Of a stretch of 64,000 nt of DNA, positions 1 to 64,000 are shown piece by piece; within the stretch, counting starts at the first letter, position 1, and each line of letters starts with the position of its first letter. The translations under genes were made by a program, and so were the position numbers. The stretch lies in assembly GCF_014647495.1 (NCBI RefSeq), contig NZ_BMPH01000002.1, positions 310,001 through 374,000 of the forward strand, read 5' to 3'. The DNA comes from Glutamicibacter protophormiae (GTDB lineage: Bacteria > Actinomycetota > Actinomycetes > Actinomycetales > Micrococcaceae). The notes below the pieces were generated by a model. The model saw nothing but the letters and a program-made list of their open reading frames with translations, was not told the origin of the DNA and made no database searches.

Positions 1-1128
1 CAGGCCGGAGAAGCGTACCTGGGAAGAGAACATCTCGGCGTAGAAGCTCGGCCACACGGCGTTGGCCGCGGCGTAGGCGCAGGAGAAGACCAGCAGCGAG
101 AGCCCGAACTGCAGCAGCGTGTTGCTGGTTTCCATGGAGCGCAGGTAGAAGGGCATGACCGCCGCGGAAGCCAGGGCCCCGTAGATGAAGACCGGCTTGC
201 GGCCGATCCGGTCGGCCAGCATGCCGAAGAACGGCTGGGTGAGCAGTGCGCCGATATTGCCTGCAACGACCAGCCACAGGGTGATGGACTCGTCCATGTT
301 GCCGATGGTCTTGCCGTAGGAGATGGCCAGGGTTCCGTACACGGTGGACACCGCGGCGATGAATGCGCACAGCACCACGCGCAGCACGTCCTTCCAGTGG
401 AAGCGCAGCAGCACGGCCAGCGGCAGCTTGGCGATCTCGTTGTTCTTCTTGGCCTTCTCGAATTCCGGGGTCTCGTGCAGCGAACGGCGGATGAAGAAGG
501 TCACCACCACCACCACGGCCGACAGCCAGAACGGGATGCGCCAGCCGATGCCGAACTTGATCTCGTCCGGCAGCGCCACCACGGGAATGAAGATCATTGC
601 CGCCAGGATCTGGCCGCCCTGGGTGCCGGTCAGGGTCCAGGAGGTGAAGAAGCTGCGGCGGTGGTCCGGGGCGTGCTCCAGGGACATCGAGGAGGCGCCG
701 GCCTGCTCGCCGGCGGCGGACAGGCCCTGCATCAGGCGGGCGATCACCAGCAGGATCGGGGCCAGCCAGCCGACCTGGTCGAAGGTGGGCAGGCAGCCGA
801 TGGCGAAGGTCGAGGCGCCCATGAGCACCAGGGTGAACATCAAGACCTTCTGGCGGCCGATCCGGTCGCCGAAGTGGCCCAGGATGATCGCGCCGATGGG
901 GCGCGCGATGTAGGCGAAACCGAAGGTCGCCAGGGACATGACCGCGGCGTTGGCGTCGGCGTCGGGGAAGAAGATGTGCGGGAAGATCAGGGCTGCGGCG
1001 GAGCCGAAGATGAAGAAGTCGTAGTATTCGACGGCGCTGCCCATGAAGCTGGCCAGCGCGGCCTTGACCGGCGTGCGCTGTCCGCTTCCGTGCTCTTCAG
1101 ATGCCGACGGCATGGGTGTCGTGGTCAT
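1..1128 (-). CDS. MHS-family MFS transporter (shikimate/aromatic acid:H+ symporter type), C-terminus cut by window edge
   Basis: The reverse strand reads open from an ATG at 1128 to the left edge, so about 376 residues are visible and the C-terminus is missing. The N-terminus carries the MHS hallmark 'AVEYYDFFIFG' in the first membrane segment, followed by 'GHFGDRIGRQKVL' between segments 2 and 3. The second half has the repeat 'MLADRIGRKPVF'. The metabolite:H+ symporter family (ShiA, KgtP, PcaK relatives) imports organic and aromatic acids. Its divergent neighbours are quinate/shikimate dehydrogenase and 3-dehydroshikimate dehydratase genes, so shikimate or quinate is the likely cargo. The family is secure; the substrate is inferred from context. 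Confidence 0.9.
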   Translation of the reverse strand, partial: MTTTPMPSASEEHGSGQRTPVKAALASFMGSAVEYYDFFIFGSAAALIFPHIFFPDADANAAVMSLATFGFAYIARPIGAIILGHFGDRIGRQKVLMFTLVLMGASTFAIGCLPTFDQVGWLAPILLVIARLMQGLSAAGEQAGASSMSLEHAPDHRRSFFTSWTLTGTQGGQILAAMIFIPVVALPDEIKFGIGWRIPFWLSAVVVVVTFFIRRSLHETPEFEKAKKNNEIAKLPLAVLLRFHWKDVLRVVLCAFIAAVSTVYGTLAISYGKTIGNMDESITLWLVVAGNIGALLTQPFFGMLADRIGRKPVFIYGALASAAVMPFYLRSMETSNTLLQFGLSLLVFSCAYAAANAVWPSFYAEMFSSQVRFSGL

Positions 1129-1286
1129 CGGGTTACTCCCTTGGTGCGTGGTGATGTTCTGGCCCGATTCCGTAAAATGTGCGCTATGCGACCACTTGTT
1201 CGGAATGTGTTCATTGGTTTAGAGTAGATGTAAATCACAGACGAAGCAATACCTGTTGCGTCGATGACTGAATGCGAGGACCTGCG
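1129..1286. promoter_or_regulatory. Divergent promoter region between transporter and shikimate dehydrogenase
   Basis: About 158 bp separate the two divergent starts. The part near 1195-1250 is AT-richer than its flanks, as expected for promoters in this genome. The IclR regulator at the end of the rightward operon is the obvious candidate to act here. I cannot point to a convincing operator palindrome by eye. Confidence 0.45.
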
Positions 1287-2159
1287 ATGAGTACCACTGC
1301 CGAATCCTATTTGGTGGGTTTGATCGGCGACGGGGTCATGCCGTCGCTGACTCCCGGGATGCATGAACGGGAGGCCGATGTGCAAGGCCTGCGCTACCTG
1401 TACCGCCCGATCGACCTCGCCGTGCTGGGACGCCCGGGCAGCGATGTCGGAGCTCTATTAAAGGCCGGAGCGCAGCTTGGTTTCAATGCCTTCAACATCA
1501 CCCATCCGTGCAAGCAGCTGGTCCTGGAGCACCTCGACGAGATCACGGAAAATGCCCGGGACATCGGCGCGGTGAACACCGTGGTCATCCGCGAGGGAAA
1601 GTTCCACGGCTACAACACCGATGCCTCCGGATTCGGCCGCGGATTTGCCGAGGGGCTGCCCGGAGCGAACCAGCAAAGGGTCCTGCAGCTGGGGGCCGGC
1701 GGCGCCGGGTCCGCAGTGGCCTACGCGCTGCTGGCTTCGGGGACCGAGCAGCTCTTCCTGGTGGACCCGGACGCGCAGCGCGCCGGGCAGCGCGCCGCGG
1801 AGCTGAACCGGCTCTTCCCGCACGCCGAGATCACCGCGGCCTCCCCGGAACAGGTGCCCGGGCTGCTGCCCTCCGTGGACGGGCTGCTGAACGCCACCCC
1901 CATCGGCATGCACCACCACCCCGGCCTGCCGCTGGAACTGGAGGGGCTTGAATCCCGCCACTGGGTGGCTGACTGCATCTACCGTCCGGTCGACACCGAA
2001 TTGATCTGCGCCGCCCGGGCCCGCGGCTGCCGTGTGCTGGACGGCGGGCACATGGCGGTGGGCCAGGCAGTGGACGCCTTCGAGATCTTCACCGGCATCA
2101 AGCCCGATGCCGCGCGCATGCGCGCGCACCTGCTGGAGATGCTGGAGGCGGGACGGTAA
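1287..2159 (+). CDS. Quinate/shikimate dehydrogenase (AroE/QsuD-like)
   Basis: This 290-residue protein oxidises shikimate or quinate, or reduces the 3-dehydro acid, using NAD(P). The substrate lobe has 'NITHPCKQ' with the catalytic lysine near residue 76 and 'NTD' with the paired aspartate near 112. The Rossmann loop 'GAGGAG' lies near 137-142. The start at 1287 is preferred over the in-frame ATG at 1272 because GAGGA at 1276-1280 is correctly spaced from it. The stop overlaps the next ATG by one base (TAATG). Position beside a QsuB-type dehydratase and an MHS transporter indicates catabolic quinate/shikimate use rather than the biosynthetic aroE role. Confidence 0.9.
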   Translation: MSTTAESYLVGLIGDGVMPSLTPGMHEREADVQGLRYLYRPIDLAVLGRPGSDVGALLKAGAQLGFNAFNITHPCKQLVLEHLDEITENARDIGAVNTVVIREGKFHGYNTDASGFGRGFAEGLPGANQQRVLQLGAGGAGSAVAYALLASGTEQLFLVDPDAQRAGQRAAELNRLFPHAEITAASPEQVPGLLPSVDGLLNATPIGMHHHPGLPLELEGLESRHWVADCIYRPVDTELICAARARGCRVLDGGHMAVGQAVDAFEIFTGIKPDAARMRAHLLEMLEAGR

Positions 2160-4009
2160 TGCGCACTTCCATCGCCACCGTGTGCCTCTCGGGGACCCTG
2201 GAGGAAAAGATGCTCGCCTGCGCCAAGGCAGGATTCGACGGCATCGAGATCTTCGAGCAGGACCTCATGGTCAGCCCGATGTCCCCGGAGGAAGTCCGGG
2301 CGCTGGCCGCGCGCCTGGGGCTCACCCTGGACCTGTTCCAGCCCTTCCGGGATTTCGAAGGCGTGGATCCCGAGCTGTTGCAGGCGAATCTGCACCGCGC
2401 GGAGGCGAAGTTCAAGCTCATGGCGCGCCTGGGCATGGACCTCATGCTGCTGTGCTCCAACGTCGGCACCGCCACCGTCAACGACGACGAGCTGTTCGTC
2501 GCCCAGATCCGCCAGCTCGCGGACCTGGCCGCCGGCTACGGGGTGCGCATCGCCTACGAGGCGCTGGCCTGGGGCAAATACGTTGACACCTACCAGCATT
2601 CCTGGGACATCGTCCGCCGGGTGGACCGGCAGAACGTGGGCATCTGCCTGGACAGCTTCCACATCCTCTCGCGCGGGGACGACCCGGAAGCCATCGCGCA
2701 GATCCCGGGGGAAAAGATCTTCTTCGTGCAGCTGGCCGACGCCCCGGTGCTGTCCATGGACATCCTGTCCTGGTCGCGCCACTACCGGGTGTTCCCGGGG
2801 CAGGGAGGTTTCAAGCTGGATCAGTTCCTCGGCGCCATTGCCCGCTCGGGCTACGCCGGCATCATTTCCCTGGAGATCTTCAACGACGTCTTCCGCCAGT
2901 CGAATGTCGAACGCACCGCGGTGGACGGGCTGCGCTCGCTGAACCTGCTGCAGTCCCAGACCGCGCAGCTGCTGGCCGCGCAGGGGACCGGCTCCGGGCT
3001 CGACCTGCAGGCGCTGCCCGGCGGGCAGCAGCCCCGCGGCTTCGACTTCACCGAAATCCGCACCGAGGATCCCGAGCCGGTGGCGCGGCTGCTGGCCCAG
3101 CTGGGCTTCGAGTTCCGCGGCCAGCATCGCCGCAAGCCGGTGCAGCTGTTCAGCGCCGGAGGGGCCAGGATCATCATCAACGCGCAGCGCAGCCGCGGGG
3201 TCACCGCCGCGGTGTCCGGCTTCGGGGTGCAGGTCCCGGACCCCGGTGTCGCCGGCGAGCGCGCGCTGCGGCTGCTGGCCCGCCCGGTCCCGCGCCAGCA
3301 CCTGCGCAACGAAGCGGACCTGCCCGGGTTCAACGCCCCGGACAACACGGAGGTCTTCTTCGCCCCCGCCGGGCGCGGCAGCGGCTGGGAGGCGGAATTC
3401 GGGGTGCAGGAGGCCGGCGCCCCGGAACATTTCCCCGAGCTGATCGAATGCATCGACCACCTGAACCTCGCCCAGCCCTGGCAGTCCTTCGACGAGTCGG
3501 TGCTCTTCTACACCAGCGTGCTGAACCTTCAGGCGCTGCCGGGCACCGAGGTGCCCAGCCCCATGGGGCTGGTCCGCTCCCAGGTGCTGGCCACCGGGGA
3601 CTGCGCGGTCCGGCTGGCGCTGAACATCGTGCCGCACGGGCTGGAAGAGGCCATCGACCGGAACCACGAATACCCCGAGCACATTGCGGTGCGCACTTCG
3701 GACATCATCGCCCTGGCCCGCAACGCGGTGGCCAGGGGCATGGAGTTCCTGCACATCCCGGCCAACTACTACGAGGACCTCGCCGCGCGCTTCGACCTGG
3801 ACGCCCAGCTGCTGGATACGCTCCAGGAGCTGAACCTGCTCTACGACAGGGACGAGCACGGCCAGTTCCTGCATTTCTACACCGAGACCATTGGAAACAT
3901 GTTCTTTGAAGTAGTTGAGCGCCGCGATGGTTACGATGGGTACGGGGCGCCCAATGCCCCGATCCGGCTGGCGGCGCAATTCGAACGCAACCGCTGGAAC
4001 AGACACTAG
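2159..4009 (+). CDS. qsuB: 3-dehydroshikimate dehydratase, QsuB-like isomerase/HPPD fusion
   Basis: A 616-residue protein with two parts. Residues 1 to about 280 form a sugar-phosphate isomerase/epimerase TIM barrel ('IEIFEQDLM', 'YEALAWG', 'SLEIFNDVF'). Residues from about 290 to the end resemble 4-hydroxyphenylpyruvate dioxygenase, with 'IDHLNLAQ' and the late metal-ligand region 'FFEVVERRDGYDGYG'. This architecture and length match QsuB of Corynebacterium, which converts 3-dehydroshikimate to protocatechuate. The one-base overlap with the preceding dehydrogenase indicates translational coupling. The product would enter ring cleavage; no complete beta-ketoadipate set is in the window. Confidence 0.9.
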   Translation: MRTSIATVCLSGTLEEKMLACAKAGFDGIEIFEQDLMVSPMSPEEVRALAARLGLTLDLFQPFRDFEGVDPELLQANLHRAEAKFKLMARLGMDLMLLCSNVGTATVNDDELFVAQIRQLADLAAGYGVRIAYEALAWGKYVDTYQHSWDIVRRVDRQNVGICLDSFHILSRGDDPEAIAQIPGEKIFFVQLADAPVLSMDILSWSRHYRVFPGQGGFKLDQFLGAIARSGYAGIISLEIFNDVFRQSNVERTAVDGLRSLNLLQSQTAQLLAAQGTGSGLDLQALPGGQQPRGFDFTEIRTEDPEPVARLLAQLGFEFRGQHRRKPVQLFSAGGARIIINAQRSRGVTAAVSGFGVQVPDPGVAGERALRLLARPVPRQHLRNEADLPGFNAPDNTEVFFAPAGRGSGWEAEFGVQEAGAPEHFPELIECIDHLNLAQPWQSFDESVLFYTSVLNLQALPGTEVPSPMGLVRSQVLATGDCAVRLALNIVPHGLEEAIDRNHEYPEHIAVRTSDIIALARNAVARGMEFLHIPANYYEDLAARFDLDAQLLDTLQELNLLYDRDEHGQFLHFYTETIGNMFFEVVERRDGYDGYGAPNAPIRLAAQFERNRWNRH

Positions 4010-4027
4010 CCACGGGGAGAATCGACT

Positions 4028-4798
4028 GTGACGCAGCGGCCGGACTACTTTGTTAAATCCACGGAGAAGACCCTGGCCGTCCTGCTCGCCTTCAACGGCG
4101 GAAATCCCGAGATGACCGTCAGCCAGGTCGCCGCCGCCACCGAACAGACCCGGGCCTCCGCGCGGCGCTTCCTGCTGACCCTGACCGACCTCGGCTACCT
4201 GGAAGCCAATGGCGCGAACTTCCGCCTGACCCCGCGCGTGCTGGACCTGGGCGCCTCCTATCTCTCCGGGATGACGCTGCCCAAGGCCGCCACCCTGCAC
4301 CTGGAATCCCTGGCCCGGGAGCTGGGGGAAAGCGCCGCCTTGTGCGTGCTGGAAGGCCAGGACATCCTGTACATCGAGCGGGTCTCCTCGCCGCGGCTGT
4401 ATTCGATGAACGTGTCCATCGGCAACCGGCTGCCGGCCTGGGTGACCTCCATGGGCCGCGTGCTGATCGCGGAGCTGGGCGCCGCGGAACAGGAGGCCTT
4501 CCTGGCGCAGATCGACCTGCAGCGCTACACCGAGCACACCGTGGCGAGCTTGGAGGACCTGCGCGCCGAGCTGGCCCGGGTGAAGGAACAGGGCTGGTCG
4601 CTGGTGAACCAGGAGCTGGACGAGGGCCTGCGCGGGCTGGCCGTGCCGGTGTACCGGGGAGACCAGCTGCTGGGCGCGCTGAACATCTCCGTGCAGCGCG
4701 GCCGCGCCGACCGGCAGAGCATCACCGAGCAGCTGGTGCCGCGCCTGCGCCGGGCCGCGCAGGACATCGCCGACGACTTCGGCGGCCGGCTGGCTTAA
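4028..4798 (+). CDS. IclR-family transcriptional regulator (PcaR/PobR/QsuR-like)
   Basis: A 256-residue protein starting at GTG 4028, preceded by a GGGGAGA ribosome site. The N-terminal winged helix ('MTVSQVAAATEQTRASARR') is followed by the IclR effector domain ('LGESAALCVLEGQDILYIERV', 'LVNQELDEGLRGLAVPVY'). Lying 18 bp after qsuB, it probably senses an aromatic acid and controls the transporter and dehydrogenase-dehydratase operon. Family assignment is firm; effector and target are inferred. Confidence 0.9.
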   Translation: MTQRPDYFVKSTEKTLAVLLAFNGGNPEMTVSQVAAATEQTRASARRFLLTLTDLGYLEANGANFRLTPRVLDLGASYLSGMTLPKAATLHLESLARELGESAALCVLEGQDILYIERVSSPRLYSMNVSIGNRLPAWVTSMGRVLIAELGAAEQEAFLAQIDLQRYTEHTVASLEDLRAELARVKEQGWSLVNQELDEGLRGLAVPVYRGDQLLGALNISVQRGRADRQSITEQLVPRLRRAAQDIADDFGGRLA

Positions 4799-4839
4799 TA
4801 CGCCGCCGCGTTGCGCCGCCACGGCGTAGGCTGTCCTGC

Positions 4840-5283
4840 ATGGACACGGAAAAACAGGCCATGGCGCCGCATGAGCACCCCGCCTTCGTCAACGACAAGT
4901 CGGCTAGGTGGCTGGGAGTCGAGGTGCTGCGCGCCGACTACGGCGACGTGGTGATTCGGATGCGGCTGCGCGACGACATGCTCAACGGCTACGGCATCGC
5001 GCAGGGCGGGATGATCGTCGCCTTCGCGGACGTCGCCTTCGCCCTGGCCTGCAACGACCCCCACGGCGACGGGAGCACCGTCACCGTGGCCTCGGGTGTG
5101 GACGTGAACTTCATGAATCCGGGATTCTCCGGCGACGCCATCACCGCCACCGGCACGCTGGTGGGCCATGCCGGGCGCAGCGGGCTGTTCGACATCGAGG
5201 TCACCCGCGACAACGAGGACGGCAGCACCACGCACCTGATCCACATGCGCGGGCGTTCGCGCACGATCCCCAACCGCCGCTAG
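4840..5283 (+). CDS. PaaI-like hotdog-fold thioesterase
   Basis: A 147-residue protein. The hotdog core reads 'NGYGIAQGGMIVAFADVAFALAC', with the G-G turn and catalytic acidic residue of the PaaI/hydroxyphenylacetyl-CoA thioesterase group, then 'NFMNPGFSGDAITATGTLVG'. Such enzymes hydrolyse aromatic or acyl CoA esters. The start is uncertain: ATG 4840 gives the family-typical length, ATG 4861 is an alternative, and neither has a strong ribosome site. It lies 41 bp after the IclR gene and may belong to the same transcript. Confidence 0.8.
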   Translation: MDTEKQAMAPHEHPAFVNDKSARWLGVEVLRADYGDVVIRMRLRDDMLNGYGIAQGGMIVAFADVAFALACNDPHGDGSTVTVASGVDVNFMNPGFSGDAITATGTLVGHAGRSGLFDIEVTRDNEDGSTTHLIHMRGRSRTIPNRR

Positions 5284-5414
5284 GCCCGAGCGACTAGCCG
5301 CCCACCCGGGTGCTCGACGGGGCCCTGCACGGCCCAACTGCCGCGCAGGACAGCGCCGGTGATTTGGGTGGGCCCACCGTGCCGCTGCACCCCGCGTCAG
5401 GGCGGCCCCGGCCG

Positions 5415-6383
5415 CTACGAACCGGCCGGTGCCGAAGCAGCCGGGGCGTTGCCCGGCAGCTGCCCATCGGGCAGTGCCGGCGCGTGGTCGGATGGCATGC
5501 CTCCCGGGGCGTTTCCGCGGCCCGGGGTCCCGCCACCGGTAGCCTCGGTGTTCGTATCCACATTGACCGTGAGGCTGACAGTGTAGCCGGCGCTGGCGTC
5601 CCCGGTGACGGTCGCCAGCTGAGCGGCCCCCGAATCATCGCCGAAGACATTGTCCGAGGACAGGCTCACCCCCTGCAGATTCTTCACCGACTGCTCGTAG
5701 CCGGTGGTGGCGTACGCCGCGGCGCAGGCCTCCTGCGGCATGGCGACCTGCGAGGTGGCGATCGCAGTGGTGTGGTCGGTTATCGAAGCGGTGTCCGGAT
5801 ACACCTCGAAGTGGATGTGCGGCCAGCGCCCGGCATAGCATGCAGGGAAGATGCTGGTGTAGCGCACCAGGCCGTCGGCGCCGGCCACCTGGACCCCGCG
5901 CAGGTAGTTCTCATCTTCCAGGCCGCTGGAGTACATGGAGTATTCCCCGGACTGGTCGCAGTGCCACACGTACACTGCCACACCCTCGAAAGGACGCCCG
6001 TTGTTGGCAATGTCCACGATCTTCAGCTCCAGGGTCATCGGGATGCCCTCGGCCGTTGTCGTGCTGGTGCCGAAGCTGGAGCGGATGTCGCTGCGGACGA
6101 TGCCGCTTTGCTCCAGCACATCCGGCCCGTTGGACCCGTCACCCGGGTACGGGCCGGCGGTCTCGTCCGGGATCTCCGCAGCGGTGGACGACGAGGGGGC
6201 GCCCTGGGTGCCGGCGGGGGAACAAGCGGCCAGGGCGAACGCGAGCGTGCCCACTCCCATCCCCGCCAAGACCTTGCGTCGCTCGATCAAGGTGCCGACG
6301 TCGAAGGGCAGCCCCTGGTCCTCAAGATCTTCATCGGGCCGCGGCAGTAGTCGGTGTCCGAACCAGCGTGGTGGGGGATTCAT
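5415..6383 (-). CDS. Exported intradiol ring-cleavage dioxygenase (Tat lipoprotein)
   Basis: A 322-residue protein with a twin-arginine signal 'ERRKVLAGMGVG' and a lipobox 'ALAAC' around residues 34-54. The mature domain has the intradiol dioxygenase signatures 'ETAGPYPGDGSN', 'VYVWHCDQSGEYSMY' and 'GRWPHIHFEVYPD', which supply the Tyr and His iron ligands of protocatechuate/catechol 1,2-type enzymes. Export by Tat fits an enzyme that folds with iron before secretion and then sits on the outer face of the membrane. An AAGGAG ribosome site precedes ATG 6383. The substrate (catechol, protocatechuate or a lignin/humic-like diol) is unknown. Confidence 0.87.
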   Translation of the reverse strand: MNPPPRWFGHRLLPRPDEDLEDQGLPFDVGTLIERRKVLAGMGVGTLAFALAACSPAGTQGAPSSSTAAEIPDETAGPYPGDGSNGPDVLEQSGIVRSDIRSSFGTSTTTAEGIPMTLELKIVDIANNGRPFEGVAVYVWHCDQSGEYSMYSSGLEDENYLRGVQVAGADGLVRYTSIFPACYAGRWPHIHFEVYPDTASITDHTTAIATSQVAMPQEACAAAYATTGYEQSVKNLQGVSLSSDNVFGDDSGAAQLATVTGDASAGYTVSLTVNVDTNTEATGGGTPGRGNAPGGMPSDHAPALPDGQLPGNAPAASAPAGS

Positions 6384-6496
6384 AGCGCGCTCCTTGAGCC
6401 AGGTGAAATGGGGTGATTGCTATGTTCACTACCGTAGACACGCGGATCATGGCCCACCACAGGAGGCACTGTGGGTTTTCTGGGAAGGGCTTGCGG

Positions 6497-7738
6497 CTAG
6501 CTCCCGTTGGAGGCGATGGCCTGCTCCAGCAGCAGGCAGAGCCGGCGCACGCCCTCCCCAATGGTTTCCTCGTCCACCGAGCAGAACGCCAGGCGCAGCT
6601 TGTTGCTGGCCTCGCCGGAGGGGCTGAACGCCGCCCCGGGAATGAAGATGACCCCGGCCTTCACGCCCTGCTGCAGCAGCGCGTAGGTGTCGATGCCCTC
6701 GGGCAGCGTCAGCCAGATGAAGAAGCCGCCCTCCGGATGCGTGTGGGTGATCCCTGCCGGCAGGTGTTGCGCCAGCGCCGCGAGCATCGCGTCGCGGCGT
6801 GAACGGTACAGGTTGTTGTACTTGGTGATCTGGCCCTTCCAATCGTGCTCTTCCAGATAGGCGCTGATGATCATCTGGTTCAGCGTCGGCGGGCACAGCG
6901 CCACCGCCTCGCCGGCCAGGTAGAAACGGCGGAACAGGTTCGTGGGCACCGCCGCCCAGCCGATGCGCAGGCCCGGGGCGAAGATCTTGGAGAAGGAGCC
7001 CATGTAGATGACGTTCTGCGGGTCCAGGCTGCGCAGCGTCGGAGCCGGGTCGCCCTCGTAGCGCAGCATGCCGTACGGGTTGTCCTCGAGGATCAGGATT
7101 CCGGCCTCACGGCAGATCTCGACGATTTCACCGCGGCGTTCGGCGGCCAGCGTGATGCCCGAGGGGTTGTTGAAATTCGGAATGGTGTAGAGGAACTTGA
7201 TGCGCTCGCCGGCGGCCCGCAGTTCGCGGATGCGGGCGCGCAGCGCGTCGGGGATCAACCCGTTCTCGTCAGTGCCTACCGGCCGGGCAAGAACCTGGTA
7301 GGCCTCGAAGGTGTTCAGCGCGCCGACATAGGTGGGATCCTCGCACAATACGGTGTCGCCCGGGTCGCAGAAGACCTTGCAGGCCATGTCTTGGGCGGAC
7401 TGGGAACCGTTGGTGACCACTACGTCCTCGATGCCCACGTTCGTGATGCCTTCCGCGGCCATCACCTCGATGATCTGCGCGCGCAGCTCGGGGGTTCCCA
7501 GCCCGGAGCCGTACTGCAATGCCACCGGCCCCTGCTCGACGATGATGCGCCGGGCCAGCTCGCCGACCTTCTGAAGCGGCAGCAGCTGCAGATAGGGGTT
7601 TCCACCGGCTAGCGAAACCAGCGAGGGATCCAGAGACAGCTCGAACACGTCGCGGACCGCCGACTGCTTGATGCCTGCGGCACGCTGGGAAAAGAGTGCT
7701 TCCTGCACTTCCTGGATGGAACGCTGATCGGTTGACAT
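6497..7738 (-). CDS. PLP-dependent aminotransferase, class I (2-aminoadipate/LysN type)
   Basis: A 413-residue fold-type I aminotransferase without an N-terminal DNA-binding domain. Visible signatures are 'QYGSGLGTPELR', 'VTNGSQSAQD', 'PNFNNPSG' and the PLP-lysine region 'MGSFSKIFAPGLRIGW'. Relatives act on 2-aminoadipate, aromatic or branched-chain amino acids. The start at 7738 has AGGAGG immediately upstream. It is 113 bp upstream of, and co-oriented with, the dioxygenase. Substrate is not determined by the sequence. Confidence 0.88.
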   Translation of the reverse strand: MSTDQRSIQEVQEALFSQRAAGIKQSAVRDVFELSLDPSLVSLAGGNPYLQLLPLQKVGELARRIIVEQGPVALQYGSGLGTPELRAQIIEVMAAEGITNVGIEDVVVTNGSQSAQDMACKVFCDPGDTVLCEDPTYVGALNTFEAYQVLARPVGTDENGLIPDALRARIRELRAAGERIKFLYTIPNFNNPSGITLAAERRGEIVEICREAGILILEDNPYGMLRYEGDPAPTLRSLDPQNVIYMGSFSKIFAPGLRIGWAAVPTNLFRRFYLAGEAVALCPPTLNQMIISAYLEEHDWKGQITKYNNLYRSRRDAMLAALAQHLPAGITHTHPEGGFFIWLTLPEGIDTYALLQQGVKAGVIFIPGAAFSPSGEASNKLRLAFCSVDEETIGEGVRRLCLLLEQAIASNGS

Positions 7739-7893
7739 GGGTCCTCCTGGATCCGCCCGCCCCGCGGTAGCGGGACTACGGCACCTGCGACTTTCAGTGG
7801 CGCAGAAAAGTTTTCAAATAGAATACTTTGGTATTCCAACAGGAAAACAGGTGCTTGGCAAGATCCCAGGCGTCGAAAACCGTGATTTCCCTG

Positions 7894-8292
7894 CTAGTCC
7901 CCTTTGGGCGACGGGTTCTCCCGGGAGTCCAGCCACGCCTGAATGGCGCTGGGGCGGATGCGGCGATGCGTGCCGCGGTACTCCACCGGAATGATCCCGG
8001 AGTCCGCGAGCTTGCGCAAATAGCTGTTGGAGATCCCCGCCATCTGGGCCGCCTGGGAGGTATTCAGCAGCAGTTCTGCCGTGCCGATGGTGACCGAGTC
8101 GCCGGCGGCGAAGCGGGAGAGCACCTCAATCAGCGCATCGTGCGCATCCTTCGGGATCTGCAATGCGGTGCCGTTGACGAAGACGGTGGTGTCGCCGGAT
8201 TCAGCCAGCGCGCGGCGGAGGCGTTCGGTAGTTTTTTCGTCAAGTGCCTCGAAAGTGCGAACCTTGCCCAGCGCGGAAGTCGGAGTTGCCAT
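7894..8292 (-). CDS. Excisionase-family / antitoxin-like HTH DNA-binding protein
   Basis: A protein of about 132 residues from ATG 8292; ATG 8301 or GTG 8328 are longer alternatives. The C-terminal half has the MerR/excisionase-type winged helix 'NTSQAAQMAGISNSYLRKLADSG' followed by 'RGTHRRIRPSAIQAWL'. The N-terminal half is an all-helical region also found in stand-alone actinobacterial excisionase-like proteins that pair with PIN toxins. No toxin, integrase or phage gene flanks it here, so it is probably a solitary regulator or a residual antitoxin. Confidence 0.75.
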   Translation of the reverse strand: MATPTSALGKVRTFEALDEKTTERLRRALAESGDTTVFVNGTALQIPKDAHDALIEVLSRFAAGDSVTIGTAELLLNTSQAAQMAGISNSYLRKLADSGIIPVEYRGTHRRIRPSAIQAWLDSRENPSPKGD

Positions 8293-8673
8293 GTGTCTCA
8301 TTTTGCCTGAGAATTGCGCCCTCCGCACCGTTGGCGGCCGAGTCCGTCCAATGACCGATTATGAAACTTTATGACGGTGATGCGACGAACGGGGGTTGTC
8401 CCACGACCAGCGGTTACCGTATGGTGGAAATTGTAGGTCTAAAGAAAGTACTGACCAACCATCATCCGGCACACCGTGAGGGAATGCTTCGCCTTACCAG
8501 GCTGCTCCGCTCGGGGAACTGTGTACATGGATGCTTGATACCTGCCTTAACTGAGCAGCCTCAAGATCTATTGCGGTCGGATGAATGGTCATGCGCGTTC
8601 CTACGCTATTCCACAAGCTTCGTGGGTACTGCGTTTTCGTCATTCAGAACTTTCTTGAAAGTAGAGCTATTCA
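8293..8673. other. Non-coding stretch and 5' leader of malic enzyme, with a long-range stem
   Basis: About 380 bp lack a convincing gene. A 107-residue frame over most of it (8361-8684) has no family features and runs into the malic enzyme start. AGGCTGCTC at 8500-8508 pairs perfectly with GAGCAGCCT at 8554-8562 across a 45-nt loop. I see no T-run, so this is not an obvious terminator and may be a structured 5' untranslated region. Confidence 0.4.
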
Positions 8674-9855
8674 ATGTCTGTTGAATCCACTAAAGACCTG
8701 TCCACCATCACCGATGCCGAAATCTTCGACTCCCACCTTGGCGGCAAGCTGACCGTCCAGTCCAAGATGCCGCTGGCTTCCAAGCGCGATCTGTCCATCG
8801 CCTACACCCCGGGTGTCGCCAAGGTATCCCAGGCCATTGCCGATGATCCAGCCAAGCACGCCACCCACACCTGGGCCTCCCGACTGGTCGCCGTGGTCTC
8901 CGACGGCACCGCTGTGTTGGGCCTGGGCGACATCGGCGCCGCAGCGTCGCTTCCGGTCATGGAAGGCAAATGCGCGCTGTTCAAGGAATTCGGCGGCCTG
9001 GATTCGATCCCACTGGTGCTGAACACCAAGGACGTCGACGAAATCGTCGACACCATCGTCCGCCTGCAGCCGAGCTTCGGTGCGGTGAACCTGGAAGATA
9101 TCTCCGCACCGCGCTGCTTCGAGATCGAGCGCCGACTGATCGAGGAACTCGACGTTCCGGTCATGCACGATGACCAGCACGGCACCGCCGTGGTGGTGCT
9201 GGCGGCCCTGATCGGCGCAGCGCGCCAGGTCAAGCGTGACATCAGCTCCTTGAAGGTCGTCGTTTCGGGTGCCGGTTCGGCTGGTGTGGCCGTGACCAAC
9301 CTGCTGCTGTCGGCCGGCGTTGCCGACGTCATCGTGCTCGACTCGCGCGGCACCATCCACCGCGAGCGCAACGATCTGAACCAGTTCAAGGCCGATCTGG
9401 CCGCTCGCACCAACCGCGACGACGTGATGGGCGGACTGGCCGAGGCGCTGGACGGGGCTGATGTCGTTGTCGGGCTGTCCTCCTCGACCTTCCCGGAGGA
9501 AGCTCTGGCCAAGATGAACAAGGACGCAATCATCTTCGCCCTGTCCAACCCGACCCCGGAGGTCATGCCGGATGTCGCCGCCAAGTACGCGGCAGTGGTC
9601 GCCACCGGACGCAGCGACTTCCCGAACCAGATCAACAACGTGCTCGCCTTCCCAGGCATCTTCCGCGGTGCGCTGGATTCGGGTGCGAAGAAGATCACCG
9701 AGGAAATGAAGGTCGCCGCAGCCCACGCGATCGCCGAACTGACCGGTGATGACCTGGCTGCCGACTACATCATTCCGTCGGCACTGGATGACCGGGTGAT
9801 GCCGGCAGTTGCCGCAGCGGTTGGCGCCGCGGCCAAGGCCTCGAACGCACTCTAA
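8674..9855 (+). CDS. NAD(P)-dependent malic enzyme (short bacterial form)
   Basis: A 393-residue oxidative decarboxylase converting malate to pyruvate and CO2. Motifs in order: 'AYTPGVAKV' with the catalytic Tyr region, 'MHDDQHGTAVVVLAAL' (metal/substrate site), 'VVSGAGSAGVAV' (NAD Rossmann loop) and 'ALSNPTPEV'. Length matches the single-domain bacterial form without the C-terminal phosphotransacetylase domain. It links the C4 pool to pyruvate. A strong terminator follows at 9910-9949. Confidence 0.93.
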   Translation: MSVESTKDLSTITDAEIFDSHLGGKLTVQSKMPLASKRDLSIAYTPGVAKVSQAIADDPAKHATHTWASRLVAVVSDGTAVLGLGDIGAAASLPVMEGKCALFKEFGGLDSIPLVLNTKDVDEIVDTIVRLQPSFGAVNLEDISAPRCFEIERRLIEELDVPVMHDDQHGTAVVVLAALIGAARQVKRDISSLKVVVSGAGSAGVAVTNLLLSAGVADVIVLDSRGTIHRERNDLNQFKADLAARTNRDDVMGGLAEALDGADVVVGLSSSTFPEEALAKMNKDAIIFALSNPTPEVMPDVAAKYAAVVATGRSDFPNQINNVLAFPGIFRGALDSGAKKITEEMKVAAAHAIAELTGDDLAADYIIPSALDDRVMPAVAAAVGAAAKASNAL

Positions 9856-9880
9856 AGATTCCCCTGCGAGGGAGCTCATA

Positions 9881-9904
9881 GGCGGCAGTTGGAGAGCTGC
9901 CGCC
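9881..9904 (+). repeat. Stem-loop after malic enzyme
   Basis: GGCGGCAG at 9881-9888 pairs with CTGCCGCC at 9897-9904 across an 8-nt loop. It precedes the larger terminator and may protect the 3' end. Confidence 0.6.
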
Positions 9905-9909
9905 ACAGG

Positions 9910-9949
9910 AAATCGCCGTTCCGAATCAATTGATTCGGGGCGGCGATTT
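9910..9949 (+). terminator. Rho-independent-type terminator of malic enzyme
   Basis: A 40-bp inverted repeat: AAATCGCCG/CGGCGATTT arms around an 18-bp perfect palindrome centred at 9929/9930 (CCGAATCAA/TTGATTCGG), with a short T-rich tail. Confidence 0.8.
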
Positions 9950-10086
9950 CTGTTGCCAGCGAGCTTATCTGGAACTAGCGGAGCCGGCCGTAGCAGTTGT
10001 CCACACTTCGCGGGTAGCAGAGCCTTTCCTTCCGACTGGTGGGAACACTGGGATTATCTCGGTTCACTACCCAGGGAGGACACTTC

Positions 10087-10572
10087 ATGAAAACGCTTGG
10101 CGGGAACTTCAGCTTCCTGAGCAGCACGCCCGAAGAAGATTTCATGCACAGGATCGAAAGGGAACTCGAGGATGTGGGATTCGCCGTGCTGGTGTTCATA
10201 CCGGATGATCGCCAGATCTTCGCCGCATTCTCACTAGGACTCACAGGCTATGGGCATCCGGAACTCGCCGTCTTCGCAACCTGCGAAGATTCGGCTCGCT
10301 GTTTCCTGCTCCACCTGATTGAGCAGGTGCTCTGCCATGCCAAGGCCTTCAAGGAGGGTGTCACGTCCACGGCGTTCTACCCTTCGCTGGAAGTCATCGA
10401 CCTCACGGACCCTTTGGCCGGACTGCGCATCTACGACGAACTGCTCGACGAGGAAGACGTGCAGGTGTTCGGTGTCCGTCCAAAGAAGAACTTCGCCGGC
10501 GCACCTTCCAGCTGCGTTTCGGCCGCTGAGCAAGAAGGGGAAACGACATGTGCGACATGTGCGACGGAATGA
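10087..10572 (+). CDS. DUF4262-family protein, first of a tandem pair
   Basis: A 161-residue protein from ATG 10087, with GGGAGGA at 10074-10080 fixing the start. The core 'GFAVLVFIPDD...FSLGLTGYGHPELAVF' resembles the DUF4262 pattern ('YTVGL...GHPEL'). The tail contains two closely spaced Cys ('CATCATE'). Function is unknown for the family. It overlaps the next gene by 25 nt in another frame, and the two encoded proteins share the same fold signature, so they probably act together or arose by duplication. Confidence 0.75.
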   Translation: MKTLGGNFSFLSSTPEEDFMHRIERELEDVGFAVLVFIPDDRQIFAAFSLGLTGYGHPELAVFATCEDSARCFLLHLIEQVLCHAKAFKEGVTSTAFYPSLEVIDLTDPLAGLRIYDELLDEEDVQVFGVRPKKNFAGAPSSCVSAAEQEGETTCATCATE

Positions 10573-10976
10573 GCAGGAAACAGGTTAATGCCAAAACGAA
10601 TCGCCACATCCAGGAATACGGCAGATCCATCGTCTACGTCGAATCTGCTGCCGTCAGCGAAGCCTACGGCTACACGGTCGGGCTGACAAAGATCGGTCAT
10701 CCGGAGTTTTTGCTCCGGGGCATGGGGCCGGAAGACACGCTGCAGATGCTCAACGGATTTTCCGAAAGCGTGCTGACACGCGGTGAGAAGTTCGGGCAGG
10801 GGCACACCGCCAACTGGAAAGACGGACGGATCCTGTTCTTCAGCGCGGTCTCCGGCCCTCTCCACCTCCTGATTCCGGCCGCATACTCGCGATACGCGCA
10901 CCGGACCCGGCTACTGGAGATCAGCTTCGTCGGGGAAGATGTTCCGTTCAGCGTGCTGGCCGCGCGGAAGAACTGA
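10548..10976 (+). CDS. DUF4262-family protein, second of a tandem pair
   Basis: A 142-residue protein opening with a Cys-rich 'MCDMCDGM'. It contains 'GRSIVYVE', 'YGYTVGLTKIGHPEFLLRG' and 'FGQGHTANWKDGRILFF', the typical DUF4262 elements. It starts inside the end of the preceding gene, so translation is probably coupled. The N-terminal CxxC could bind a metal. No activity is known for the family. Confidence 0.78.
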   Translation: MCDMCDGMSRKQVNAKTNRHIQEYGRSIVYVESAAVSEAYGYTVGLTKIGHPEFLLRGMGPEDTLQMLNGFSESVLTRGEKFGQGHTANWKDGRILFFSAVSGPLHLLIPAAYSRYAHRTRLLEISFVGEDVPFSVLAARKN

Positions 10977-11054
10977 CCTGCTCGCGGACCCCGTCAAGGC
11001 CCAGATCGTGTGAGGCTCTTGGGAGAAGTCGAAGCCGCCGAGCAAACCCACAGA

Positions 11055-11130
11055 CCGATGCGATACGGCACCGTGTGTCCGGCCGGGCGCCACGCTTGCC
11101 GGCGCAGCGCTGGCCGGACTGTCGCATCGG
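11055..11130. terminator. Large nested inverted repeat between convergent genes
   Basis: CCGATGCGA at 11055-11063 pairs with TCGCATCGG at 11122-11130. Inside it GTCCGGCC at 11077-11084 pairs with GGCCGGAC at 11112-11119. It sits exactly between the rightward DUF4262 pair and the leftward hydratase, as a bidirectional terminator would. Confidence 0.65.
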
Positions 11131-11131
11131 A

Positions 11132-11899
11132 TCAGCGGAATGCGGCGTGCACGGTGCCCAGCCCGGTGATCTGGGCTGCAGCCGTGGCAGCGTCTCCCAG
11201 CGGAACCGGCACATTCATGGAACCGCTGAGCACGATATCACCCGGTTTCAGCCCCGAACCCTGGGATGCAAGATGGCGGGCCAGCCATGCCACGGATTCG
11301 AGCGGGTTACCCAGAACGGAATCGGTGGAGCCAGGGTGCTTTGCCTCGCCGACGGTAAGCAGGCTTGTCGCGTCGGCGATATCGGCAGGCAGCCCGACCG
11401 GTTTACCTACCACGGCTGCGGACGCATTCGTGTTGTCGGCAATGAGCATCGGCAGGCTTGCCGCACCGCCGCTCCAGCGGCTGTCGATGATTTCCAACGC
11501 CGGTGCCACGGATTCGGTGGCCGTGATGATGTCCTGGATTGAGGCGGCGGGGTCATCAAGCGGTGACCCGATGATGAACGCGATTTCCGCTTCCGCCATC
11601 GGGTTGCTGAGCTGTCGTGTATCGATGAAACCACCGGAGGGTGCCAGCGTGCTTTCCAAGAGATATCCGTGGACCGGGGTGTCGTAATTGTACGAAGCGC
11701 GGACAGGTGCGGCGGTCAAGCCGATCTTGTAGCCCGCGAGCCGTTCTCCCTCGGCTAGTGCAAGTTCGCGGCCCAGGGCGGCGATTTCGAAGGCGAGGCC
11801 GAGATCCAGGGGTTCTATCCCGGCACTTGCCAGTGGCGTACCGTGGCGCATTGCGTGGCGCAGGCTTCGGGCGACGGCATGAACGTTTGACGCTTCCAT
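11132..11899 (-). CDS. 2-oxopent-4-enoate hydratase / 4-oxalocrotonate decarboxylase-family protein
   Basis: A 255-residue member of the FAH-like hydratase superfamily (MhpD/DmpH type). Supporting stretches are 'LAGYKIGLTA', 'AEAEIAFIIG' with the acidic metal ligands, 'PALEIIDSRW' and 'GNPLESVAWLARHL...GDIVLSG'. The enzyme would act on a 2-hydroxy-dienoate from meta-cleavage, or a similar 2-oxo acid. ATG 11899 is chosen because AAGGAAG precedes it and the length fits the family; a longer frame to 12055 adds an unrelated Arg-rich tail. No meta-cleavage dioxygenase is in the window. Confidence 0.85.
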   Translation of the reverse strand: MEASNVHAVARSLRHAMRHGTPLASAGIEPLDLGLAFEIAALGRELALAEGERLAGYKIGLTAAPVRASYNYDTPVHGYLLESTLAPSGGFIDTRQLSNPMAEAEIAFIIGSPLDDPAASIQDIITATESVAPALEIIDSRWSGGAASLPMLIADNTNASAAVVGKPVGLPADIADATSLLTVGEAKHPGSTDSVLGNPLESVAWLARHLASQGSGLKPGDIVLSGSMNVPVPLGDAATAAAQITGLGTVHAAFR

Positions 11900-12147
11900 A
11901 TCTTCCTTCGGTAGTACGAAAAATTCGCGTCCAGGTCCGTTGGCAGGCTGTCGAATCATTCGTCGGGGCACTATGGCGACCGTTGGGTTTACGGGTCCGG
12001 CGAGGCGTCTTCGTCGGGATTTTCCGAGCTCTAATAAGATCATGACAAATCGCATAGTGGAAAATAAATTTCATTACACGAAAACTTGTCATATTTCGCG
12101 GAGCGGCTAATGGTCTTGCCGGGAATCGTCTGATGGTGAAGAAGCGA
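11900..12147. other. Intergenic region holding the hydratase promoter
   Basis: About 250 bp upstream of the leftward hydratase. The stretch at 12045-12105 is markedly AT-rich and is the likely promoter. No gene or strong operator is visible. Confidence 0.4.
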
Positions 12148-12185
12148 GAAGGGCCGTCGGGAACCTTGGTTCCCGACGGCCCTTC
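12148..12185. terminator. Perfect 18-bp stem terminator of the cycA-like gene
   Basis: An 18-bp perfect inverted repeat (12148-12165 with 12168-12185) and a TT loop, located just past the stop of the leftward permease. Confidence 0.85.
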
Positions 12186-12206
12186 AGGCTGTATATGAAC
12201 GTGTGC

Positions 12207-13694
12207 CTAGCGCACCTTGCGTGAACCCGCGGCAGCCAGATAGGCGGCGGCTTCGCGCTTCTCCTGCGCGATGCGCTCCTCGTGGTCCCGGCGCAGCTGC
12301 TGGTGCTTCGGATTCTTGCGCAGCAACAGGTAGCCCAGGCCAACCAGCGCAAACCAAATCGGGGTGGCGTACATGCCCATCAGGGTGTCAGGATCCTGGG
12401 TGAAGGCCCACAAGAGAAAGACGAAGAACGCCAGCACCACCCACGGCATGAACGTACCGCCGGGGACCTTGAAGATCGACTCGTCGTGGGCCTGCGGACG
12501 GCGCCTGCGGTAGACGATGTAACTGATCAGGATGATGCTCCAGACAAAGATGAAGCACAACGAGGAAATCGTGGTGACAATGGTGAAACCCTTGGACTCT
12601 CCCAGTCCGAAAACCAAAAGGACGATGGCGCTGAGTAGCACCACACCGGAGAGGAACAAAGCATTGCGCGGCACCTGGCGGCGGGTCAGCTTGGAGAACG
12701 CCTTGGGAGCATTGCCGTCGGTGGACAGGCCGAAAACCATGCGGGAGGTTGAATAGATGCCTGAATTCGCCGAGGACATGGCCGAGGTCAGCACAACCAT
12801 GTTCACGATGTGTGCGGCGGCGCCCAGACCGGCCAGGGAGAACAGCATCACGAACGGGGAATTATCCGCGTCGAATCGGTCCCAGGGAACTACGGACATC
12901 AACACCGCGAGCGAGCCGACATAGAACAGCAGCACGCGGACGGGAATGGCATTGACCGCCCGGGGCAAATTATGCTCGGGGTTCTTGGTTTCCGCCGCCG
13001 CGGTGCCCACCAGTTCGATGCCCACGAAGGCGAAGACGGCGATCTGGAAGCCCATGATGAAGCCCATGAGCCCACCGCCGAAGAAGCCCCCGCCGACGTT
13101 GAACAGGTTCAGGAACGAAGCCCGGGCGCCGTCGTGCTCGAAGCCGGTGAACACCATGACCAGGCCGATCACGATCAGCAGCACGATGGCCGCGATCTTG
13201 ATCAGGGCGAACCAGAATTCGGTTTCGCCGAAGCCGCGCACCGAAGGCAGATTCAGCGCAATCAGTGCCGCGATGACAACCAGCGCCGGAATCCAGGTCG
13301 GGATCAGCGGCAGCCAGAAGGTCACGTAGACCGAGGCAATCACGATTACGTCGGCCACGCCGGTAACGATCCAGCAGAACCAGTAGGTCCAGCCGGTGAA
13401 GAACGCGGCCCAGGGACCGAGGATGTCTCCGGCGAAGTCGGAGAAGTTGCGGTAGCTGCTGCGGCTGAGCAGCAGCTCGCCCATGGCCCGCATGACGAAG
13501 TACAACATGAAGCCGATGACCATGTAGACGAGGATGACCGACGGGCCGGCGACCGAGATGGTCTTGCCCGAGCCCATGAATAGGCCGGTGCCGATGGCAC
13601 CGCCGATGGCAAGCAACTGGATATGTCGATTGGACAGGGCTCGTTGGAGCTCCGGTCCGTTTTCGCTGGCAGTATCCGTGGATTCGTGCGCCAC
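12207..13694 (-). CDS. cycA: APC-family amino acid permease, CycA type (D-serine/D-alanine/glycine)
   Basis: A 495-residue permease with about 12 membrane segments. The N-terminal 'RHIQLLAIGGAIGTGLFMGSG' is the amino-acid permease signature. 'MLYFVMRAMGELLLS', 'FSDFAGDILGPWAAFFTGWTYW' and 'VTGVADVI' closely follow the CycA pattern rather than AroP or GabP. It imports small neutral amino acids by proton symport. The C-terminal tail is charged. A perfect terminator follows. The symbol reflects resemblance; substrate range is untested. Confidence 0.85.
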   Translation of the reverse strand: MAHESTDTASENGPELQRALSNRHIQLLAIGGAIGTGLFMGSGKTISVAGPSVILVYMVIGFMLYFVMRAMGELLLSRSSYRNFSDFAGDILGPWAAFFTGWTYWFCWIVTGVADVIVIASVYVTFWLPLIPTWIPALVVIAALIALNLPSVRGFGETEFWFALIKIAAIVLLIVIGLVMVFTGFEHDGARASFLNLFNVGGGFFGGGLMGFIMGFQIAVFAFVGIELVGTAAAETKNPEHNLPRAVNAIPVRVLLFYVGSLAVLMSVVPWDRFDADNSPFVMLFSLAGLGAAAHIVNMVVLTSAMSSANSGIYSTSRMVFGLSTDGNAPKAFSKLTRRQVPRNALFLSGVVLLSAIVLLVFGLGESKGFTIVTTISSLCFIFVWSIILISYIVYRRRRPQAHDESIFKVPGGTFMPWVVLAFFVFLLWAFTQDPDTLMGMYATPIWFALVGLGYLLLRKNPKHQQLRRDHEERIAQEKREAAAYLAAAGSRKVR

Positions 13695-13896
13695 GTTGTG
13701 CCCCTTTCGTGCATCGCCCGAGGGGCGCCGATCGTACTGGTGCGAGCTCGGACGAGCCCAGTGAGTGACATTACAGCATTCGAATCTCGTTCAATAGTCG
13801 AATTTCCGCGGAGGATGCAATTCAAGAGGTGGGAATAGAGTTAATTGTGTTCGAGCTCATTAGTGCCGATCAAGGGTCAATGAGTAGTCTTGGAGC
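13695..13896. promoter_or_regulatory. Divergent promoter region between cycA and CitE-like gene
   Basis: About 200 bp. ATTCGA at 13778-13783 is repeated inverted as TCGAAT at 13798-13803 in an AT-rich stretch, a possible but weak operator. Ribosome sites flank both ends. Confidence 0.4.
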
Positions 13897-14742
13897 ATGG
13901 CATTTCGAAATCGTCGAGCAGCGGCTCTCCCGGCAAAGTTGTCCCGATCCTGGCTATTGGTTAATGCGGCCAAGGACGAAGATTTTGGTCCGGCCCTGGC
14001 CTCGGAAGCGGACTCAGTCATCTTCGACATGGAAGCTGCGGTGCCTGATGACAAGAAGGCGGAAGCCCGCGACAAGGTGGTCCACGCGCTGTCCAACGGC
14101 ATGACCGCTTGGGTCCGCGTGAACGGCATCGATACCGACTACTGGTCGGATGACTTGGCGGCACTGTCGGCAACCCCGGGGCTGCGCGGCGTCATGCTCG
14201 CCATGACGGAAAAGCCCGAGCAGGTCACCTACACGGCAATGCGACTGCGTGCTGGCACCCCGGTGCTGGCGCTGATCGAATCCGCCGTAGGCATCGAAAA
14301 TGCCACTGCCATCGCTTCAGCCCCCGGCACCTTCCGCCTGGCCTTCGGCGTGAACGACTTCCGCAAGGACACCGGCGTCTCCGACGACCCACTGGCGTTG
14401 GCCTACGCCCGCGGCAAACTCGTTGTGGCATCCCGCGTGGGCAAGCTGCCCGGTGCCATTGACGGCCCGCCGCCTGCCGGCGCGGACGGCACGAAGGTCA
14501 CCGAGGAAACCCTGGTGACCGCATCGATGGGCATGACCGGAAAGCTGTCGTTGTCGCGTGACCACGTCGACGGCATCAATGCAGGGCTGGCCCCGAGCGA
14601 AGACGAGTTGTCATGGGCCATGGAGCTGCTCGAAGCCCACGCCGCCGGAGCTTCGGTGGGCGATGGGTCCTACCTGCCGCGTCTGGCTCGCGCCCAGAAG
14701 ATCGCAGATCTGGCCGATTCCTACGGCTTGTGGAACGCCTAG
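13897..14742 (+). CDS. HpcH/HpaI aldolase, CitE-like CoA-ester lyase
   Basis: A 281-residue TIM-barrel lyase. 'SRSWLLVNAAKDEDFGPAL', 'ADSVIFDMEAAVPDDKK' (acidic metal ligands), 'LIESAVGIENA' and 'RLAFGVNDFRKDTG' are typical of citrate-lyase beta/CitE-like proteins that cleave malyl- or citramalyl-CoA-type esters. A TTGGAG ribosome site precedes ATG 13897. It is a single-gene unit, ended by the terminator at 14765-14802. Substrate is unknown. Confidence 0.87.
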   Translation: MAFRNRRAAALPAKLSRSWLLVNAAKDEDFGPALASEADSVIFDMEAAVPDDKKAEARDKVVHALSNGMTAWVRVNGIDTDYWSDDLAALSATPGLRGVMLAMTEKPEQVTYTAMRLRAGTPVLALIESAVGIENATAIASAPGTFRLAFGVNDFRKDTGVSDDPLALAYARGKLVVASRVGKLPGAIDGPPPAGADGTKVTEETLVTASMGMTGKLSLSRDHVDGINAGLAPSEDELSWAMELLEAHAAGASVGDGSYLPRLARAQKIADLADSYGLWNA

Positions 14743-14764
14743 GTTTCACCACGATTCATGATTC

Positions 14765-14802
14765 GCATCCCGTCCGGTGGCATACCGGGCGGGATGCTTT
14801 TT
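14765..14802 (+). terminator. Terminator of the CitE-like gene
   Basis: GCATCCCG-T-CCGGT pairs with ACCGG-G-CGGGATGC across a 5-nt loop, followed by TTTTT. Confidence 0.9.
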
Positions 14803-14843
14803 ACCCTGCGGCGCACCGGCTTCGCCCGTGGTGGGCATCGAAA

Positions 14844-14895
14844 GGCAAAAGCAGTGCCCTCCAGATCCGCGGATCTGGAGGGCACTGCTTTTGCC
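14844..14895. terminator. 26-bp perfect inverted repeat, terminator of the AGCS symporter
   Basis: The two 26-nt arms (14844-14869 and 14870-14895) are perfectly complementary with no spacer. It lies 13 bp past the stop of the leftward symporter gene and, being symmetric, can act on both strands. The arms begin GGCAAAAG and end CTTTTGCC, giving a T-run in either direction. Confidence 0.85.
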
Positions 14896-14908
14896 TAGGT
14901 GAACTGGA

Positions 14909-16417
14909 CTAGCGAATCGGATCCGGTTCCTGGACTTCGCCACCACGCTTGTGCGAGGATCCGATGACGTCGCCGGCCTTCCATTCGGCCCAGCCCTTGC
15001 GGCCTGCCATGAAGTCCTCGATCTGGGCCTTGTCGGCTTCCAGCTTCGGGTCGTTCTTCAGGTACCACTTGGTTTCGCGGGCAATCAGGCCGGACATGAT
15101 CAGCAGGCCGATCAAGTTCGGCAGGGCCATCAGGCCGTTCATCATGTCGGAGAAGTTCCAAACTGCGGTCAGCTCGGTGGTGCAGCCAACGAACACGATC
15201 AGCGAGAAGACCACGCGGAACGGCATGACCGCGCCGCGGCCGATGAGGCGCTCGATATTGCGCTCACCGTAGTACGACCAGCCCAAGATGGTGGAGAAGG
15301 CGAACATCACCAATCCGAGGGTGACGATCCAGTGGCCCCACTGGCCCGGCAAGCCGTAGGTGAATGCCTGACCGGTCATCAGGGCAGCGGAGAGCTGCTC
15401 GCCGGTTTCCGGATCGATCTGGTTCCAGGCGCCGGTGGTGATGATCACCAGGCCGGTGCAGGTCACCACGATGATGGTGTCGATGAAGGTCTGGGTCATG
15501 GAGACCAGGCCCTGGCGAACCGGGTGGGTGGTCTGTGCTGCGGCTGCCGCGATAGCGGCCGAGCCCATGCCCGACTCGTTCGAGAAGATACCGCGGGCCA
15601 CACCGAACTGCACGGCGATGATAATTGCCGATCCGGCGAAGCCGCCGACTGCCGAGGTGCCGGTGAAGGCATCGGTGAAGATCTGTGCGAAGGCGGCAGG
15701 GATATCTGCCACGTTGGCGATCAGGATGTACAGCGCTGCGGCCACGTAGAAGATGATCATGACCGGAACGAATCCAGCGGTGACCTTACCGATGGACTTG
15801 ATGCCGCCGACCAGCACGGCCATGGCCAGCACGGTCAATACGAGACCGGTCACCCACGGTGCCACATTGAAGGAGTTCTCCATGTTGGCGGCAATCGAGT
15901 TGCCCTGCGTCATGTTGCCGATGCCGAAGCAGGCCAAGGTCGCGGCAATGGCGAAGAACAGTGCCAGGAACTTGCCCAGTGGGCCCTTGATGCCGCGTTC
16001 CAGGTAGTACTGGGGGCCGCCGGACTTCTCGCCGGCAGTATCGGTACCGCGGTAGCGGACGCCGAGGAATGCTTCCGAGTACTTCGAGGCCATGCCGAGC
16101 AGACCGGTAACCCACATCCAGAACAGGGCGCCGGGACCGCCGATGCCGATGGCCGTGGCGACGCCAACGATGTTGCCGGTACCGACGGTTGCAGCCAGCG
16201 CCGTGGTGAGCGCCTGGAACTGCGAGATGTCGCCTTCAGCGCCAGGGTCCTTGCGCTTGAGCAGGCCGAGGCGCAGGGACGCAGCCAACTTGATGAACTG
16301 CAGACCGCCAAGGCGGATGGTCAGGTATAAGCCGGTACCCAGCAAAAGCGGGATGAGGACAAACGGGCCCCAAATTACCGAGGAGATGTCACCGAGTGTG
16401 GTGGCCAAGGCATCCAT
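14909..16417 (-). CDS. Alanine/glycine:cation symporter (AGCS/AlsT family)
   Basis: A 502-residue sodium:amino acid symporter with about 10-11 membrane segments. Family signatures: 'FQALTTALAATVGTGNIVGVATAI', 'GGPQYYLERG', 'FGVARGIFSNESGMGSA' and 'FSTILGWSYYGER'. ATG 16417 is preferred (AAGGAA upstream, immediate 'WGPFVLIPLLLGTG' segment); a frame extended to 16609 adds a low-complexity tail not found in the family. It would import alanine or glycine with Na+. Confidence 0.92.
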   Translation of the reverse strand: MDALATTLGDISSVIWGPFVLIPLLLGTGLYLTIRLGGLQFIKLAASLRLGLLKRKDPGAEGDISQFQALTTALAATVGTGNIVGVATAIGIGGPGALFWMWVTGLLGMASKYSEAFLGVRYRGTDTAGEKSGGPQYYLERGIKGPLGKFLALFFAIAATLACFGIGNMTQGNSIAANMENSFNVAPWVTGLVLTVLAMAVLVGGIKSIGKVTAGFVPVMIIFYVAAALYILIANVADIPAAFAQIFTDAFTGTSAVGGFAGSAIIIAVQFGVARGIFSNESGMGSAAIAAAAAQTTHPVRQGLVSMTQTFIDTIIVVTCTGLVIITTGAWNQIDPETGEQLSAALMTGQAFTYGLPGQWGHWIVTLGLVMFAFSTILGWSYYGERNIERLIGRGAVMPFRVVFSLIVFVGCTTELTAVWNFSDMMNGLMALPNLIGLLIMSGLIARETKWYLKNDPKLEADKAQIEDFMAGRKGWAEWKAGDVIGSSHKRGGEVQEPDPIR

Positions 16418-16785
16418 AGAAAAAGTTCCTTCGTGCGAGTGAAGAGTGTGCAGTCCGTTGATGTAGACGGATTTGTTGCTGTGACACACTTTATAGGAAG
16501 CTGAGACGGATGTCACAAATGGTAATTCAGGCCGGTGTTCGCCAGCGACAGACCTTGTCAGGTGGCGGTCTGGCCGGCGGTGGCAACGGCGGAAATTCGG
16601 GGAATTCAACCGAATTATTGACGTACCGGAGGGCTGAATTTACCCGGATTCCGATTCTTCTGCGGTGGGAATAGGATCCCAGTGCAGAAAATACCGGTCC
16701 AGTAGTTTGCGCCGTGTGCGGGGGAATTTTCGATGAACGGCAGAAATTGGCGGGTTTATGTCGAAAATTCTTCGCCGGGGACGTT
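16418..16785. other. Intergenic region upstream of the AGCS gene
   Basis: About 370 bp. It holds the symporter promoter near its left side. I see no gene with family features on either strand. Confidence 0.4.
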
Positions 16786-16823
16786 TTCGCTCCCGCACTC
16801 GGTGTGATGAGTGCGGGAGCGAA
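16786..16823. terminator. Terminator of the FAH-family gene
   Basis: A 15-bp perfect stem (16786-16800 with 16809-16823) with an 8-nt loop, 17 bp past the stop of the leftward gene. Confidence 0.8.
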
Positions 16824-16840
16824 TATGTCCGTGCAGCGCC

Positions 16841-17701
16841 CTATGCCGGGTTGGCTGACTTGAAAGTTACCCGGGACGTGCCCAGACCCTCGATGCTGGT
16901 CTCCAGAACGTCTCCGGCCTTGAGCCATGGGTGGCGGTTGTGCTCATTGCGGCGGGCCAAGGCAACGCCCGCAGGGGTGCCGGTGAGAATAACATCGCCG
17001 GGCTGAAGCTCATTCATGGTGGACAGGTAGGCAACCAGGTCTGCGGCGGAGAAGATCAGGTCATCGATGGTGCTGTCCTGGACGGTTTCGCCGTTGACGA
17101 CGCTGGTGATCCGTGCGTCGGGCTTGAGCTCGTCCGCGGTGACCAGCCACGGGCCCAGCGGCGTGGTTTTGTCCCAGACCTTCCCCTGGAGCCATTCCGA
17201 GGTCCGGCCCTGGTAGCCGCGCAAGGAGACATCGCTGCTGACCGCGTATCCCGCAATGTGCTCCGCGGCCTGCTCGACGGAGATGCGGCGGCCGGACTTG
17301 CCGATGATGATCGCCAGCTCCGCCTCATAGTCCAAGCGGTGGTCTTCGGGCGGCACCTCGATATCGTCATTCGCGCCGCACAGGGTGGAAGCGAACTTGG
17401 CGAAGACAGACGGGTACTCTGGGAGCTCCTTGCCTACCTCCGCGGCGTGCGCCTTGTAATTGAGCCCGATGCAGTACACCTTGCTGGGGTTGGGGATGAC
17501 CGGGGCATAGACGGCCTCGCCCTCGGCGATCGAATCACCGACCAGCGCTCTGGCCAGGACTTCCTGCCGGGTGGCATCGTTCAAGCGCAGGAAGCGCTGC
17601 ACAGTATCCAGATTTTCCAGGTAGTACACCCGGTCGTCCTCGATGACTGCTGCGGTCGTATGGCCGGGGTCGCTGGCCAGGCGCAAGGTAGCTAGTTTCA
17701 T
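16841..17701 (-). CDS. Fumarylacetoacetate hydrolase-family protein
   Basis: A 286-residue FAH-fold enzyme. 'YCIGLNYKAHAAEVGKELP' is the FAH catalytic loop, 'DYEAELAIIIGKSGR' supplies acidic metal ligands and 'LQPGDVILTGTPAGV' is the C-terminal signature. Relatives hydrolyse acylpyruvates, isomerise 2-hydroxyhepta-2,4-diene-1,7-dioate or decarboxylate oxaloacetate. The single-gene context does not choose between these. ATG 17701 gives the family-typical length. Confidence 0.88.
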   Translation of the reverse strand: MKLATLRLASDPGHTTAAVIEDDRVYYLENLDTVQRFLRLNDATRQEVLARALVGDSIAEGEAVYAPVIPNPSKVYCIGLNYKAHAAEVGKELPEYPSVFAKFASTLCGANDDIEVPPEDHRLDYEAELAIIIGKSGRRISVEQAAEHIAGYAVSSDVSLRGYQGRTSEWLQGKVWDKTTPLGPWLVTADELKPDARITSVVNGETVQDSTIDDLIFSAADLVAYLSTMNELQPGDVILTGTPAGVALARRNEHNRHPWLKAGDVLETSIEGLGTSRVTFKSANPA

Positions 17702-17915
17702 GTACCTATCGAACTACATTTCACGCGACGGCGCACCCGAAAAACAGATATTCGAATCAAGATAGGTCTCATTGAATACAACCTAGTCAAATGCTGGATA
17801 GGAGAATCCCAACTAGTTTCGTCCGTGAAGCGTGGCTAAAATGGATAGAAACTGAGGCTAGCTCAGCTCTTGGTTGCATGACTTGATACGAAACTAAAGT
17901 GAAGTAGGTTTTAAT
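17702..17915 (+). promoter_or_regulatory. Promoter region of the osmoprotectant operon with inverted repeat
   Basis: A 214-bp AT-rich region. ACTAGTTTCGT at 17812-17822 recurs inverted as ACGAAACTAAA at 17888-17898 (one end mismatch zone), flanking the likely promoter. This could be a looping operator or a leader structure. Confidence 0.4.
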
Positions 17916-18557
17916 GTGGGAGATTTTATTGGCGAGCGCTCTCGTCAAATACTGTTCGCCTCCTGGCAGCACTTCTCGCTTGTGGTGCAGTGCCTGATCC
18001 TGGCGACAATTATCGCCGTCTTGATCGCCGTCCTGGTGTATCGGAACAAAGCACTGGCTGGAATTGCCAACGGAGTCAGCGCCATTGGCCTGACGGTTCC
18101 GTCCTTTGCGCTCATCGGTCTGTTGATCGTGCCCTTCGGCTTCGGTGTGACGCCGGCCGTCATCGTGGTGACATTCTTCGCCGCACTGCCCATCCTGCGC
18201 AACGCCATCGTGGGCCTGAACAATATCGAGCCGACCATCGTCGAATCCGCGCGCGGGATCGGCATGAGCCGGCTGAAGACGCTCGTATCCGTTGAAATCC
18301 CCATCGCCTGGCCGGTCATCCTCACAGGCGTGCGTATCTCCGCCCAGATGGTGATGGGCGTTGCAGCAGTCGTTTCATACGCGCTGGGCCCCGGGCTCGG
18401 CGGATTCATCTTCTCCGGACTGTCGCGGCTTGGCGGCGCCAACGCGCTCGAGTCGGTGATCGTCGGCGTCGTCGGCGTTGTCATCCTGGCACTCATTCTT
18501 GACCTGATCCTGCTCGGCATCGGCCGACTGACTACCCCGCGAGGTATCCGTGTCTGA
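17916..18557 (+). CDS. Osmoprotectant (glycine betaine/choline) ABC transporter permease 1
   Basis: A 213-residue permease of the ProW/OpuCB type with about 5-6 membrane segments. The EAA loop reads 'IVESARGIGMSRLKTLVSVEIP'. GTG 17916 is the start in the conserved frame; an ATG two bases upstream is in another frame. It overlaps the ATPase gene by 8 nt and heads a permease-ATPase-permease-binding protein operon. The complex imports quaternary amines under osmotic stress. Confidence 0.9.
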   Translation: MGDFIGERSRQILFASWQHFSLVVQCLILATIIAVLIAVLVYRNKALAGIANGVSAIGLTVPSFALIGLLIVPFGFGVTPAVIVVTFFAALPILRNAIVGLNNIEPTIVESARGIGMSRLKTLVSVEIPIAWPVILTGVRISAQMVMGVAAVVSYALGPGLGGFIFSGLSRLGGANALESVIVGVVGVVILALILDLILLGIGRLTTPRGIRV

Positions 18558-19815
18558 TTCAAAAATTTCCTCATCGGCTGCATCGGAGAACACCGTCTCC
18601 GGGGCCTCAATCATGCTCCAAGAAGTCACCAAGACCTACCCTGGGCAGAAGAAGTCGGCCGTGGGAGGCCTGACCCTTGAGATCCCTGCCGGCTCCATCG
18701 TCATGTTCGTCGGCCCCTCGGGGTGCGGCAAGACCACGACCTTGAAGATGATCAATCGGCTGATCGAGCCGACCAGCGGGCAGATCGTCATCAACGGTGA
18801 AGACGTCACGACGATGAACGGCGACGAGCTGCGCCGCCGCATCGGCTACGTCATCCAGGCCGGCGGCCTGTTCCCGCACATGACCGTTGCGTCCAACATC
18901 GCCATGGTTCCCAAGATGCTCGGCTGGGACAAGGCCAAGATCAACGCCCGCGTGGATGAGCTGCTGGAACTGGTTTCGCTGGATCCAGAGCTGTACCGCG
19001 ACCGCTTCCCCAAGGAGCTCTCTGGCGGGCAGCAGCAGCGTGTGGGCGTGGCCCGTGCGCTGGCCGCTGATCCTCCGGTGCTGCTCATGGACGAGCCCTT
19101 CGGCGCGGTCGACCCGATTACCCGCCAGCGTCTGCAGGACGAATTGCTGAACATCCAATCCGAGGTGCAGAAGACCATTGTCTGCGTGACCCACGACTTC
19201 GACGAAGCGGTGAAGCTGGGGGACTGGATCGCCATCTTCAACGAGGGCGCCCAGCTGGAGCAGTACGATTCGCCCGAACGCATCTTGGCCAATCCCGCCA
19301 GCGAATTCGTAGAGAACTTCATCGGCTCCGGTGCCGGGCTGAAACAGCTCACGCTGACCCGCGTGAACGAGGTGGATCTGGTCGACGCCATCACTACCAC
19401 CCCGGGTAAGCGCGCGTCGGATGTGCTCTCGCAGTTGCAGGGCTCAGGCCGCAAGATCGCCGTGGTGCTCGACTCCAGGGGCCGTCCGCTGCGCCGCATG
19501 GACCGCCGCCAGCTTTCCCGTGCGGAGATCATCGAAGGCACCTACGACCCCGATCTGCCGGTGGTCGGCGAGCAGGCCACGCTGAATGACGCCCTGGACA
19601 CCATGCTGGTGGCCAGCGCCGAATACGCGCTGGTTACCGGACGCCGCGACGTCTTCACCGGCATTATCACCGTGCAGACGGTGATGGAGGCGATCGCCGC
19701 CGCGAACTCCTCCATGGACGATCACCACGAGGCCCCCGTGGGGCTTAACTCGGGGGCCATCAATGTGGTGGATATCGAGTCCGAACCCGCGGAGTCTGGT
19801 GGTGAGCCGGCATGA
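18550..19815 (+). CDS. Osmoprotectant ABC transporter ATP-binding protein with CBS domains
   Basis: A 421-residue ATPase (ProV/OpuCA type). Walker A 'GPSGCGKTTT', signature 'LSGGQQQRVGVARAL', Walker B 'VLLMDEPFGAVDP' and the H-loop 'VTHDFDEA' are intact. The C-terminal part (about 285-400) has CBS-like repeats, which in this family sense ionic strength. The frame overlaps both neighbours, consistent with coupled translation. It energises import of betaine-like solutes. Confidence 0.92.
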   Translation: MSDSKISSSAASENTVSGASIMLQEVTKTYPGQKKSAVGGLTLEIPAGSIVMFVGPSGCGKTTTLKMINRLIEPTSGQIVINGEDVTTMNGDELRRRIGYVIQAGGLFPHMTVASNIAMVPKMLGWDKAKINARVDELLELVSLDPELYRDRFPKELSGGQQQRVGVARALAADPPVLLMDEPFGAVDPITRQRLQDELLNIQSEVQKTIVCVTHDFDEAVKLGDWIAIFNEGAQLEQYDSPERILANPASEFVENFIGSGAGLKQLTLTRVNEVDLVDAITTTPGKRASDVLSQLQGSGRKIAVVLDSRGRPLRRMDRRQLSRAEIIEGTYDPDLPVVGEQATLNDALDTMLVASAEYALVTGRRDVFTGIITVQTVMEAIAAANSSMDDHHEAPVGLNSGAINVVDIESEPAESGGEPA

Positions 19816-20540
19816 GCAAAGAGACCAAGGGGCTGATTTATCAGCTGGTGGCGATTGCCGCGGCATTCGCGGCGCTGGTTATCTGGCTGGTGACCGCGGA
19901 TCTGACCGACACCGAACGCCAGACCCTGGATCCGGGAACCATCTGGAAGTATACGCAGGAGCACCTGCAGATCACGCTGGTCTCCGCGGTGATCGTGCTG
20001 CTCATCGCCATTCCTCTGGGCATCTTGCTGACCCGTCCGTCCCTGCGCAAGGCGGCTCCGGCCGTCCGCGCGGTCGCGAACTTCGGCCAGGCCGCGCCGG
20101 CTATCGGCGTGATTGTGCTGTTGGCGTTCTGGCTGGGATTCGGCCCGAAGACGGCAGTGGTCTCGCTGGTGATCTATGCGATCCTGCCGGTGCTGTCCAA
20201 CACCATCGTGGGCCTGCAGCAGGTCGATGAGCGTCTGGTGGAAGCCGGACGCGGCATCGGCATGAGCCAGATGGCAGTGCTGTTCAAGGTCGAGTTGCCG
20301 CTGGCCGTGCCCGTGATGCTGTCCGGAATCCGCACCGCCCTGGTGCTGCTGGTCGGCACCGCAACGTTGGCGACGTTCATCAACGGCGGCGGCTTGGGCA
20401 TCCTGATCACCACCGGCGTGAACCTGAACCTGAATGTCGTGCTGATTGCCGGCTCGTTGATGGTGGCGCTGCTGGCGCTGACCGTCGACTGGATAGGCCG
20501 ACTGGTTGAACAGCTGGCACGACCGAAGGGACTTTCGTGA
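19812..20540 (+). CDS. Osmoprotectant ABC transporter permease 2
   Basis: A 242-residue permease with an EAA loop 'LVEAGRGIGMSQMAVLFKVELP', parallel to that of the first permease. An additional N-terminal segment and about 40-residue external stretch precede the core. It overlaps the ATPase gene by 4 nt (ATGA) and the binding protein gene by 4 nt. Confidence 0.9.
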   Translation: MSKETKGLIYQLVAIAAAFAALVIWLVTADLTDTERQTLDPGTIWKYTQEHLQITLVSAVIVLLIAIPLGILLTRPSLRKAAPAVRAVANFGQAAPAIGVIVLLAFWLGFGPKTAVVSLVIYAILPVLSNTIVGLQQVDERLVEAGRGIGMSQMAVLFKVELPLAVPVMLSGIRTALVLLVGTATLATFINGGGLGILITTGVNLNLNVVLIAGSLMVALLALTVDWIGRLVEQLARPKGLS

Positions 20541-21514
20541 AACGAACATCGAAACTCATTGCATTGTCCTTTGCGGCGCTGATCGGGCTGACCGGTTGCG
20601 GGCTCAGCCCGTCCACCGGCACAGTGCCGGCATCGGCTCCGGGAAGCATCCAACCCCTCCCGGACCTGCCGGAGACTGCCAAGGCCACCGTCACCTCGAA
20701 GTCCTTCACTGAGCAGTTGCTGCTGGGCAAGATCACCGTCATCGCCCTGGAAACCGCGGGGTTCGACGTCACGGACCTGACCAACGTGCCGGGATCGCAG
20801 CCGGCCCGCCAGCTGCTGCTGTCCGGAGATGCCAGCGCGTTATGGGAATACACCGGTACCGCATGGCTGACCTACCTGGGCCACGAAGAACCGGTTACGG
20901 GTGAACAGGCACAGTGGCAGGCGGTGCATGACGAGGACGTCTCCAACAACATCGTGTGGGGCGAACCGGCGCCGCTGAACAACACCTACGCGCTGGCCAT
21001 GAACCGGAAGAACGCGGACCGCCTGGGCGTCACCAAGTTGTCGCAGCTCAAGGAGCTGGACAAGGAGGAGCTGACGTTCTGTGTTGATCCGGAGTTCAAC
21101 TCCCGTCGCGATGGCTTGACCCCGATGCTCGAGCACTACGGCATCGACCGCGGCAAGGGCGTTTCGGAAGACAACATCGGCCTGTATGACGTCGGTGCGA
21201 TTTACCAGGCCACGGCCGATGGGGCCTGCAATTTCGGCGAGGTCTTCACCACCGACGGCCGTATCAAGGCGCTGGACCTGACCGTGCTGGAAGACGACTT
21301 GGACTACTTCCCAAGCTACAACGCCGCCCCGGCGTTCAATGGTGAGTTCATCCGCGAATTCCCGCAGGCGATGGACGTCATGGAGCAGATTGCTCCGCTG
21401 CTGACCGACGAAGCCCTGATGGACATGAACTACCAGGTCGACGTCGTCGGGCGAGAGCCCTCGGACGTCGCCTTTGAATGGATGGTCGACCAGGGGCTGG
21501 TGACCACGCCGTAG
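20537..21514 (+). CDS. Osmoprotectant ABC transporter substrate-binding lipoprotein
   Basis: A 325-residue lipoprotein (OpuAC/ProX type). The signal peptide ends in a lipobox 'LIGLTGC' near residue 20. The domain includes 'VTSKSFTEQLLLGKI', 'SGDASALWEYTGTAW', 'DNIGLYDVGAIYQATADGAC' and 'YNAAPAF', characteristic of glycine betaine/carnitine/choline binding proteins. It starts with GTG overlapping the permease stop. A strong terminator follows, so this closes the operon. Confidence 0.92.
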   Translation: MKRTSKLIALSFAALIGLTGCGLSPSTGTVPASAPGSIQPLPDLPETAKATVTSKSFTEQLLLGKITVIALETAGFDVTDLTNVPGSQPARQLLLSGDASALWEYTGTAWLTYLGHEEPVTGEQAQWQAVHDEDVSNNIVWGEPAPLNNTYALAMNRKNADRLGVTKLSQLKELDKEELTFCVDPEFNSRRDGLTPMLEHYGIDRGKGVSEDNIGLYDVGAIYQATADGACNFGEVFTTDGRIKALDLTVLEDDLDYFPSYNAAPAFNGEFIREFPQAMDVMEQIAPLLTDEALMDMNYQVDVVGREPSDVAFEWMVDQGLVTTP

Positions 21515-21532
21515 GGTCGGACCGCAAACAAC

Positions 21533-21585
21533 GCACAGGAGGTGTGTTCCGGGAACAATACGTTCCCGGAACACACCTCCTGTGC
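21533..21585. terminator. 24-bp stem terminator after the osmoprotectant operon
   Basis: Arms 21533-21556 and 21562-21585 are perfectly complementary around a 5-nt loop. It can also end a leftward transcript from the small reading frame that stops at 21587. Confidence 0.9.
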
Positions 21586-21586
21586 A

Positions 21587-21785
21587 TTAAGCCTCGATGA
21601 TGTTCGAGGCGGCTGCATTGTGGATATCAGACTTGGTCTCGGGTTCCAAGTTCTCCATCAACCTCGTCTGCGGTTTCGGTGGCCGCGGCGGTGGTAGTGG
21701 ACTCCTCCTGCCAAATTTCTTCAAGGTCGGCAGCGAGGTCAGCTTCTTGTTCCGCGAAAGCGGATTCCTGATTCTCGGTACTCAT
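21587..21785 (-). pseudogene. Small acidic protein gene, apparently frameshifted
   Basis: From ATG 21785 a frame encodes an acidic, Ala/Glu-rich 52-residue peptide (MSTENQESAFAEQEADLAAD...) that stops at 21627. A second, offset frame over 21587-21658 reads 'MENLEPETKSDIHNAAASN' and stops two bases before the hairpin at 21585. Joining them needs a one-base shift near 21655-21660 and would give an intact acidic protein of about 65 residues. Whether this is a real frameshift, two overlapping genes or chance cannot be decided here. No family is recognised. Confidence 0.4.
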
Positions 21786-22004
21786 GAGGCCAGTCTATCC
21801 GTGATTCTCGCTGTGGCGACCCGGATGGTGAAGAAAAAATTTGAAGATAAAAATACTAGTCAAAAACCTTTTTTAGGATTGGGTGTCGAAGTTTGGCAAT
21901 TTTTCATCCGCAAATGGTTGACGGTTCAACTTGATTGGTGCAATACTGATATCAACGAAACAAATTGAAGCATCAACTAATACTGTCGATGCTGAAGAGA
22001 GGAC

Positions 22005-22568
22005 ATGACCATGACTGCTGCAGTAACTTCGCCATTGACCGCTGGTACCTGGAACCTGGACGCTTCGCACTCCGAGGTGGGCTTCTCGGTTCGCCACGCC
22101 GGCATCTCCAAGGTCCGCGGCAGCTTCACTGAATTCGATGCAACCCTGACCACCGGCGAGAGCCTGGCGGATTCCTCGGTTGAGGCAACCATTCAGATCG
22201 CTTCGGTCTCCACCAAGGACGCCAACCGCGACGGCCACCTGAAGAGCGCCGACTTCTTCGACGCCGAGCAGTTCCCGACCATGACCTTCAAGTCGACCGG
22301 CGTCAAGGGCGATGCGGACGAGTTCGTGCTCGTCGGCGACCTGACCATCCGCGGGATCACCAAGCAGGTCGAGCTGGAAACCGAGCTGGGCGGCCAGGCT
22401 GTGGATGCCTTCGGCGCCACCCGCGTAGGTTTCTTCGCCTCGACCACCATCTCCCGCAAGGAGTTCGGCATCACTTGGAATGCCGCGCTGGAAGCCGGCG
22501 GCGTGCTGGTCAGCGACAAGGTCAAGATCGAGATCGACGCCTCGTTCGTCCTGCCAACCGCAGAATAG
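22005..22568 (+). CDS. YceI-family protein
   Basis: A 187-residue lipocalin-like beta-barrel protein. 'GTWNLDASHSEVGFSVRH', 'FFDAEQFPTMTFKST' and 'GDLTIRGITKQVELE' are clear YceI signatures. No signal peptide is visible, so a cytoplasmic isoprenoid- or amide-binding role is likely. GAGAGGAC precedes the ATG. The upstream 21830-21980 stretch is very AT-rich and is probably the promoter. Confidence 0.93.
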   Translation: MTMTAAVTSPLTAGTWNLDASHSEVGFSVRHAGISKVRGSFTEFDATLTTGESLADSSVEATIQIASVSTKDANRDGHLKSADFFDAEQFPTMTFKSTGVKGDADEFVLVGDLTIRGITKQVELETELGGQAVDAFGATRVGFFASTTISRKEFGITWNAALEAGGVLVSDKVKIEIDASFVLPTAE

Positions 22569-22619
22569 ATTTCCCGACAACCGCCTTGGGGAAGGCGGGC
22601 AGAGGGCCGATACCGGCAC

Positions 22620-22656
22620 AACCTCCGAACCGTACTGAATACGGGTCGGAGGTTTT
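22620..22656. terminator. Terminator between YceI and the DUF4190-like gene
   Basis: ACCTCCGA at 22621-22628 pairs with TCGGAGGT at 22646-22653, extended by ACCGTA/TACGGG pairing, and followed by TTTT. It serves convergent genes. Confidence 0.85.
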
Positions 22657-22688
22657 GTCGTTAATGCCGCTGCGCTCGCTGGGTTGGA

Positions 22689-23126
22689 TCAATATCCAAG
22701 AGTGGCGGCGGGAATCGCAATGACGGCGATGATGACGAACACGAAATACAAGAAAAGCAGTGCTCCCAGGATGGTGCCGATCCATCCGGTGACCTTGCCG
22801 ACGGTGGCCGAGGTGTTGAACTCGCGCTCGGCCTTGTTGCCCTTCACGATGGCGATCGGACCCAAGACCAGCCCCACGACAAACATGGAAAGAATGCCCA
22901 GGATCATGGAGGTCTGGGCCAGCTGCGCACCTTCCGGGGGTGCCATGGGATATCCGTAGCCCGGTTGGTTGCCGTACTGCTGCTGGCCGCCGAACTGCTG
23001 CTGGTTCTGGCCCTGGTATTGCGGAGCCTGGTACTGCGGCGGCTGGTAGGCAGAATTCGGCTGCGACGAATTCTGGTTGCCACCCGTGGAATAAGGGTTG
23101 TTGGGTTCGTTATTTGGCGTGGTCAT
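22689..23126 (-). CDS. DUF4190-type small membrane protein with Gln/Asn/Pro-rich N-terminus
   Basis: About 145 residues from ATG 23126. The first 65 residues are low-complexity, rich in Gln, Asn, Tyr and Pro with 'QYQ' and 'QPGYGYP' repeats. Two membrane segments follow, with 'SMILGILSMFVVGLVLGPIAI' and a helical hairpin after 'KGNKAEREF'. This matches DUF4190-like actinobacterial proteins of unknown role. A longer frame to 23237 lacks support. Confidence 0.8.
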   Translation of the reverse strand: MTTPNNEPNNPYSTGGNQNSSQPNSAYQPPQYQAPQYQGQNQQQFGGQQQYGNQPGYGYPMAPPEGAQLAQTSMILGILSMFVVGLVLGPIAIVKGNKAEREFNTSATVGKVTGWIGTILGALLFLYFVFVIIAVIAIPAATLGY

Positions 23127-23243
23127 CTGGCCGCGGCCTTTCCTCAAAGCGTTTGATAAGTCTATTGAACCAAGAAATTCTGCCGGCGCACCGTACTGAC
23201 TCGGGGAACGATGGAACGACCCGGAAAACTTCATCACGCATAG

Positions 23244-24413
23244 CTAAGCGGGATTCGCCGTCCTCCATCGAGCATGCGCCAGTGTGGCGACGACGGCCAG
23301 CACAATGCCCAGCCAGAATCCGTAGCCGAAAATCTGTGCGTAGTCGGCGTTGGCCGCAAGGCCGGCCGTCAGGTAGGTCAGCGTGGAGGCGCCGAAGAAC
23401 AGGGAGAAGACAAACAGCGAGACGGTTGTCGCCCTGGCCTCGGGCGCGATGTCGGTGGCCCAGCCCTGCATTGACGAATGCATGATGGCATTGGCCGCGC
23501 CGAGGAAGAACGCGGTGAACGTGAAGGACGCGGGGGAGGGGGAGAACGCCGAGGGGGCGAAGCTCAGGAACAGCACCGCCCCGCCAATGCCGATCAGCCA
23601 GGTGCGTGAGAAGCGCGCAACCAGGCGCCGCATCAGCCGGGCGCCGAGGATTACTCCCAGTGCGAAGCCGCAGCCGAGTACGCCGGACAGCCCGACGCCG
23701 ACCCCGGACTGCTGCAGGGCCGGAACGATGTAGGTCAGCAACCCCATCAACAGCGCGCCTTCAACGAAAACGATTGCATACAGCATCAAGTTGGCTGGCC
23801 GCACCGCGGCGCGCAGCTTCATGGCGGCATGCCCGCGGGCCGGCTCTCGCACCCCGCGCAGCGAGACGAGGGCTGCTACTGCGCCCAGGGCGGGAAGGAT
23901 GAAGACCACCCGCCAATCGAGATAGGCCGCGAGCAGCCCTGCGGCCAAGGTCGCCAGCGTGGTGCCCAGCGATGAGTAGATCTGCAGGTCGGACAGGCCG
24001 CGGGCGCGATCGATCCCTTTGCGTGTATCGCCGAGCAGGGTCAGCAGCGTGGGGTACATGGCGCCGAACATCAGCCCGGTGAAGGATCGGGCCAGAAGCA
24101 GCGGCAGGTAGTCGGTGAACAGCACGCTGGCCACCGAGCCGAGCATGGCGCCAACCAGCGAGCAGCGCAGCACCATGAGCCTGCCGAACTTGTCGCTGAC
24201 CAGCCCCCAGAAGGGCTGGCCCACCGCGTAGAGCAAGGCGTAGGCGGCAATCAGCTCAACGGCCTGGGTGAAGGAGAGCGAGGTTCCGGCCGAGAGCATG
24301 AGCAGCATCGGGGCGGTGCCGTAGCGGTCGAAGAAGGACAGGAACCCGATGAATCGCAGGGCGGCATCCGGAAGTCCGCGCGGGGCTGCGCCCTGTGTGT
24401 CCGCTTCGCCCAC
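23244..24413 (-). CDS. MFS transporter
   Basis: A 389-residue, 12-segment major facilitator. 'YAVGQPFWGLVSDKFGRLMVLR' is the loop 2-3 signature and 'MYPTLLTLLGDTRKGIDRARG' lies after segment 4. The strand and spacing make it an independent unit; it ends close to the small membrane protein gene. It could be a drug or metabolite exporter; substrate is not evident. Confidence 0.85.
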   Translation of the reverse strand: MGEADTQGAAPRGLPDAALRFIGFLSFFDRYGTAPMLLMLSAGTSLSFTQAVELIAAYALLYAVGQPFWGLVSDKFGRLMVLRCSLVGAMLGSVASVLFTDYLPLLLARSFTGLMFGAMYPTLLTLLGDTRKGIDRARGLSDLQIYSSLGTTLATLAAGLLAAYLDWRVVFILPALGAVAALVSLRGVREPARGHAAMKLRAAVRPANLMLYAIVFVEGALLMGLLTYIVPALQQSGVGVGLSGVLGCGFALGVILGARLMRRLVARFSRTWLIGIGGAVLFLSFAPSAFSPSPASFTFTAFFLGAANAIMHSSMQGWATDIAPEARATTVSLFVFSLFFGASTLTYLTAGLAANADYAQIFGYGFWLGIVLAVVATLAHARWRTANPA

Positions 24414-24488
24414 GTGAGTGTCCTCCGTTGTCCTGTGCCCGGTGCCGGGAAATGCTCCCCGTCCATCAAAACAGAAAGCCGCCGGGCA

Positions 24489-24540
24489 TAAAAAATTCGC
24501 AGCCGGTTCCCTGGAGGTTAGGAGGGGGAACCGGCTGCGA
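24489..24540 (-). terminator. Terminator of the lutABC operon
   Basis: TCGCAGCCGGTTCCC at 24497-24511 pairs with 24526-24540. On the minus strand the hairpin is followed by a run of six T (24491-24496 region), a textbook intrinsic terminator. Confidence 0.9.
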
Positions 24541-24558
24541 TGGTTCTCGGTGCCCGGG

Positions 24559-25191
24559 CTACAGGCCGCGGACCAGCAGCACGTCCAGCACGCGCGGGCC
24601 GTGCACGCCTTCGACGCGCTCGAGCTCGATGTCGCTGGTGGCCGAAGGGCCGGAAATCCAGGTCAGCGGTCGGGTGACGGTTAAGCGCGGCATGGCCTCG
24701 GGCAGCAGCTGCACGATCGTGGATACCGGAACGATGCACACGTGGTGATCGGGAACCAGCGAGATGGCGCGGCGGCCCTGGTCCGGCTCGCCGTCCAGGA
24801 TGATGGTCCCGGATTCGGCGATGGACACCGCCGAGGAGGTCACCACGGCGCTGGTCTCATCCAGCTCGGCAACGCTCAGCCGGGCGCCGGGGGCGTCGAT
24901 GCGGCGGACGATGCCCTTCGGCAGCGATGACAGCCACCCGGTGTCCAACCCGTGTGGGTAGACCACGGAGGATGCCTGGCCCAGCTTGGCGGCCACGAAC
25001 TCCGGGATCTGCACGGCGTCGACGACCTCCACTCCGGCCTTGTAGTCGACCAAGCGGTCGACGAGCATCTCGATGAGCTGCTCCTCGGTCATGTCCGAGC
25101 TGGTGCGGTATTCGCGCGGGACTTCTTCGGCGGCAGGGGCGTCGGCCAGGGCCGAACGGATGCGTCCGAGGATTTCTTCTTTGGCGCTCAC
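24559..25191 (-). CDS. lutC: Lactate utilisation protein LutC (LUD domain)
   Basis: A 210-residue LUD-domain protein. 'AVVTSSAVSIAESGTIILDG' and 'HVCIVPVSTIVQLLPEA' are core LUD motifs. It starts at GTG 25191, overlapping the lutB stop by 4 nt (GTGA). Together with LutA and LutB it forms the Fe-S L-lactate oxidation complex feeding electrons to the respiratory chain. The operator set upstream of lutA suggests lactate-responsive control. Confidence 0.93.
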   Translation of the reverse strand: MSAKEEILGRIRSALADAPAAEEVPREYRTSSDMTEEQLIEMLVDRLVDYKAGVEVVDAVQIPEFVAAKLGQASSVVYPHGLDTGWLSSLPKGIVRRIDAPGARLSVAELDETSAVVTSSAVSIAESGTIILDGEPDQGRRAISLVPDHHVCIVPVSTIVQLLPEAMPRLTVTRPLTWISGPSATSDIELERVEGVHGPRVLDVLLVRGL

Positions 25192-26660
25192 TTGGATTCC
25201 TTCTCGTCGCTCCACCAGTCGCGGAAGGACTTGTTCGGCGGGGCCGGGATGTCGCGGGACTGGGTCCAGCCGGCGGCGATGCCCGGAAGCTTCTTGATCT
25301 TCTTGCTCTTGCCTGCGGCCAGGCGGCCCAGCGGCAGCGCCTTTTCCAGCAGGCCGAGGTTCTTGCCCTTGCCCAGCGCCCAGGAACCGCCCTTCATGAG
25401 CAGGTCCATCTGGGTCGGGATCTTGTGCTTGCCGCGGTTGGCGTCCACGTCGTCCCCGCGCAGGTGCACCAGGATTTCGGGGATGTTGATCTTGACCGGG
25501 CAGGCCTCGTAGCAGGCGCCGCACAGCGAGGAGGCGTACGGCAGCGAGCCGTTGTCCTCGGCCTCGATGCCGGTCATCAGCGGCGAGAGGATCGCACCAA
25601 TCGGGCCCGGGTAGGTCGAGCCGTAGGCGTGGCCGCCGGTGCGCTCGTAGACCGGGCAGACGTTCATGCAGGCCGAGCAGCGGATGCAGTTCAGCGCGGA
25701 GCGACCGAACTTGTCGGCCAGCACGCGCGAACGCCCGTTGTCCAGCAGCACGATGTGCACATTCTGCGGTCCGTCGTCTTCGCTCACGCCGGTCCACAGC
25801 GAGGTGTACGGGTTCATCCGCTCGCCGGTGGAGGAGCGCGGCAGCAGCTGCATGAACACCTCGATGTCCTCCCACTTCGGGAGGACCTTCTCGATGCCCA
25901 TGACGGTGATCAGGGTTTCGGGAAGGGTCAGGCACATGCGGCCGTTGCCCTCGGACTCCACGACACCCAGGGTGCCGGTGTCAGCCAGCGCGAAGTTCGC
26001 TCCGGAAATGGCGACCTTGGCGGCCAGGAACTTCTTGCGCAGGTGCTTGCGGGCCGCCTCGGCCAGCTTGGCAGGCTCGTCGGTCAGGTTCGGATCCACG
26101 ACCGGCATTTCCTTCAGGAAGATGTCGCGCACCTCGGTGCGGTTCTTGTGGATGGCCGGGACCAGGATGTGGCTTGGCTTGTCGTGGCCCAGCTGGACGA
26201 TCAGCTCGGCCAAGTCGGTTTCGAAGGCTTCGATGCCCTGGGTTTCCAGGTGCTCGTTCAAGCCGATTTCCTGGGTCGCCATGGACTTGACCTTGACGAC
26301 CTCGGTGGAGCCGGTTTCCTTGACGAGGTCGGTGACGATCTTGTTCGCCTCCTGCGCGTCGCGGGCCCAGTGGACGACGCCGCCGCGGGCGGTGAAGTTC
26401 TTCTCGAACTCCAGTAGGCGCTCTTCGAGGTTGATCATCGAGGAGTTCTTGATGGCGCTGCCGGCGTCGCGCAGCTGCTCCCAGTCGGGCAGTTCGCCGA
26501 CCACGCGCAGGCGTTTGTCGCGGATCGTGTGCGTTGCATGGCGCAGGTTCTTGCGCATCTGGGTGTTGCCCAGTTCGCGGTGCGCGGCCTGGGGGAATGG
26601 CTCCTGCTCGAACAGGTTGCCCTGTCCCGGGGCCGGCATGCCGAGGAATACCTGGCTCAC
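25188..26660 (-). CDS. lutB: Lactate utilisation iron-sulfur protein LutB
   Basis: A 490-residue protein: an N-terminal LUD-type domain followed by a ferredoxin-like part. 'CIRCSACMNVCPV' and 'CGACYEACPV' supply two [4Fe-4S] clusters. The start is GTG 26660, overlapping the lutA stop by 4 nt; a frame extended to 26888 would run antisense-like through lutA and is not supported. It is the electron-carrying core of the LutABC lactate dehydrogenase complex. Confidence 0.94.
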   Translation of the reverse strand: MSQVFLGMPAPGQGNLFEQEPFPQAAHRELGNTQMRKNLRHATHTIRDKRLRVVGELPDWEQLRDAGSAIKNSSMINLEERLLEFEKNFTARGGVVHWARDAQEANKIVTDLVKETGSTEVVKVKSMATQEIGLNEHLETQGIEAFETDLAELIVQLGHDKPSHILVPAIHKNRTEVRDIFLKEMPVVDPNLTDEPAKLAEAARKHLRKKFLAAKVAISGANFALADTGTLGVVESEGNGRMCLTLPETLITVMGIEKVLPKWEDIEVFMQLLPRSSTGERMNPYTSLWTGVSEDDGPQNVHIVLLDNGRSRVLADKFGRSALNCIRCSACMNVCPVYERTGGHAYGSTYPGPIGAILSPLMTGIEAEDNGSLPYASSLCGACYEACPVKINIPEILVHLRGDDVDANRGKHKIPTQMDLLMKGGSWALGKGKNLGLLEKALPLGRLAAGKSKKIKKLPGIAAGWTQSRDIPAPPNKSFRDWWSDEKESK

Positions 26661-27421
26661 AGTTTTACCGTCTCTTCCATGGTGCTGGCCAGGATGTCGG
26701 CCAGGTGCAGGGTCTTGGGCTTGGCTCCGGTGCGGGACAGGCCACCGCCGATGTGCATCAGGCAGGAGGCGTCGCCGCCCGAGCAGGCCGAAGCGCCGGT
26801 GGAACAGATGTTCTTCACCTTGTCCTCGAGCATGGCGGAGGAAACGTCGGCGTTCTTGATGGAGAAGGTGCCGCCGAAGCCGCAGCACTGGTCGGCTTCC
26901 GGCAGCTCGTTCACGGTGATGCCGCCGACGGTCTTGAGCAGGTCGAGCTGGCGGTCGCCGAGCTGCAGCGAGCGCATGCCGTGGCAGGACGGGTGGTAGG
27001 TGATGGTTTCGGGGAAGTAGCTGCCCAGCTGCTTCGCGGCATCGGTGATTCCCAGGACGTCGACCAGCAGCTGCGACAGTTCGTAGGTGCGCTGGCCCAC
27101 CGCTACTGCGCGTTCCTTCAGCTCCGGCTTGCCCAAGCGCTCGGCGAGGTAGGGGTGCTGGTGCTTGACCGAAGCGACGCAGGAGCCCGACGGCGCGACT
27201 GCAACGTCGTAGTCGTCCGTGTCGAAGGCGTTGATATGGTTTTCAACCACTGGCAGGGCTTCGGGCATGTATCCGGAGTTCATGTGCATTTGCCCACAGC
27301 AGGCCTGGGCCTTGGGGAAAATGACCTCATGGCCCAAGCGTTCCAGAATTTTCACTGTGGACTTGGCTGTTTCGGGGTACATGGCATCGACGATGCATGT
27401 GGCAAAGAGAGCGATCCGCAT
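26657..27421 (-). CDS. lutA: Lactate utilisation protein LutA (CCG-domain Fe-S oxidoreductase)
   Basis: A 254-residue protein with two cysteine-rich CCG domains: 'ACCGQMHMNSGY' and 'QCCGFGGTFS', plus 'CHGMRSLQLG'. ATG 27421 is chosen because GAAAGAG precedes it and the product begins directly at 'MRIALFATC', as LutA proteins do. It heads the lutABC operon and lies divergent from the lactate permease, with operator copies between. Confidence 0.94.
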   Translation of the reverse strand: MRIALFATCIVDAMYPETAKSTVKILERLGHEVIFPKAQACCGQMHMNSGYMPEALPVVENHINAFDTDDYDVAVAPSGSCVASVKHQHPYLAERLGKPELKERAVAVGQRTYELSQLLVDVLGITDAAKQLGSYFPETITYHPSCHGMRSLQLGDRQLDLLKTVGGITVNELPEADQCCGFGGTFSIKNADVSSAMLEDKVKNICSTGASACSGGDASCLMHIGGGLSRTGAKPKTLHLADILASTMEETVKL

Positions 27422-27443
27422 ACTAAATAACTCTTTCGAAGTG

Positions 27444-27454
27444 TGGTCTGACCA
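27444..27454. promoter_or_regulatory. FadR/LldR-type operator copy 1
   Basis: TGGTCTGACCA, an exact palindromic arm pair with a central T, 23 bp upstream of the lutA start. The pattern TGGTCnGACCA is the known recognition type of FadR-subfamily GntR regulators such as LldR. Confidence 0.8.
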
Positions 27455-27518
27455 TACTATGCGCGAACCTTCTCGATAGTCAAGACTTGTTGTGATGGCT
27501 CTCACCTCGTACACTTAG

Positions 27519-27529
27519 TGGTCGGACCA
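27519..27529. promoter_or_regulatory. FadR/LldR-type operator copy 2
   Basis: TGGTCGGACCA, sharing both arms with copies 1 and 3, on the permease side of the divergent region. Confidence 0.8.
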
Positions 27530-27533
27530 CGTA

Positions 27534-27544
27534 TGGTCAGACCA
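27534..27544. promoter_or_regulatory. FadR/LldR-type operator copy 3
   Basis: TGGTCAGACCA, only 4 bp after copy 2 and 24 bp before the permease start codon, so a bound regulator would block the permease promoter or early transcription. Confidence 0.8.
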
Positions 27545-27567
27545 TCACAAGTAAGGACGCCCACACC

Positions 27568-29244
27568 GTGTTTACCCCAACAACGGACCCCATAGCTGGC
27601 AGTGTTGCCATCTCTGCGCTGGTCGCGCTCGTTCCGCTGCTCACCTTTTTCATCCTCCTTGCCGTCATTAAGACCAAGGCCCACGTGGCCGGTCTCGGCT
27701 CCTTGGCAGTTGCGATCCTCGTCGCCATCTTCGGCTGGAACATGCCGGTGGGCATGGCGCTGAATTCAGGCGTCATGGGCATGGTGTTCGGCGCCTTCCC
27801 GATTGTCTGGATCGTCGTCATGGCGATCTTCCTCTACCAGGTCACCGTGGTCTCCGGCCGCTTCGAGGACCTGCGCCGCGTCTTCGACGTGATCGGCGGC
27901 GGCGATGTCCGCATCCAGGCCGTGCTGATCGCCTTCTGCTTCGGCGGACTGCTCGAAGCGCTGGCCGGTTTCGGCGCACCGGTGGCCATCACCGCGACCA
28001 TGCTGCTGGCCCTGGGCCTGTCCCCGCTACGCGCCGCCTGCGCCGTGCTGATCGCCAACACCGCCCCGGTCGCCTTCGGCGCCGTGGCCATCCCGATCAC
28101 CACCGCCGGTGCGCTGACCGGTATCCCGTCGGCTGAGATCGGCGCCGTGGTGGGCCACCAGTCGCCAATCCTGGCGCTCTTCGTGCCATCCATCCTGGTC
28201 CTGGTCATCGACGGCTGGCGCGGCATGCGCCAGACCCTGCCGGCTACCTTGTCCATCGGCTTCTCCTTCGCCGTGGCCCAGTGGCTGTGCGCCACCTACT
28301 TCTCCTACGAGCTGACCGACATCGTCGCCTCGCTGGTCGGCCTGGCCGCCGCTGTGATCCTGCTTCGCTTCTGGACCCCGAAGGGCGCCGACGAGGCCCG
28401 CGGCCGCATCCTGACCGCCGAAGCCGCCGCACTGCCGATCGAGCACGGCAAGAAGCTGAACCCTTCCAACACCTGGATGGCGCTGTTCCCCTACCTGCTG
28501 GTCATCCTGATCTTCGGCGTGGCCAAGCTCTGGAAGCTGGGTGTGGACATTCCCGCATGGCTTGCCGGCACCGACATCAAGTTCGGCTGGCCGGGACTGC
28601 ACGGCGCTGTGGTCGACGCCAACGGCGAGGCAGTGTCCTCCACCATCTACAACTTCTCCTGGCTGTCCTCCCCGGGCACCCTGCTGCTGATCACCGGCAC
28701 CATCGTGGCGCTGGTCTATTCGATGAACGACGGCGGCGGCAAGTACAAGATGACCTTCGCCCGCGGCATGGCCGAGGTCTGGCACACCGTCTACAACATG
28801 CGCTACGCCGCACTGACCATCCTGTCGGTGCTGGGCTTGGCCTACGTGATGAACCTGTCCGGCCAGACCATCACCGTGGGCACCTGGCTTGCCGGCACCG
28901 GCGCGTTCTTCGCCTTCCTGTCGCCGATCCTCGGCTGGATCGGCACCGCAGTGACCGGTTCGGATACCTCGGCCAACGCGCTGTTCGCCAAGCTGCAGCA
29001 GACCGCCGGCATGAACGCCGGCATCGATCCGACCCTGCTGGTTGCCGCCAATACTTCCGGCGGCGTGGTCGGCAAGCTGATTTCCCCGCAGAACCTTGCC
29101 ATCGCCGCCACCGCGGTGAAGATGGAGGGCCAGGAATCGGTCATCCTGAAGAAGGTCGCCGGGTGGTCCGTGGGCATGCTGCTGGTGCTGTGCGTGCTGG
29201 TTTACCTGCAGTCCACCCCGGTGTTGTCCTGGATGCTGCCGTAG
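27568..29244 (+). CDS. lctP: L-lactate permease (LctP family)
   Basis: A 558-residue lactate:H+ symporter with about 13-14 membrane segments. 'CFGGLLEALAGFGAPVAITATML', 'LIANTAPVAFGAVAIPI' and 'GSDTSANALFAKLQ' are typical LctP motifs. It starts with GTG 27568. Divergent placement from lutABC and three shared operators make lactate uptake and oxidation co-regulated. The regulator gene follows 28 bp downstream. Confidence 0.95.
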   Translation: MFTPTTDPIAGSVAISALVALVPLLTFFILLAVIKTKAHVAGLGSLAVAILVAIFGWNMPVGMALNSGVMGMVFGAFPIVWIVVMAIFLYQVTVVSGRFEDLRRVFDVIGGGDVRIQAVLIAFCFGGLLEALAGFGAPVAITATMLLALGLSPLRAACAVLIANTAPVAFGAVAIPITTAGALTGIPSAEIGAVVGHQSPILALFVPSILVLVIDGWRGMRQTLPATLSIGFSFAVAQWLCATYFSYELTDIVASLVGLAAAVILLRFWTPKGADEARGRILTAEAAALPIEHGKKLNPSNTWMALFPYLLVILIFGVAKLWKLGVDIPAWLAGTDIKFGWPGLHGAVVDANGEAVSSTIYNFSWLSSPGTLLLITGTIVALVYSMNDGGGKYKMTFARGMAEVWHTVYNMRYAALTILSVLGLAYVMNLSGQTITVGTWLAGTGAFFAFLSPILGWIGTAVTGSDTSANALFAKLQQTAGMNAGIDPTLLVAANTSGGVVGKLISPQNLAIAATAVKMEGQESVILKKVAGWSVGMLLVLCVLVYLQSTPVLSWMLP

Positions 29245-29272
29245 CCTGAATCCGGGCTAAAATTGGGTCTTG

Positions 29273-29980
29273 ATGTCAGTAAATCCAGCTCCACGTGCTT
29301 ACCAGGTAGTTCTCACCGCAATTGAGAACGACCTGCGGTCAGGAGTTCTCACGCTGGGAGACCAGCTCCCTGGCGAGAGGGCCTTGGCCGAAAAGCACGG
29401 AATCTCCCGCGCTTCGGTGCGTGACGCGATCCGCATCCTCGACGTGATGGGGATCGTGCGCACATCCACCGGTTCGGGTCCGAACTCCGGTGCGGTGATC
29501 ATCTCCGAGCCCTCAGCCGGAATCTCCCAGGCACTGCGCTTGCATGTGGCGGCCAAGGGGATCAATGTCCGTGAGATCGTGGAATCGCGAATCCTGCTGG
29601 AAACCTGGGCCGCGCAGATGCAGCCGCGCGATACCGTGTACGCGCAGCAGGTTCTGGACCGCACCGCGGTGCTGATCATGCGCATGGACGACCCGCAGCT
29701 CTCGCGCGACGAGTTCCACCGCATCGACGCGGAGTTCCACGTGCTGCTGGCCTCCACGGCCGGCAATGCGGTGGTCGAGTCCATGATGGAGTCGCTGCGC
29801 AACTCGATCAGCGACTACGTGGCCGCTTCGATCCCGGATGACGAGTCCTGGCAGCCGATCGTGCGGACGCTGCGTCGCCAGCACAAGGCGATCCACCACG
29901 CGTTCGCCACGGACCAGCGCGAGCGCGCGGCCCAGCTGCTCGAGGAGCACATCACCTGGTTCTACTCGCAGACCCACTAG
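29273..29980 (+). CDS. FadR-subfamily GntR regulator of lactate genes (LldR-like)
   Basis: A 235-residue regulator. The N-terminal winged helix has 'GDQLPGERALAEKHGISRASVRDAIR'; the C-terminal FCD domain has 'DEFHRIDAEFHVLL' and 'RQHKAIHHAF', which hold the metal/effector-binding Asp and His residues. ATG 29273 follows a TTG at 29270; the ribosome site is weak. FadR-type proteins bind TGGTCnGACCA, exactly the motif found three times upstream, so it most likely represses lut and lctP until lactate is present. Confidence 0.9.
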   Translation: MSVNPAPRAYQVVLTAIENDLRSGVLTLGDQLPGERALAEKHGISRASVRDAIRILDVMGIVRTSTGSGPNSGAVIISEPSAGISQALRLHVAAKGINVREIVESRILLETWAAQMQPRDTVYAQQVLDRTAVLIMRMDDPQLSRDEFHRIDAEFHVLLASTAGNAVVESMMESLRNSISDYVAASIPDDESWQPIVRTLRRQHKAIHHAFATDQRERAAQLLEEHITWFYSQTH

Positions 29981-29991
29981 CAATTCCAACG

Positions 29992-30034
29992 CCGAGAGCC
30001 TCGATCCATGCTGGATCGAGGCTCTCGGTTTTGT
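29992..30034 (+). terminator. Terminator of the lactate permease/regulator unit
   Basis: A 16-bp perfect stem (29992-30007 with 30013-30028) and TTTT tail. Confidence 0.9.
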
Positions 30035-30112
30035 TTTGCCCAGTGAATTGCACGGAAATCCATAAATGATTTGACCGTCAGTGGCCTTCGCGTATGACGC
30101 TCGTCGATGGGC

Positions 30113-30130
30113 GCATGAATCCATTCATGC
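30113..30130. repeat. 18-bp inverted repeat downstream of the HNH gene
   Basis: GCATGAAT and ATTCATGC separated by CC. It lies 25 bp past the stop of the leftward HNH protein gene and may act as a weak 3'-end hairpin. Confidence 0.5.
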
Positions 30131-30154
30131 AGCCCAAGGATACTGAGATCAACG

Positions 30155-31315
30155 CTATTGGGACTTCCTCGATCTCTTGTTTTCAAGAATGGACTGCACC
30201 CAGTCTTCGGGCATCAGTGTTTCGGGATGGGCAACAACAGCATAGGGCGTTTCACAATTGCGGCAGACCCATTCGGCCCCGGGGCCTATGGGCAGTACGC
30301 ATCCCATAATGACGAAATTGTCATCGTCGAAAATTGCCGGATCTCCCCACAACGCACGGCGGGGATTGCCTTCACCGCATTCAGGACACCGTGGAGCCGC
30401 AGAAAGCACTTTTTGAAGCCGCTTCTTTGTCGGTCCATGCACCAAAGCATGGCAATCTTGGCACAGCAGTCCAGTCTCATCAACGTGATCCTGTATGTCC
30501 CATTTTCTCAAGCCGTCGTGCGGATGGAAGAAATGCACGGACGTCTCGGAACCAACGTCGCGGCCGCATCCATCACATAACGGAACATCTTCGTAGTCCC
30601 GCTGGAGCATGGCAAGCGCATGAACCGCGTCGTTGGAGTGCGGATCTGAACCATTTAAGCACTGGCCTGCGCTGATGACCAGCTGCTGCGGTTCCTTGAC
30701 GAGCTTGTGCAGGGACTTCAAGACGCGCTTGCCGGTCGAGAGACTCAAGGCCTTAGAAGAACGTGGGAGCCCGGAATCAATCATCGATTCAAGGTCGTAG
30801 AGACAGATCGGATCGGATAAGACCCCGAGCGGCTCGACGTACACTTTTTCTTCGGTGACACTCGTGACGGTCTCCATGGCCGCTACCAACGGGGGAGTAG
30901 TTCCCAGCACGGTGAGCAGGAGCGAGCCTTCGGGCACGTCTTCTCCCAGATTCCATTCTCTGGTGCTGACATCTCCCTTGGCCAGAGAGATCGCTGCCTC
31001 AACTGCCGCATCGGCGCCTTCCCAGCAGTAGTACATGCCCTGTCCCGGAGCCATGGACTTTGGAAGGTAAACCTCCTTGCGGGAATAGCGCCCGACTGGT
31101 GCCGGCATATCTGACAAGTCTCCACTACCCTCTTCTGGCACTATGAATCCCTCTTGCTCCTGGATCAAGCTGATGAGCTGTTGCCGAGACATTGCCCGCA
31201 TCCTCGAATCCGTAAAACCGGGAAAATGCTTGGTGAAAATCTCCATCAGCGATTCACGATCGAGCTCGCTGTATTCCGGATGGAATTCAAGCTGATACCG
31301 CTCTGGCATGTACAT
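30155..31315 (-). CDS. HNH-endonuclease-like protein with C-terminal zinc ribbon, last gene of the restriction island
   Basis: A 386-residue protein. Residues 247-293 have an HNH/beta-beta-alpha zinc layout: 'CDGC' (247-250), 'HFFHPH' (261-266) and 'CQDCHALVH' (285-293). The usual Asn before the second Cys pair is not obvious. A second CxxC pair set at 310-313 and 351-354 forms a zinc ribbon. The first 240 residues are unrecognised, starting with a helical 'FPGFTDSRMRAMSRQQLISL' that could bind DNA. GGAGG precedes ATG 31315, and it lies 34 bp after hsdR on the same strand. A nuclease or accessory restriction role is inferred from fold and place only. Confidence 0.7.
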   Translation of the reverse strand: MYMPERYQLEFHPEYSELDRESLMEIFTKHFPGFTDSRMRAMSRQQLISLIQEQEGFIVPEEGSGDLSDMPAPVGRYSRKEVYLPKSMAPGQGMYYCWEGADAAVEAAISLAKGDVSTREWNLGEDVPEGSLLLTVLGTTPPLVAAMETVTSVTEEKVYVEPLGVLSDPICLYDLESMIDSGLPRSSKALSLSTGKRVLKSLHKLVKEPQQLVISAGQCLNGSDPHSNDAVHALAMLQRDYEDVPLCDGCGRDVGSETSVHFFHPHDGLRKWDIQDHVDETGLLCQDCHALVHGPTKKRLQKVLSAAPRCPECGEGNPRRALWGDPAIFDDDNFVIMGCVLPIGPGAEWVCRNCETPYAVVAHPETLMPEDWVQSILENKRSRKSQ

Positions 31316-31349
31316 AGGTCCTCCGGTAGGTCGTGTTGCGTGGGTGTTT

Positions 31350-34300
31350 CTAGGCGATGTGCCGTTGGGCCATGGATTCCATCTGCTCGATCACGAGTTT
31401 GATGGCGGTAGGCTGCTTGTCCGGCGGATAGCCGTTGAGGATCAGTAGTCGCTTCACCGAGGAGCGGAGCTTGGCTCGGACATCTTCTCGGACTGTCCAG
31501 TCGGTGCGGACGTCCCTGCGCATGATCTTCACCAATTGGCGGGCAATTTCTGCCAGCATGTCCGGACCTTGCTCGTGGACGGCGGCCTCGTTGAGAGCCA
31601 CCGCGTCGTAGAAGGCCATTTCGTCTTGATCCATGGGCGGATTGAACTTCTTGCCTCGGTTGGATTCCTCGGCAACTTCCTTGGCCAGCTCTACCAGCTC
31701 GGCGATGACCTCGGCGGAGGTGAGCTGCTGGTTCGTATACTTGTTCATCAGCTCGGTGATGCGCTCCGAGAATGCCCGTTGGCGAATCGTATTGTTCCGT
31801 GTGGACTTTGCCACCTCGGAAGCGACCAATTTGCGCAGCGCTTCGATGGCCAGCTGCGGGTTGCGGGCCTTTTGTGTCTTGGCGATGAACTCCGGGGTGA
31901 GGTCATTGAGCGATGGCTTGGGCATGCCGGCGGCTTCGTAGATGTCCAAGACCTGGCCGGTGGAATCCGTAGCCGTGGCAATGAGCTGGGCGAGCTGGCG
32001 CTGGACGTCCTCGGGAACCGGCAAGCCTCTTGCTTGGCGGTCCTGCGCATCGAACTTGCCCATCCAGACACGGATTTCCTCGTAAACCTGGATCTCCGGC
32101 CGCAGCTCTTCGAGTTTTCCGGAGCCACTGCACAGGGCCCATGCGCGGGCCAGCTGACCGGCCGTGGCACGATACTGGACTGCCAGGGGAAGGACTCCGT
32201 CCTCTGCGCCGGCATTGCCTTCCGTCTCCGGGCTTCGCAGGTAGTTCACCGCACCCGTCACGGCGTTGAGGAATGCCTTGGGACCGGGCTTTCCCAGCAC
32301 CGATCGCCAATTATATCCGGCCAAGAGGGTGCGCACCTGTTCGACGAGCTCACGGGCCAAGGCTGCCGCTTCGTCGATGTTTTTTCCGACCGGCTTGTTC
32401 TTCTGGTCATCTGCCGTGTATTCGGCCAGGGCCTTGGCGAGGTTCTCTGCCAGTGGAGCGTAGGCGACCAAAAGTCCGTCGGTCTTGCCGCGGAAGGTGC
32501 GGTTCACGCGTGCCAGAGTTTGCATGAGCAGCGCGCCCTTGAGCGGACGGTCAAGATACAGGGTGTGCAGCGGCGGAGCGTCGAATCCAGTGAGCATCAT
32601 GTCCTTGACTATCACTAGTTCCAGCTCATCGGCGGGATCCTTGAGGCGTTCCTTGATCACGTTGTTTTCCGAGTCGCGACGCACGTGATCCGAGATCGGC
32701 GGGGCGTCCGAAGCGCTGCCCGAATACACGACCTTGATCTTGCCAGTGGACAGCTCCTCCGAGTGCCAGTCCGGACGCAACTTGGTAATTGCGGAATAGA
32801 GATTGGCACAGATCTCACGTGTGGCCCCGACAATCATGGCCTTGCCATAGGTTGGAATGCCTTCGGTATCTGCGATAAACGGGGCCACGGTGTCGCGGCG
32901 TTTCTCCCAGTGGGTGATCAGATCCTGGGCGAGCTCCGCCAAACGCTCCGGGGCGCCATAGACGGCGTTGACTACTGCCACCGATTGCTCGATGCGGGCA
33001 CGCTCGGTGTCATCCAGACCTACCGTGGCTTCATCTGCGGCATTGTCCAAGTCATCCGGGGTCATGCCGTCCGCAAACTGAACCTTGATCAGGCGGGGCT
33101 CGAAGTACACAGGAACGGTAGCGCCGTCCTCGACTGCACGAGACAGGTCGTAGACGTCGATGTAGTCACCGAAGACATCGCGGGTATTTCGGTCCTCGAA
33201 GGAAATCGGAGTACCGGTAAAGGCGATGAGAGTTGCGTTGGGCAGGGCATCGCGCAAGTGCCGCGCGTAACCGTCCAGATCGTCATAGTGGCTTCGGTGG
33301 GCCTCATCCACGATGACAATGATGTTCTTCCGGTCCGAGAGCAGCGGGTGCTCCAGGCCTGCGTCCTTCTCATCCTTGGTGCGGCCAAACTTCTGCAAGG
33401 TGGTGAAGTATATTCCGCCGGTGACCCTGCCTGAGAGTTCTTCGCGCAGTTCAGCACGGCGGCGGATCTGCTTGGGTGTATCAGGTAGCAACAGCGAACG
33501 GGCAAAACCCGAGTACAGTTGGCCGTCCAGTTCATTGCGGTCGGTGATCACCACGACAGTGGGATTCTTCAGCGCGGGATGGCGCATGACGCGGTTGGTG
33601 TAGAGCTCCATTTCCATGGACTTGCCCGAACCCTGGGTGTGCCAGACAACGCCGGCCTTGCCGTTGGTGCGCACGGCGTCAATGGTCGAACCGACCGCCT
33701 TGGTGACGGCGAAATACTGGTGCGGCTTGGCGATGCGTTTGAGCAGGCCTTCCGCCCCGGCATCAAATGCCGTAAACGACTGCAGCAGCTGAAGGAATCG
33801 GGTCGGGTTATACAGCCCGGCAATTGCCGTCTCAATCGGCAGTACCGCATCGCCCTCAATGACTTGGCCGGCGGGGACGGGAACACCGTCATCATCAACG
33901 TTCCACGGGGAGAAGTGGTTCAGCGGGGTGAACGGGGTGCCGTATTTGGCATCCAGACCGTCGGAAGCAAAGGTGAAGACACAGAAACGGAACGCCATCG
34001 GGAATTCGCGCAAGTAGGTCTGAAGCTGGGCATGCGCGGCGGCGACATCCGCGCTCTTGGATCCGGCCCGTTTCAGTTCCATGATGCTCACCGGCATGCC
34101 GTTGCAGTACAGGACAATATCAAAGCGGCGATTGTAGTCGCCTTGAACCAGAGTGACCTGGCTGACCGCGAGCCAGTCATTGTCCGTCTCCTCGGTGCCA
34201 AGCAGCCGCAACGTGGGATTCTGCTCGGTGCCATCCGGATCCAGAAAAGTCAGGCGATAGCCCTCCACGAACATCTTGTGCATGCGGTGGTTTTCCGTAA

Positions 34301-34547
34301 TGGCATCCTGGGATGCCGGGGCTACAATCTCTGCATAGGCCTGCTGCAGGTACTGTTCCGGGATGCCGGGATTCAGCCTGCGCAGCGCGGCGAGCAAGCG
34401 CGGACGGATCAGCAGCTCATCCCAGGAATCGCGTTCACCGGTGCCGGGCGCGATGTCCTGGCCGTGGGCGGGCTTCCAGCCGTCGCCGAGCCACTCTAGG
34501 ACGAGTCCCTCTAGGTCTGCTTCGGAGAAGCTGGTGTTCATGGTCAT
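31350..34547 (-). CDS. hsdR: Type I restriction endonuclease subunit R
   Basis: A 1065-residue motor-nuclease. The N-terminal PD-(D/E)XK core shows 'RFDIVLYCNG' (Asp near 143) and 'MELKR' (Glu 157, Lys 159). The SF2 translocase has Walker A 'TQGSGKS' (304-310), DEAH 'VDEAHRSHYDD' (414 on), 'FTGTPISFEDRNT' and 'ARVNRTFRGKTDG' (motif VI region). All catalytic residues are present, so it looks functional. It translocates and cleaves DNA lacking the HsdM/HsdS methylation. It is separated from hsdS by the DUF1016 gene, which is less usual than hsdR-M-S adjacency. Confidence 0.95.
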   Translation of the reverse strand: MTMNTSFSEADLEGLVLEWLGDGWKPAHGQDIAPGTGERDSWDELLIRPRLLAALRRLNPGIPEQYLQQAYAEIVAPASQDAITENHRMHKMFVEGYRLTFLDPDGTEQNPTLRLLGTEETDNDWLAVSQVTLVQGDYNRRFDIVLYCNGMPVSIMELKRAGSKSADVAAAHAQLQTYLREFPMAFRFCVFTFASDGLDAKYGTPFTPLNHFSPWNVDDDGVPVPAGQVIEGDAVLPIETAIAGLYNPTRFLQLLQSFTAFDAGAEGLLKRIAKPHQYFAVTKAVGSTIDAVRTNGKAGVVWHTQGSGKSMEMELYTNRVMRHPALKNPTVVVITDRNELDGQLYSGFARSLLLPDTPKQIRRRAELREELSGRVTGGIYFTTLQKFGRTKDEKDAGLEHPLLSDRKNIIVIVDEAHRSHYDDLDGYARHLRDALPNATLIAFTGTPISFEDRNTRDVFGDYIDVYDLSRAVEDGATVPVYFEPRLIKVQFADGMTPDDLDNAADEATVGLDDTERARIEQSVAVVNAVYGAPERLAELAQDLITHWEKRRDTVAPFIADTEGIPTYGKAMIVGATREICANLYSAITKLRPDWHSEELSTGKIKVVYSGSASDAPPISDHVRRDSENNVIKERLKDPADELELVIVKDMMLTGFDAPPLHTLYLDRPLKGALLMQTLARVNRTFRGKTDGLLVAYAPLAENLAKALAEYTADDQKNKPVGKNIDEAAALARELVEQVRTLLAGYNWRSVLGKPGPKAFLNAVTGAVNYLRSPETEGNAGAEDGVLPLAVQYRATAGQLARAWALCSGSGKLEELRPEIQVYEEIRVWMGKFDAQDRQARGLPVPEDVQRQLAQLIATATDSTGQVLDIYEAAGMPKPSLNDLTPEFIAKTQKARNPQLAIEALRKLVASEVAKSTRNNTIRQRAFSERITELMNKYTNQQLTSAEVIAELVELAKEVAEESNRGKKFNPPMDQDEMAFYDAVALNEAAVHEQGPDMLAEIARQLVKIMRRDVRTDWTVREDVRAKLRSSVKRLLILNGYPPDKQPTAIKLVIEQMESMAQRHIA

Positions 34548-34595
34548 GGAGCTAGATCCTTTTCTCGAAGCGAAGAGTCATAGGTTTTGTGGTTC

Positions 34596-35705
34596 TCACC
34601 AGGAATGGTCGTCTTTGTTCAGTTCAGCATCTGCAAGTTCTGCTTCCAGCTCGACGATGCTCGGCAGGCTGCGGGAAACATCTTCTGGAAGCGAGTCTTT
34701 CAGCTCGGTGGCCCATTCGGCCACGCTGATAGGCGAACTGAAACCGCGCAGTGCATACTCGGCCACGACCGAGTTCTTGGTCTTGCACAGCAACAGGCCA
34801 ATCGTGGGTTCATCCCCGGGTTGGGCAAACAAGTCATCCACAGCGCTCATGTACATGCCCAGCTGTCCGAGGTGGCCGGGTTCGAACTTCGTCGCTTTCA
34901 GCTCGACGACAACGAAACGGCGAAGGATGAAGTTGTAGAAGATCAGATCCGGGAAGAATTCGTCTCCGGTCACATCCAATCTTAGTTGCCGGCCAACGAA
35001 CGCGAATCCTCGTCCGAGCTCCAGAAGGAACCTTTCGACCTGGTGCATCAGTTGGTCTTCAAGTTCCCGTTCATTGTGGGACTCGGTCATCTCCAGGAAA
35101 TCGAAGACATAGGGGTCCTTCGCGGCATTATGGACAAAGGCCGAAGTCGGGGAAGGCAGCGTTGCCTCGAAATCGGAGACTGCCTGACCGGAGCGCTCGT
35201 GCAGGCGGGTCTCGATCTGGCGCACGAGGTGGTTGCGGGACCACCCTTCCGAAAGCGCCATTGCCGCGAACCAATTGCGTGTGGATTCGTCGTCAAGTTT
35301 CTCCAATAAGGCGATGTGGAGGTACCACGGCAATTGTGCAAGCGGCGCTTGCACAATTGCCGTGGCTGACCGGGTAGCGGCGAAGGAGCGCATATATTTC
35401 AGGTTTCGAGGCGAGAAGCCCTTGATTCCTGGAAAGCGCTCGCGAAGGTCGGTGGAGAGCCGGTCCATGACCTTGGAGCCCCAGCCCTGCTCCGACTGGC
35501 GATCGAGGATGTCGTGCCCAACGTGCCAGTAGGTGACGACCAACTCCTGATTGACAGCCTGCTGTGCATGCCGCTGTCCTTGCGCTACATGATTACTAAA
35601 CGAGTCAAGGAGCGTCGGGTACCAAGAGGAAAGGCCAGCAATAGTCGGTGTATTGGAAATCCGCACAACATCATTGGAAATAAGCGCATCATTTTTCGAA
35701 TTCAT
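34596..35705 (-). CDS. DUF1016 (YhcG-family) PD-(D/E)XK nuclease-domain protein
   Basis: A 369-residue protein between hsdS and hsdR. The N-terminal half has the family pattern 'WHVGHDILDRQSEQGWGSKV', 'GFSPRNLKYMRSFA' and 'IVQAPLAQLPW'. The C-terminal half has a PD-(D/E)XK-like core: 'FFPDLIFYN', 'FVVVELKATKFEPGHLGQLGMY'. Family members occur with type I restriction systems, and their cleavage role is not settled. GGGAAAGG precedes ATG 35705. A perfect 20-bp inverted repeat lies within the coding sequence (35325-35365). Confidence 0.88.
   Translation of the reverse strand: MNSKNDALISNDVVRISNTPTIAGLSSWYPTLLDSFSNHVAQGQRHAQQAVNQELVVTYWHVGHDILDRQSEQGWGSKVMDRLSTDLRERFPGIKGFSPRNLKYMRSFAATRSATAIVQAPLAQLPWYLHIALLEKLDDESTRNWFAAMALSEGWSRNHLVRQIETRLHERSGQAVSDFEATLPSPTSAFVHNAAKDPYVFDFLEMTESHNERELEDQLMHQVERFLLELGRGFAFVGRQLRLDVTGDEFFPDLIFYNFILRRFVVVELKATKFEPGHLGQLGMYMSAVDDLFAQPGDEPTIGLLLCKTKNSVVAEYALRGFSSPISVAEWATELKDSLPEDVSRSLPSIVELEAELADAELNKDDHSW
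35325..35365. repeat. Perfect 20-bp inverted repeat inside the DUF1016 gene
   Basis: Arms 35325-35344 and 35346-35365 are exact reverse complements with a single central base. The repeat encodes part of the conserved 'IVQAPLAQLPW' motif. It would form a long hairpin in RNA or cruciform in DNA. Confidence 0.85.
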
Positions 35706-35778
35706 GCCACTGACCTTTCCCTTGTGAAAATACCACTAACTAGAATTTATCCGGTTACAGTGACGAAATGGCTCCCAG

Positions 35779-36972
35779 TTACACCACAGAACCAACTAGC
35801 GTCTCGGCGTCCTTGAGTTGGAGTTTGCCCGACATGAGTTGGGGGAGGAGTGCGTCGCGAGTTGCTGCGAGTGCTCGATTCTCTGCTGCCAAAGCAACAC
35901 GAGACCTATACAGATCTTCCGTGGTACTTTCGAAGTAATTGATAGCTTCTATATCTGGGATCAGAACATTGTTTTCTTCCAAGTCCTTTTTATTGAGATG
36001 GATTACTGTAGTTCCTGTTTTGTAATTCTCAATAGTGGCGAGAGGGCGCTTAAGCGACTCACGAACAAAAGCTGACTTCCCAAGTTTGCTGGTGACTCGA
36101 CAAACGCGTTGATTAAGTAGACCCGGCTCGCCGAGCCAGCTTGTCGCCCGGAACTCGGCGTCCATTCCAACCACGACATCGCCGGCGTGCACAAGTGTCT
36201 CTTTCGACCGAGACTCGGTGGTCCATACTTGCGAGGTAAACGTCTTGAGATCTCGAATTCTGATTAGAGGGCGCCCAGTTCCCGGTTCTGCAAATTTGTC
36301 CCCTTTGAAGGCTTCGCCGAACTGCACGTCGAAGACCTCAAGGAATGGCTTCACTTTCGAAACGGATCCCTGAATCGCTGCTTCGAATTGTAGATGAATG
36401 TAGGTATCTATATTGTTTGCAAACTTGGTGTTGAATGCGATCTTGTCGTCAAGCGCACCGAGTACATCCGCGATGGCTCGCTGCTTTGTGATCGTTGGCA
36501 TAAAGATTTTTGCAGTATTCAGGTCTCTCACTGGCAACTGCGGCTGGGCACTTCCGGAGACTAAAGATTCTACCTGTGCGCCGAAAAATTCTGATCGCAG
36601 GAAATAATAAAGATAGCGTGCATCGAGGAAGCGACTGTCTGCTCTGACTAAGAGCATCCCTGAATTTATTCGGATGTTGTCGTACGGTACGGTTTCATCA
36701 TAAAGTGCACAATTACCAACAGTACCTCGAGTCGTCAAGACTATGTCGCCACGCTTTAGTTTGCCGGCACGAAGGATAGAATCCTTGGCGCCTGATATGA
36801 ACGACGTCTCTTCGAAGAGAAACCCAGACTTCGTCACATTGCGAGCGCTGAGGAACAAACAGTCCCCGTTTGTAGTGAAGTCAGTACCATTCGGGTAGTG
36901 TTTTCCCCGGTCTCCATCGATGAGTTGGAGTGGTGCATCGGCAATCAATAACTTTTGGCAGTTACGGATCAT
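35779..36972 (-). CDS. hsdS: Type I restriction-modification specificity subunit S
   Basis: A 397-residue protein with two target-recognition domains. The first shows 'NGDCLFLSARNVTKSG', 'GDIVLTTRGTVGN' and 'SGSAQPQLPVRDL'. The conserved helix 'KQRAIADVLGALDDKIAFN' then separates the halves. The second shows 'GDVVVGMDAEFRA' and ends with the distal helix 'ENRALAATRDALLPQLMSGKL'. The bipartite DNA target would be set by these domains. Base composition is visibly more AT-rich than hsdM and hsdR, as is common for exchanged specificity genes. ATG overlaps the hsdM stop by 4 nt. Confidence 0.93.
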   Translation of the reverse strand: MIRNCQKLLIADAPLQLIDGDRGKHYPNGTDFTTNGDCLFLSARNVTKSGFLFEETSFISGAKDSILRAGKLKRGDIVLTTRGTVGNCALYDETVPYDNIRINSGMLLVRADSRFLDARYLYYFLRSEFFGAQVESLVSGSAQPQLPVRDLNTAKIFMPTITKQRAIADVLGALDDKIAFNTKFANNIDTYIHLQFEAAIQGSVSKVKPFLEVFDVQFGEAFKGDKFAEPGTGRPLIRIRDLKTFTSQVWTTESRSKETLVHAGDVVVGMDAEFRATSWLGEPGLLNQRVCRVTSKLGKSAFVRESLKRPLATIENYKTGTTVIHLNKKDLEENNVLIPDIEAINYFESTTEDLYRSRVALAAENRALAATRDALLPQLMSGKLQLKDAETLVGSVV

Positions 36973-38585
36973 GAAACCCTCCCAAGTTGCTTGCGCGCAA
37001 TCCCTGTTAACCGCTCTGATTCCTCGAACTGCTCAAACAGTTCTTTCTTGAGCCGTGCGATCTTCTCCTCGATCGGTTCGCCGTCGTCTTCGACTTCTGG
37101 TGTACCCACATAACGGCCTGGGGTGAGCGCGTAGTCGGCATCTCTGATTTCCATCAGGGTAGCGGAGTAGCAAAAGCCTGCTTTGTCGGCGTACTCCTTG
37201 CTTTCGGCCGATGAAGTACCACGCCACGCATGGAAGGTGTCAGCAATCTTGGCAATGTCTTCATCGCTCAGTGCGCGTTCGGCACGGTCAATCATGTGGC
37301 CGAGGTTGCGGGCATCGATAAAGAGAACCTGACCGGTACGGTCAGTAGCACCTTGGGAGCCAGTAGTCTTGTCCTTGGCAAAGAACCACGTGCACACGGG
37401 GATTCCGGTGGAACGGAAGAGCTGGGTCGGCAGCGCGACCATGCAGGAAACCAGATCCGCCTCCACTAACTGGGCGCGGATGTCACCTTCTCCACCGGAG
37501 TTCGAGGACATGGAGCCGTTGGCCATGACCACACCAGCTGTGCCACCTGGAGCCAGCTTGGAAATGATGTGCTGGATCCACGCATAGTTGGCGTTGTTTG
37601 CCGGTGGAACGCCGAAGCGCCAGCGCGGATCGGACTCATTGCGCGCCCAGTCCTTGATGTTGAACGGTGGGTTAGCCATGATGTAGTCGGCCTGCATGTC
37701 CGGGTGCTGGTCGCGGGCGAAGGTGTCTCCCCAGCGCGGAGCCAGGTTCGCATTGAGCCCGTGGATAGCCAGGTTCATCTTGGCCATACGCCAGGTGCGC
37801 TCGTTCAGCTCCTGACCGTAGACGGAGATCGCAGTGCGGTCTGCGTTGTGAGCGTCCAAGAATTTTTCGGTCTGCACGAACATGCCGCCCGAGCCACAGG
37901 CAGGGTCGTAGACGCGTCCGCTGGTCGGTTCGAGTACCTCCACAAGCACGCGGACTACACCAGCCGGGGTGTAGAACTCTCCGCCGCGCTTGCCCTCAGC
38001 CCGCGCGAACTTCTCCAGGAAGTATTCGTAGACTTCGCCAAGAAGATCTCGTGCGCGTCCCGAACCTTGGCCGGTGAATCGGGCAGTATTGAACAGGTCG
38101 ATCAATTCACCCAAGCGGCGCTGGTCTACCGAATCGCGGTTGAAGATTCTTGGCAGGGTACCTGCAAGGGTGGCGTTGGCACCCATGATTGCGTCCATTG
38201 AGGCATCGATGAGTTCGCCAATGTTCTTCGGTGCTGCACCATCGATTGCGGGAAGGCCCTTGGCGTTTTCTGCCAGGTAGTTCCAGCGGGCATTCTCCGG
38301 AACCCAGAAGACGCCGCGTCCGGTGTACTCATCGACATCGTCAATGAGCATGGCAATCTGGTCTTCGCTCATGCCGTCTTCTGCCAGCTCGGCGGCCAGC
38401 TGGTCGCGGCGCTCGGCGAAGGCATCGGAAACGTACTTCAGGAAGACCAGTCCAAGGATCACGTCCTTGTACTGCGAGGCATCCATGGAACCACGCAGCT
38501 TGTCTGCCGCTCTCCAGAGCGTGTCTTTGAGTTCCTTCATGGTGCTTGGCGCAGCTTCAGCCGCCGCCTTTTTTGTTCGTGCCAC
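36969..38585 (-). CDS. hsdM: Type I restriction-modification methyltransferase subunit M
   Basis: A 538-residue N6-adenine methyltransferase. The N-terminal helical domain is followed by the SAM motif 'DPACGSGGM' (227-235) and catalytic 'NPPF' (305-308). The intact motifs contrast with the degenerate paralogue upstream. It starts with GTG at 38585, using the last base of the upstream TAG, with GGAAGGA before it. With HsdS it methylates adenines in the bipartite target and protects host DNA. Confidence 0.95.
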   Translation of the reverse strand: MARTKKAAAEAAPSTMKELKDTLWRAADKLRGSMDASQYKDVILGLVFLKYVSDAFAERRDQLAAELAEDGMSEDQIAMLIDDVDEYTGRGVFWVPENARWNYLAENAKGLPAIDGAAPKNIGELIDASMDAIMGANATLAGTLPRIFNRDSVDQRRLGELIDLFNTARFTGQGSGRARDLLGEVYEYFLEKFARAEGKRGGEFYTPAGVVRVLVEVLEPTSGRVYDPACGSGGMFVQTEKFLDAHNADRTAISVYGQELNERTWRMAKMNLAIHGLNANLAPRWGDTFARDQHPDMQADYIMANPPFNIKDWARNESDPRWRFGVPPANNANYAWIQHIISKLAPGGTAGVVMANGSMSSNSGGEGDIRAQLVEADLVSCMVALPTQLFRSTGIPVCTWFFAKDKTTGSQGATDRTGQVLFIDARNLGHMIDRAERALSDEDIAKIADTFHAWRGTSSAESKEYADKAGFCYSATLMEIRDADYALTPGRYVGTPEVEDDGEPIEEKIARLKKELFEQFEESERLTGIARKQLGRVS

Positions 38586-40624
38586 TAGGGCCGTCCTTCC
38601 GTACAGATACTTGGATTAATTATCTCAGCTTCACCGGACAATAAGGTGCTGATCAGCTGTTCTGAGATGATGTCTAGTTGGCCAATGCGCTGGGCTGCGG
38701 CAAGGCGTTCTTCTTCAATTATTCGCAGCGAGCTTTCCAGGGGAGCAACCATGTCCTGAGGAAGTCTGCGGATATCCCACCGCCGCCAATTCGAATGCTG
38801 TGCGTCGTTGATGTCCTTCACCAATACCTCGGCCATGATTCCAGAACTCTCTTGGGAATCGATTCTGAGAATCCTTACCGGGTAATTCACCGCGTGCGAT
38901 CCTTGATGATCCACCACTGCGGTGGGCTTGCCATGAGCAGTGAAGACGACATCGCCGGCTTTTGTGAGGACCGCTTGGTCATATGCCTGGGCTAGATCGA
39001 AGTAGGATACGACGCTCGTGGGCAGCCCCTCCCTCAGATCCGCAGCGTTCCATACCTTGATGCCTTCGCTTGGTACGGAATCCAACGCTTGGCTCGTGAA
39101 GCGCGTCCCTGAAATGAGTCGGATAGTGCCTTGGCTGACCAAGTCTCCCAGCGGAGTTGCTCCTTTCCGATGGTCCCTGGATGGTAGCTCATCGATATTT
39201 CGTGGTCGAAGCTCGATTTTCAGTTCTGGCCTGTCCTTGGCCGACGAATTCAGGTGATCAAGCGCCAGCTCCAGCTGCACCTGCCGCTTGGCCAGAGATG
39301 AAGAATCCACGGCAGCCGACGCGTTCGTATTCCTTTTGCCGGGAATCAGGCTTCCCGTAGAGGCAACGACGACGCTGGCACGCGCCCATTGGGCAAACCT
39401 GAACGCATGGGATCGCAAAGCATCATCACCGATGAGGCTTGCACCGATGTCCGTGGCGAAGTCGTCAATGACTTGCTCATCCAGTTCAAGGTCGCTGAGG
39501 TTCGACAGCATGATCCGACGTTCCGCCAGCGGGAGGCCCTTGGCCTCCGGCCCGATGACCCACAATGCCATGGCAGTCCGTGGTTTGTAGAGCAGATGGC
39601 CTTGGGGGAGCCGCGCAGCCGCTCGAACCCGCCCCATACGCAGGATTGAGCCACGGATGCTGGCTGACTTCTTGGAAGGCATGGCATCGATCAATACGTC
39701 TGCGGGCGCAATGACGACGGCCCCTTGCGCTGGACCAAGTTCCAGAACCAAGTCATCGATTTCATGCAAGATCGTTTCTGGATCAGTCGTTGGCATCCCA
39801 GGCGAAGGGAACTGTGCCACATGGACTACCTGCTGGTTACCGGGACGAGTTTTGACCAGGCTCAGGGACTCGTTCGCGGAAGCAAGCATCTTGAGCCGGC
39901 GCAAGGCCATGCGGACTTCTGGGCTTGGGCTTCCGGTAACTGCCGGTTGCTGGATAACTGCCGCGGCAGATTCATCCAGTGATCGTGCCAGTTCGTGAAT
40001 CAGGTCGCTGCCGGCGTGGGTAGCTTCATGGAAATACATTTCAACGCCCGATAATTCAAGAGCGCAACGGGCTACCAACTGGCGTGCCTGAGCTGAAATG
40101 GCGGTGCGGCTTATTGCGGTCTCAGTGGCGCGAAATCGATCGGACACCAGTGATTGAAGGGCCGGCAGCGCCCCGTATGAAGCATCGACAAGCTTGTCGA
40201 CATATGCCGCCAGGAACTCCAAATGGTCCGATGCTGCTTCAAGTTCCGAATAGAGGAACTCATCATCCGGATCAATCCCATCTGCCGCGTCAAGCAGGTC
40301 TTCGGAGCCCAAGCCCTTGAACGGCCGATCCCAGAGCTGTCTGAGAACAAGCAGCGCGCTGACCGAATGAAAATTGTCGCGTGCAATGTTTGAAAACGCC
40401 GCGGCGTCTGCATCAAACTCCGGATTGTTGCCCCGTCCGGTGGCCTTAAACCAGGAAACGATTTCTGCCGCATCAAAAAAATCTTGGGAACCAACGGTCC
40501 GCGCCGGTTCGGGAAATGGGGTTTCGGTCCCACGGCTGCGAGAGCGCCATACGGTGACCACCGGTCGTTGCACCTGGGCGAGGCGCGCAATGTCTGACAG
40601 CGACAGCAATTCCTGCACCTGCAT
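38585..40624 (-). CDS. Probable catalytically dead HsdM relative with N-terminal HTH and C-terminal target-domain-like region
   Basis: A 679-residue protein opening the restriction operon; GAGGAGG precedes ATG 40624. Residues 5-40 resemble a MerR-like HTH ('SLSDIARLAQVQRPVVTVWR', then 'PFPEP'). Residues 222-360 follow the order of an N6-methylase core, but the SAM motif is reduced to 'QPAVTGSPS' (226-234). The catalytic NPPF is replaced near 'VAQFPSPGMP' (269-278), although the post-catalytic 'RVRAAARLPQGHLLYKPRTAMALWVIG' pattern remains. Residues 500-600 look like a TRD ('AGDVVFTAHGKPTAVV'), and a terminal helix follows. I infer a non-catalytic DNA-binding or regulatory subunit; it may instead be an unrelated family. 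Confidence 0.65.
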   Translation of the reverse strand: MQVQELLSLSDIARLAQVQRPVVTVWRSRSRGTETPFPEPARTVGSQDFFDAAEIVSWFKATGRGNNPEFDADAAAFSNIARDNFHSVSALLVLRQLWDRPFKGLGSEDLLDAADGIDPDDEFLYSELEAASDHLEFLAAYVDKLVDASYGALPALQSLVSDRFRATETAISRTAISAQARQLVARCALELSGVEMYFHEATHAGSDLIHELARSLDESAAAVIQQPAVTGSPSPEVRMALRRLKMLASANESLSLVKTRPGNQQVVHVAQFPSPGMPTTDPETILHEIDDLVLELGPAQGAVVIAPADVLIDAMPSKKSASIRGSILRMGRVRAAARLPQGHLLYKPRTAMALWVIGPEAKGLPLAERRIMLSNLSDLELDEQVIDDFATDIGASLIGDDALRSHAFRFAQWARASVVVASTGSLIPGKRNTNASAAVDSSSLAKRQVQLELALDHLNSSAKDRPELKIELRPRNIDELPSRDHRKGATPLGDLVSQGTIRLISGTRFTSQALDSVPSEGIKVWNAADLREGLPTSVVSYFDLAQAYDQAVLTKAGDVVFTAHGKPTAVVDHQGSHAVNYPVRILRIDSQESSGIMAEVLVKDINDAQHSNWRRWDIRRLPQDMVAPLESSLRIIEEERLAAAQRIGQLDIISEQLISTLLSGEAEIINPSICTEGRP

Positions 40625-40847
40625 AGAGACCTCCTCGGGAACGGGCGAACGATGTGACTCAAGCCTAATGGAAATGCGTAGATTAGGAGAAAGAAATCGT
40701 GATAACCCCTATTATCAGTCATTCACTTATTGTTTGACACTTGATCGAAGGATGCTGGTTCCACGACGACGGAACAGCATCCGACCCCTTCGAGGCAGGC
40801 AATCGCTCACCGTCCAGCTCATCAAGTTCTCGCCCCAGGAGGCCACC

Positions 40848-41327
40848 GTGGAAACACAGATACAGGGACCTATCGTCCCGCCGGAAATGCTGAGGAAGCG
40901 TCGCAAGAAGTCTTGGATCGCCCCTGCTGCCGGAGGCCTCGTGGCCGGCACCGTCCTGGGATTGGTGATCGGGGTATCGGTCGCTGGCGGTGGTCTGGGT
41001 GGTTCGGCACTGACACAGAAAGCCATCGACCAAGCGGTGGAAACCTGTGCGATGGAGGCCGAGGGCTACACCGTCATGGAGGACGGCACAGCCGTGGAGC
41101 TGGATACCAAGGGGACGGACCTTTACGACGACGGGACCCGGGACTATGCGGCCTATGCCTGCATGCTCGACGAGCTGGGTGTCCCGGAAATCACCCAGCA
41201 GAAAATCGAACGCACCAGGGCGCTGGACGGGACCCAAATCGACAGCTGGGACGATCTGCAGGCCAGCTGGTCCTATCACCCGGATACCGGAATCAACGTA
41301 CTGATCGAAGGAGCGAAGGAAAAATGA
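40848..41327 (+). CDS. Small single-pass membrane protein (first of three-gene cluster)
   Basis: A 159-residue protein from GTG 40848, with AGGAGG upstream. Residues 1-20 are basic ('RKRRKKSW'), 21-45 form one membrane segment ('GGLVAGTVLGLVIGVSVAGG'), and the outer part carries two Cys in 'VETCAMEAEGYTVMED' and 'DYAAYACMLDELGV' that could pair. No family is recognised. It overlaps the next gene by 4 nt (ATGA), so both are probably made together at the membrane. Confidence 0.75.
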   Translation: METQIQGPIVPPEMLRKRRKKSWIAPAAGGLVAGTVLGLVIGVSVAGGGLGGSALTQKAIDQAVETCAMEAEGYTVMEDGTAVELDTKGTDLYDDGTRDYAAYACMLDELGVPEITQQKIERTRALDGTQIDSWDDLQASWSYHPDTGINVLIEGAKEK

Positions 41328-41959
41328 GCACGCTCAAGCCACTGCAACCCGTGCCGGCCGACCAGCCGGAAACTCCAAAGGCCAAGAAGAAGCGCTGGGG
41401 GCTCATCCTGGGTTCGGCCTCGGCGATTGCGGCTCTGGGAGGTGGAGTGTTCTGGGGGATGAACATCCCTGATCCCAAGGAATCGGAAGAGTACATCGCT
41501 CTCTCGGACACCACCACGGCAGTGTTTGCCGAGCGCGACAAGCTCAGCTCCGAGTTGAATGAGCTGAAATCCGGGCTTGCCGAACGCGAGGGGGAACTGG
41601 AGCAGCAGGGCAAGGATCTGGACGCACGCTCCACGAAGTTGGACGAACGCGACGAGAAGCTTGCCGGCGCGGAAGCCGCCGTGGCGGCCCGCGAGAAGGC
41701 TGTCGGCAAGATCGAGGTTGAGCAGGAAGAAAACTCGGTCAGCGACGGCATCTGGACAGTTGGAACGGATATCAAGGCGGGTACTTATCGCGCCAAGGAA
41801 GCCGTAGGCAGCAATTGCTACTGGGCTGTCTTGAAATCTGGGACCAATGGTGACGACATCGTCAACAACGGAATCCCTGGTGGTGGCAGGCCAACTGTCA
41901 CCGTGCGCAAAGGCCAGGACTTCGAATCCGTACGCTGCGGCACCTGGGTCAAGCAGTAG
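41324..41959 (+). CDS. Membrane-anchored coiled-coil protein with small C-terminal domain
   Basis: A 211-residue protein. A basic stretch and one membrane segment (about 24-46) are followed by a coiled coil rich in Glu, Lys and Leu (about 60-140), then a 65-residue domain with 'DGIWTVGTDIKAGTYRAK' and two Cys ('NCYWAVL', 'RCGTWVKQ'). That C-terminal pattern is repeated in many actinobacterial surface proteins, often after a lipoprotein or membrane anchor, and has no known activity. The arrangement suggests an extracytoplasmic stalk bearing a compact head. Confidence 0.75.
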   Translation: MSTLKPLQPVPADQPETPKAKKKRWGLILGSASAIAALGGGVFWGMNIPDPKESEEYIALSDTTTAVFAERDKLSSELNELKSGLAEREGELEQQGKDLDARSTKLDERDEKLAGAEAAVAAREKAVGKIEVEQEENSVSDGIWTVGTDIKAGTYRAKEAVGSNCYWAVLKSGTNGDDIVNNGIPGGGRPTVTVRKGQDFESVRCGTWVKQ

Positions 41960-42010
41960 CGCTCTGCGCACAACAATCTTTCCCGATCATCACATAGCTA
42001 AGGAATCATC

Positions 42011-42787
42011 ATGAGCTACACCACCATGCAGCCCGCGCCGATGGCGCAGTACCCCGTCCCGCAGGCCCCGCAGAAGTCCTTCCTGGCAACCTGGCTGTTG
42101 TCGCTCCTGCTGGGCGTGCTGGGTGTTGACCGCTTCTACCTGGGCAAGGTGGGCACCGGCCTGCTGAAGCTGTTTACGCTTGGCGGGTTCGGCATCTGGG
42201 CGCTGATCGACCTGATCATCATCCTCAGCGGCGGCATGACGGACAAGTACCGCCGTCCGCTGGAAGGCTACGCCAAGCACAAGTTGCTGGCATGGATCAT
42301 CAGCATTGTTGTTGTGGTCATCGGCGGCATCAGCGGCGTCAACAACGCCAGTTCGGCAGTCACCGACCAGGGCTTCGATTCCCCGTCGGTGCAGCAGCCT
42401 GCTGCCGTTGAACCTCCGGCCATCGACGAGCCGCAGGCCGAAGAGCAGGAAGAACCCGCAGCCAAGGAAGAGAAGGCTGAAGCCTCCTGGCAGGAAGTCA
42501 TCACCCTTGATGGCAAGAGCGACAAGTCCAGCAAGGTCTTCGAGCTCACCGGGGCCGAAGCCCGCATGACCTACAGCTTCAAGGGCGGAGAAGACATGTC
42601 GCTGGGTGCCATCTATCTGCTGACCGAAGGCACCGACCTGATGAAGGACGGCGGCATCCCGGAGGTCATGATCGACGGTCCGGTGAAGGAAGAGACCGCG
42701 CTGCACAAGTCGGCCGGCGCCTACTTCCTGGACGTGAACGCAGCGAACTTCGACGGGTGGAGCATCACCATCGAGGAAAAGCGCTAA
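42011..42787 (+). CDS. TM2-domain protein with extracytoplasmic C-terminal domain
   Basis: A 258-residue protein. The TM2 domain ('[22 protein letters not shown]', then '[14 protein letters not shown]') occupies about 24-75. A further membrane segment lies near 95-115 ('[18 protein letters not shown]'). A Glu/Pro/Ala-rich linker leads to a folded C-terminal domain ('[21 protein letters not shown]', '[20 protein letters not shown]'). It follows the coiled-coil gene by 51 bp and precedes a strong terminator, so the three genes form one unit. Function is unknown. Confidence 0.8.
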
Positions 42788-42836
42788 CCACAGGTTTCGT
42801 GGTGCACCGTTTGGGGCGGTGAACCACGGGAATGCG

Positions 42837-42882
42837 CCCGAGCGGGCTCTCTACATGGGGAAGAGAGCCCGCTCGGGTTTTT
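42837..42882 (+). terminator. Terminator of the three-gene membrane cluster
   Basis: CCCGAGCGGGCTCTCT pairs with AGAGAGCCCGCTCGGG across a 9-nt loop, followed by TTTTT. Confidence 0.92.
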
Positions 42883-43189
42883 AAGCGCTAGTCCGACGAC
42901 GATATTGGGCTACACGTTTGCTGCTTGACAGCATAGTAGTTGCACACCTCGCCGAAGAATCTGCGACCAGATTATTGACTCAGCGTTTCCATCCGGGCTG
43001 TCGCTGCTTGCAGACCTTAAAGCGTTCTTCTTGGAGGAGTGCGCGCATTGGCAATCGAGTCAGCACCCAGAGACAACAAAAAAGAGATTGCAAACGAAAG
43101 AATGATCTGGATCACGTTTCGGTTGGTAGTGAAGGCATATTCGTCGTGTCATCAGTAACCACCCGAACTTTCCCTCGAAAGGTTTGCAG
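42883..43189 (+). other. AT-richer leader region before the amidohydrolase
   Basis: About 300 bp with a possible short reading frame at 43048-43158 (next entry). Otherwise I see no gene; the promoter must lie here. Confidence 0.4.
43048..43158 (+). CDS. Possible 36-residue upstream reading frame
   Basis: TTG 43048 with GGAGGAG at 43033-43039 opens a 36-codon frame ('MAIESAPRDNKKEIANERM' at its start) that ends 31 bp before the amidohydrolase start. Its ribosome site is better than that of the downstream gene. It may be a leader peptide or the 5' remnant of a lost gene. No family is recognised. Confidence 0.3.
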   Translation: MAIESAPRDNKKEIANERMIWITFRLVVKAYSSCHQ

Positions 43190-44860
43190 ATGACTCTCCA
43201 TGCCGATTTGGTACTGCGTAACGGTACTATCCATACGATTGCTGGAAATGAACCACTGGTCTCAGCCATTGCAATTTCAGATGGAAAGCTCATTGCCGTA
43301 GGCGAAGCCGCTGAAGCACTGGTTGAAACTGCGAACGAAGTTATTGACCTCGACGGTGCAGCCGTAATGCCCGGCCTGATGGATGTGCACAACCACCACA
43401 TGATGGCTGGTCAAATGGATCTCTTCGAATTGAACGCCAACCCGACAATGGGACTAGGAGAGCTTCTCAAGGAAATCGAAAAGTGGTCACACACACTTGG
43501 GCCTGACACATGGGTTCTTGGCGGAAGCTGGGGATCGGGGCTGCTCAACGAGTTGAATACTCCTGAAGCTCTTGCCCGATTCGATGCGGCAACCGGCGGA
43601 CGCCCCGCCCTCATCAAGGACGACTCGAAGCATAATCGCTGGGCCAACTCCCGTGCGATGGAGCTTGCCGGTATTGACGCACAAACACCAAATCCCGAGG
43701 GCGGTGAGATCATGCGGGATAAGGATGGTGTGCCTACCGGTGTCCTTATCGAAGCCGGCGGCATGCATTTGGAGAAAGTGCGTGAAGAACTAAACCCCAC
43801 CCCTACGAAGGATTTGGCGCGAGCAGCCGAACGGGGAATCCAGATTCTGCACTCATACGGGATTACTGGCTTCCAGGATGCTGCTGCTTCCCTGCAGCTG
43901 ATGCGTGCCCTCAAGCAGCTCGACGAAGATGAAAAGCTCAAAGCATGGGTCGTATCGAGCATGCAGGCCAATGACTTTATTTTCGGTACGCATCCGCTAG
44001 GTGAAGGGATCATCGCTGAAAGGGAGCTAACCAGGAGCGCGCATCACTTCCCGGACTTCATCAAGATCTTCCTTGACGGCGTTCCACCAGCGGGAACGGG
44101 TGCGTTCATCGAACCGTATCTTGCCGGCGCGGGATTCCCCGATTGCCATTGCGGCACGACCACCATGGCACCTGACGAACTCGAATTCTGGCTCATGAGC
44201 ACCGCAAAACGCGGCATTTCGGCCAAGATCCATTGCACGGGAGACGCTTCAGTCCGGCTAGTTCTGGATACCGTGCAAAAGATCCGCGAAGAAGGGCTAA
44301 ATGAGCCTAAGTACCACATCGCGCACGGACAATTTATTCATCCTGACGATATCGCTCGCTTCGCCGAACTTGACGTCACTGCGGATATTTCCCCTTCATT
44401 GTGGTTCCCAGGAGTCATTCCAGAGGCAATGACCAAGGTGCTTCCTGCAGACAAAGCCAGCCAAATGCATCCCAACAAGACGCTTCTAAGCAAGGGTGCT
44501 CGAATCGCGGGAGGGTCCGACTGGCCTGTTAGCGTCTCACCGAACGCTTGGGAAGGGATCTACGGTCTTATCACTCGTCAGGATCCAACTGGAGAATTCC
44601 CTGGAACGCTCTGGGCCGAGGAAGCCATCACCCTTGACGAAGCCCTGAGGATCTATACCATCAATTGCGCTACGGCCATGGGGCTTGAAAACGTCACCGG
44701 GTCACTTGAAGTCGGAAAGTCAGCAGACTTCGTGATTCTTTCGAATGATCCGTATTCCGTTAACATTTCTGAGCTCCCTACGATTACGGCGGTTCAAACC
44801 TGGTTTGCAGGTGCCAAGGTGTTCGAACGATCCGACGAATTGCTGCAGGCGACAAGGTAG
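43190..44860 (+). CDS. Amidohydrolase-family protein (YtcJ-like)
   Basis: A 556-residue metal-dependent hydrolase. 'PGLMDVHNHHMM' gives the HxH metal motif, 'KDDSKHNRWANSRAMELAGI' and 'YHIAHGQFIHPDD' are YtcJ-type, and 'IAGGSDWPVS' holds the late Asp ligand. ATG 43190 is preferred over TTG 43184. These enzymes hydrolyse amides or cyclic imides of largely unknown identity. Codons are more AT-rich than in the flanking genes, as is the MFS gene after it, so the two are probably an acquired uptake-and-hydrolysis pair. Confidence 0.88.
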   Translation: MTLHADLVLRNGTIHTIAGNEPLVSAIAISDGKLIAVGEAAEALVETANEVIDLDGAAVMPGLMDVHNHHMMAGQMDLFELNANPTMGLGELLKEIEKWSHTLGPDTWVLGGSWGSGLLNELNTPEALARFDAATGGRPALIKDDSKHNRWANSRAMELAGIDAQTPNPEGGEIMRDKDGVPTGVLIEAGGMHLEKVREELNPTPTKDLARAAERGIQILHSYGITGFQDAAASLQLMRALKQLDEDEKLKAWVVSSMQANDFIFGTHPLGEGIIAERELTRSAHHFPDFIKIFLDGVPPAGTGAFIEPYLAGAGFPDCHCGTTTMAPDELEFWLMSTAKRGISAKIHCTGDASVRLVLDTVQKIREEGLNEPKYHIAHGQFIHPDDIARFAELDVTADISPSLWFPGVIPEAMTKVLPADKASQMHPNKTLLSKGARIAGGSDWPVSVSPNAWEGIYGLITRQDPTGEFPGTLWAEEAITLDEALRIYTINCATAMGLENVTGSLEVGKSADFVILSNDPYSVNISELPTITAVQTWFAGAKVFERSDELLQATR

Positions 44861-44972
44861 CACGCTACCAGCGTTCGTTTTCGCCCGGTAGCGCCGAATT
44901 AGTTGCCTACCAGGCATCATCATCCAATCGTCTACACGCTGCTCGTGCGTGTCACTCCTTGAAAGAAATCCA

Positions 44973-46148
44973 ATGACAACAGCTCTCGGTTCTGTGCGCC
45001 CAAAAACCGGAAACGAACGCGGAACATACATATATATTGGGGTCTACAGCGCCGTTCTATACATGGTTTTGCTCATCGCTCCGGTCATCACCTCGAAGCT
45101 AGTAGAACAGTTCGGGCTCAGCGCAACACAAGTTGGCGGCCTGCTTTCCCTTGAACTTGGGGCTTTCAGCCTCGCGACGGTTCCCGCGTATCTGTGGTTG
45201 CGCAGAGTCAATCTAGTGACTGCTACTCAGGTTTTCACGATAATTGCAGTTCTCGGAAATATCATCTCAGGCTTGGTCGACAGCTATGTCCTTTTGGTCA
45301 TCTGCAGAGTGATAACCTCCCTCGCTGCTGGCTCAATTACCGTGATTATCCTCGGTTTGAGCGGAAAAGCCGCTAACCCCGGACGAGCGTACGGTCTGTT
45401 TGTTGCCGCACAACTTGTCATGGGCGCCGTGATTCTTGCACTATTCCCAAGCATTTTTGCCACGCTCAATGTTTCAGCCATTTATTGGACGATGGCCGGA
45501 CTAGCCGCCCTGTGCATTCCTGCTGCCAAACAGATTAACCCAGATGCGTTGCGTGCCTCCTCGGAGACGAAAGCTGTCGCCTCGACGGCACAAACCCGAC
45601 AATTTCCGCTATTTCTTGCTGTTCTTGGGTTGGCCGCAGTGTTCTTCTTCTACGTAGGGCTGAGTAGCGTTTGGTCGTTCATGGGTCAGATTGCGGCTAA
45701 TGCAAATTTGGATCTCGGCACCACCAGTTTGATCCTGTCGTTGGCAACGTTGCCAGGGATCGCATCATCCGTATTGGCAACGTGGCTCGGAGACAGTCCT
45801 TGGAGACGGGCGTTCCTCATTGGCGGTTATTTGGCAATGACTGCGTCAATTGCGCTCCTTTTCGGACTGACCGGAGCACTGCAGTTCGCCTTGGCAGCTG
45901 TCGTTTTCAAGTTCGCGTGGACATTCATCCTTCCGTACTTGCTCACTTCAATCTCGGATCTAGATTCCAACGGTCAGCTCATGAACTCTACGAACTTGAT
46001 GATTGGCAGCGGCTTCGCGTTAGGACCGGCGCTTGGCGGGGTACTCATTGAATCGAGCGGAGGATTTGACGCGTTGCTGTGGACTGCCTGCGCGGGCGTC
46101 GTGATCTCCATGATTTTTGCTGTCAGCATTCAACGTCGGAAGGTCTGA
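44973..46148 (+). CDS. MFS transporter paired with the amidohydrolase
   Basis: A 391-residue, 12-segment MFS protein. ATG 44973 follows GAAAG; a GTG at 44949 is an alternative. 'LLSLELGAFSLATVPAYLWLRR' and 'GLFVAAQLVMGAVILALF' show the first domain, 'NSTNLMIGSGFALGPALGGVL' the last. It lies 112 bp after the amidohydrolase, shares its lower GC, and probably imports its substrate. A hairpin at 46203-46251 ends the unit. Confidence 0.85.
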   Translation: MTTALGSVRPKTGNERGTYIYIGVYSAVLYMVLLIAPVITSKLVEQFGLSATQVGGLLSLELGAFSLATVPAYLWLRRVNLVTATQVFTIIAVLGNIISGLVDSYVLLVICRVITSLAAGSITVIILGLSGKAANPGRAYGLFVAAQLVMGAVILALFPSIFATLNVSAIYWTMAGLAALCIPAAKQINPDALRASSETKAVASTAQTRQFPLFLAVLGLAAVFFFYVGLSSVWSFMGQIAANANLDLGTTSLILSLATLPGIASSVLATWLGDSPWRRAFLIGGYLAMTASIALLFGLTGALQFALAAVVFKFAWTFILPYLLTSISDLDSNGQLMNSTNLMIGSGFALGPALGGVLIESSGGFDALLWTACAGVVISMIFAVSIQRRKV

Positions 46149-46202
46149 GGCTTCGTAAAGAGCTACCCCGTCAGTTCCGGAGGATAACGGTGCGAGGTTT
46201 AA

Positions 46203-46251
46203 CCAAAGTGGTCAGTACCAACGCAAACAGCGTTGATTCTGACCACTTTGG
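46203..46251 (+). terminator. Terminator of the amidohydrolase/MFS unit
   Basis: CCAAAGTGGTCAG at 46203-46215 pairs with 46239-46251; inside, CAACGC pairs with GCGTTG. No long T-run follows. Confidence 0.7.
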
Positions 46252-46352
46252 CTATCCGGGGGAGTTCATTCGACCGGGTCTGCGAGCCGTATTGCATTCT
46301 GTCCGTGTCATATCGTGCACTCAACCCTCAACCCGGGAGGCCGGACTAGGTT

Positions 46353-46904
46353 TTAGTTGGCGGAGTTCACAGTGACCGCAGTGCTCACCGGCACCGGGTT
46401 GGCGAACAGGTCCAGAACCGGGCAGTGGGCGTCGACTGCCTGGCGCAGTTCGTCGTAGCGCTCAGCGGTTTCCGGGCCGGTGATCTGCACATCGAGATCC
46501 ACCGAGGTGAAGCCGGGGCGGATCGACTTGTCGATGCCGAACAGGCCGCGCACGTCCAGGTTTCCGTTGGCCACGATCTTCACGTCGTCGACCTGGATGT
46601 TCAGTTGCTCTGCATAGAGGCGGTAGACAACCACTTGGCAGGAGATCAATGCGGCCAGCGCGTACTCGACTGGGCTCGCGGCCAGGTCGTCGCCGCCCAG
46701 GGCCGCAGGCTCGTCCACGGTGAAGGTGTGCTTTCCGGAGATGATGTTGCTGGCTACCGAACCGAAACCCTCGCCCTGGACGGTGAAAGTCAGCTTGGCG
46801 CTGTCCGGGGCGGTGGAGATGCGTTCGCCCCAGCCGGTGCCGGCCTGCTGCAAGCGGGCGGAGCGGTCTTCGGCAATGGAAATGGTGGAAGCTGCGGTAG
46901 ACAT
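46353..46904 (-). CDS. OsmC-family protein
   Basis: A 183-residue OsmC/Ohr-superfamily member. 'AALGGDDLAASPVEYALAAL' and 'SCQVVVYRLYAEQLNIQVDD' carry one of the family's reactive cysteines; a second Cys is in 'VDAHCPVLDLFANP', where Ohr/OsmC keep the partner. Such proteins reduce organic hydroperoxides, or act in related stress roles. ATG 46904 is the start; a frame to 46931 adds ten unsupported residues. Confidence 0.88.
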   Translation of the reverse strand: MSTAASTISIAEDRSARLQQAGTGWGERISTAPDSAKLTFTVQGEGFGSVASNIISGKHTFTVDEPAALGGDDLAASPVEYALAALISCQVVVYRLYAEQLNIQVDDVKIVANGNLDVRGLFGIDKSIRPGFTSVDLDVQITGPETAERYDELRQAVDAHCPVLDLFANPVPVSTAVTVNSAN

Positions 46905-47206
46905 GAGGAATTGATCCCCTTTCTGGCGCAAGGGGCGCCATCGCTTACGAACTTGTCTTTCAGGTCCGTCGAATCATCACCTGGAGCACCCCGCACAATG
47001 ACGCGAATAGGGTTGCCGTCCAACCAGCCAGGGCTTGTGTGATTGGAACTCGTGATTCAGTAGTTACTTTTCTACCGGGTTTCTCCGGTGTTGGTAAATA
47101 GCAGTCTTCATGTTTCGTCACAGGGCAAACTGTCTGTCGCACCGATAGAATTGGGACTGAATTCCGCGCAGGCTTAGCGCGGCCGCCCACCCGAGAAGTT
47201 GCGTGT
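46905..47206. other. Divergent intergenic region between OsmC and helicase genes
   Basis: About 300 bp with no convincing gene. A 76-residue minus-strand frame (46960-47190) lacks a plausible ribosome site and family features. The AT-richer 47060-47160 part probably carries the helicase promoter. Confidence 0.4.
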
Positions 47207-50200
47207 ATGGATTACCAGCTAACACCCGTTGCCGCTCAGACACTAGTGACCGAGGAAGAATACGCCGCAGGTTGGGCTATCGCCAACGAGGGACAGGTGT
47301 CCATCCACGACCGGAAGCAGACCCCGGGAATGTCCGCCGTATTCGGCTGGGTGAATAATGCGTTCGTCGTGGTCCAGTTGTCGATCCAGGGTACGAATAT
47401 CAGCTTCAGCAGTCGCTGCGATGCCCACGAAGGGGAATACTCCTGCGAGCATGTTGCCGCTCTGCTCGTCGAGGCAACCCAGATCGACGGTGGGGGCTTC
47501 AGAGTTACGGATGCAGTGAGGCCACAAGATACCTGGAAGATGCCGCAGGTCGCGCAGTGGGAACGAACCCTGAAGCGGCTGCTCCCGCACGTTCCTGAGA
47601 GCAGTGAGTTCGAAGACGAGCTTGAAGAAGAGCCCTTGGGCCTCATCCTGAAGGTCGTTGCGGCCACCCGTTTTGGCAGGCCAAGCGTGCATCTCAATGC
47701 ACGGCCCGCACGCAGGGGAGCGCGCAGCCCATGGGTGCAGACCGGGGTGTCATGGCGCAAACTGCCTTTCGACGACCGCTTCGCCAAGGAACAGCGCCGC
47801 GCGGCCAACGAACTGGTCATGCTCAATGAGCGCGCACAACACGACCTGTACGGACATGTTTGGGATGCCACCGACTGGATCACCCTGAATAACCTTCCCG
47901 GCAAGGATCTGCGTGAAGCCTTCGAACGGATCAGGGAATCCGGGATCCACCTTGTTAACGGGAATGCCAGCAACCGCGCCGACGTGGCTCTAACCGATCT
48001 GGCCGGGTCCGCTTTCCTGGACCTGCGGCGCAGCGAGAGCGGCTTGACAGTTGAGGGCGTCATCCGTGGGCCGAACGGCGAAACCGAGCATGTCCTGGCG
48101 TTGGGAAACCCTCCAACGCTGGTGGCCTACGCCGATAAACCCCTGGACAAAACCAAGGATCTTTCCATTGCCCCGCTGGACGAAGCCGTCGGCCAAGAGC
48201 TTAAGGATCTCATCAGCTCCGGTGCCATGGTGGTTCCGGCTGAAGACATTCAAGACTTCGAAGCCCGATTCCTGAATTCTCTCCGGCAGGTAGCGCCGGT
48301 GCGCAGCCAGGATGACAGTTACGAGGTGCCACAACCTGCGCGACCGGTCCTCCAGGTTCAGTTGGAACAAACCGAATCCGGTCTGGCTCTGCGTTTCACG
48401 TGGAACTATCCACCCAAGTCACCGCGCCAAAAATTGGTTGAACGGGAAATCATTAACTCGGTTCAGGACAAGCTCGGAGGCGACGAGCCGCTGGGCAAGG
48501 CCACCAAAAATGGCGTGTTCCCTGCACAGGAGCTCACCAAGGACCAGGCTATCGAGTTCGTGATGTACCTTCTCCCGCTGCTGGAAGAACATCCGGACAT
48601 CCAGATTCGCGGCAACGAAAGCCTGCCGAACTACACCCTGAATTCTGAACCTGCCACGGTAAGCATCGAAGCGGGGGAAAGTGCCGGGGACTGGTTCGAC
48701 CTGTCGGTTGAGGTGTCCATCAACGGACTGAAGGTGCCTTTCGCTGAGTTGCTTTCTGCGCTGACCATGGGCGACGAATACCTGGTCCTCGAAGACACGA
48801 CGGTGATTCCCATCGATGGACAGGAATTCCACCAACTGCGTCAGCTCGTGCAAGAAGCCGGTGAACTGGGCACCGTCTCCGGCAACAGCATCCGAATCCA
48901 CCGGTTGAGCATCGACTGGTGGCAGGAACTGGTGGACCTGGGCATTATCGAAGCCCAGGAAAACCGATGGCTCCAGACCATGTCGGAACTGACTAACGGG
49001 GACCAGCTTGAGAAGATCAACCTCCCCGAATCGTTCACGGCTCAGCTGCGTCCCTACCAGGAACAGGGTGCCGCCTGGCTGAACTTCCTGCGTACGCATT
49101 CGTTGGGTGGGGTCTTGGCGGATGACATGGGCCTGGGCAAAACCGTGCAGCTGCTGGCCGGACTGGAACAGGCTCGCACTGAGGATCCCGAGCAGAAGTT
49201 CCTGGTGATCGCTCCGACCTCGGTCGTCGGAAACTGGGTCAACGAAGCCACGCGGTTCACCCCGCAGATGCGGGTGCAGTCCATTACCTCGACTGCAAAG
49301 AAGACGGGGCTGAGCATCTTGGAGCAGATCGGCGATGCCCAGCTGGTCGTTACCAGCTACGCCATCTTCCGGCTGTCATTCGAAGAATTCGAGGAAGCCG
49401 GGTTCTCGGTGCTGATTCTCGACGAGGCACAGCAGCTGAAGAACCACACCTCCAAGGGATATAAGCAGGCGCGCCAGCTCTCGGTTCCATGCAAGCTGGT
49501 GGTGACCGGTACCCCGATGGAAAACAACCTGATGGAGTTGTGGGCACTGGTCTCGCTGGCTGCACCAGGTCTGCTCGGTGGCCAGAAGGCGTTCAAGGAC
49601 AACTACCAGAAGCAGATTTCGGACGGCGACTCCGAGCGCCTTCAACGGCTGAAGAAGCGGCTCCGTCCGTTCGTCCTGCGCCGTACCAAGGAACAAGTGG
49701 TCCCCGAACTCCCGGCCAAGACCGAGCAGGTCCTGGAAGTCGAATTGGAGCCTGGGCACCGCAAGGCCTATGACCGCCGCTTCCAGCGAGTGCGCCAGGA
49801 AATCCTGGGACTGGTGGATGACGTGGATTCCAACCGTTTCAAGATCCTGCAGTCGTTGACCCTGCTCCGGCAGTTGGCGCTGGATCCTTCGCTGGTGGAC
49901 GAGGGCAATGCACCCAGCGCCAAGCTGGAAATGCTGCGCGAGCTCATGGCGGACGCGGTCGCAGAAGGGCACAAGATCTTGGTCTTCAGCCAGTTCACCA
50001 GCTTCCTGGGCAAGGCGAGGGACATTGCGGCGGAACTCGGAATCGAGCATGGCTATCTGGATGGCGCCACCAGCGCTCCAAAGCGCAAGGAAATGATCGA
50101 TGGGTTCACCGACGGGCAGTTCCCGGTCTTCTTCATTTCGTTGAAGTCCGGCGGCTTCGGCATCAACTTGACCACCGCCGACTACTGCATCTTGCTTGAT

Positions 50201-50431
50201 CCGTGGTGGAATCCGGCGGCCGAAGCGCAGGCTATCGACCGTGCGCACCGCATCGGCCAGACCAGGCCGGTGTATGTATACCGGCTGGTTGCCAAGGACA
50301 CCATTGAATCCAAGGTGTTGGCCCTGCAAGCCAAGAAGACCCAACTGTTCAACGACGTGCTGGGCGAGCAGACGGATACGGCGCAGTCATCGGTGCTGAG
50401 CGCGGATGACTTCCTGGCGTTGATGCAATAG
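47207..50431 (+). CDS. SNF2-family DEAD/DEAH helicase with N-terminal SWIM-like zinc motif
   Basis: A 1074-residue protein. Near residues 66-85 'SSRCDAHEGEYSCEHVAALL' is a SWIM-like motif, although only one of the first two Cys is present. After about 540 residues of middle region comes a two-lobe Swi2/Snf2 motor: 'GGVLADDMGLGKTVQLLAG' (about 635-650), 'LILDEAQQLKNH' (about 738), 'VTGTPMENNLMELW' and the C-lobe 'KSGGFGINLTTADYCILLDPWWNPA' with 'DRAHRIGQTRPVYVYRLV'. It probably remodels or translocates on DNA. It stands alone, not in the restriction operon. Confidence 0.92.
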   Translation: MDYQLTPVAAQTLVTEEEYAAGWAIANEGQVSIHDRKQTPGMSAVFGWVNNAFVVVQLSIQGTNISFSSRCDAHEGEYSCEHVAALLVEATQIDGGGFRVTDAVRPQDTWKMPQVAQWERTLKRLLPHVPESSEFEDELEEEPLGLILKVVAATRFGRPSVHLNARPARRGARSPWVQTGVSWRKLPFDDRFAKEQRRAANELVMLNERAQHDLYGHVWDATDWITLNNLPGKDLREAFERIRESGIHLVNGNASNRADVALTDLAGSAFLDLRRSESGLTVEGVIRGPNGETEHVLALGNPPTLVAYADKPLDKTKDLSIAPLDEAVGQELKDLISSGAMVVPAEDIQDFEARFLNSLRQVAPVRSQDDSYEVPQPARPVLQVQLEQTESGLALRFTWNYPPKSPRQKLVEREIINSVQDKLGGDEPLGKATKNGVFPAQELTKDQAIEFVMYLLPLLEEHPDIQIRGNESLPNYTLNSEPATVSIEAGESAGDWFDLSVEVSINGLKVPFAELLSALTMGDEYLVLEDTTVIPIDGQEFHQLRQLVQEAGELGTVSGNSIRIHRLSIDWWQELVDLGIIEAQENRWLQTMSELTNGDQLEKINLPESFTAQLRPYQEQGAAWLNFLRTHSLGGVLADDMGLGKTVQLLAGLEQARTEDPEQKFLVIAPTSVVGNWVNEATRFTPQMRVQSITSTAKKTGLSILEQIGDAQLVVTSYAIFRLSFEEFEEAGFSVLILDEAQQLKNHTSKGYKQARQLSVPCKLVVTGTPMENNLMELWALVSLAAPGLLGGQKAFKDNYQKQISDGDSERLQRLKKRLRPFVLRRTKEQVVPELPAKTEQVLEVELEPGHRKAYDRRFQRVRQEILGLVDDVDSNRFKILQSLTLLRQLALDPSLVDEGNAPSAKLEMLRELMADAVAEGHKILVFSQFTSFLGKARDIAAELGIEHGYLDGATSAPKRKEMIDGFTDGQFPVFFISLKSGGFGINLTTADYCILLDPWWNPAAEAQAIDRAHRIGQTRPVYVYRLVAKDTIESKVLALQAKKTQLFNDVLGEQTDTAQSSVLSADDFLALMQ

Positions 50432-50457
50432 CACGGCTTCCTGCCGCAAAAGTGAGA

Positions 50458-50494
50458 AGCGGATTTCTGAACAAAAAATTTGATCAGAAATCCG
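50458..50494. terminator. Hairpin between convergent helicase and MarR genes
   Basis: GCGGATTTCTGA at 50458-50469 pairs with 50483-50494 across a 13-nt A/T loop. Confidence 0.75.
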
Positions 50495-50522
50495 CCTCCT
50501 GCATATTCAAGGTATGAAAGAC

Positions 50523-50966
50523 CTACACGATGTCGTCGAAGGTCGAGTTGAGCCGGTGCATGAGATGGCCGAAGGCCTCCAGGTCGTCGTGGTCCCAGTC
50601 GCTGAGGTGGTTGCGCAATTGCTGGCGCAGCATGTCTCCGCTGGAACGCCATTTCTCGCGGGCCTCGTCGGTGGCGGAGACCAGCTGGGCCCGACCGTCC
50701 TGCGGATCTGGAGTGCGGGAGACCAGCCCGATGGACTGCAGATGCTGAACCAACCGTGACACGGTCGCCTTGTCGAGTCGAAGTTTTTCGGCGAGCACAC
50801 CCTGCTGCTGGGCGTCTTCGCGGATTACGACTGCAAGAAGTCGATATCCCTGATCCTGCAGTTCAGGATGGATGATTTTGGCACGGCGAACCAGCATCTG
50901 GCGCGCACGAAACAACAAGGCGGTGAATTCGTCTTCCACCTTTTGCATCAACTGTTCTTCTTGCAT
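50523..50966 (-). CDS. MarR-family transcriptional regulator
   Basis: A 147-residue winged-helix protein. The DNA-reading part is 'GVLAEKLRLDKATVSRLVQHLQSIGLVSRTPDPQDGRAQLVSAT', typical of MarR, with helices on both sides for dimerisation. It faces the kinase gene across a 258-bp divergent region (50967-51224), which I infer as the place it acts, with no clear operator visible. Confidence 0.88.
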   Translation of the reverse strand: MQEEQLMQKVEDEFTALLFRARQMLVRRAKIIHPELQDQGYRLLAVVIREDAQQQGVLAEKLRLDKATVSRLVQHLQSIGLVSRTPDPQDGRAQLVSATDEAREKWRSSGDMLRQQLRNHLSDWDHDDLEAFGHLMHRLNSTFDDIV

Positions 50967-51224
50967 GCTTTCTATTCTAAGATTTTTGACGGTGCCATGG
51001 CGTGATTGGGCGCAATTTGGTCAAAGGAATTAATTGTGCATCAATCATGAATTGCATTTGGCGGATCTGGATCATTCACCTTTTGCCGGTTTCCGCTCAG
51101 AACCATTGATTACGGGGACCTTGGCTGTGCGGGAAAACCATGCGGGATCGCGGCGGCATGTTTCGAAGACTCGTCCTGCTAGGTGGGCATAGCCTATGAA
51201 AGACGACAGGGAGTGCGAAGAAAA

Positions 51225-52136
51225 ATGTTCCACACGCGACTGGTTATCGACGGCGGACAAACCGAAACAAAGCTGCGGATTATCCGCCAGGGAGAAGTCT
51301 CGGAATTGCGCTTGCCCGGTGTCCAGACGCATCTGCCGGTTCTGCCCCAGCTGGCGGCCGCCATCGGGCACGCGGCAAATATCAGCGCGGCCGGGTTCGA
51401 TGTCGTTTCCATCGGCACCACCGGCCTGACCAAGGCCGAACAGGACGCCGGGGAGCTCATGGCGATGCTGGAACCAGGAGTGGCATCGGGTCTCAATCTG
51501 GCTCATGACTCGGTGTCAAGTTACCTCGGGGCATTGGGTGACCGGCCAGGGGCAGTGGTTGCCGCGGGTACCGGCGTAGTCACCCTCGCCGTAGGAGCCC
51601 GCACCACAGCCCGCGTGGACGGCTGGGGCAACATCATGGGGGATTCCGGCAGCGCCTACTGGATGGGGCAGCAGGCGCTGTCCGCGGTGATGCGCGCCCA
51701 CGACGGCCGCGGACCGCAGACGGCCCTGGGCATCGCCGTCAGGGACCGCTGGCCGGATCTCGAAGAAGCCTACATCCAGCTCCAGGCCGACCCGAACCGG
51801 ATTGCGGTGGTGGCCTCCTTCGGCAAGGAGGTTTCCCTGCGCGCAGGGGGCGATCCCGTCGCAGCCAGGATCTGCGAGCTCGCGGGCAGGGAACTGGCCC
51901 ATTCGGCGGCCACCGCATTGCGCCGAACCGGACAGGAGGCCTCGCACCCCGCCGTGGCCTGTCTTGGCGGTGTGTTTGCCGGCGCGCAGGTCCGCGCGGC
52001 TTTCATCGCCGAGCTTGCGTTGCAGGTCCCCGGCGCGCGGCTGGCCGAACCTGCCGGCGAGGGGCTGGACGGCATCGCCATGATGGCCGGACTGCCGGAA
52101 AACCACCCGCTGAGGGCCATGATTTCTTCCATCTGA
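51225..52136 (+). CDS. BadF/BadG-type ATPase or N-acetylglucosamine kinase-like protein
   Basis: A 303-residue ASKHA-fold kinase. 'VIDGGQTETKLRI' is the phosphate-1 loop, 'GTTGLTKAE' the connecting motif, 'VAAGTGVVTLAVG' phosphate-2 and 'CLGGVFAGAQVRAAF' the adenosine motif. Sugar-kinase relatives phosphorylate GlcNAc or muropeptide-derived sugars. ATG 51225 fits the conserved start; a frame from 51183 is longer without a good site. No sugar-specific neighbour fixes its substrate. Confidence 0.82.
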   Translation: MFHTRLVIDGGQTETKLRIIRQGEVSELRLPGVQTHLPVLPQLAAAIGHAANISAAGFDVVSIGTTGLTKAEQDAGELMAMLEPGVASGLNLAHDSVSSYLGALGDRPGAVVAAGTGVVTLAVGARTTARVDGWGNIMGDSGSAYWMGQQALSAVMRAHDGRGPQTALGIAVRDRWPDLEEAYIQLQADPNRIAVVASFGKEVSLRAGGDPVAARICELAGRELAHSAATALRRTGQEASHPAVACLGGVFAGAQVRAAFIAELALQVPGARLAEPAGEGLDGIAMMAGLPENHPLRAMISSI

Positions 52137-52234
52137 GCCACTCAGCCGGTTCGGGGGTGACCCTACTAATATGTGCATCGCCTCATGGAGTGACAAGATA
52201 GGTTCAGAACTATTTGCGCACCAAAGGAGTCACC

Positions 52235-52552
52235 GTGAGTTACCGTGTCGGTCCAGCAGACCAGTTGCCAGAAGGCGAAGCATTGCTGGTAGAGGCAAAA
52301 GACAGTGGAGCCGTCGAGGACATCGCGGTGTTCCACGCCGAAGACGGTAACTTCTATGCGCTGCAGGACGAATGCACCCACGAGGTGGCATCGTTGTCCG
52401 AAGGCTGGATCGACGGCTGCGAAGTCGAGTGCCCGCTGCACTCCTCCAGCTTCGATCTGCGCACCGGCAAGGTGCTGTGCATGCCAGCCACCAAGGACGC
52501 CCGCACCTACAAGGTCAGCGTGGTGGACGGCAACCTGGAACTCGACATCTAG
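52235..52552 (+). CDS. Rieske-type ferredoxin
   Basis: A 105-residue [2Fe-2S] protein. The ligand pairs 'ECTHEV' and 'ECPLHSSSF' are separated as in BphF/HcaC-type ferredoxins. GTG 52235 is the start, with AAAGGAGT upstream. It ends immediately before the reductase ATG (TAGATG), so both are one electron-transfer unit. No oxygenase alpha or beta subunit lies in the window; the terminal partner is elsewhere. Confidence 0.9.
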   Translation: MSYRVGPADQLPEGEALLVEAKDSGAVEDIAVFHAEDGNFYALQDECTHEVASLSEGWIDGCEVECPLHSSSFDLRTGKVLCMPATKDARTYKVSVVDGNLELDI

Positions 52553-53695
52553 ATGTCCTCCGTCCACATCATCGGGGCAGGGGTCGCCGGCTACACCCTG
52601 GCCCGCGAGCTGGTCAGCCGGAACTACGCCGGGAGCATCAGCATCAGCGACGCCCAGGGCCTGCCCTACGACCGCCCGCCGCTGAGCAAGTCCCTGCAGG
52701 TCGAACCCTTCGCACCGGTCTCCTGGTACCGCGAGCACCGCATCAACCTGGTCCAGGAGGAGATCACCCAGCTGCCGCTGCCGACCGCCGACGACGACTG
52801 GGTGGTCCTTGCCACCGGCACCATCCCGCGCACCCTGGATATCCCCGGCGCCGAATTCGCGCGCAGCCTGCACACCGCGGCCGACGCCCGGCACCTGGCC
52901 CGCGCCCTGGAAGACGGCATGTTCGGCCAGCGCGTGCTGATCATCGGGGCCGGCCTGGTCGGCGCCGAATTCGCCTCCACAGCCCGGATGCTCGGCGCCC
53001 AGGTCACCCTGGTCTCCAGTTCCAACGCCCCGCTGGCCCACGTGCTGGGAGAAGACCTGGCCGAGCAGCTGCATGCGGAGCACCGCACCCACGGCATCAC
53101 CACGATCACCGGCGCGGTCACCGAACTGGGCCCCGGCTACGCGATCGTCTCCGGGACGCGCCATGAAGCGGACCTCATCGTCGCGGCCATCGGCGTCGAG
53201 CCGGACACCGCGCTCGCCGAACGCTCGGGCCTGGACGTGGAGAACGGAATCCTGGTCGACGCCGGCCAGCGGTCGACAAGCCACCGCCAGGTGCTGGCCG
53301 CGGGCGACGCCGCCCGCGAAGCCGGGCAGGCCCGTGCGGTGCACTGGGAAGCCGCCATGGAAGACGCGGCCATCGCCGCCTCCACCATCCTCGGCACCCC
53401 GGCGCCTGCGCGTTCGATCCCGTGGTTCTGGTCCGACCGCCACGACACCCACGTGGAAACCGTGGGCGATTTCTCCAAGGTCGCCAGCGTCGTGAAGCGG
53501 CACAACCGCCGCGGCAAGATCCAGACGGTGTTCGGGCTGGACGAGTCCGGCGCGCTGGTTGCGGCCTCCATGATCGACGGGGGACTGATGTCCAAGGCGG
53601 TGCGGAAGCTGATGGCCCGCGGTATCACCCCCGGCATTGAACAGCTAGAGGACCCGCAGATCGGTCCCCGCGAGTTAGGACGACCCGCCCCATGA
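52553..53695 (+). CDS. Ferredoxin reductase, FAD/NAD(P)-dependent (BphA4/HcaD type)
   Basis: A 380-residue flavoprotein. FAD loop 'IIGAGVAGYTLA', the 'YDRPPLSKS' motif, NAD loop 'IIGAGLVGAEFASTARMLG' and 'VLAAGDAA' are in the family order; the C-terminal 'WFWSDRHDTHVETVGDF' is typical of oxygenase-coupled reductases. It passes electrons from NADH to the adjacent Rieske ferredoxin. The next gene overlaps its stop by 4 nt. Confidence 0.92.
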   Translation: MSSVHIIGAGVAGYTLARELVSRNYAGSISISDAQGLPYDRPPLSKSLQVEPFAPVSWYREHRINLVQEEITQLPLPTADDDWVVLATGTIPRTLDIPGAEFARSLHTAADARHLARALEDGMFGQRVLIIGAGLVGAEFASTARMLGAQVTLVSSSNAPLAHVLGEDLAEQLHAEHRTHGITTITGAVTELGPGYAIVSGTRHEADLIVAAIGVEPDTALAERSGLDVENGILVDAGQRSTSHRQVLAAGDAAREAGQARAVHWEAAMEDAAIAASTILGTPAPARSIPWFWSDRHDTHVETVGDFSKVASVVKRHNRRGKIQTVFGLDESGALVAASMIDGGLMSKAVRKLMARGITPGIEQLEDPQIGPRELGRPAP

Positions 53696-54948
53696 GCGCT
53701 GGAGCACCCGGGAGCATTCCAGCAGCACTGCAGGTTCCCACCCGGCGCGTAGGCGCCGGGTGGATCACCGCCCTGGTAATCGTGCACATCGGCATCAACG
53801 TCGGCTTCTTCGCACCCATCCAGGTGCTGCTGGGCCTGCATGCCCAGCAATTGGACGCCAGCCAGAAGAACGCGATCCTCTCGCTGGTCACCGGCGTGGG
53901 CGCGGCCGTCTCCCTGGTGGCCAACCCGCTGTTCGGCGCCTTGAGCGACCGCAGCACCTCGCGGTTCGGCCGACGCATCCCGTGGGTCTTCTTCGGCACC
54001 ATCGCCGGAGCGCTGGCGCTGCTGCTGATGTCCACCGCGCAGACCGTGAGTCTGCTGGTGCTCGGCTGGGCGCTGATGCAGGCGGCGGGCAATGCCGCGC
54101 TGGCCGCGATCTTCGCCGCCATCCCGGACAAGGTTCCGGTGGAGCAGCGCGGCATGGTGGGCGGCCTGGTGGCCCTGGGCCAGACCTGCGGATCCCTGAT
54201 CGGCGCGGTCATTGGCATGTATGCCGCCCAGGACCTCGTCTTCGGGTACGCCATCGTCGCGGTGGCCGTGGCGCTGTGCTCCATCCCGTACGTCATGATG
54301 CGCCAGGACGTTCCGCTGCCCAAGGGAGCGTTGCCGGCGCTGAAGGCCGGTGAATTCCTCAAGAGCTTCTGGATCAACCCGGTTAAGCACAAGGACTTCG
54401 GATGGGCCTGGCTGACCCGCTTCATGCTGTACCTGGGCTGCCAGCTGTGCCTGGTGTACCTCTTGTTCTTCCTGCAGGACGAACTGGGGCATCCGGATCC
54501 CGCCCAAGGCGTGCTGGTGCTGACGGCGATCTATGCATTCTGCGTGATCTTCTCTTCGGTGATCTCCGGAAAGCTTTCCGACCGCGACGGAAAGCGCAAG
54601 AAATTCGTGATCACCTCCTCGGTCATCGTGGCAGCGGCGGCCGGAGTGCTCGCCATTGCTTCGAGCTTCACCACAGCGATTATCGCCGCGGTGCTGCTGG
54701 GCATAGGGTTCGGCGCGTATCTGGCGGTGGACTTCGCCCTGCTGACCCAGGTGCTGCCCAACGCCGATTCGCGGGGCAAGGACCTGGGCATGATCAACAT
54801 CGCCAATTCGCTGCCGCAGGTGGTAGCGCCGCTGGTGGCCTGGCTGTCGGTGACCTGGTTCGGCGGCTACCCGACGCTGTTCCTCATTTCTGCCGTGATC
54901 AGCCTGGTCGGAGCCGCGCTGGTCCGCCGGATCAAGAGCGTTCCGTAA
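53692..54948 (+). CDS. MFS transporter in the ferredoxin operon
   Basis: A 418-residue, 12-segment MFS protein. Signatures: 'LFGALSDRSTSRFGRRIPWVFFG' between segments 2 and 3, 'GLVALGQTCGSLIGAVIGMY' and the second-half 'SGKLSDRDGKRKKFVI'. It overlaps the reductase by 4 nt, so it is co-translated with the redox pair; it may carry the substrate for the missing oxygenase. Confidence 0.88.
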   Translation: MSAGAPGSIPAALQVPTRRVGAGWITALVIVHIGINVGFFAPIQVLLGLHAQQLDASQKNAILSLVTGVGAAVSLVANPLFGALSDRSTSRFGRRIPWVFFGTIAGALALLLMSTAQTVSLLVLGWALMQAAGNAALAAIFAAIPDKVPVEQRGMVGGLVALGQTCGSLIGAVIGMYAAQDLVFGYAIVAVAVALCSIPYVMMRQDVPLPKGALPALKAGEFLKSFWINPVKHKDFGWAWLTRFMLYLGCQLCLVYLLFFLQDELGHPDPAQGVLVLTAIYAFCVIFSSVISGKLSDRDGKRKKFVITSSVIVAAAAGVLAIASSFTTAIIAAVLLGIGFGAYLAVDFALLTQVLPNADSRGKDLGMINIANSLPQVVAPLVAWLSVTWFGGYPTLFLISAVISLVGAALVRRIKSVP

Positions 54949-54950
54949 CC

Positions 54951-55451
54951 ATGTCCGAAACCATCGCGTGGCTCATGGACGGCGCACCGTATGCCATCAC
55001 CTTCGTGTTCTTCTTCTGCCTGGCGTTCGCCCGCGGCAACGCCACGTATTGGATGGGGCGAGGTATCGCCAAGGGCGTGGAACATACGAGGTTTGAACGC
55101 CACCTTCATGGCCCGGTCTACCTGCGCGCGCAGCGATTCATCGCCCGCTGGGGCATGCTGGCGGTTCCGCTGAGCTTCCTGACGGTGGGCATCCAGTCAG
55201 CGGTCAATGCCTCGGCCGGCGTCAGCCGCATGCCGGTGCGCCGCTACCTGCCGGCCGTCGCGGTGGGAGCCATCGCCTGGGCGCTGCTCTACACCACCAT
55301 CGGCATGGCGGTGTTCTACGCATGGCTGGCGCTGGACTGGCCATGGCTCGTCGGCGGGGCGCTGGTGATCGCGATGGCGGCAGCAGTGATCATCCGGATG
55401 CGCAAACGCCGCACCGCGCACGACTCCCCTCAGGACATCCCGCCGCACTAG
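54951..55451 (+). CDS. DedA/VTT-domain membrane protein
   Basis: A 166-residue protein with about four to five membrane segments. 'GNATYWMGRGIAKGVEHTRF', 'FIARWGMLAVPLSFLTVGIQSAVNASAGVSRM' and a C-terminal hydrophobic pair follow the SNARE-associated/VTT pattern, although shorter than most DedA proteins. Such proteins move phospholipids or undecaprenyl phosphate. It starts 3 bp after the MFS stop. Confidence 0.78.
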   Translation: MSETIAWLMDGAPYAITFVFFFCLAFARGNATYWMGRGIAKGVEHTRFERHLHGPVYLRAQRFIARWGMLAVPLSFLTVGIQSAVNASAGVSRMPVRRYLPAVAVGAIAWALLYTTIGMAVFYAWLALDWPWLVGGALVIAMAAAVIIRMRKRRTAHDSPQDIPPH

Positions 55452-55518
55452 TCCCGGCACTTGTCCTCCGCAAGACCAATAGAAGCACCACGAATCGTTG
55501 AAAGCAGGTGTGCAATCG

Positions 55519-56007
55519 ATGCTCAATGGAACCAACGCTTCGGGCGGCCCCACGGCGCAGCTCGATGATCTGGACCGCAAGCTGCTGGAGCTGCTCTCCA
55601 AGAACTCCCGCCGGACCAACAACTCATTGGCCGAAGAACTGGGCATCGCGGCATCGACCTGCCTGGCCCGGCTTAACGCCTTGCGCGACTCCGGGGTGAT
55701 CTCGCGGTTCACCATCGAAGTGGATCCGCAGGTGCTCGGCAGGGAACTGGAAGCCTTGATCTTCGTGCGCATCCGTCCCGGCGCCCGCCACCTGATGGCG
55801 AATTTCGCTACGCAGATGCGGGACAAGCCCGGGGTGCGCCAGCTCTTCTTCCTGGGCGGCGCCGACGACTTCGTGCTGCATGTAGCCGTGCGCAATTCCT
55901 CGGACGTGCGCCAGTTCGTGCTGGACAACCTGTCGGCCAACCCTGCTGTGGCAACCACGCAGACATCACTCGTCTTCGAACACAGCCACGGAACCGGCGA
56001 GTTCTAG
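55519..56007 (+). CDS. Lrp/AsnC-family regulator
   Basis: A protein of about 162 residues. HTH 'NNSLAEELGIAASTCLARLNALRDSGVI' is followed by an Asn-type RAM domain ('IFVRIRPGARHLMANFATQMR', 'FFLGGADDFVLHVAV'). It likely binds an amino acid. The start is uncertain: ATG 55519, GTG 55510 and TTG 55498 are in frame; the AAAGCAGG at 55501-55508 favours ATG 55519. It stands alone between the DedA-like gene and the Trk region. Confidence 0.9.
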   Translation: MLNGTNASGGPTAQLDDLDRKLLELLSKNSRRTNNSLAEELGIAASTCLARLNALRDSGVISRFTIEVDPQVLGRELEALIFVRIRPGARHLMANFATQMRDKPGVRQLFFLGGADDFVLHVAVRNSSDVRQFVLDNLSANPAVATTQTSLVFEHSHGTGEF

Positions 56008-56207
56008 CGGCTTCGCGGCGGCGGAACAGGGCGTTAAATACGCGCCGAATCGATACCCCAATTCATTTATTCGAATAAATCTGCTAAAGTTGTTGTTCTT
56101 CTCTACAAGAGGAAGAAACGTTCGGCAAGTTCGAAGCGAACACAGCTCAATGCTGACGTAGCCGGGTGAGGAATCCTCGGCTTGAAGATAAGGGGGTCGA
56201 GAAGACA
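56008..56207 (+). promoter_or_regulatory. Promoter and possible structured leader before the small membrane protein
   Basis: The region is AT-rich near 56055-56105 and GC-richer after it. AGCC/GGCT and GAGG/CCTC arms around 56159-56183 form a bulged hairpin with a GGGT internal bulge. I could not match it to a known riboswitch by eye. Confidence 0.35.
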
Positions 56208-56447
56208 ATGAACATGGAAGCCACAATGCTCACTGCCCTGGTCACCCTGGTGGTGCTGGCAGTCGTTACAGTCGTCATGGTGCGCAAATACAATCGCAAC
56301 CATCACACGGAGATTCGCCAGGGTCTGCTCAAGCAGGCTCATCACTATGGCATCACATCACCGGATGACATGACCAACAATGAACTGACGTTGCAGATCC
56401 GTGCAGCCAAGCGTGCCCGCAAGCAGCGGAACATCAAGACCGCATAG
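56208..56447 (+). CDS. Small membrane protein near the Trk genes
   Basis: A 79-residue protein from ATG 56208. One membrane segment near residues 6-26 ('LTALVTLVVLAVVTVVMV') is followed by a cytoplasmic, His- and Lys-rich tail ending in a basic run. No family is recognised. A strong hairpin follows, so it is expressed as its own unit rather than with trkH. Confidence 0.6.
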   Translation: MNMEATMLTALVTLVVLAVVTVVMVRKYNRNHHTEIRQGLLKQAHHYGITSPDDMTNNELTLQIRAAKRARKQRNIKTA

Positions 56448-56472
56448 TAGCTGCGGAATACACACCGACTGA

Positions 56473-56502
56473 AAAGCGGAGGCAGAAACCTGCCTCCGCT
56501 TT
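56473..56502 (+). terminator. Terminator of the small membrane protein gene
   Basis: AAAGCGGAGGCAG at 56473-56485 pairs with CTGCCTCCGCTTT at 56490-56502 across an AAAC loop. Confidence 0.85.
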
Positions 56503-56728
56503 ACTCGTGCCCTGGCGAAACGAATGTGTCCGAGGGGCGCCGGGAACGGGGAATGCGCGTGCACCGGGGTCGTCCCGGCCGTATCTCTGCTGGTCAACCG
56601 CTCGGCAACGGGGAACAGCAGCGCGAAAAATTGCCCCCCTTGGCAAGCAGGTGAAGCAGGAGTACTGTTTTCCATTCGTAAGGCTGTTCTACACCATGTA
56701 GACGGCAGGCGCTACGAATTTGGATTCT

Positions 56729-58099
56729 ATGAGCAAAATCCAGCGGAAACATCGTTTTCATGTTTCCGGATCAACCGTGGTGGCGCGGCCAGCCCGCATG
56801 GTGGCTACCGGATTCGCCATCACCATCCTGGCTGGCGGACTGCTTCTCGCTTCCCCGCTTTCCTCCGCCACAGGCCAATGGACTCCATTTATTGATGCGG
56901 TATTCACCGCAACCTCCGCAGTGTGCGTCACCGGCCTCGCAGTGCTGGATACCGCGACGCACTTCAGCGTTTTCGGGAAGATCGTCATCATCGCGCTGAT
57001 CCAGGCCGGGGGTCTGGGCATCATGCTCATCGCCTCCCTGATCTCGCTGAGCATTCTGGGAAAACTCAGTCTTCGCGCCAAGATCACCGCACAAACTGAA
57101 GCCAAGGCGGTCGAGGGCCCGAACGTAAAGAATGCGGCCCTGTCCATCGTGAAGGTGACCTTCGTGATCGAGGGTGCCATTGCGCTGCTGCTGGCTGCGC
57201 GGTTCATTTTCGGATACGGCTATTCGCTCGGGCAAGGCCTGGCCTACGGCGGATTCCATGCTATCTCGGCTTTCAATAATGCGGGTTTCGCACTCTTTTC
57301 CGACAACTTGATGGGGTTTGCCGCCGATCCGTGGATCTGTCTTCCCCTTGCCGCAGCGATCATCCTTGGCGGGCTGGGTTTCCCTGTGATCCTGCAGATC
57401 CGCCGATACGCGAGGAATCGGCTTAAATGGTCCATGAACACGAAGATCGTGCTGGCGGGCACGGTCGCGCTGCTGTTGCTCGGCACCGTGTTCATCACCG
57501 CGATGGAGTGGAGGAACCCGGACACCTTGGGACCCATGGCGATGCAGGATAAGCTCTTGGCCGGCTTCTTCCAATCCGTGCAGACGCGAACCGCGGGGTT
57601 CAACTCCATCAATATCGGGGATATGCATTCGGCCACCTGGTTGGGCATGGACTTGCTCATGTTTATCGGTGCAGGCCCGGCGGGCACCGGCGGCGGTATC
57701 AAGATCACGACCTTCGCCGTCCTGTTCTTCATCATCCTCACAGAATTGCGCGGGGAAGCCGCCGTGAACATCTTCGGCAAGCGGCTGCCTCGTTCGGTGC
57801 ATCGCCAGGCGATTACGGTGGCGCTGGTCGCTGTGGCTGCGGTATTCACGGGGACCATGGCACTGCTGGTGATCACGGAATTCAGCCTCGACGAATGCCT
57901 GTTCGAAGCAACATCGGCCTTCGCAACGGTGGGACTTTCGACCGGCATTACACCCAAGCTGCCCGCGACAGGCGAAGCGGTGCTGATTGCACTGATGTAT
58001 CTGGGACGCGTCGGAGTCCTCTCGCTGGGGTCAGCGCTCGCACTGCGCGACAAGAAAGCAGTATTCGAACTTCCAAAGGAAAGGCCAGCAATTGGTTAA
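56729..58099 (+). CDS. trkH: TrkH-family potassium uptake protein
   Basis: A 456-residue K+ channel-like subunit with four M1-P-M2 repeats. Selectivity-loop traces are 'TSAVCVTGLAVLDTAT', 'AISAFNNAGFALFSDNL', 'VQTRTAGFNSINIG' and 'TSAFATVGLSTGI'; the central Gly of each loop is present. ATG 56729 begins the first conserved segment; an upstream TTG at 56720 is weaker. It pairs with the TrkA protein 8 nt overlapped after it. Confidence 0.93.
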   Translation: MSKIQRKHRFHVSGSTVVARPARMVATGFAITILAGGLLLASPLSSATGQWTPFIDAVFTATSAVCVTGLAVLDTATHFSVFGKIVIIALIQAGGLGIMLIASLISLSILGKLSLRAKITAQTEAKAVEGPNVKNAALSIVKVTFVIEGAIALLLAARFIFGYGYSLGQGLAYGGFHAISAFNNAGFALFSDNLMGFAADPWICLPLAAAIILGGLGFPVILQIRRYARNRLKWSMNTKIVLAGTVALLLLGTVFITAMEWRNPDTLGPMAMQDKLLAGFFQSVQTRTAGFNSINIGDMHSATWLGMDLLMFIGAGPAGTGGGIKITTFAVLFFIILTELRGEAAVNIFGKRLPRSVHRQAITVALVAVAAVFTGTMALLVITEFSLDECLFEATSAFATVGLSTGITPKLPATGEAVLIALMYLGRVGVLSLGSALALRDKKAVFELPKERPAIG

Positions 58100-58790
58100 C
58101 TTCTCCGGCGGCCGCGGTGCGGCCAAGAAAATCGCCCATGCCAACTCCGTGGCGGTGATCGGCCTGGGCCGTTTCGGAGCCTCGCTGGCACTTGAGCTGA
58201 TGAGCTCGGGCACCAGCGTGCTGGGAATCGACCTGGATGAAGACATCGTCCAGTCCCTCAACGGCGAACTCACCCAGGTGGTCAGGGCGGACGCAACCAA
58301 GCGCGAGGCGCTTGAACAGCTTTCGCTCAACGAATTCGACCGCGTGGTGGTAGCCATCGGAAACCATCTCCAGGCATCGATCCTGACCTGTTCCAAGTTG
58401 TTGAGCATGGGGATTCCCCATGTGTGGGCGAAGGCGCTGGATGACCAGCACGGCTTGATCCTTGAGCAGCTCGGCGTCCATCACATCATCTACCCGGAAA
58501 AGGACATGGGCCGCAGGGTGGCCCACCTGGTGCGCGGATCGATGATGGACTACCTGGAGATCGATCGTGGATTCGCCATGGTGAAAATGACGACTCCGAA
58601 GGTGCTGCAGGGGCTGAAGCTCGGTGACAGCAACTTGCGTAAGCACTACGGCGTGACGGTGGCGGCCCGGACCAACGACGAGGGCCGGTGGCAGCACGCC
58701 GATGCCCAGACGGTGCTCAAGGCCGGAGACCGCATCCTGGTGCTCGGCCCGATTGCTGATACCGAGACCTTCGGCCAGTTGCCGGACTGA
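58092..58790 (+). CDS. trkA: TrkA-family potassium regulatory protein (RCK subunit)
   Basis: A 232-residue protein starting at TTG 58092, overlapping the trkH stop by 8 nt. The N-terminal RCK Rossmann loop 'VIGLGRFGASLALEL' and 'VLGIDLDEDIV' bind nucleotide; 'VVRADATKREALEQLSL' follows. The C-terminal TrkA_C domain begins near residue 145. It gates the TrkH pore by ATP/ADP or NAD(H). Single-RCK forms are usual in actinobacteria. Confidence 0.92.
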   Translation: MVNFSGGRGAAKKIAHANSVAVIGLGRFGASLALELMSSGTSVLGIDLDEDIVQSLNGELTQVVRADATKREALEQLSLNEFDRVVVAIGNHLQASILTCSKLLSMGIPHVWAKALDDQHGLILEQLGVHHIIYPEKDMGRRVAHLVRGSMMDYLEIDRGFAMVKMTTPKVLQGLKLGDSNLRKHYGVTVAARTNDEGRWQHADAQTVLKAGDRILVLGPIADTETFGQLPD

Positions 58791-58992
58791 TCGGGTTCTC
58801 GGCAGCAGTCTCGCACCGGCCCAGACGATCAGCCAGATGTGGCGCCAGCGCGTTTAACGCTGAAATCGTGCCGTTTGCATCACAGGGCCATGTGTGTTTG
58901 TGAACAAATAGACAGGTATTTAACAGGTGGGGAAAATTCGTGGGGTTTACTGGAAGTACGGTGTTTGAATCTATTTAGGAGCGCGGTTACGC
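58791..58992 (+). other. Intergenic region after trkA
   Basis: About 200 bp. An AT-rich portion near 58895-58975 probably contains the promoter of the following gene, with AGGAGCG as its ribosome site near 58977. Confidence 0.4.
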
Positions 58993-59421
58993 ATGGGCAC
59001 GATCCCACTTGGCGAAGATATTCTGTTGGCACGACATGGCTCGAACATTGTCAAGCTTCGCCAGGACCGCAAACACCGCTCGACCGTCGCCTACCTGCGC
59101 GGCGGAGAGATCGACACCGCCTCGAATGTCTTGATGGCAACCCAGGAAGTGGCACCGGCCGTCTCACAGGCCACATTCGAGCAGGCCCAGCCTGCGGCAG
59201 AGCAGCCGGCAACGCCAGCGGCAAGCATCAGCGCCGGCGCAGCCCGCTACCTGAACAATGAGAGTGCCATCAGCCGTGACGAAGTCCGTTCACTGGCCAA
59301 GATCTCGCTGGGCTTCAGCGCGATCATGGGCACCGTCTTCGGCGGCCTGCTGCTGGCCCTGTACAAGGTCGGCGGCCCCGAAGCCTTCGATTCCATCGCG
59401 ACGATGACCACGATGCAGTAA
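58993..59421 (+). CDS. Hypothetical protein with one C-terminal membrane segment
   Basis: A 142-residue protein. The N-terminal half is soluble ('LLARHGSNIVKLRQDRKHRS'), a Pro/Ala/Gln linker occupies about 55-80, and one membrane segment lies near 108-128 ('LGFSAIMGTVFGGLLLALYK'). No signal peptide is seen, so the N-terminus is probably cytoplasmic. It ends with a strong hairpin. Family unknown. Confidence 0.75.
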   Translation: MGTIPLGEDILLARHGSNIVKLRQDRKHRSTVAYLRGGEIDTASNVLMATQEVAPAVSQATFEQAQPAAEQPATPAASISAGAARYLNNESAISRDEVRSLAKISLGFSAIMGTVFGGLLLALYKVGGPEAFDSIATMTTMQ

Positions 59422-59441
59422 GCACAAATCTTTCACCGTTT

Positions 59442-59470
59442 GAAGCAGGGCCCTTCCGGGGCCCTGCTTC
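59442..59470 (+). terminator. Terminator of the C-terminal-anchored protein gene
   Basis: GAAGCAGGGCCC at 59442-59453 pairs with GGGCCCTGCTTC at 59459-59470 across a 5-nt loop. Confidence 0.88.
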
Positions 59471-59590
59471 TGCATTTAATCGCGCTGTCTTCCCGCACTT
59501 CCGATCCGCAGTCGACCTGCCCTTGTCAAGTCTCGTATTTCTGCGACCCAAGGAATAGGATTGCCGCAACGCGAGGGATGGGAGTGCATC

Positions 59591-59779
59591 ATGCGCTTTG
59601 TTTTGGAAGTCAATTTCGACACCGAGAATATGCAGCTCAAGCCGTTGGAGGAGTTGCAGAAGATTCTGCGTGATTGGTCCAACAAGATCACCATGTATCC
59701 GCTCGTCCCCGGCGCGCAGGAAGACGTCTTCGACTCCGACAACGAGGAAGTCGGGGAGTGGGCGATCCTGGACGACTAG
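59591..59779 (+). CDS. Small conserved-looking acidic protein
   Basis: A 62-residue protein, start ATG 59591 with GGGAG upstream. It is acidic at its end ('DSDNEEVGEWAILDD') and mixed alpha/beta in its first half. Its stop overlaps the oppositely oriented LapA-like gene by 4 nt. Coding bias is normal for this genome. No family is recognised. Confidence 0.6.
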   Translation: MRFVLEVNFDTENMQLKPLEELQKILRDWSNKITMYPLVPGAQEDVFDSDNEEVGEWAILDD

Positions 59780-60015
59780 TCCCCGCGCTTGGAGAATCTT
59801 CCGATCACATAACCTGCCGCCAGGGTGATGAGCAGGACCGCCCACAACGGAGCCGAGGTGTGGAACAGGAAGAACTCGACGCGCACGATATTCAGGTTCT
59901 GCAACATGAACACCAGTGCCACGATGACCAGAGCCATCGAAGCCCACTGCCTGCCGGTGATCCGAGCCAGCCAGGACTTCTGCTGCGGTCCCTTGGCGTC
60001 AGGGGTTTGATCCAT
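59776..60015 (-). CDS. LapA-domain (DUF1049) small membrane protein
   Basis: A 79-residue protein with two membrane segments separated by a short loop ('MALVIVALVFMLQN', then 'LWAVLLITLAAGYVIGRF'), the usual layout of LapA-like proteins. Its ATG shares a base with the TetR stop (TAATG), so it is coupled to the regulator gene. Function in actinobacteria is unknown. Confidence 0.8.
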   Translation of the reverse strand: MDQTPDAKGPQQKSWLARITGRQWASMALVIVALVFMLQNLNIVRVEFFLFHTSAPLWAVLLITLAAGYVIGRFSKRGD

Positions 60016-60665
60016 TATTTACTCCCTGCCGCCAGCAGGCCTGCAACCATGGCGTGCAGGCCGCGCTGGAAGGAATCGTCGCTGGTGTTCAGCCCGGTGG
60101 CGCGTTGATCCGAGACGGCCTGGGTGAAGTTCGGGGTGGCGTCCTTGTGGTCCCGCGCGTCGAAGATGTCGTGCGGCGCCGCGGTATCCATGGCAGAGCC
60201 GAAAATGAACGATTCAAGTGCCACGATGGTGGGGATGATCGCCTCGGCCTTCAGCCCGTTGTCGCGCAGCGCCTCGGCGACCCGTTCATACATCTTCAAG
60301 GTGCGCGGGGAATCCGAGACCGGGAGCACGGCGATGACGGGGACCAGCGGAATGTGCTGGGCGAAGACGTTCCGGTAGCTCGTGGCCCATTCAATCAGCG
60401 CCTCGGAAATCTCCAGCGTATCGAACACCGTGGTGTCCACGTCGGTCATCACCAGCTCCTGGACCCACTGCAGCAGGTCGTGCTTGGAAGACACGTGGTT
60501 GTACAGGGCCGAGGCCGCGACGCCCAATGACTTGGCCAGGCGCTGCATCGTCAGTGCCTCGTAGCCGTCCGCGGACGCCAGCTCCAGCGCGTGGCTGGCG
60601 ATGCGTTCCCGGTTGAGCACGGCTCTGCGCGGTCGGCCCGCGCGCCGAGGCGCCTCTTCGCTCAT
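60015..60665 (-). CDS. TetR-family transcriptional regulator
   Basis: A 216-residue repressor from ATG 60665 with AGGGGATC before it. The HTH reads 'LTMQRLAKSLGVAASALYNHV', with a larger C-terminal ligand domain containing 'NVFAQHIPLVPVIAVLPV'. It is divergent from putrescine oxidase across 108 bp that contain an inverted repeat, so control of the putrescine genes is likely. LapA is co-transcribed with it. Confidence 0.9.
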   Translation of the reverse strand: MSEEAPRRAGRPRRAVLNRERIASHALELASADGYEALTMQRLAKSLGVAASALYNHVSSKHDLLQWVQELVMTDVDTTVFDTLEISEALIEWATSYRNVFAQHIPLVPVIAVLPVSDSPRTLKMYERVAEALRDNGLKAEAIIPTIVALESFIFGSAMDTAAPHDIFDARDHKDATPNFTQAVSDQRATGLNTSDDSFQRGLHAMVAGLLAAGSK

Positions 60666-60714
60666 CAATGATCCCCTAGCTGACGTGGGTTACTTCACAA
60701 GATCGTGTTCGTAC

Positions 60715-60752
60715 CCTATGCTATAGGAAAGATAAATGAACCAAATTCATTT
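60715..60752. promoter_or_regulatory. Possible TetR operator between the regulator and putrescine oxidase
   Basis: Two inverted repeats stand side by side: CCTAT-GCT-ATAGG at 60715-60727 and AAATGAA-CCAAA-TTCATTT at 60734-60752. The latter is longer and closest to the putrescine oxidase start. Either could bind the TetR dimer. Confidence 0.5.
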
Positions 60753-60773
60753 TATTGTTCAAGGAGAGCAGTT

Positions 60774-62207
60774 ATGAAACATCTCGAACGCGATGTCGTT
60801 GTCATTGGTGCCGGTCCTTCCGGCTTGACCGCCGCCTACGAGCTGGTCAAGGCAGGCAAGTCCGTCGCCGTGCTCGAAGCCCGCGACCGCGTCGGCGGCC
60901 GTACCTGGACCGACACCATGGACGGCGCCACCATCGAGATCGGCGGCCAGTGGATCAGCCCGGACCAGACCGGCCTGTACTCCCTGATCGAGGAGCTCGG
61001 CATCGAGACCTTCGAGCGCTACAAGCAGGGCAAGAGCGTCTACCGCACCGAGGCCGGCGAAGCCATCATCTACGAAGGCGAAGACTTCCCGGTCGGCGAA
61101 GCCACCGTGGCCGAGATGAACAAGCTCATCAAGATCATGAACGAGCTGGCCGCCGGCATGAACCCGGACAAGCCGTGGGATCACCCGCAGGCCGAGGAAC
61201 TGGACAAGATCTCCTTCCACCACTTCCTGCGCGAGAACTCCTCCGACGAGGTAGCCTGCAACAACATCGGCCTGTTCATCGCAGGCGGCATGCTGACCAA
61301 GCCTGCCCACACCTTCTCCGCGCTGCAGGCAGTGCTCATGGCCTCCTCCGCAGGCTCCTTCGACAACCTGGTCGACGAAGACTTCATCCTTGACCGCCGC
61401 ATGAAGACCTCCATGCAGGGTGTGTCCATCGCCGTGGCCGGCCGCCTGCCGGAAGACACCCTGTTCCTGGAGAACCCGGTGCTCAAGCTCGAATGGTCCG
61501 AGGACGGCGTGGTTGCCCACGGCGCCGACGTGACCGTGAAGGCCAAGAAGGTCGTGCTGGCTGTTCCGCCGAACCTGTACAACCGCATCAGCTACTTCCC
61601 GCCGCTGCCTCGCTGGCAGCACGTCACCCACCAGCACCAGTCCATGGGCCTGGTCATCAAGGTGCACGCGGTCTACGACACCCCGTTCTGGCGTGAAGAG
61701 GGCCTGTCCGGCACCTGCTTCGGCCCGAACCACCTGGTCCAGGAAATCTACGACAACACCTTCGACGGCGAATCCACCGGCACCCTGGTCGGCTTCATCT
61801 CGGATCTGGAAGCCGACAAGATCTGGGCCATGGACACCGACGCCGAGCGCAAGGAAGCCATCCTGAAGGCCATGGCCGAGTTCCTGGGCGAGAAGACCCT
61901 GGATCCGAAGGTCTTCTACCTCTCCGACTTCGGTTCCGAGGAGTGGACCCGCGGCGCCTACGCCACCAGCTACGACCTGGGCGGCCTGTACCGCTTCGGC
62001 CCGAGCCAGAACGAGAACGTCGGCCCGATCTACTTCTCCTCCTCGGACTTGGCCGGCGAAGGCTACCAGCACGTTGACGGCGCAGTCCGCATGGGCCGCC
62101 GCAACGCAGCCCGCATTCTCGCGGAACTCGACGGAACCGCCTACGACGAGTCCTACGACGGAGTGGCTACCCTGACCGCGCCGTCCGACTCGCAGGTCAC
62201 CGTCTAA
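60774..62207 (+). CDS. puo: Putrescine oxidase (FAD amine oxidase)
   Basis: A 477-residue flavin amine oxidase. FAD loop 'IGAGPSGLTAAYELVKAGKS', 'EARDRVGGRTWT', 'IEIGGQWISPDQ' and the C-terminal 'YFSSSDLAGEGYQHVDGAVRMG' follow the actinobacterial putrescine oxidase pattern. ATG 60774 has AAGGAG upstream; a longer frame from 60705 is not supported. It oxidises putrescine to 4-aminobutanal, H2O2 and ammonia. The adjacent permease and TetR gene support a catabolic role. Confidence 0.93.
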   Translation: MKHLERDVVVIGAGPSGLTAAYELVKAGKSVAVLEARDRVGGRTWTDTMDGATIEIGGQWISPDQTGLYSLIEELGIETFERYKQGKSVYRTEAGEAIIYEGEDFPVGEATVAEMNKLIKIMNELAAGMNPDKPWDHPQAEELDKISFHHFLRENSSDEVACNNIGLFIAGGMLTKPAHTFSALQAVLMASSAGSFDNLVDEDFILDRRMKTSMQGVSIAVAGRLPEDTLFLENPVLKLEWSEDGVVAHGADVTVKAKKVVLAVPPNLYNRISYFPPLPRWQHVTHQHQSMGLVIKVHAVYDTPFWREEGLSGTCFGPNHLVQEIYDNTFDGESTGTLVGFISDLEADKIWAMDTDAERKEAILKAMAEFLGEKTLDPKVFYLSDFGSEEWTRGAYATSYDLGGLYRFGPSQNENVGPIYFSSSDLAGEGYQHVDGAVRMGRRNAARILAELDGTAYDESYDGVATLTAPSDSQVTV

Positions 62208-62211
62208 GACG

Positions 62212-63084
62212 ATGAAACTGCTCGTAGGTTACACCGCCGATGAACGCGGCGCGGAGGCCATTGAATTGGCCAGCGCAGTGGTGGCCGGAACGAAGGATGC
62301 ATTCGTGCAGATTGCCATCGTTCTTCCGGCCACCGCACCCTTCACCGCCATCTACCCGGGCGGAGACCATGGTTATGAAACCATCCTCTCCGCCCAGGTG
62401 GATCGGTGGGCCGCCGAAGCGCTGGCGCTGGTTCCCGAGGGAATCGGCGCCAGCGTCGTGGCGCGCTCCGTGTCGTCCATCGCTGAAGGGCTGATCGAAC
62501 TCGGCGAAGAGTTCGAAGCCCACGGAATCGTGCTCGGAGGGCGCAAGCGCCATCTGGGCGGCTTCTTCATGCCCGGGGCCATCGCCAATGCCCTGCTGCA
62601 CTCCTCGCCGCTGCCGGTCTTCATGACCTCACCGGCCTCGCTGGAGAACCTGCGCGAAGCAGGCGGGCAGATCACCCGGCTGACCGCCTTCGTCGGAGAC
62701 CGCCCCGGCGCCGAGGAAATCATCTCCCTGGCCGCCCGCGTCGCCAACGCCCGCAACATCAAGCTGCGTGTGGCGAATTTCGTGGCCCACGCCGACGTGT
62801 CCGAAGGTTCCGCCGGAATCGACGACCACGTGCGCGGGATCCGCGAATACCTCGATGAACTGGTGAAGGAACTGGGCATCGAGGCGAGCGTCGAGGTCAT
62901 CGCCAGCGGCAGCATCGACACTGCGATCAACGAGCTGTCCTGGCAGCCCGGAGACCTGGCCCTGCTCGGCTCGGCCCGCCTGGCGGCGCATCGCCGCCTG
63001 TTCATCGGCCCGAAGGCCCATCGCATCCTCGGCCACCTCAACGTCCCCATGGGCGTCATTCCCCACTTGCCATCTACACGGTAG
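62212..63084 (+). CDS. Universal stress protein, tandem UspA domains
   Basis: A 290-residue protein of two UspA repeats. Each has a core beta-strand start ('KLLVGYTADERGAEAIEL', 'RLTAFVGDRPGAEEIISLAA') and a glycine loop near its end ('GIVLGGRKRHLGGFFMPG', 'LALLGSARLAAHRRLFIG'). It starts 4 bp after puo and is probably transcribed with it. ATP binding is possible. The link to polyamine use is unexplained. Confidence 0.88.
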   Translation: MKLLVGYTADERGAEAIELASAVVAGTKDAFVQIAIVLPATAPFTAIYPGGDHGYETILSAQVDRWAAEALALVPEGIGASVVARSVSSIAEGLIELGEEFEAHGIVLGGRKRHLGGFFMPGAIANALLHSSPLPVFMTSPASLENLREAGGQITRLTAFVGDRPGAEEIISLAARVANARNIKLRVANFVAHADVSEGSAGIDDHVRGIREYLDELVKELGIEASVEVIASGSIDTAINELSWQPGDLALLGSARLAAHRRLFIGPKAHRILGHLNVPMGVIPHLPSTR

Positions 63085-63228
63085 AAAGCCGATCAAAAAT
63101 TCGTATCCCTTGGATCCTCTCCAAAACGCACTCACCGTCGACCGCCCTGCCGCACACCTGACACAGCGTCCAGGGCGGCGCGCACTGCCGCGGCTCAACG
63201 GTGAGCACACTCCCAAAGGTTTTTGACA

Positions 63229-64000
63229 ATGTCACAAGAAATGAGGCGGGATAGCCTTCCCGAAACGAACGATTCGGGACTTCATGAAAAAGGTCTGTCC
63301 AAGGGCACCGTCGGTGTCCTGGGCCTGATCGTCATCGGCATCTCCTGCATTGCCCCGGCGTACACCTTGACCGCCGGGCTCGGCGCGACCGTCGCCGAGG
63401 TGGGCACCAGCCTTCCGGCCATCCTGATCGCCGGATTCATCCCCATGCTTCTCGTTGCCCTCGGCTACCGGGAACTGAACAACGCCATGCCCGACTCGGG
63501 CACCTCCTTCACCTGGGCGACCCGCGCCTTCGGGCCCATGATCGGCTGGATGGGCGGCTGGGGCCTGATCGCCGCCACGGTGATCGTGCTCTCCAACCTG
63601 GCCGCGGTGGCGGTGGACTTCTTCTACATCCTCATCGCCCAGCTCACCGGCCAGGAATGGATCGCGGACCTGACCAAGAACCTGTGGATCAACATCCCGA
63701 CCACACTGGTCTTCATCGCCATCGCCGCCTACATCTCGTACCGCGGCATGAACGCCACCAAGGTCTTCCAATACGTGCTGGTGGGCTTCCAAGTCGGTGT
63801 GTTGCTGCTGTTCGCGATCATGGCGTTCACGGCCGATGCGCCGTTCGACCGCACCCCAATCACCTGGGACATGTTCAACCCTGCGGGCGTGGAATCCTTC
63901 ACCGCCTTCGCCGCTGGCATCTCGTTGTCCATCTTCGTGTTCTGGGGCTGGGACGTCACCCTGACCATGAACGAGGAAACCACCGACCCGAACAAGGTCC
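63229..64000 (+). CDS. APC-family amino acid/polyamine permease (C-terminus cut by window edge)
   Basis: About 257 residues are visible from ATG 63229 (AAAGG upstream). The first membrane segments 'GLIVIGISCIAPAYTLTAG', then 'GYRELNNAMPDSGTSFTWATRAFGPMIGWMGGWGLI' identify the APC superfamily, near polyamine/basic amino acid transporters. It follows puo and the stress protein by a 144-bp gap and probably imports putrescine or a related amine. The rest lies beyond the window. Confidence 0.88.
   Translation, partial: MSQEMRRDSLPETNDSGLHEKGLSKGTVGVLGLIVIGISCIAPAYTLTAGLGATVAEVGTSLPAILIAGFIPMLLVALGYRELNNAMPDSGTSFTWATRAFGPMIGWMGGWGLIAATVIVLSNLAAVAVDFFYILIAQLTGQEWIADLTKNLWINIPTTLVFIAIAAYISYRGMNATKVFQYVLVGFQVGVLLLFAIMAFTADAPFDRTPITWDMFNPAGVESFTAFAAGISLSIFVFWGWDVTLTMNEETTDPNKV

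Follow-up and report, generated by a model that had tools for sequence, protein, structure and literature searches.

The question raised by this locus is whether six neighboring genes make up one compound defense system, or whether a smaller conserved unit lies within them, and what its first gene, P679, would then do. In the window, i.e., the whole 64-kb stretch of DNA analyzed here, the run comprises the following genes:

38585-40624, minus strand: P679, 679 aa; HTH (residues ~7-66), helical region, degenerate methyltransferase fold (~194-420), and target-recognition domain (TRD) plus long helix (~489-662); proposed operon regulator
36969-38585, minus strand: hsdM, type I methyltransferase subunit, 538 aa; DPACGSGG and NPPF present; Pfam N6_Mtase and HsdM_N
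35779-36972, minus strand: hsdS, specificity subunit, 397 aa, with two TRDs; Pfam Methylase_S
34596-35705, minus strand: DUF1016/YhcG PD-(D/E)XK protein (YhcG), 369 aa, between hsdS and hsdR; Pfam DUF1016_N and YhcG_C
31350-34547, minus strand: hsdR, restriction/translocase subunit, 1065 aa; Pfam HSDR_N, SWI2_SNF2, and T1RH-like_C
30155-31315, minus strand: zinc protein, 386 aa, with an HNH-like Cys/His pattern; no conserved partner of the operon

The ORF coordinates were in agreement with the original prediction of six co-oriented, closely spaced minus-strand genes, of which P679 and hsdM overlap by 1 nt and hsdM and hsdS by 4 nt, followed by gaps of 73 nt (hsdS/yhcG), 48 nt (yhcG/hsdR), and 34 nt (hsdR/zinc gene). 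Pfam likewise confirmed its labels for HsdM, HsdS, the DUF1016/PD-(D/E)XK protein, and HsdR. With an hsdM bearing N6_Mtase motifs, a two-TRD hsdS, and an hsdR having HSDR_N and an SF2 motor, the operon is predicted to encode a complete type I restriction-modification (RM) set.

It had further been proposed that three accessory genes interleave this set to form a six-gene compound defense system, a reading consistent with the co-orientation and the short gaps. We compared 80 loci, the top-scoring ones among 213 relatives. They were collected by a search requiring the conserved HTH peptide, so that family members whose HTH has changed are under-represented; nine of the 80 (truncated, located at the end of a contig, or starting too far upstream) do not enter the alignment A2 but are counted in the operator statistics given below. 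In 14 of the 80 loci, YhcG, whose family assignment was clear (DUF1016_N, E 1.1e-39; YhcG_C, E 1.4e-58), separated hsdS from hsdR, three of these matches (L073, L080, and L087) being weak or partial; it was missing from most loci. Among the 57 loci with both genes and 9 kb downstream, hsdR followed hsdS directly with no gene between in 24; where YhcG was missing, the slot held other genes or none. Since the gene is present in so few loci and its slot is often empty, YhcG is variable, optional cargo. As for the zinc protein, hsdR matches were found in 64 of the 80 loci, and no relative followed hsdR in any of the 43 with at least 1.5 kb there; the relatives detected in L103, L106, and L122 lay some 4-7 kb from P679 on its opposite side, with an aldehyde dehydrogenase gene (named by eye) shortly upstream in L103 and L106. 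Across 297 genomes of the order, relatives occurred in three, the present one included, and the gene is essentially private to the present locus. Its occurrence in 3/297 genomes and in 3/80 loci, on the other side of P679, led us to reject it as a system component.

In family searches, the zinc protein gave sub-threshold zinc-ribbon matches in Pfam and no family above the cut-off in Pfam, PADLOC, or NCBIfam (the query, here and in the 297-genome comparison, omitted residue 1), and its structure model was poor (pLDDT 47.3). The expectation of two nuclease folds was borne out for DUF1016/YhcG, and for the zinc protein it depends on a Cys/His pattern (C247, C250, H261, H266, C285, C288, H289, and H293) invariant in four sequences. 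Judged by co-occurrence across genomes, the test on which the original prediction had staked itself, the zinc gene failed, YhcG was intermediate, and P679 passed; P679 truly belongs to the set, whereas conservation does not extend to all six genes. It is confined to a core of P679, hsdM, hsdS, and hsdR, and a six-gene system is highly improbable.

The association of P679 with its neighbor was strict. In the 297 genomes, it was present in 24/24 having an HsdM at least 62% identical, and in 0/11 having an HsdM at 52-56% identity, the latter in a first look scoring at most three candidates per genome (some genomes belong both to this set and to the 80 loci). Sequence downstream of P679 was available in 78 loci, and hsdM was located there in 75, directly adjoining except in L123 and overlapping by exactly 1 nt in 31; the three without it were L095, L098, and L138. 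P679-type operons were also found on conjugative plasmids, and no P679 relatives were found in viral contigs. In all five plasmid records examined the gene is annotated as "hypothetical protein", although it is the hallmark of an entire group of actinobacterial type I systems.

Direct searches did not reveal what kind of protein P679 might be: Pfam yielded nothing at E up to 1, nor did PADLOC or NCBIfam at E up to 0.1. In the order-level alignment, which holds 25 of 26 P679-type ORFs (L058, at a contig end, was left out), members matched eight Pfam families in all, of which HTH_17 and HTH_23 were the only HTH families; HTH_17 was matched by 2/25 (best E 0.0009) and N6_Mtase weakly by 3/25 (best E 0.015). 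Profile comparison matched the C-terminus to HsdS (E 5.7e-7), the HsdM-to-P679 match was weak by sequence alone (E 0.055), and a search of the P679 profile against PDB sequences gave nothing below E 0.3. The structure model was confident (pLDDT 90.6), displayed the HTH, and had its best PDB match in 7eew, an intact type I methyltransferase from Vibrio vulnificus YJ016 that forms a single-chain M plus half-S dimer; the alignment covers nearly the whole chain, with 673 columns and E 1e-14. P679 likewise shows the single-chain HsdM-half-S order, with one TRD and then a long helix behind the methyltransferase fold, and differs from 7eew in the HTH placed in front and in the loss of motifs. The earlier label "HsdM-like" thus lacks direct database matches and needs changing, P679 being better described as an HTH joined to a degenerate fold of the M plus half-S type.

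The catalytic motifs themselves were missing. A motif I pattern (DPACGSG-like) occurred in none of 72 members, and 70 of the 72 had no NPPY-like string of the form (N/D/S)PP(Y/F/W); the SPPW of the other two (L117 and L137, both Oerskovia) aligns near residue 277 of the window's P679, a few residues past motif IV. Without these motifs, P679 does not qualify as an active HsdM/N6 adenine methyltransferase, and its catalytic site seems to be gone. Because the Asp of motif I is kept in 64/72 members and its glycines in many, P679 may still bind a cofactor.

Conservation was distributed unevenly. While HsdM had a mean pairwise identity of 79%, the P679 domains averaged 23-55%, the best conserved being the HTH (0.55), in which V18, R20, V22, V23, W26, R27, and R29 were invariant. 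The P679 TRD showed 44% mean identity and tracked HsdM (rho 0.61), whereas the two HsdS TRDs did not (rho 0.06 and 0.04) and shared ~20% identity across 69 loci, so that the HsdS specificities very probably differ. The best reading of these sequence comparisons would be one fixed target for the P679 TRD and many for those of HsdS.

A candidate for a fixed target was located upstream of P679, together with two further elements:

40701-40716, palindromic: GATAA-N6-TTATC, reading GATAATAGGGGTTATC on the minus strand and lying 76 nt ahead of the ATG of P679; proposed operator
40662-40667, minus strand: TAGGCT, 33 nt after the palindrome; proposed -10 of the P679 promoter
40848-41327, plus strand: small membrane protein of the "YHPD" family (name coined here), a recurrent neighbor across the palindrome from P679

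The palindrome, which did not figure in the original prediction, was the single match in the window, arose in none of 100 shuffles, and was rare in the genome as a whole, 3.83 Mb of which contained 2 copies. It was present in exact form in 51/55 non-redundant P679 loci as compared with 4/275 random windows from the same loci, a control rate that is, if anything, too high since such windows could overlap real sites. In all 80 loci, 75 had an exact copy at P679, three had one mismatch, and one had a 5-nt spacer; the remaining locus is ordered hsdR-P679-hsdM-hsdS and carries a two-mismatch copy heading hsdR (these variants came from re-examining four A2 loci initially scored as site-less, plus L139). 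Among plasmid homologues outside the motif derivation, the exact palindrome was found in 3/3 Micrococcaceae, and 2/2 Streptomyces, whose proteins are 28% identical, had it with a single mismatch. Conversely, no exact copy was found near the related hsdM in the 11 genomes without P679.

Type I sites are typically bipartite and contain adenine, as does the palindrome, and it could in principle be the methylation target of HsdM-HsdS, acting as an epigenetic switch on the operon's own promoter. Against this stand the HsdS TRDs, which vary among loci while the palindrome stays constant, as well as its genome-wide rarity; we rejected it as an RM target and regard such a switch as exceedingly improbable. 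Nor is it a -10 box: one consensus match here uses GATAAT, but most loci read GATAAC or GATAAG, without the final T.

Copies of the palindrome were also found at hsdR. When hsdR was detached from the operon, 9/26 genes were preceded, at -71 to -103, by a copy deviating in no more than one position and 17/26 had no such copy, as compared with 0/36 attached genes having one. These counts used corrected starts with pieces lacking the N-terminus dropped (raw ORF starts gave 5/27 and 0/37), and the copy-bearing genes include relatives (four Agromyces; Isoptericola and Krasilnikoviella) and are not independent events.

These distributions bear on an alternative in which P679 works inside the methylation/restriction complex, as a structural or modulating pseudo-M subunit that brings in an extra TRD, and in which the palindrome serves another regulator. 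The M plus half-S fold, the strict co-occurrence with one HsdM group, and the P679/hsdM overlap, which could equally mean a complex partner, would suit it, and PacII is described as a type I enzyme with two different M subunits (7vru; PMC9613975). However, the palindrome goes with P679, being missing near related hsdM genes without it, and moves with hsdR and with the permuted gene order; moreover, the divergence of the P679 domains relative to HsdM would be unusual for a tight interface, and a conserved TRD is mismatched to the swapping specificity of HsdS. We thus consider the subunit role unlikely.

Instead, P679 is probably a dedicated, sequence-specific regulator of the type I RM operon. 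It would descend from a type I methyltransferase that united M and half an S subunit in a single chain and has since been retired from catalysis, and it bears an N-terminal HTH. The protein would form a homodimer, probably via the half-S helix, bind GATAA-N6-TTATC between two mirror-image divergent promoters, and thereby control its own operon (P679-hsdM-hsdS-cargo-hsdR), in some loci also the detached hsdR, and possibly the divergent membrane-protein gene. The computed support covers the domain make-up, the motif loss, the association with one HsdM group, the conserved palindrome with its detached-hsdR copies, and the promoter-like elements on both sides; from it we infer the reading of the palindrome by P679, the dimerization, the DNA-reading domain, and the sign of regulation. 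P679 is the most parsimonious reader, but another protein could read the palindrome.

Two domains compete for this reading. The HTH alone might recognize the palindrome in the style of Ecl18kI/SsoII, with the dead M and half-S serving only to dimerize or sense, which we put a little short of an even chance; the HTH is the best conserved domain with its seven invariant residues, and HTH-fused methyltransferase repressors are known (PMC12707154). A bipartite site with 5-bp arms and a 6-bp spacer is nevertheless the form that a half-S dimer would read, and the P679 TRD is conserved, unlike those of HsdS, neither point being decisive. Tentatively, and with somewhat less confidence, the single TRD, dimerized via the half-S helix, could read the palindrome as HsdS reads its target, the enzyme having been retired to a transcription factor whose M fold may sense free HsdM, HsdS, or cofactor. 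Deviating HTH and TRD residues in the variant-site loci did not tell the two readings apart. Their rivalry concerns the reading domain, not regulation by P679.

In the flanks, a forward TANNNT started at offsets 48-50 in 43/51 non-redundant loci, and in a wider slot it occurred in 45/51 as compared with 2/408 control slots; the palindrome sits between mirrored divergent promoter-like elements. Because no conserved -35 hexamer was found and the operator centre lies near -53, the regulatory sign would lean slightly to activation or dual control. Across the palindrome, YHPD was present in 30/80 P679 loci and in 12/25 P679 genomes as compared with 23/272 others (two HTH-only genomes were left out of the P679 group). 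When stretches from 16 of these 23 non-P679 genomes were examined, a profile search found YHPD in 15, in none of the 16 within an hsd operon of the P679 type. In L159, a distant HsdM/HsdS pair lies beside YHPD.

The literature on transcriptional control of type I restriction is thin, and we found a Mycoplasma C-protein and RptR. RptR of Gammaproteobacteria is described as a homodimeric repressor with conserved promoter palindromes, whose gene comes first, upstream of the type I RM operon; of its 117 homologues, 54 are reported to neighbor type I RMS (PMC12255303). P679 resembles it in being the first gene of such an operon with a conserved promoter palindrome; however, RptR is reported as a small helical protein on TAGCTA repeats overlapping the -10, whereas P679, at 679 aa, has an M plus half-S fold, and the site presumed for it consists of one bipartite palindrome of 16 bp that lies upstream of the -35. 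TAGCTA was not found in window positions 40620-40850. HsdC of Mycoplasma gallisepticum likewise controls a type I hsd operon, and is described as a C-protein on direct repeats (GTGTTAN5)2 with no methyltransferase part mentioned in that description (PMC5282649), in contrast to the M plus half-S of P679; a type II-style C protein or HsdC, i.e., a small stand-alone HTH, was ruled out by the length and fold of P679. Ecl18kI, SsoII, and EcoRII are presented as HTH-fused regulatory methyltransferases with the operator between overlapping promoters (PMC12707154), SsoII being a cytosine-5 methyltransferase (PMC3978073). They share with P679 the N-terminal HTH on a methyltransferase, and its candidate operator lies between divergent promoter-like elements; by those accounts they are active type II modification enzymes, whereas P679 lacks catalytic motifs and stands beside a separate, motif-intact HsdM. 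Judged by title or abstract start, none of the open-access PMC matches listed described a dead-methyltransferase regulator of type I RM. If the proposal is true, a specificity subunit would have turned transcription factor, and if the TRD is the reader, the freely varying specificity part of these enzymes would have been frozen into a promoter-recognition module. With a precise operator prediction and a constant companion gene that descends from a dead type I enzyme, it becomes directly testable how these operons are switched on in a new host.

A possible ancestor type of P679 was encountered in the related genome L027, where an HTH-N6 methylase fusion (576 of its 764 aa available) matched the HTH (E 4e-16) and the P679 profile and had the same HTH-methyltransferase order. 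This fusion keeps DPACG in motif I and is located far from the hsdM of its own genome.

The island consists of six leftward open reading frames, which run from 40624 to 30155 and encode, in this order, P679 (a 679-residue protein), HsdM, HsdS, a DUF1016/YhcG protein, HsdR and a protein referred to herein as the zinc protein, with overlaps of 1 nt and 4 nt and remaining gaps of 73, 48 and 34 nt. Four of the six products (HsdM, HsdS, DUF1016/YhcG and HsdR) were named by HMM libraries, and the libraries searched gave no identification for P679 or the zinc protein. Genes for apparent lactate utilisation and a lactate permease (as judged by eye), together with a GntR/FCD regulator, flank the island at 25188-29980, and a strong stem followed by T (29991-30029) lies between these lactate-type genes and the island.

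P679 was matched in 27 of 297 sampled genomes of the order, in two of which (G020 and G188) the match was confined to the helix-turn-helix (HTH). HsdM was present in 35 of the same genomes (E up to 1e-100) with a clean identity break: P679 occurred in all 24 genomes whose HsdM was at least 62% identical and in none of the 11 with 52-56% identity, save for one unlinked HTH-methylase fusion (G020), the groups being defined by identity and not by tree. In one further genome (G295), P679 was present and hsdM was interrupted by a contig end. A species-genome collection scanned with a 25-sequence alignment yielded 213 relatives, of which the best 80 were kept; these loci were chosen through the conserved HTH peptide, and kinship among loci and genomes inflates the counts. 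All were Actinomycetes by title with the sole exception of L093, a contig titled Sporosarcina, whose GC content of 64% suggests a misnamed record.

Of the 78 loci that extend 600 nt or more beyond P679, 75 have hsdM downstream, immediately so except in L123, and it was not found in the other three (L095, L098 and L138). Among the 69 loci with 9 kb downstream, hsdM, hsdS and hsdR were present in 66, 65 and 58, respectively. YhcG occupied the hsdS-hsdR interval in 14 of the 80 loci, and no zinc-protein relative was detected after hsdR, 43 of the 64 hsdR-bearing loci having at least 1.5 kb past this gene. The system is thus a four-gene core of P679, hsdM, hsdS and hsdR, in which the hsdS-hsdR interval serves as a cargo slot. 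The core was also found on five plasmids, four of them typed as conjugative. On two Streptomyces plasmids (L180 and L181), the divergent side of P679-hsdMSR carries AAA ATPase, TPR and DUF6119 genes, with NB-ARC in L181, possibly forming a larger defence cluster.

Profile comparison aligned P679 with HsdS over residues 489-661 (E 5.7e-7) and with HsdM over residues 196-358, colinear yet weak (E 0.055). The AlphaFold2 model of P679 built with 72 sequences (mean pLDDT 90.6, pTM 0.74) has a short HTH at the start and a single long helix after the target-recognition domain (TRD) at the end. A Foldseek search with this model ranked the type I methyltransferase 7eew, with which P679 has its architecture in common, first (E 1e-14 over 673 columns), ahead of BpuSI and then many HsdM chains. 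Judging from the motifs, the absence of DPACGSG from all 72 members and the replacement of motif IV, where the most frequent residues are A-Q-[YLF]-P, indicate that catalysis is very probably gone. The motif I Asp was kept in 64 of the 72 members, and a cofactor may still be bound; an NPPY-like string appeared in two, both from Oerskovia (SPPW, a few residues past the motif IV place). The HTH-N6 methylase fusion at 1444-3171 of L027, whose HTH is common to P679, retains motif I and has ETPF at the expected NPPF place (judged by eye); it may be of an ancestral type or belong to a second degenerate lineage.

When spaced word pairs were counted without bias in the 260 nt preceding P679, with 55 non-redundant loci as input, GATAA-N6-TTATC and its overlapping words came out at the top (51 of 55 loci versus 4 of 275 control windows). 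This palindrome was exact at P679 in 75 of the 80 loci, had one mismatch in L101, L110 and L139, and had a 5-nt spacer in L123; in L135, where hsdR comes first in the gene order, a two-mismatch copy heads hsdR. The 25 loci of the order-level set included 21 exact copies, three with one mismatch and one with two. The 64-kb window contains a single copy (40701-40716) and the whole 3.83-Mb genome two. The pattern is also found on its own in genomes that lack P679, one or more exact matches being present somewhere in 75 of the 297 genomes. The 80 loci together span 1.65 Mb, in which only 10 sites matching with one mismatch or none lay away from P679 and raw hsdR starts; of these, one was the P679 site of L139 itself and four were at hsdR after start correction. 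In L098 (Mumia quercus), P679 has the exact palindrome, none of hsdM, hsdS and hsdR is matched in the 10 kb that follow, and P679 may be an orphan regulator.

The five plasmid homologues stood outside the motif derivation; three had the exact palindrome at -81 to -86, and two from Streptomyces plasmids (P679 28% identical) had GGTAACCCSGGTTATC at positions -134 and -138 relative to the annotated start. Of 26 hsdR genes detached from the preceding hsd or YhcG gene by a distance exceeding 250 nt, nine bear the palindrome with no more than one mismatch at -71 to -103, compared with 0 of 36 close hsdR genes; several of the nine come from related genera and thus represent fewer than nine independent events. 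The other 17 detached hsdR genes had no copy with at most one mismatch.

Across 69 loci, the P679 TRD showed a mean identity of 44% and a correlation with HsdM divergence (rho 0.61), and the HsdS TRDs a mean identity of about 20% and no such correlation (rho 0.06 and 0.04). This constancy of the P679 TRD is consistent with an invariant target, which would be the palindrome. Furthermore, the palindrome goes with hsdR in some loci and stays at the operon head when the gene order differs. The fixed TRD, the fixed site and its movement with hsdR and the operon head argue for P679 as a regulator rather than a subunit. We infer that P679 is the protein reading the palindrome, through either the TRD or the HTH, a choice that likewise depends on inference. 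HTH-fused type II methyltransferases act via an operator between promoters, many type II systems are under C proteins and a Mycoplasma hsd operon is controlled by a C-like gene (PMC12707154), and RptR, conserved in Gammaproteobacteria, represses a type I operon via TAGCTA (PMC12255303). What P679 has in common with HTH-fused methyltransferases, C proteins and RptR is the proposed job, and in a defining feature it departs from every regulator family with which it was compared.

A forward TANNNT started at offsets 48-50 from the palindrome in 43 of 51 loci and a reverse-strand TANNNT at -40 or -39 in 30, both being present in 28; widening the slot slightly brought the forward element to 45 of 51 loci, versus 2 of 408 control slots. 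The left element of the window is imperfect (GATGCT), and no conserved -35 was found in the loci compared. If the usual -10 spacing is assumed, some 53 nt separate the palindrome centre from the inferred start point on either side, which makes the palindrome a candidate operator shared by two putative divergent promoters. The divergent side in the window is as follows.

40848-42787, plus strand: divergent run of small proteins of membrane or secreted type
First of this run, plus strand: YHPD protein (our name for this divergent small membrane-protein family)
41324-41959, plus strand: coiled-coil protein
42011-42787, plus strand: TM2 protein

YHPD relatives were found in 30 of the 80 P679 loci, 25 divergent beside P679 and five on the cargo side, with L120 having both, and were enriched in P679 genomes (12 of 25 versus 23 of 272 others). 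In G295, a contig with no P679 match (C89, L175) has a second exact palindrome at position 1273, approximately 480 nt before a YHPD ORF, P679 being elsewhere in the same genome. Left of the palindrome in L108, L113, L115 and L122 is a protein of about 475-520 residues, divergent to P679 and conserved in its C-terminal part, and an Arthrobacter plasmid carries DUF2130 and DUF4352 genes on the divergent side.
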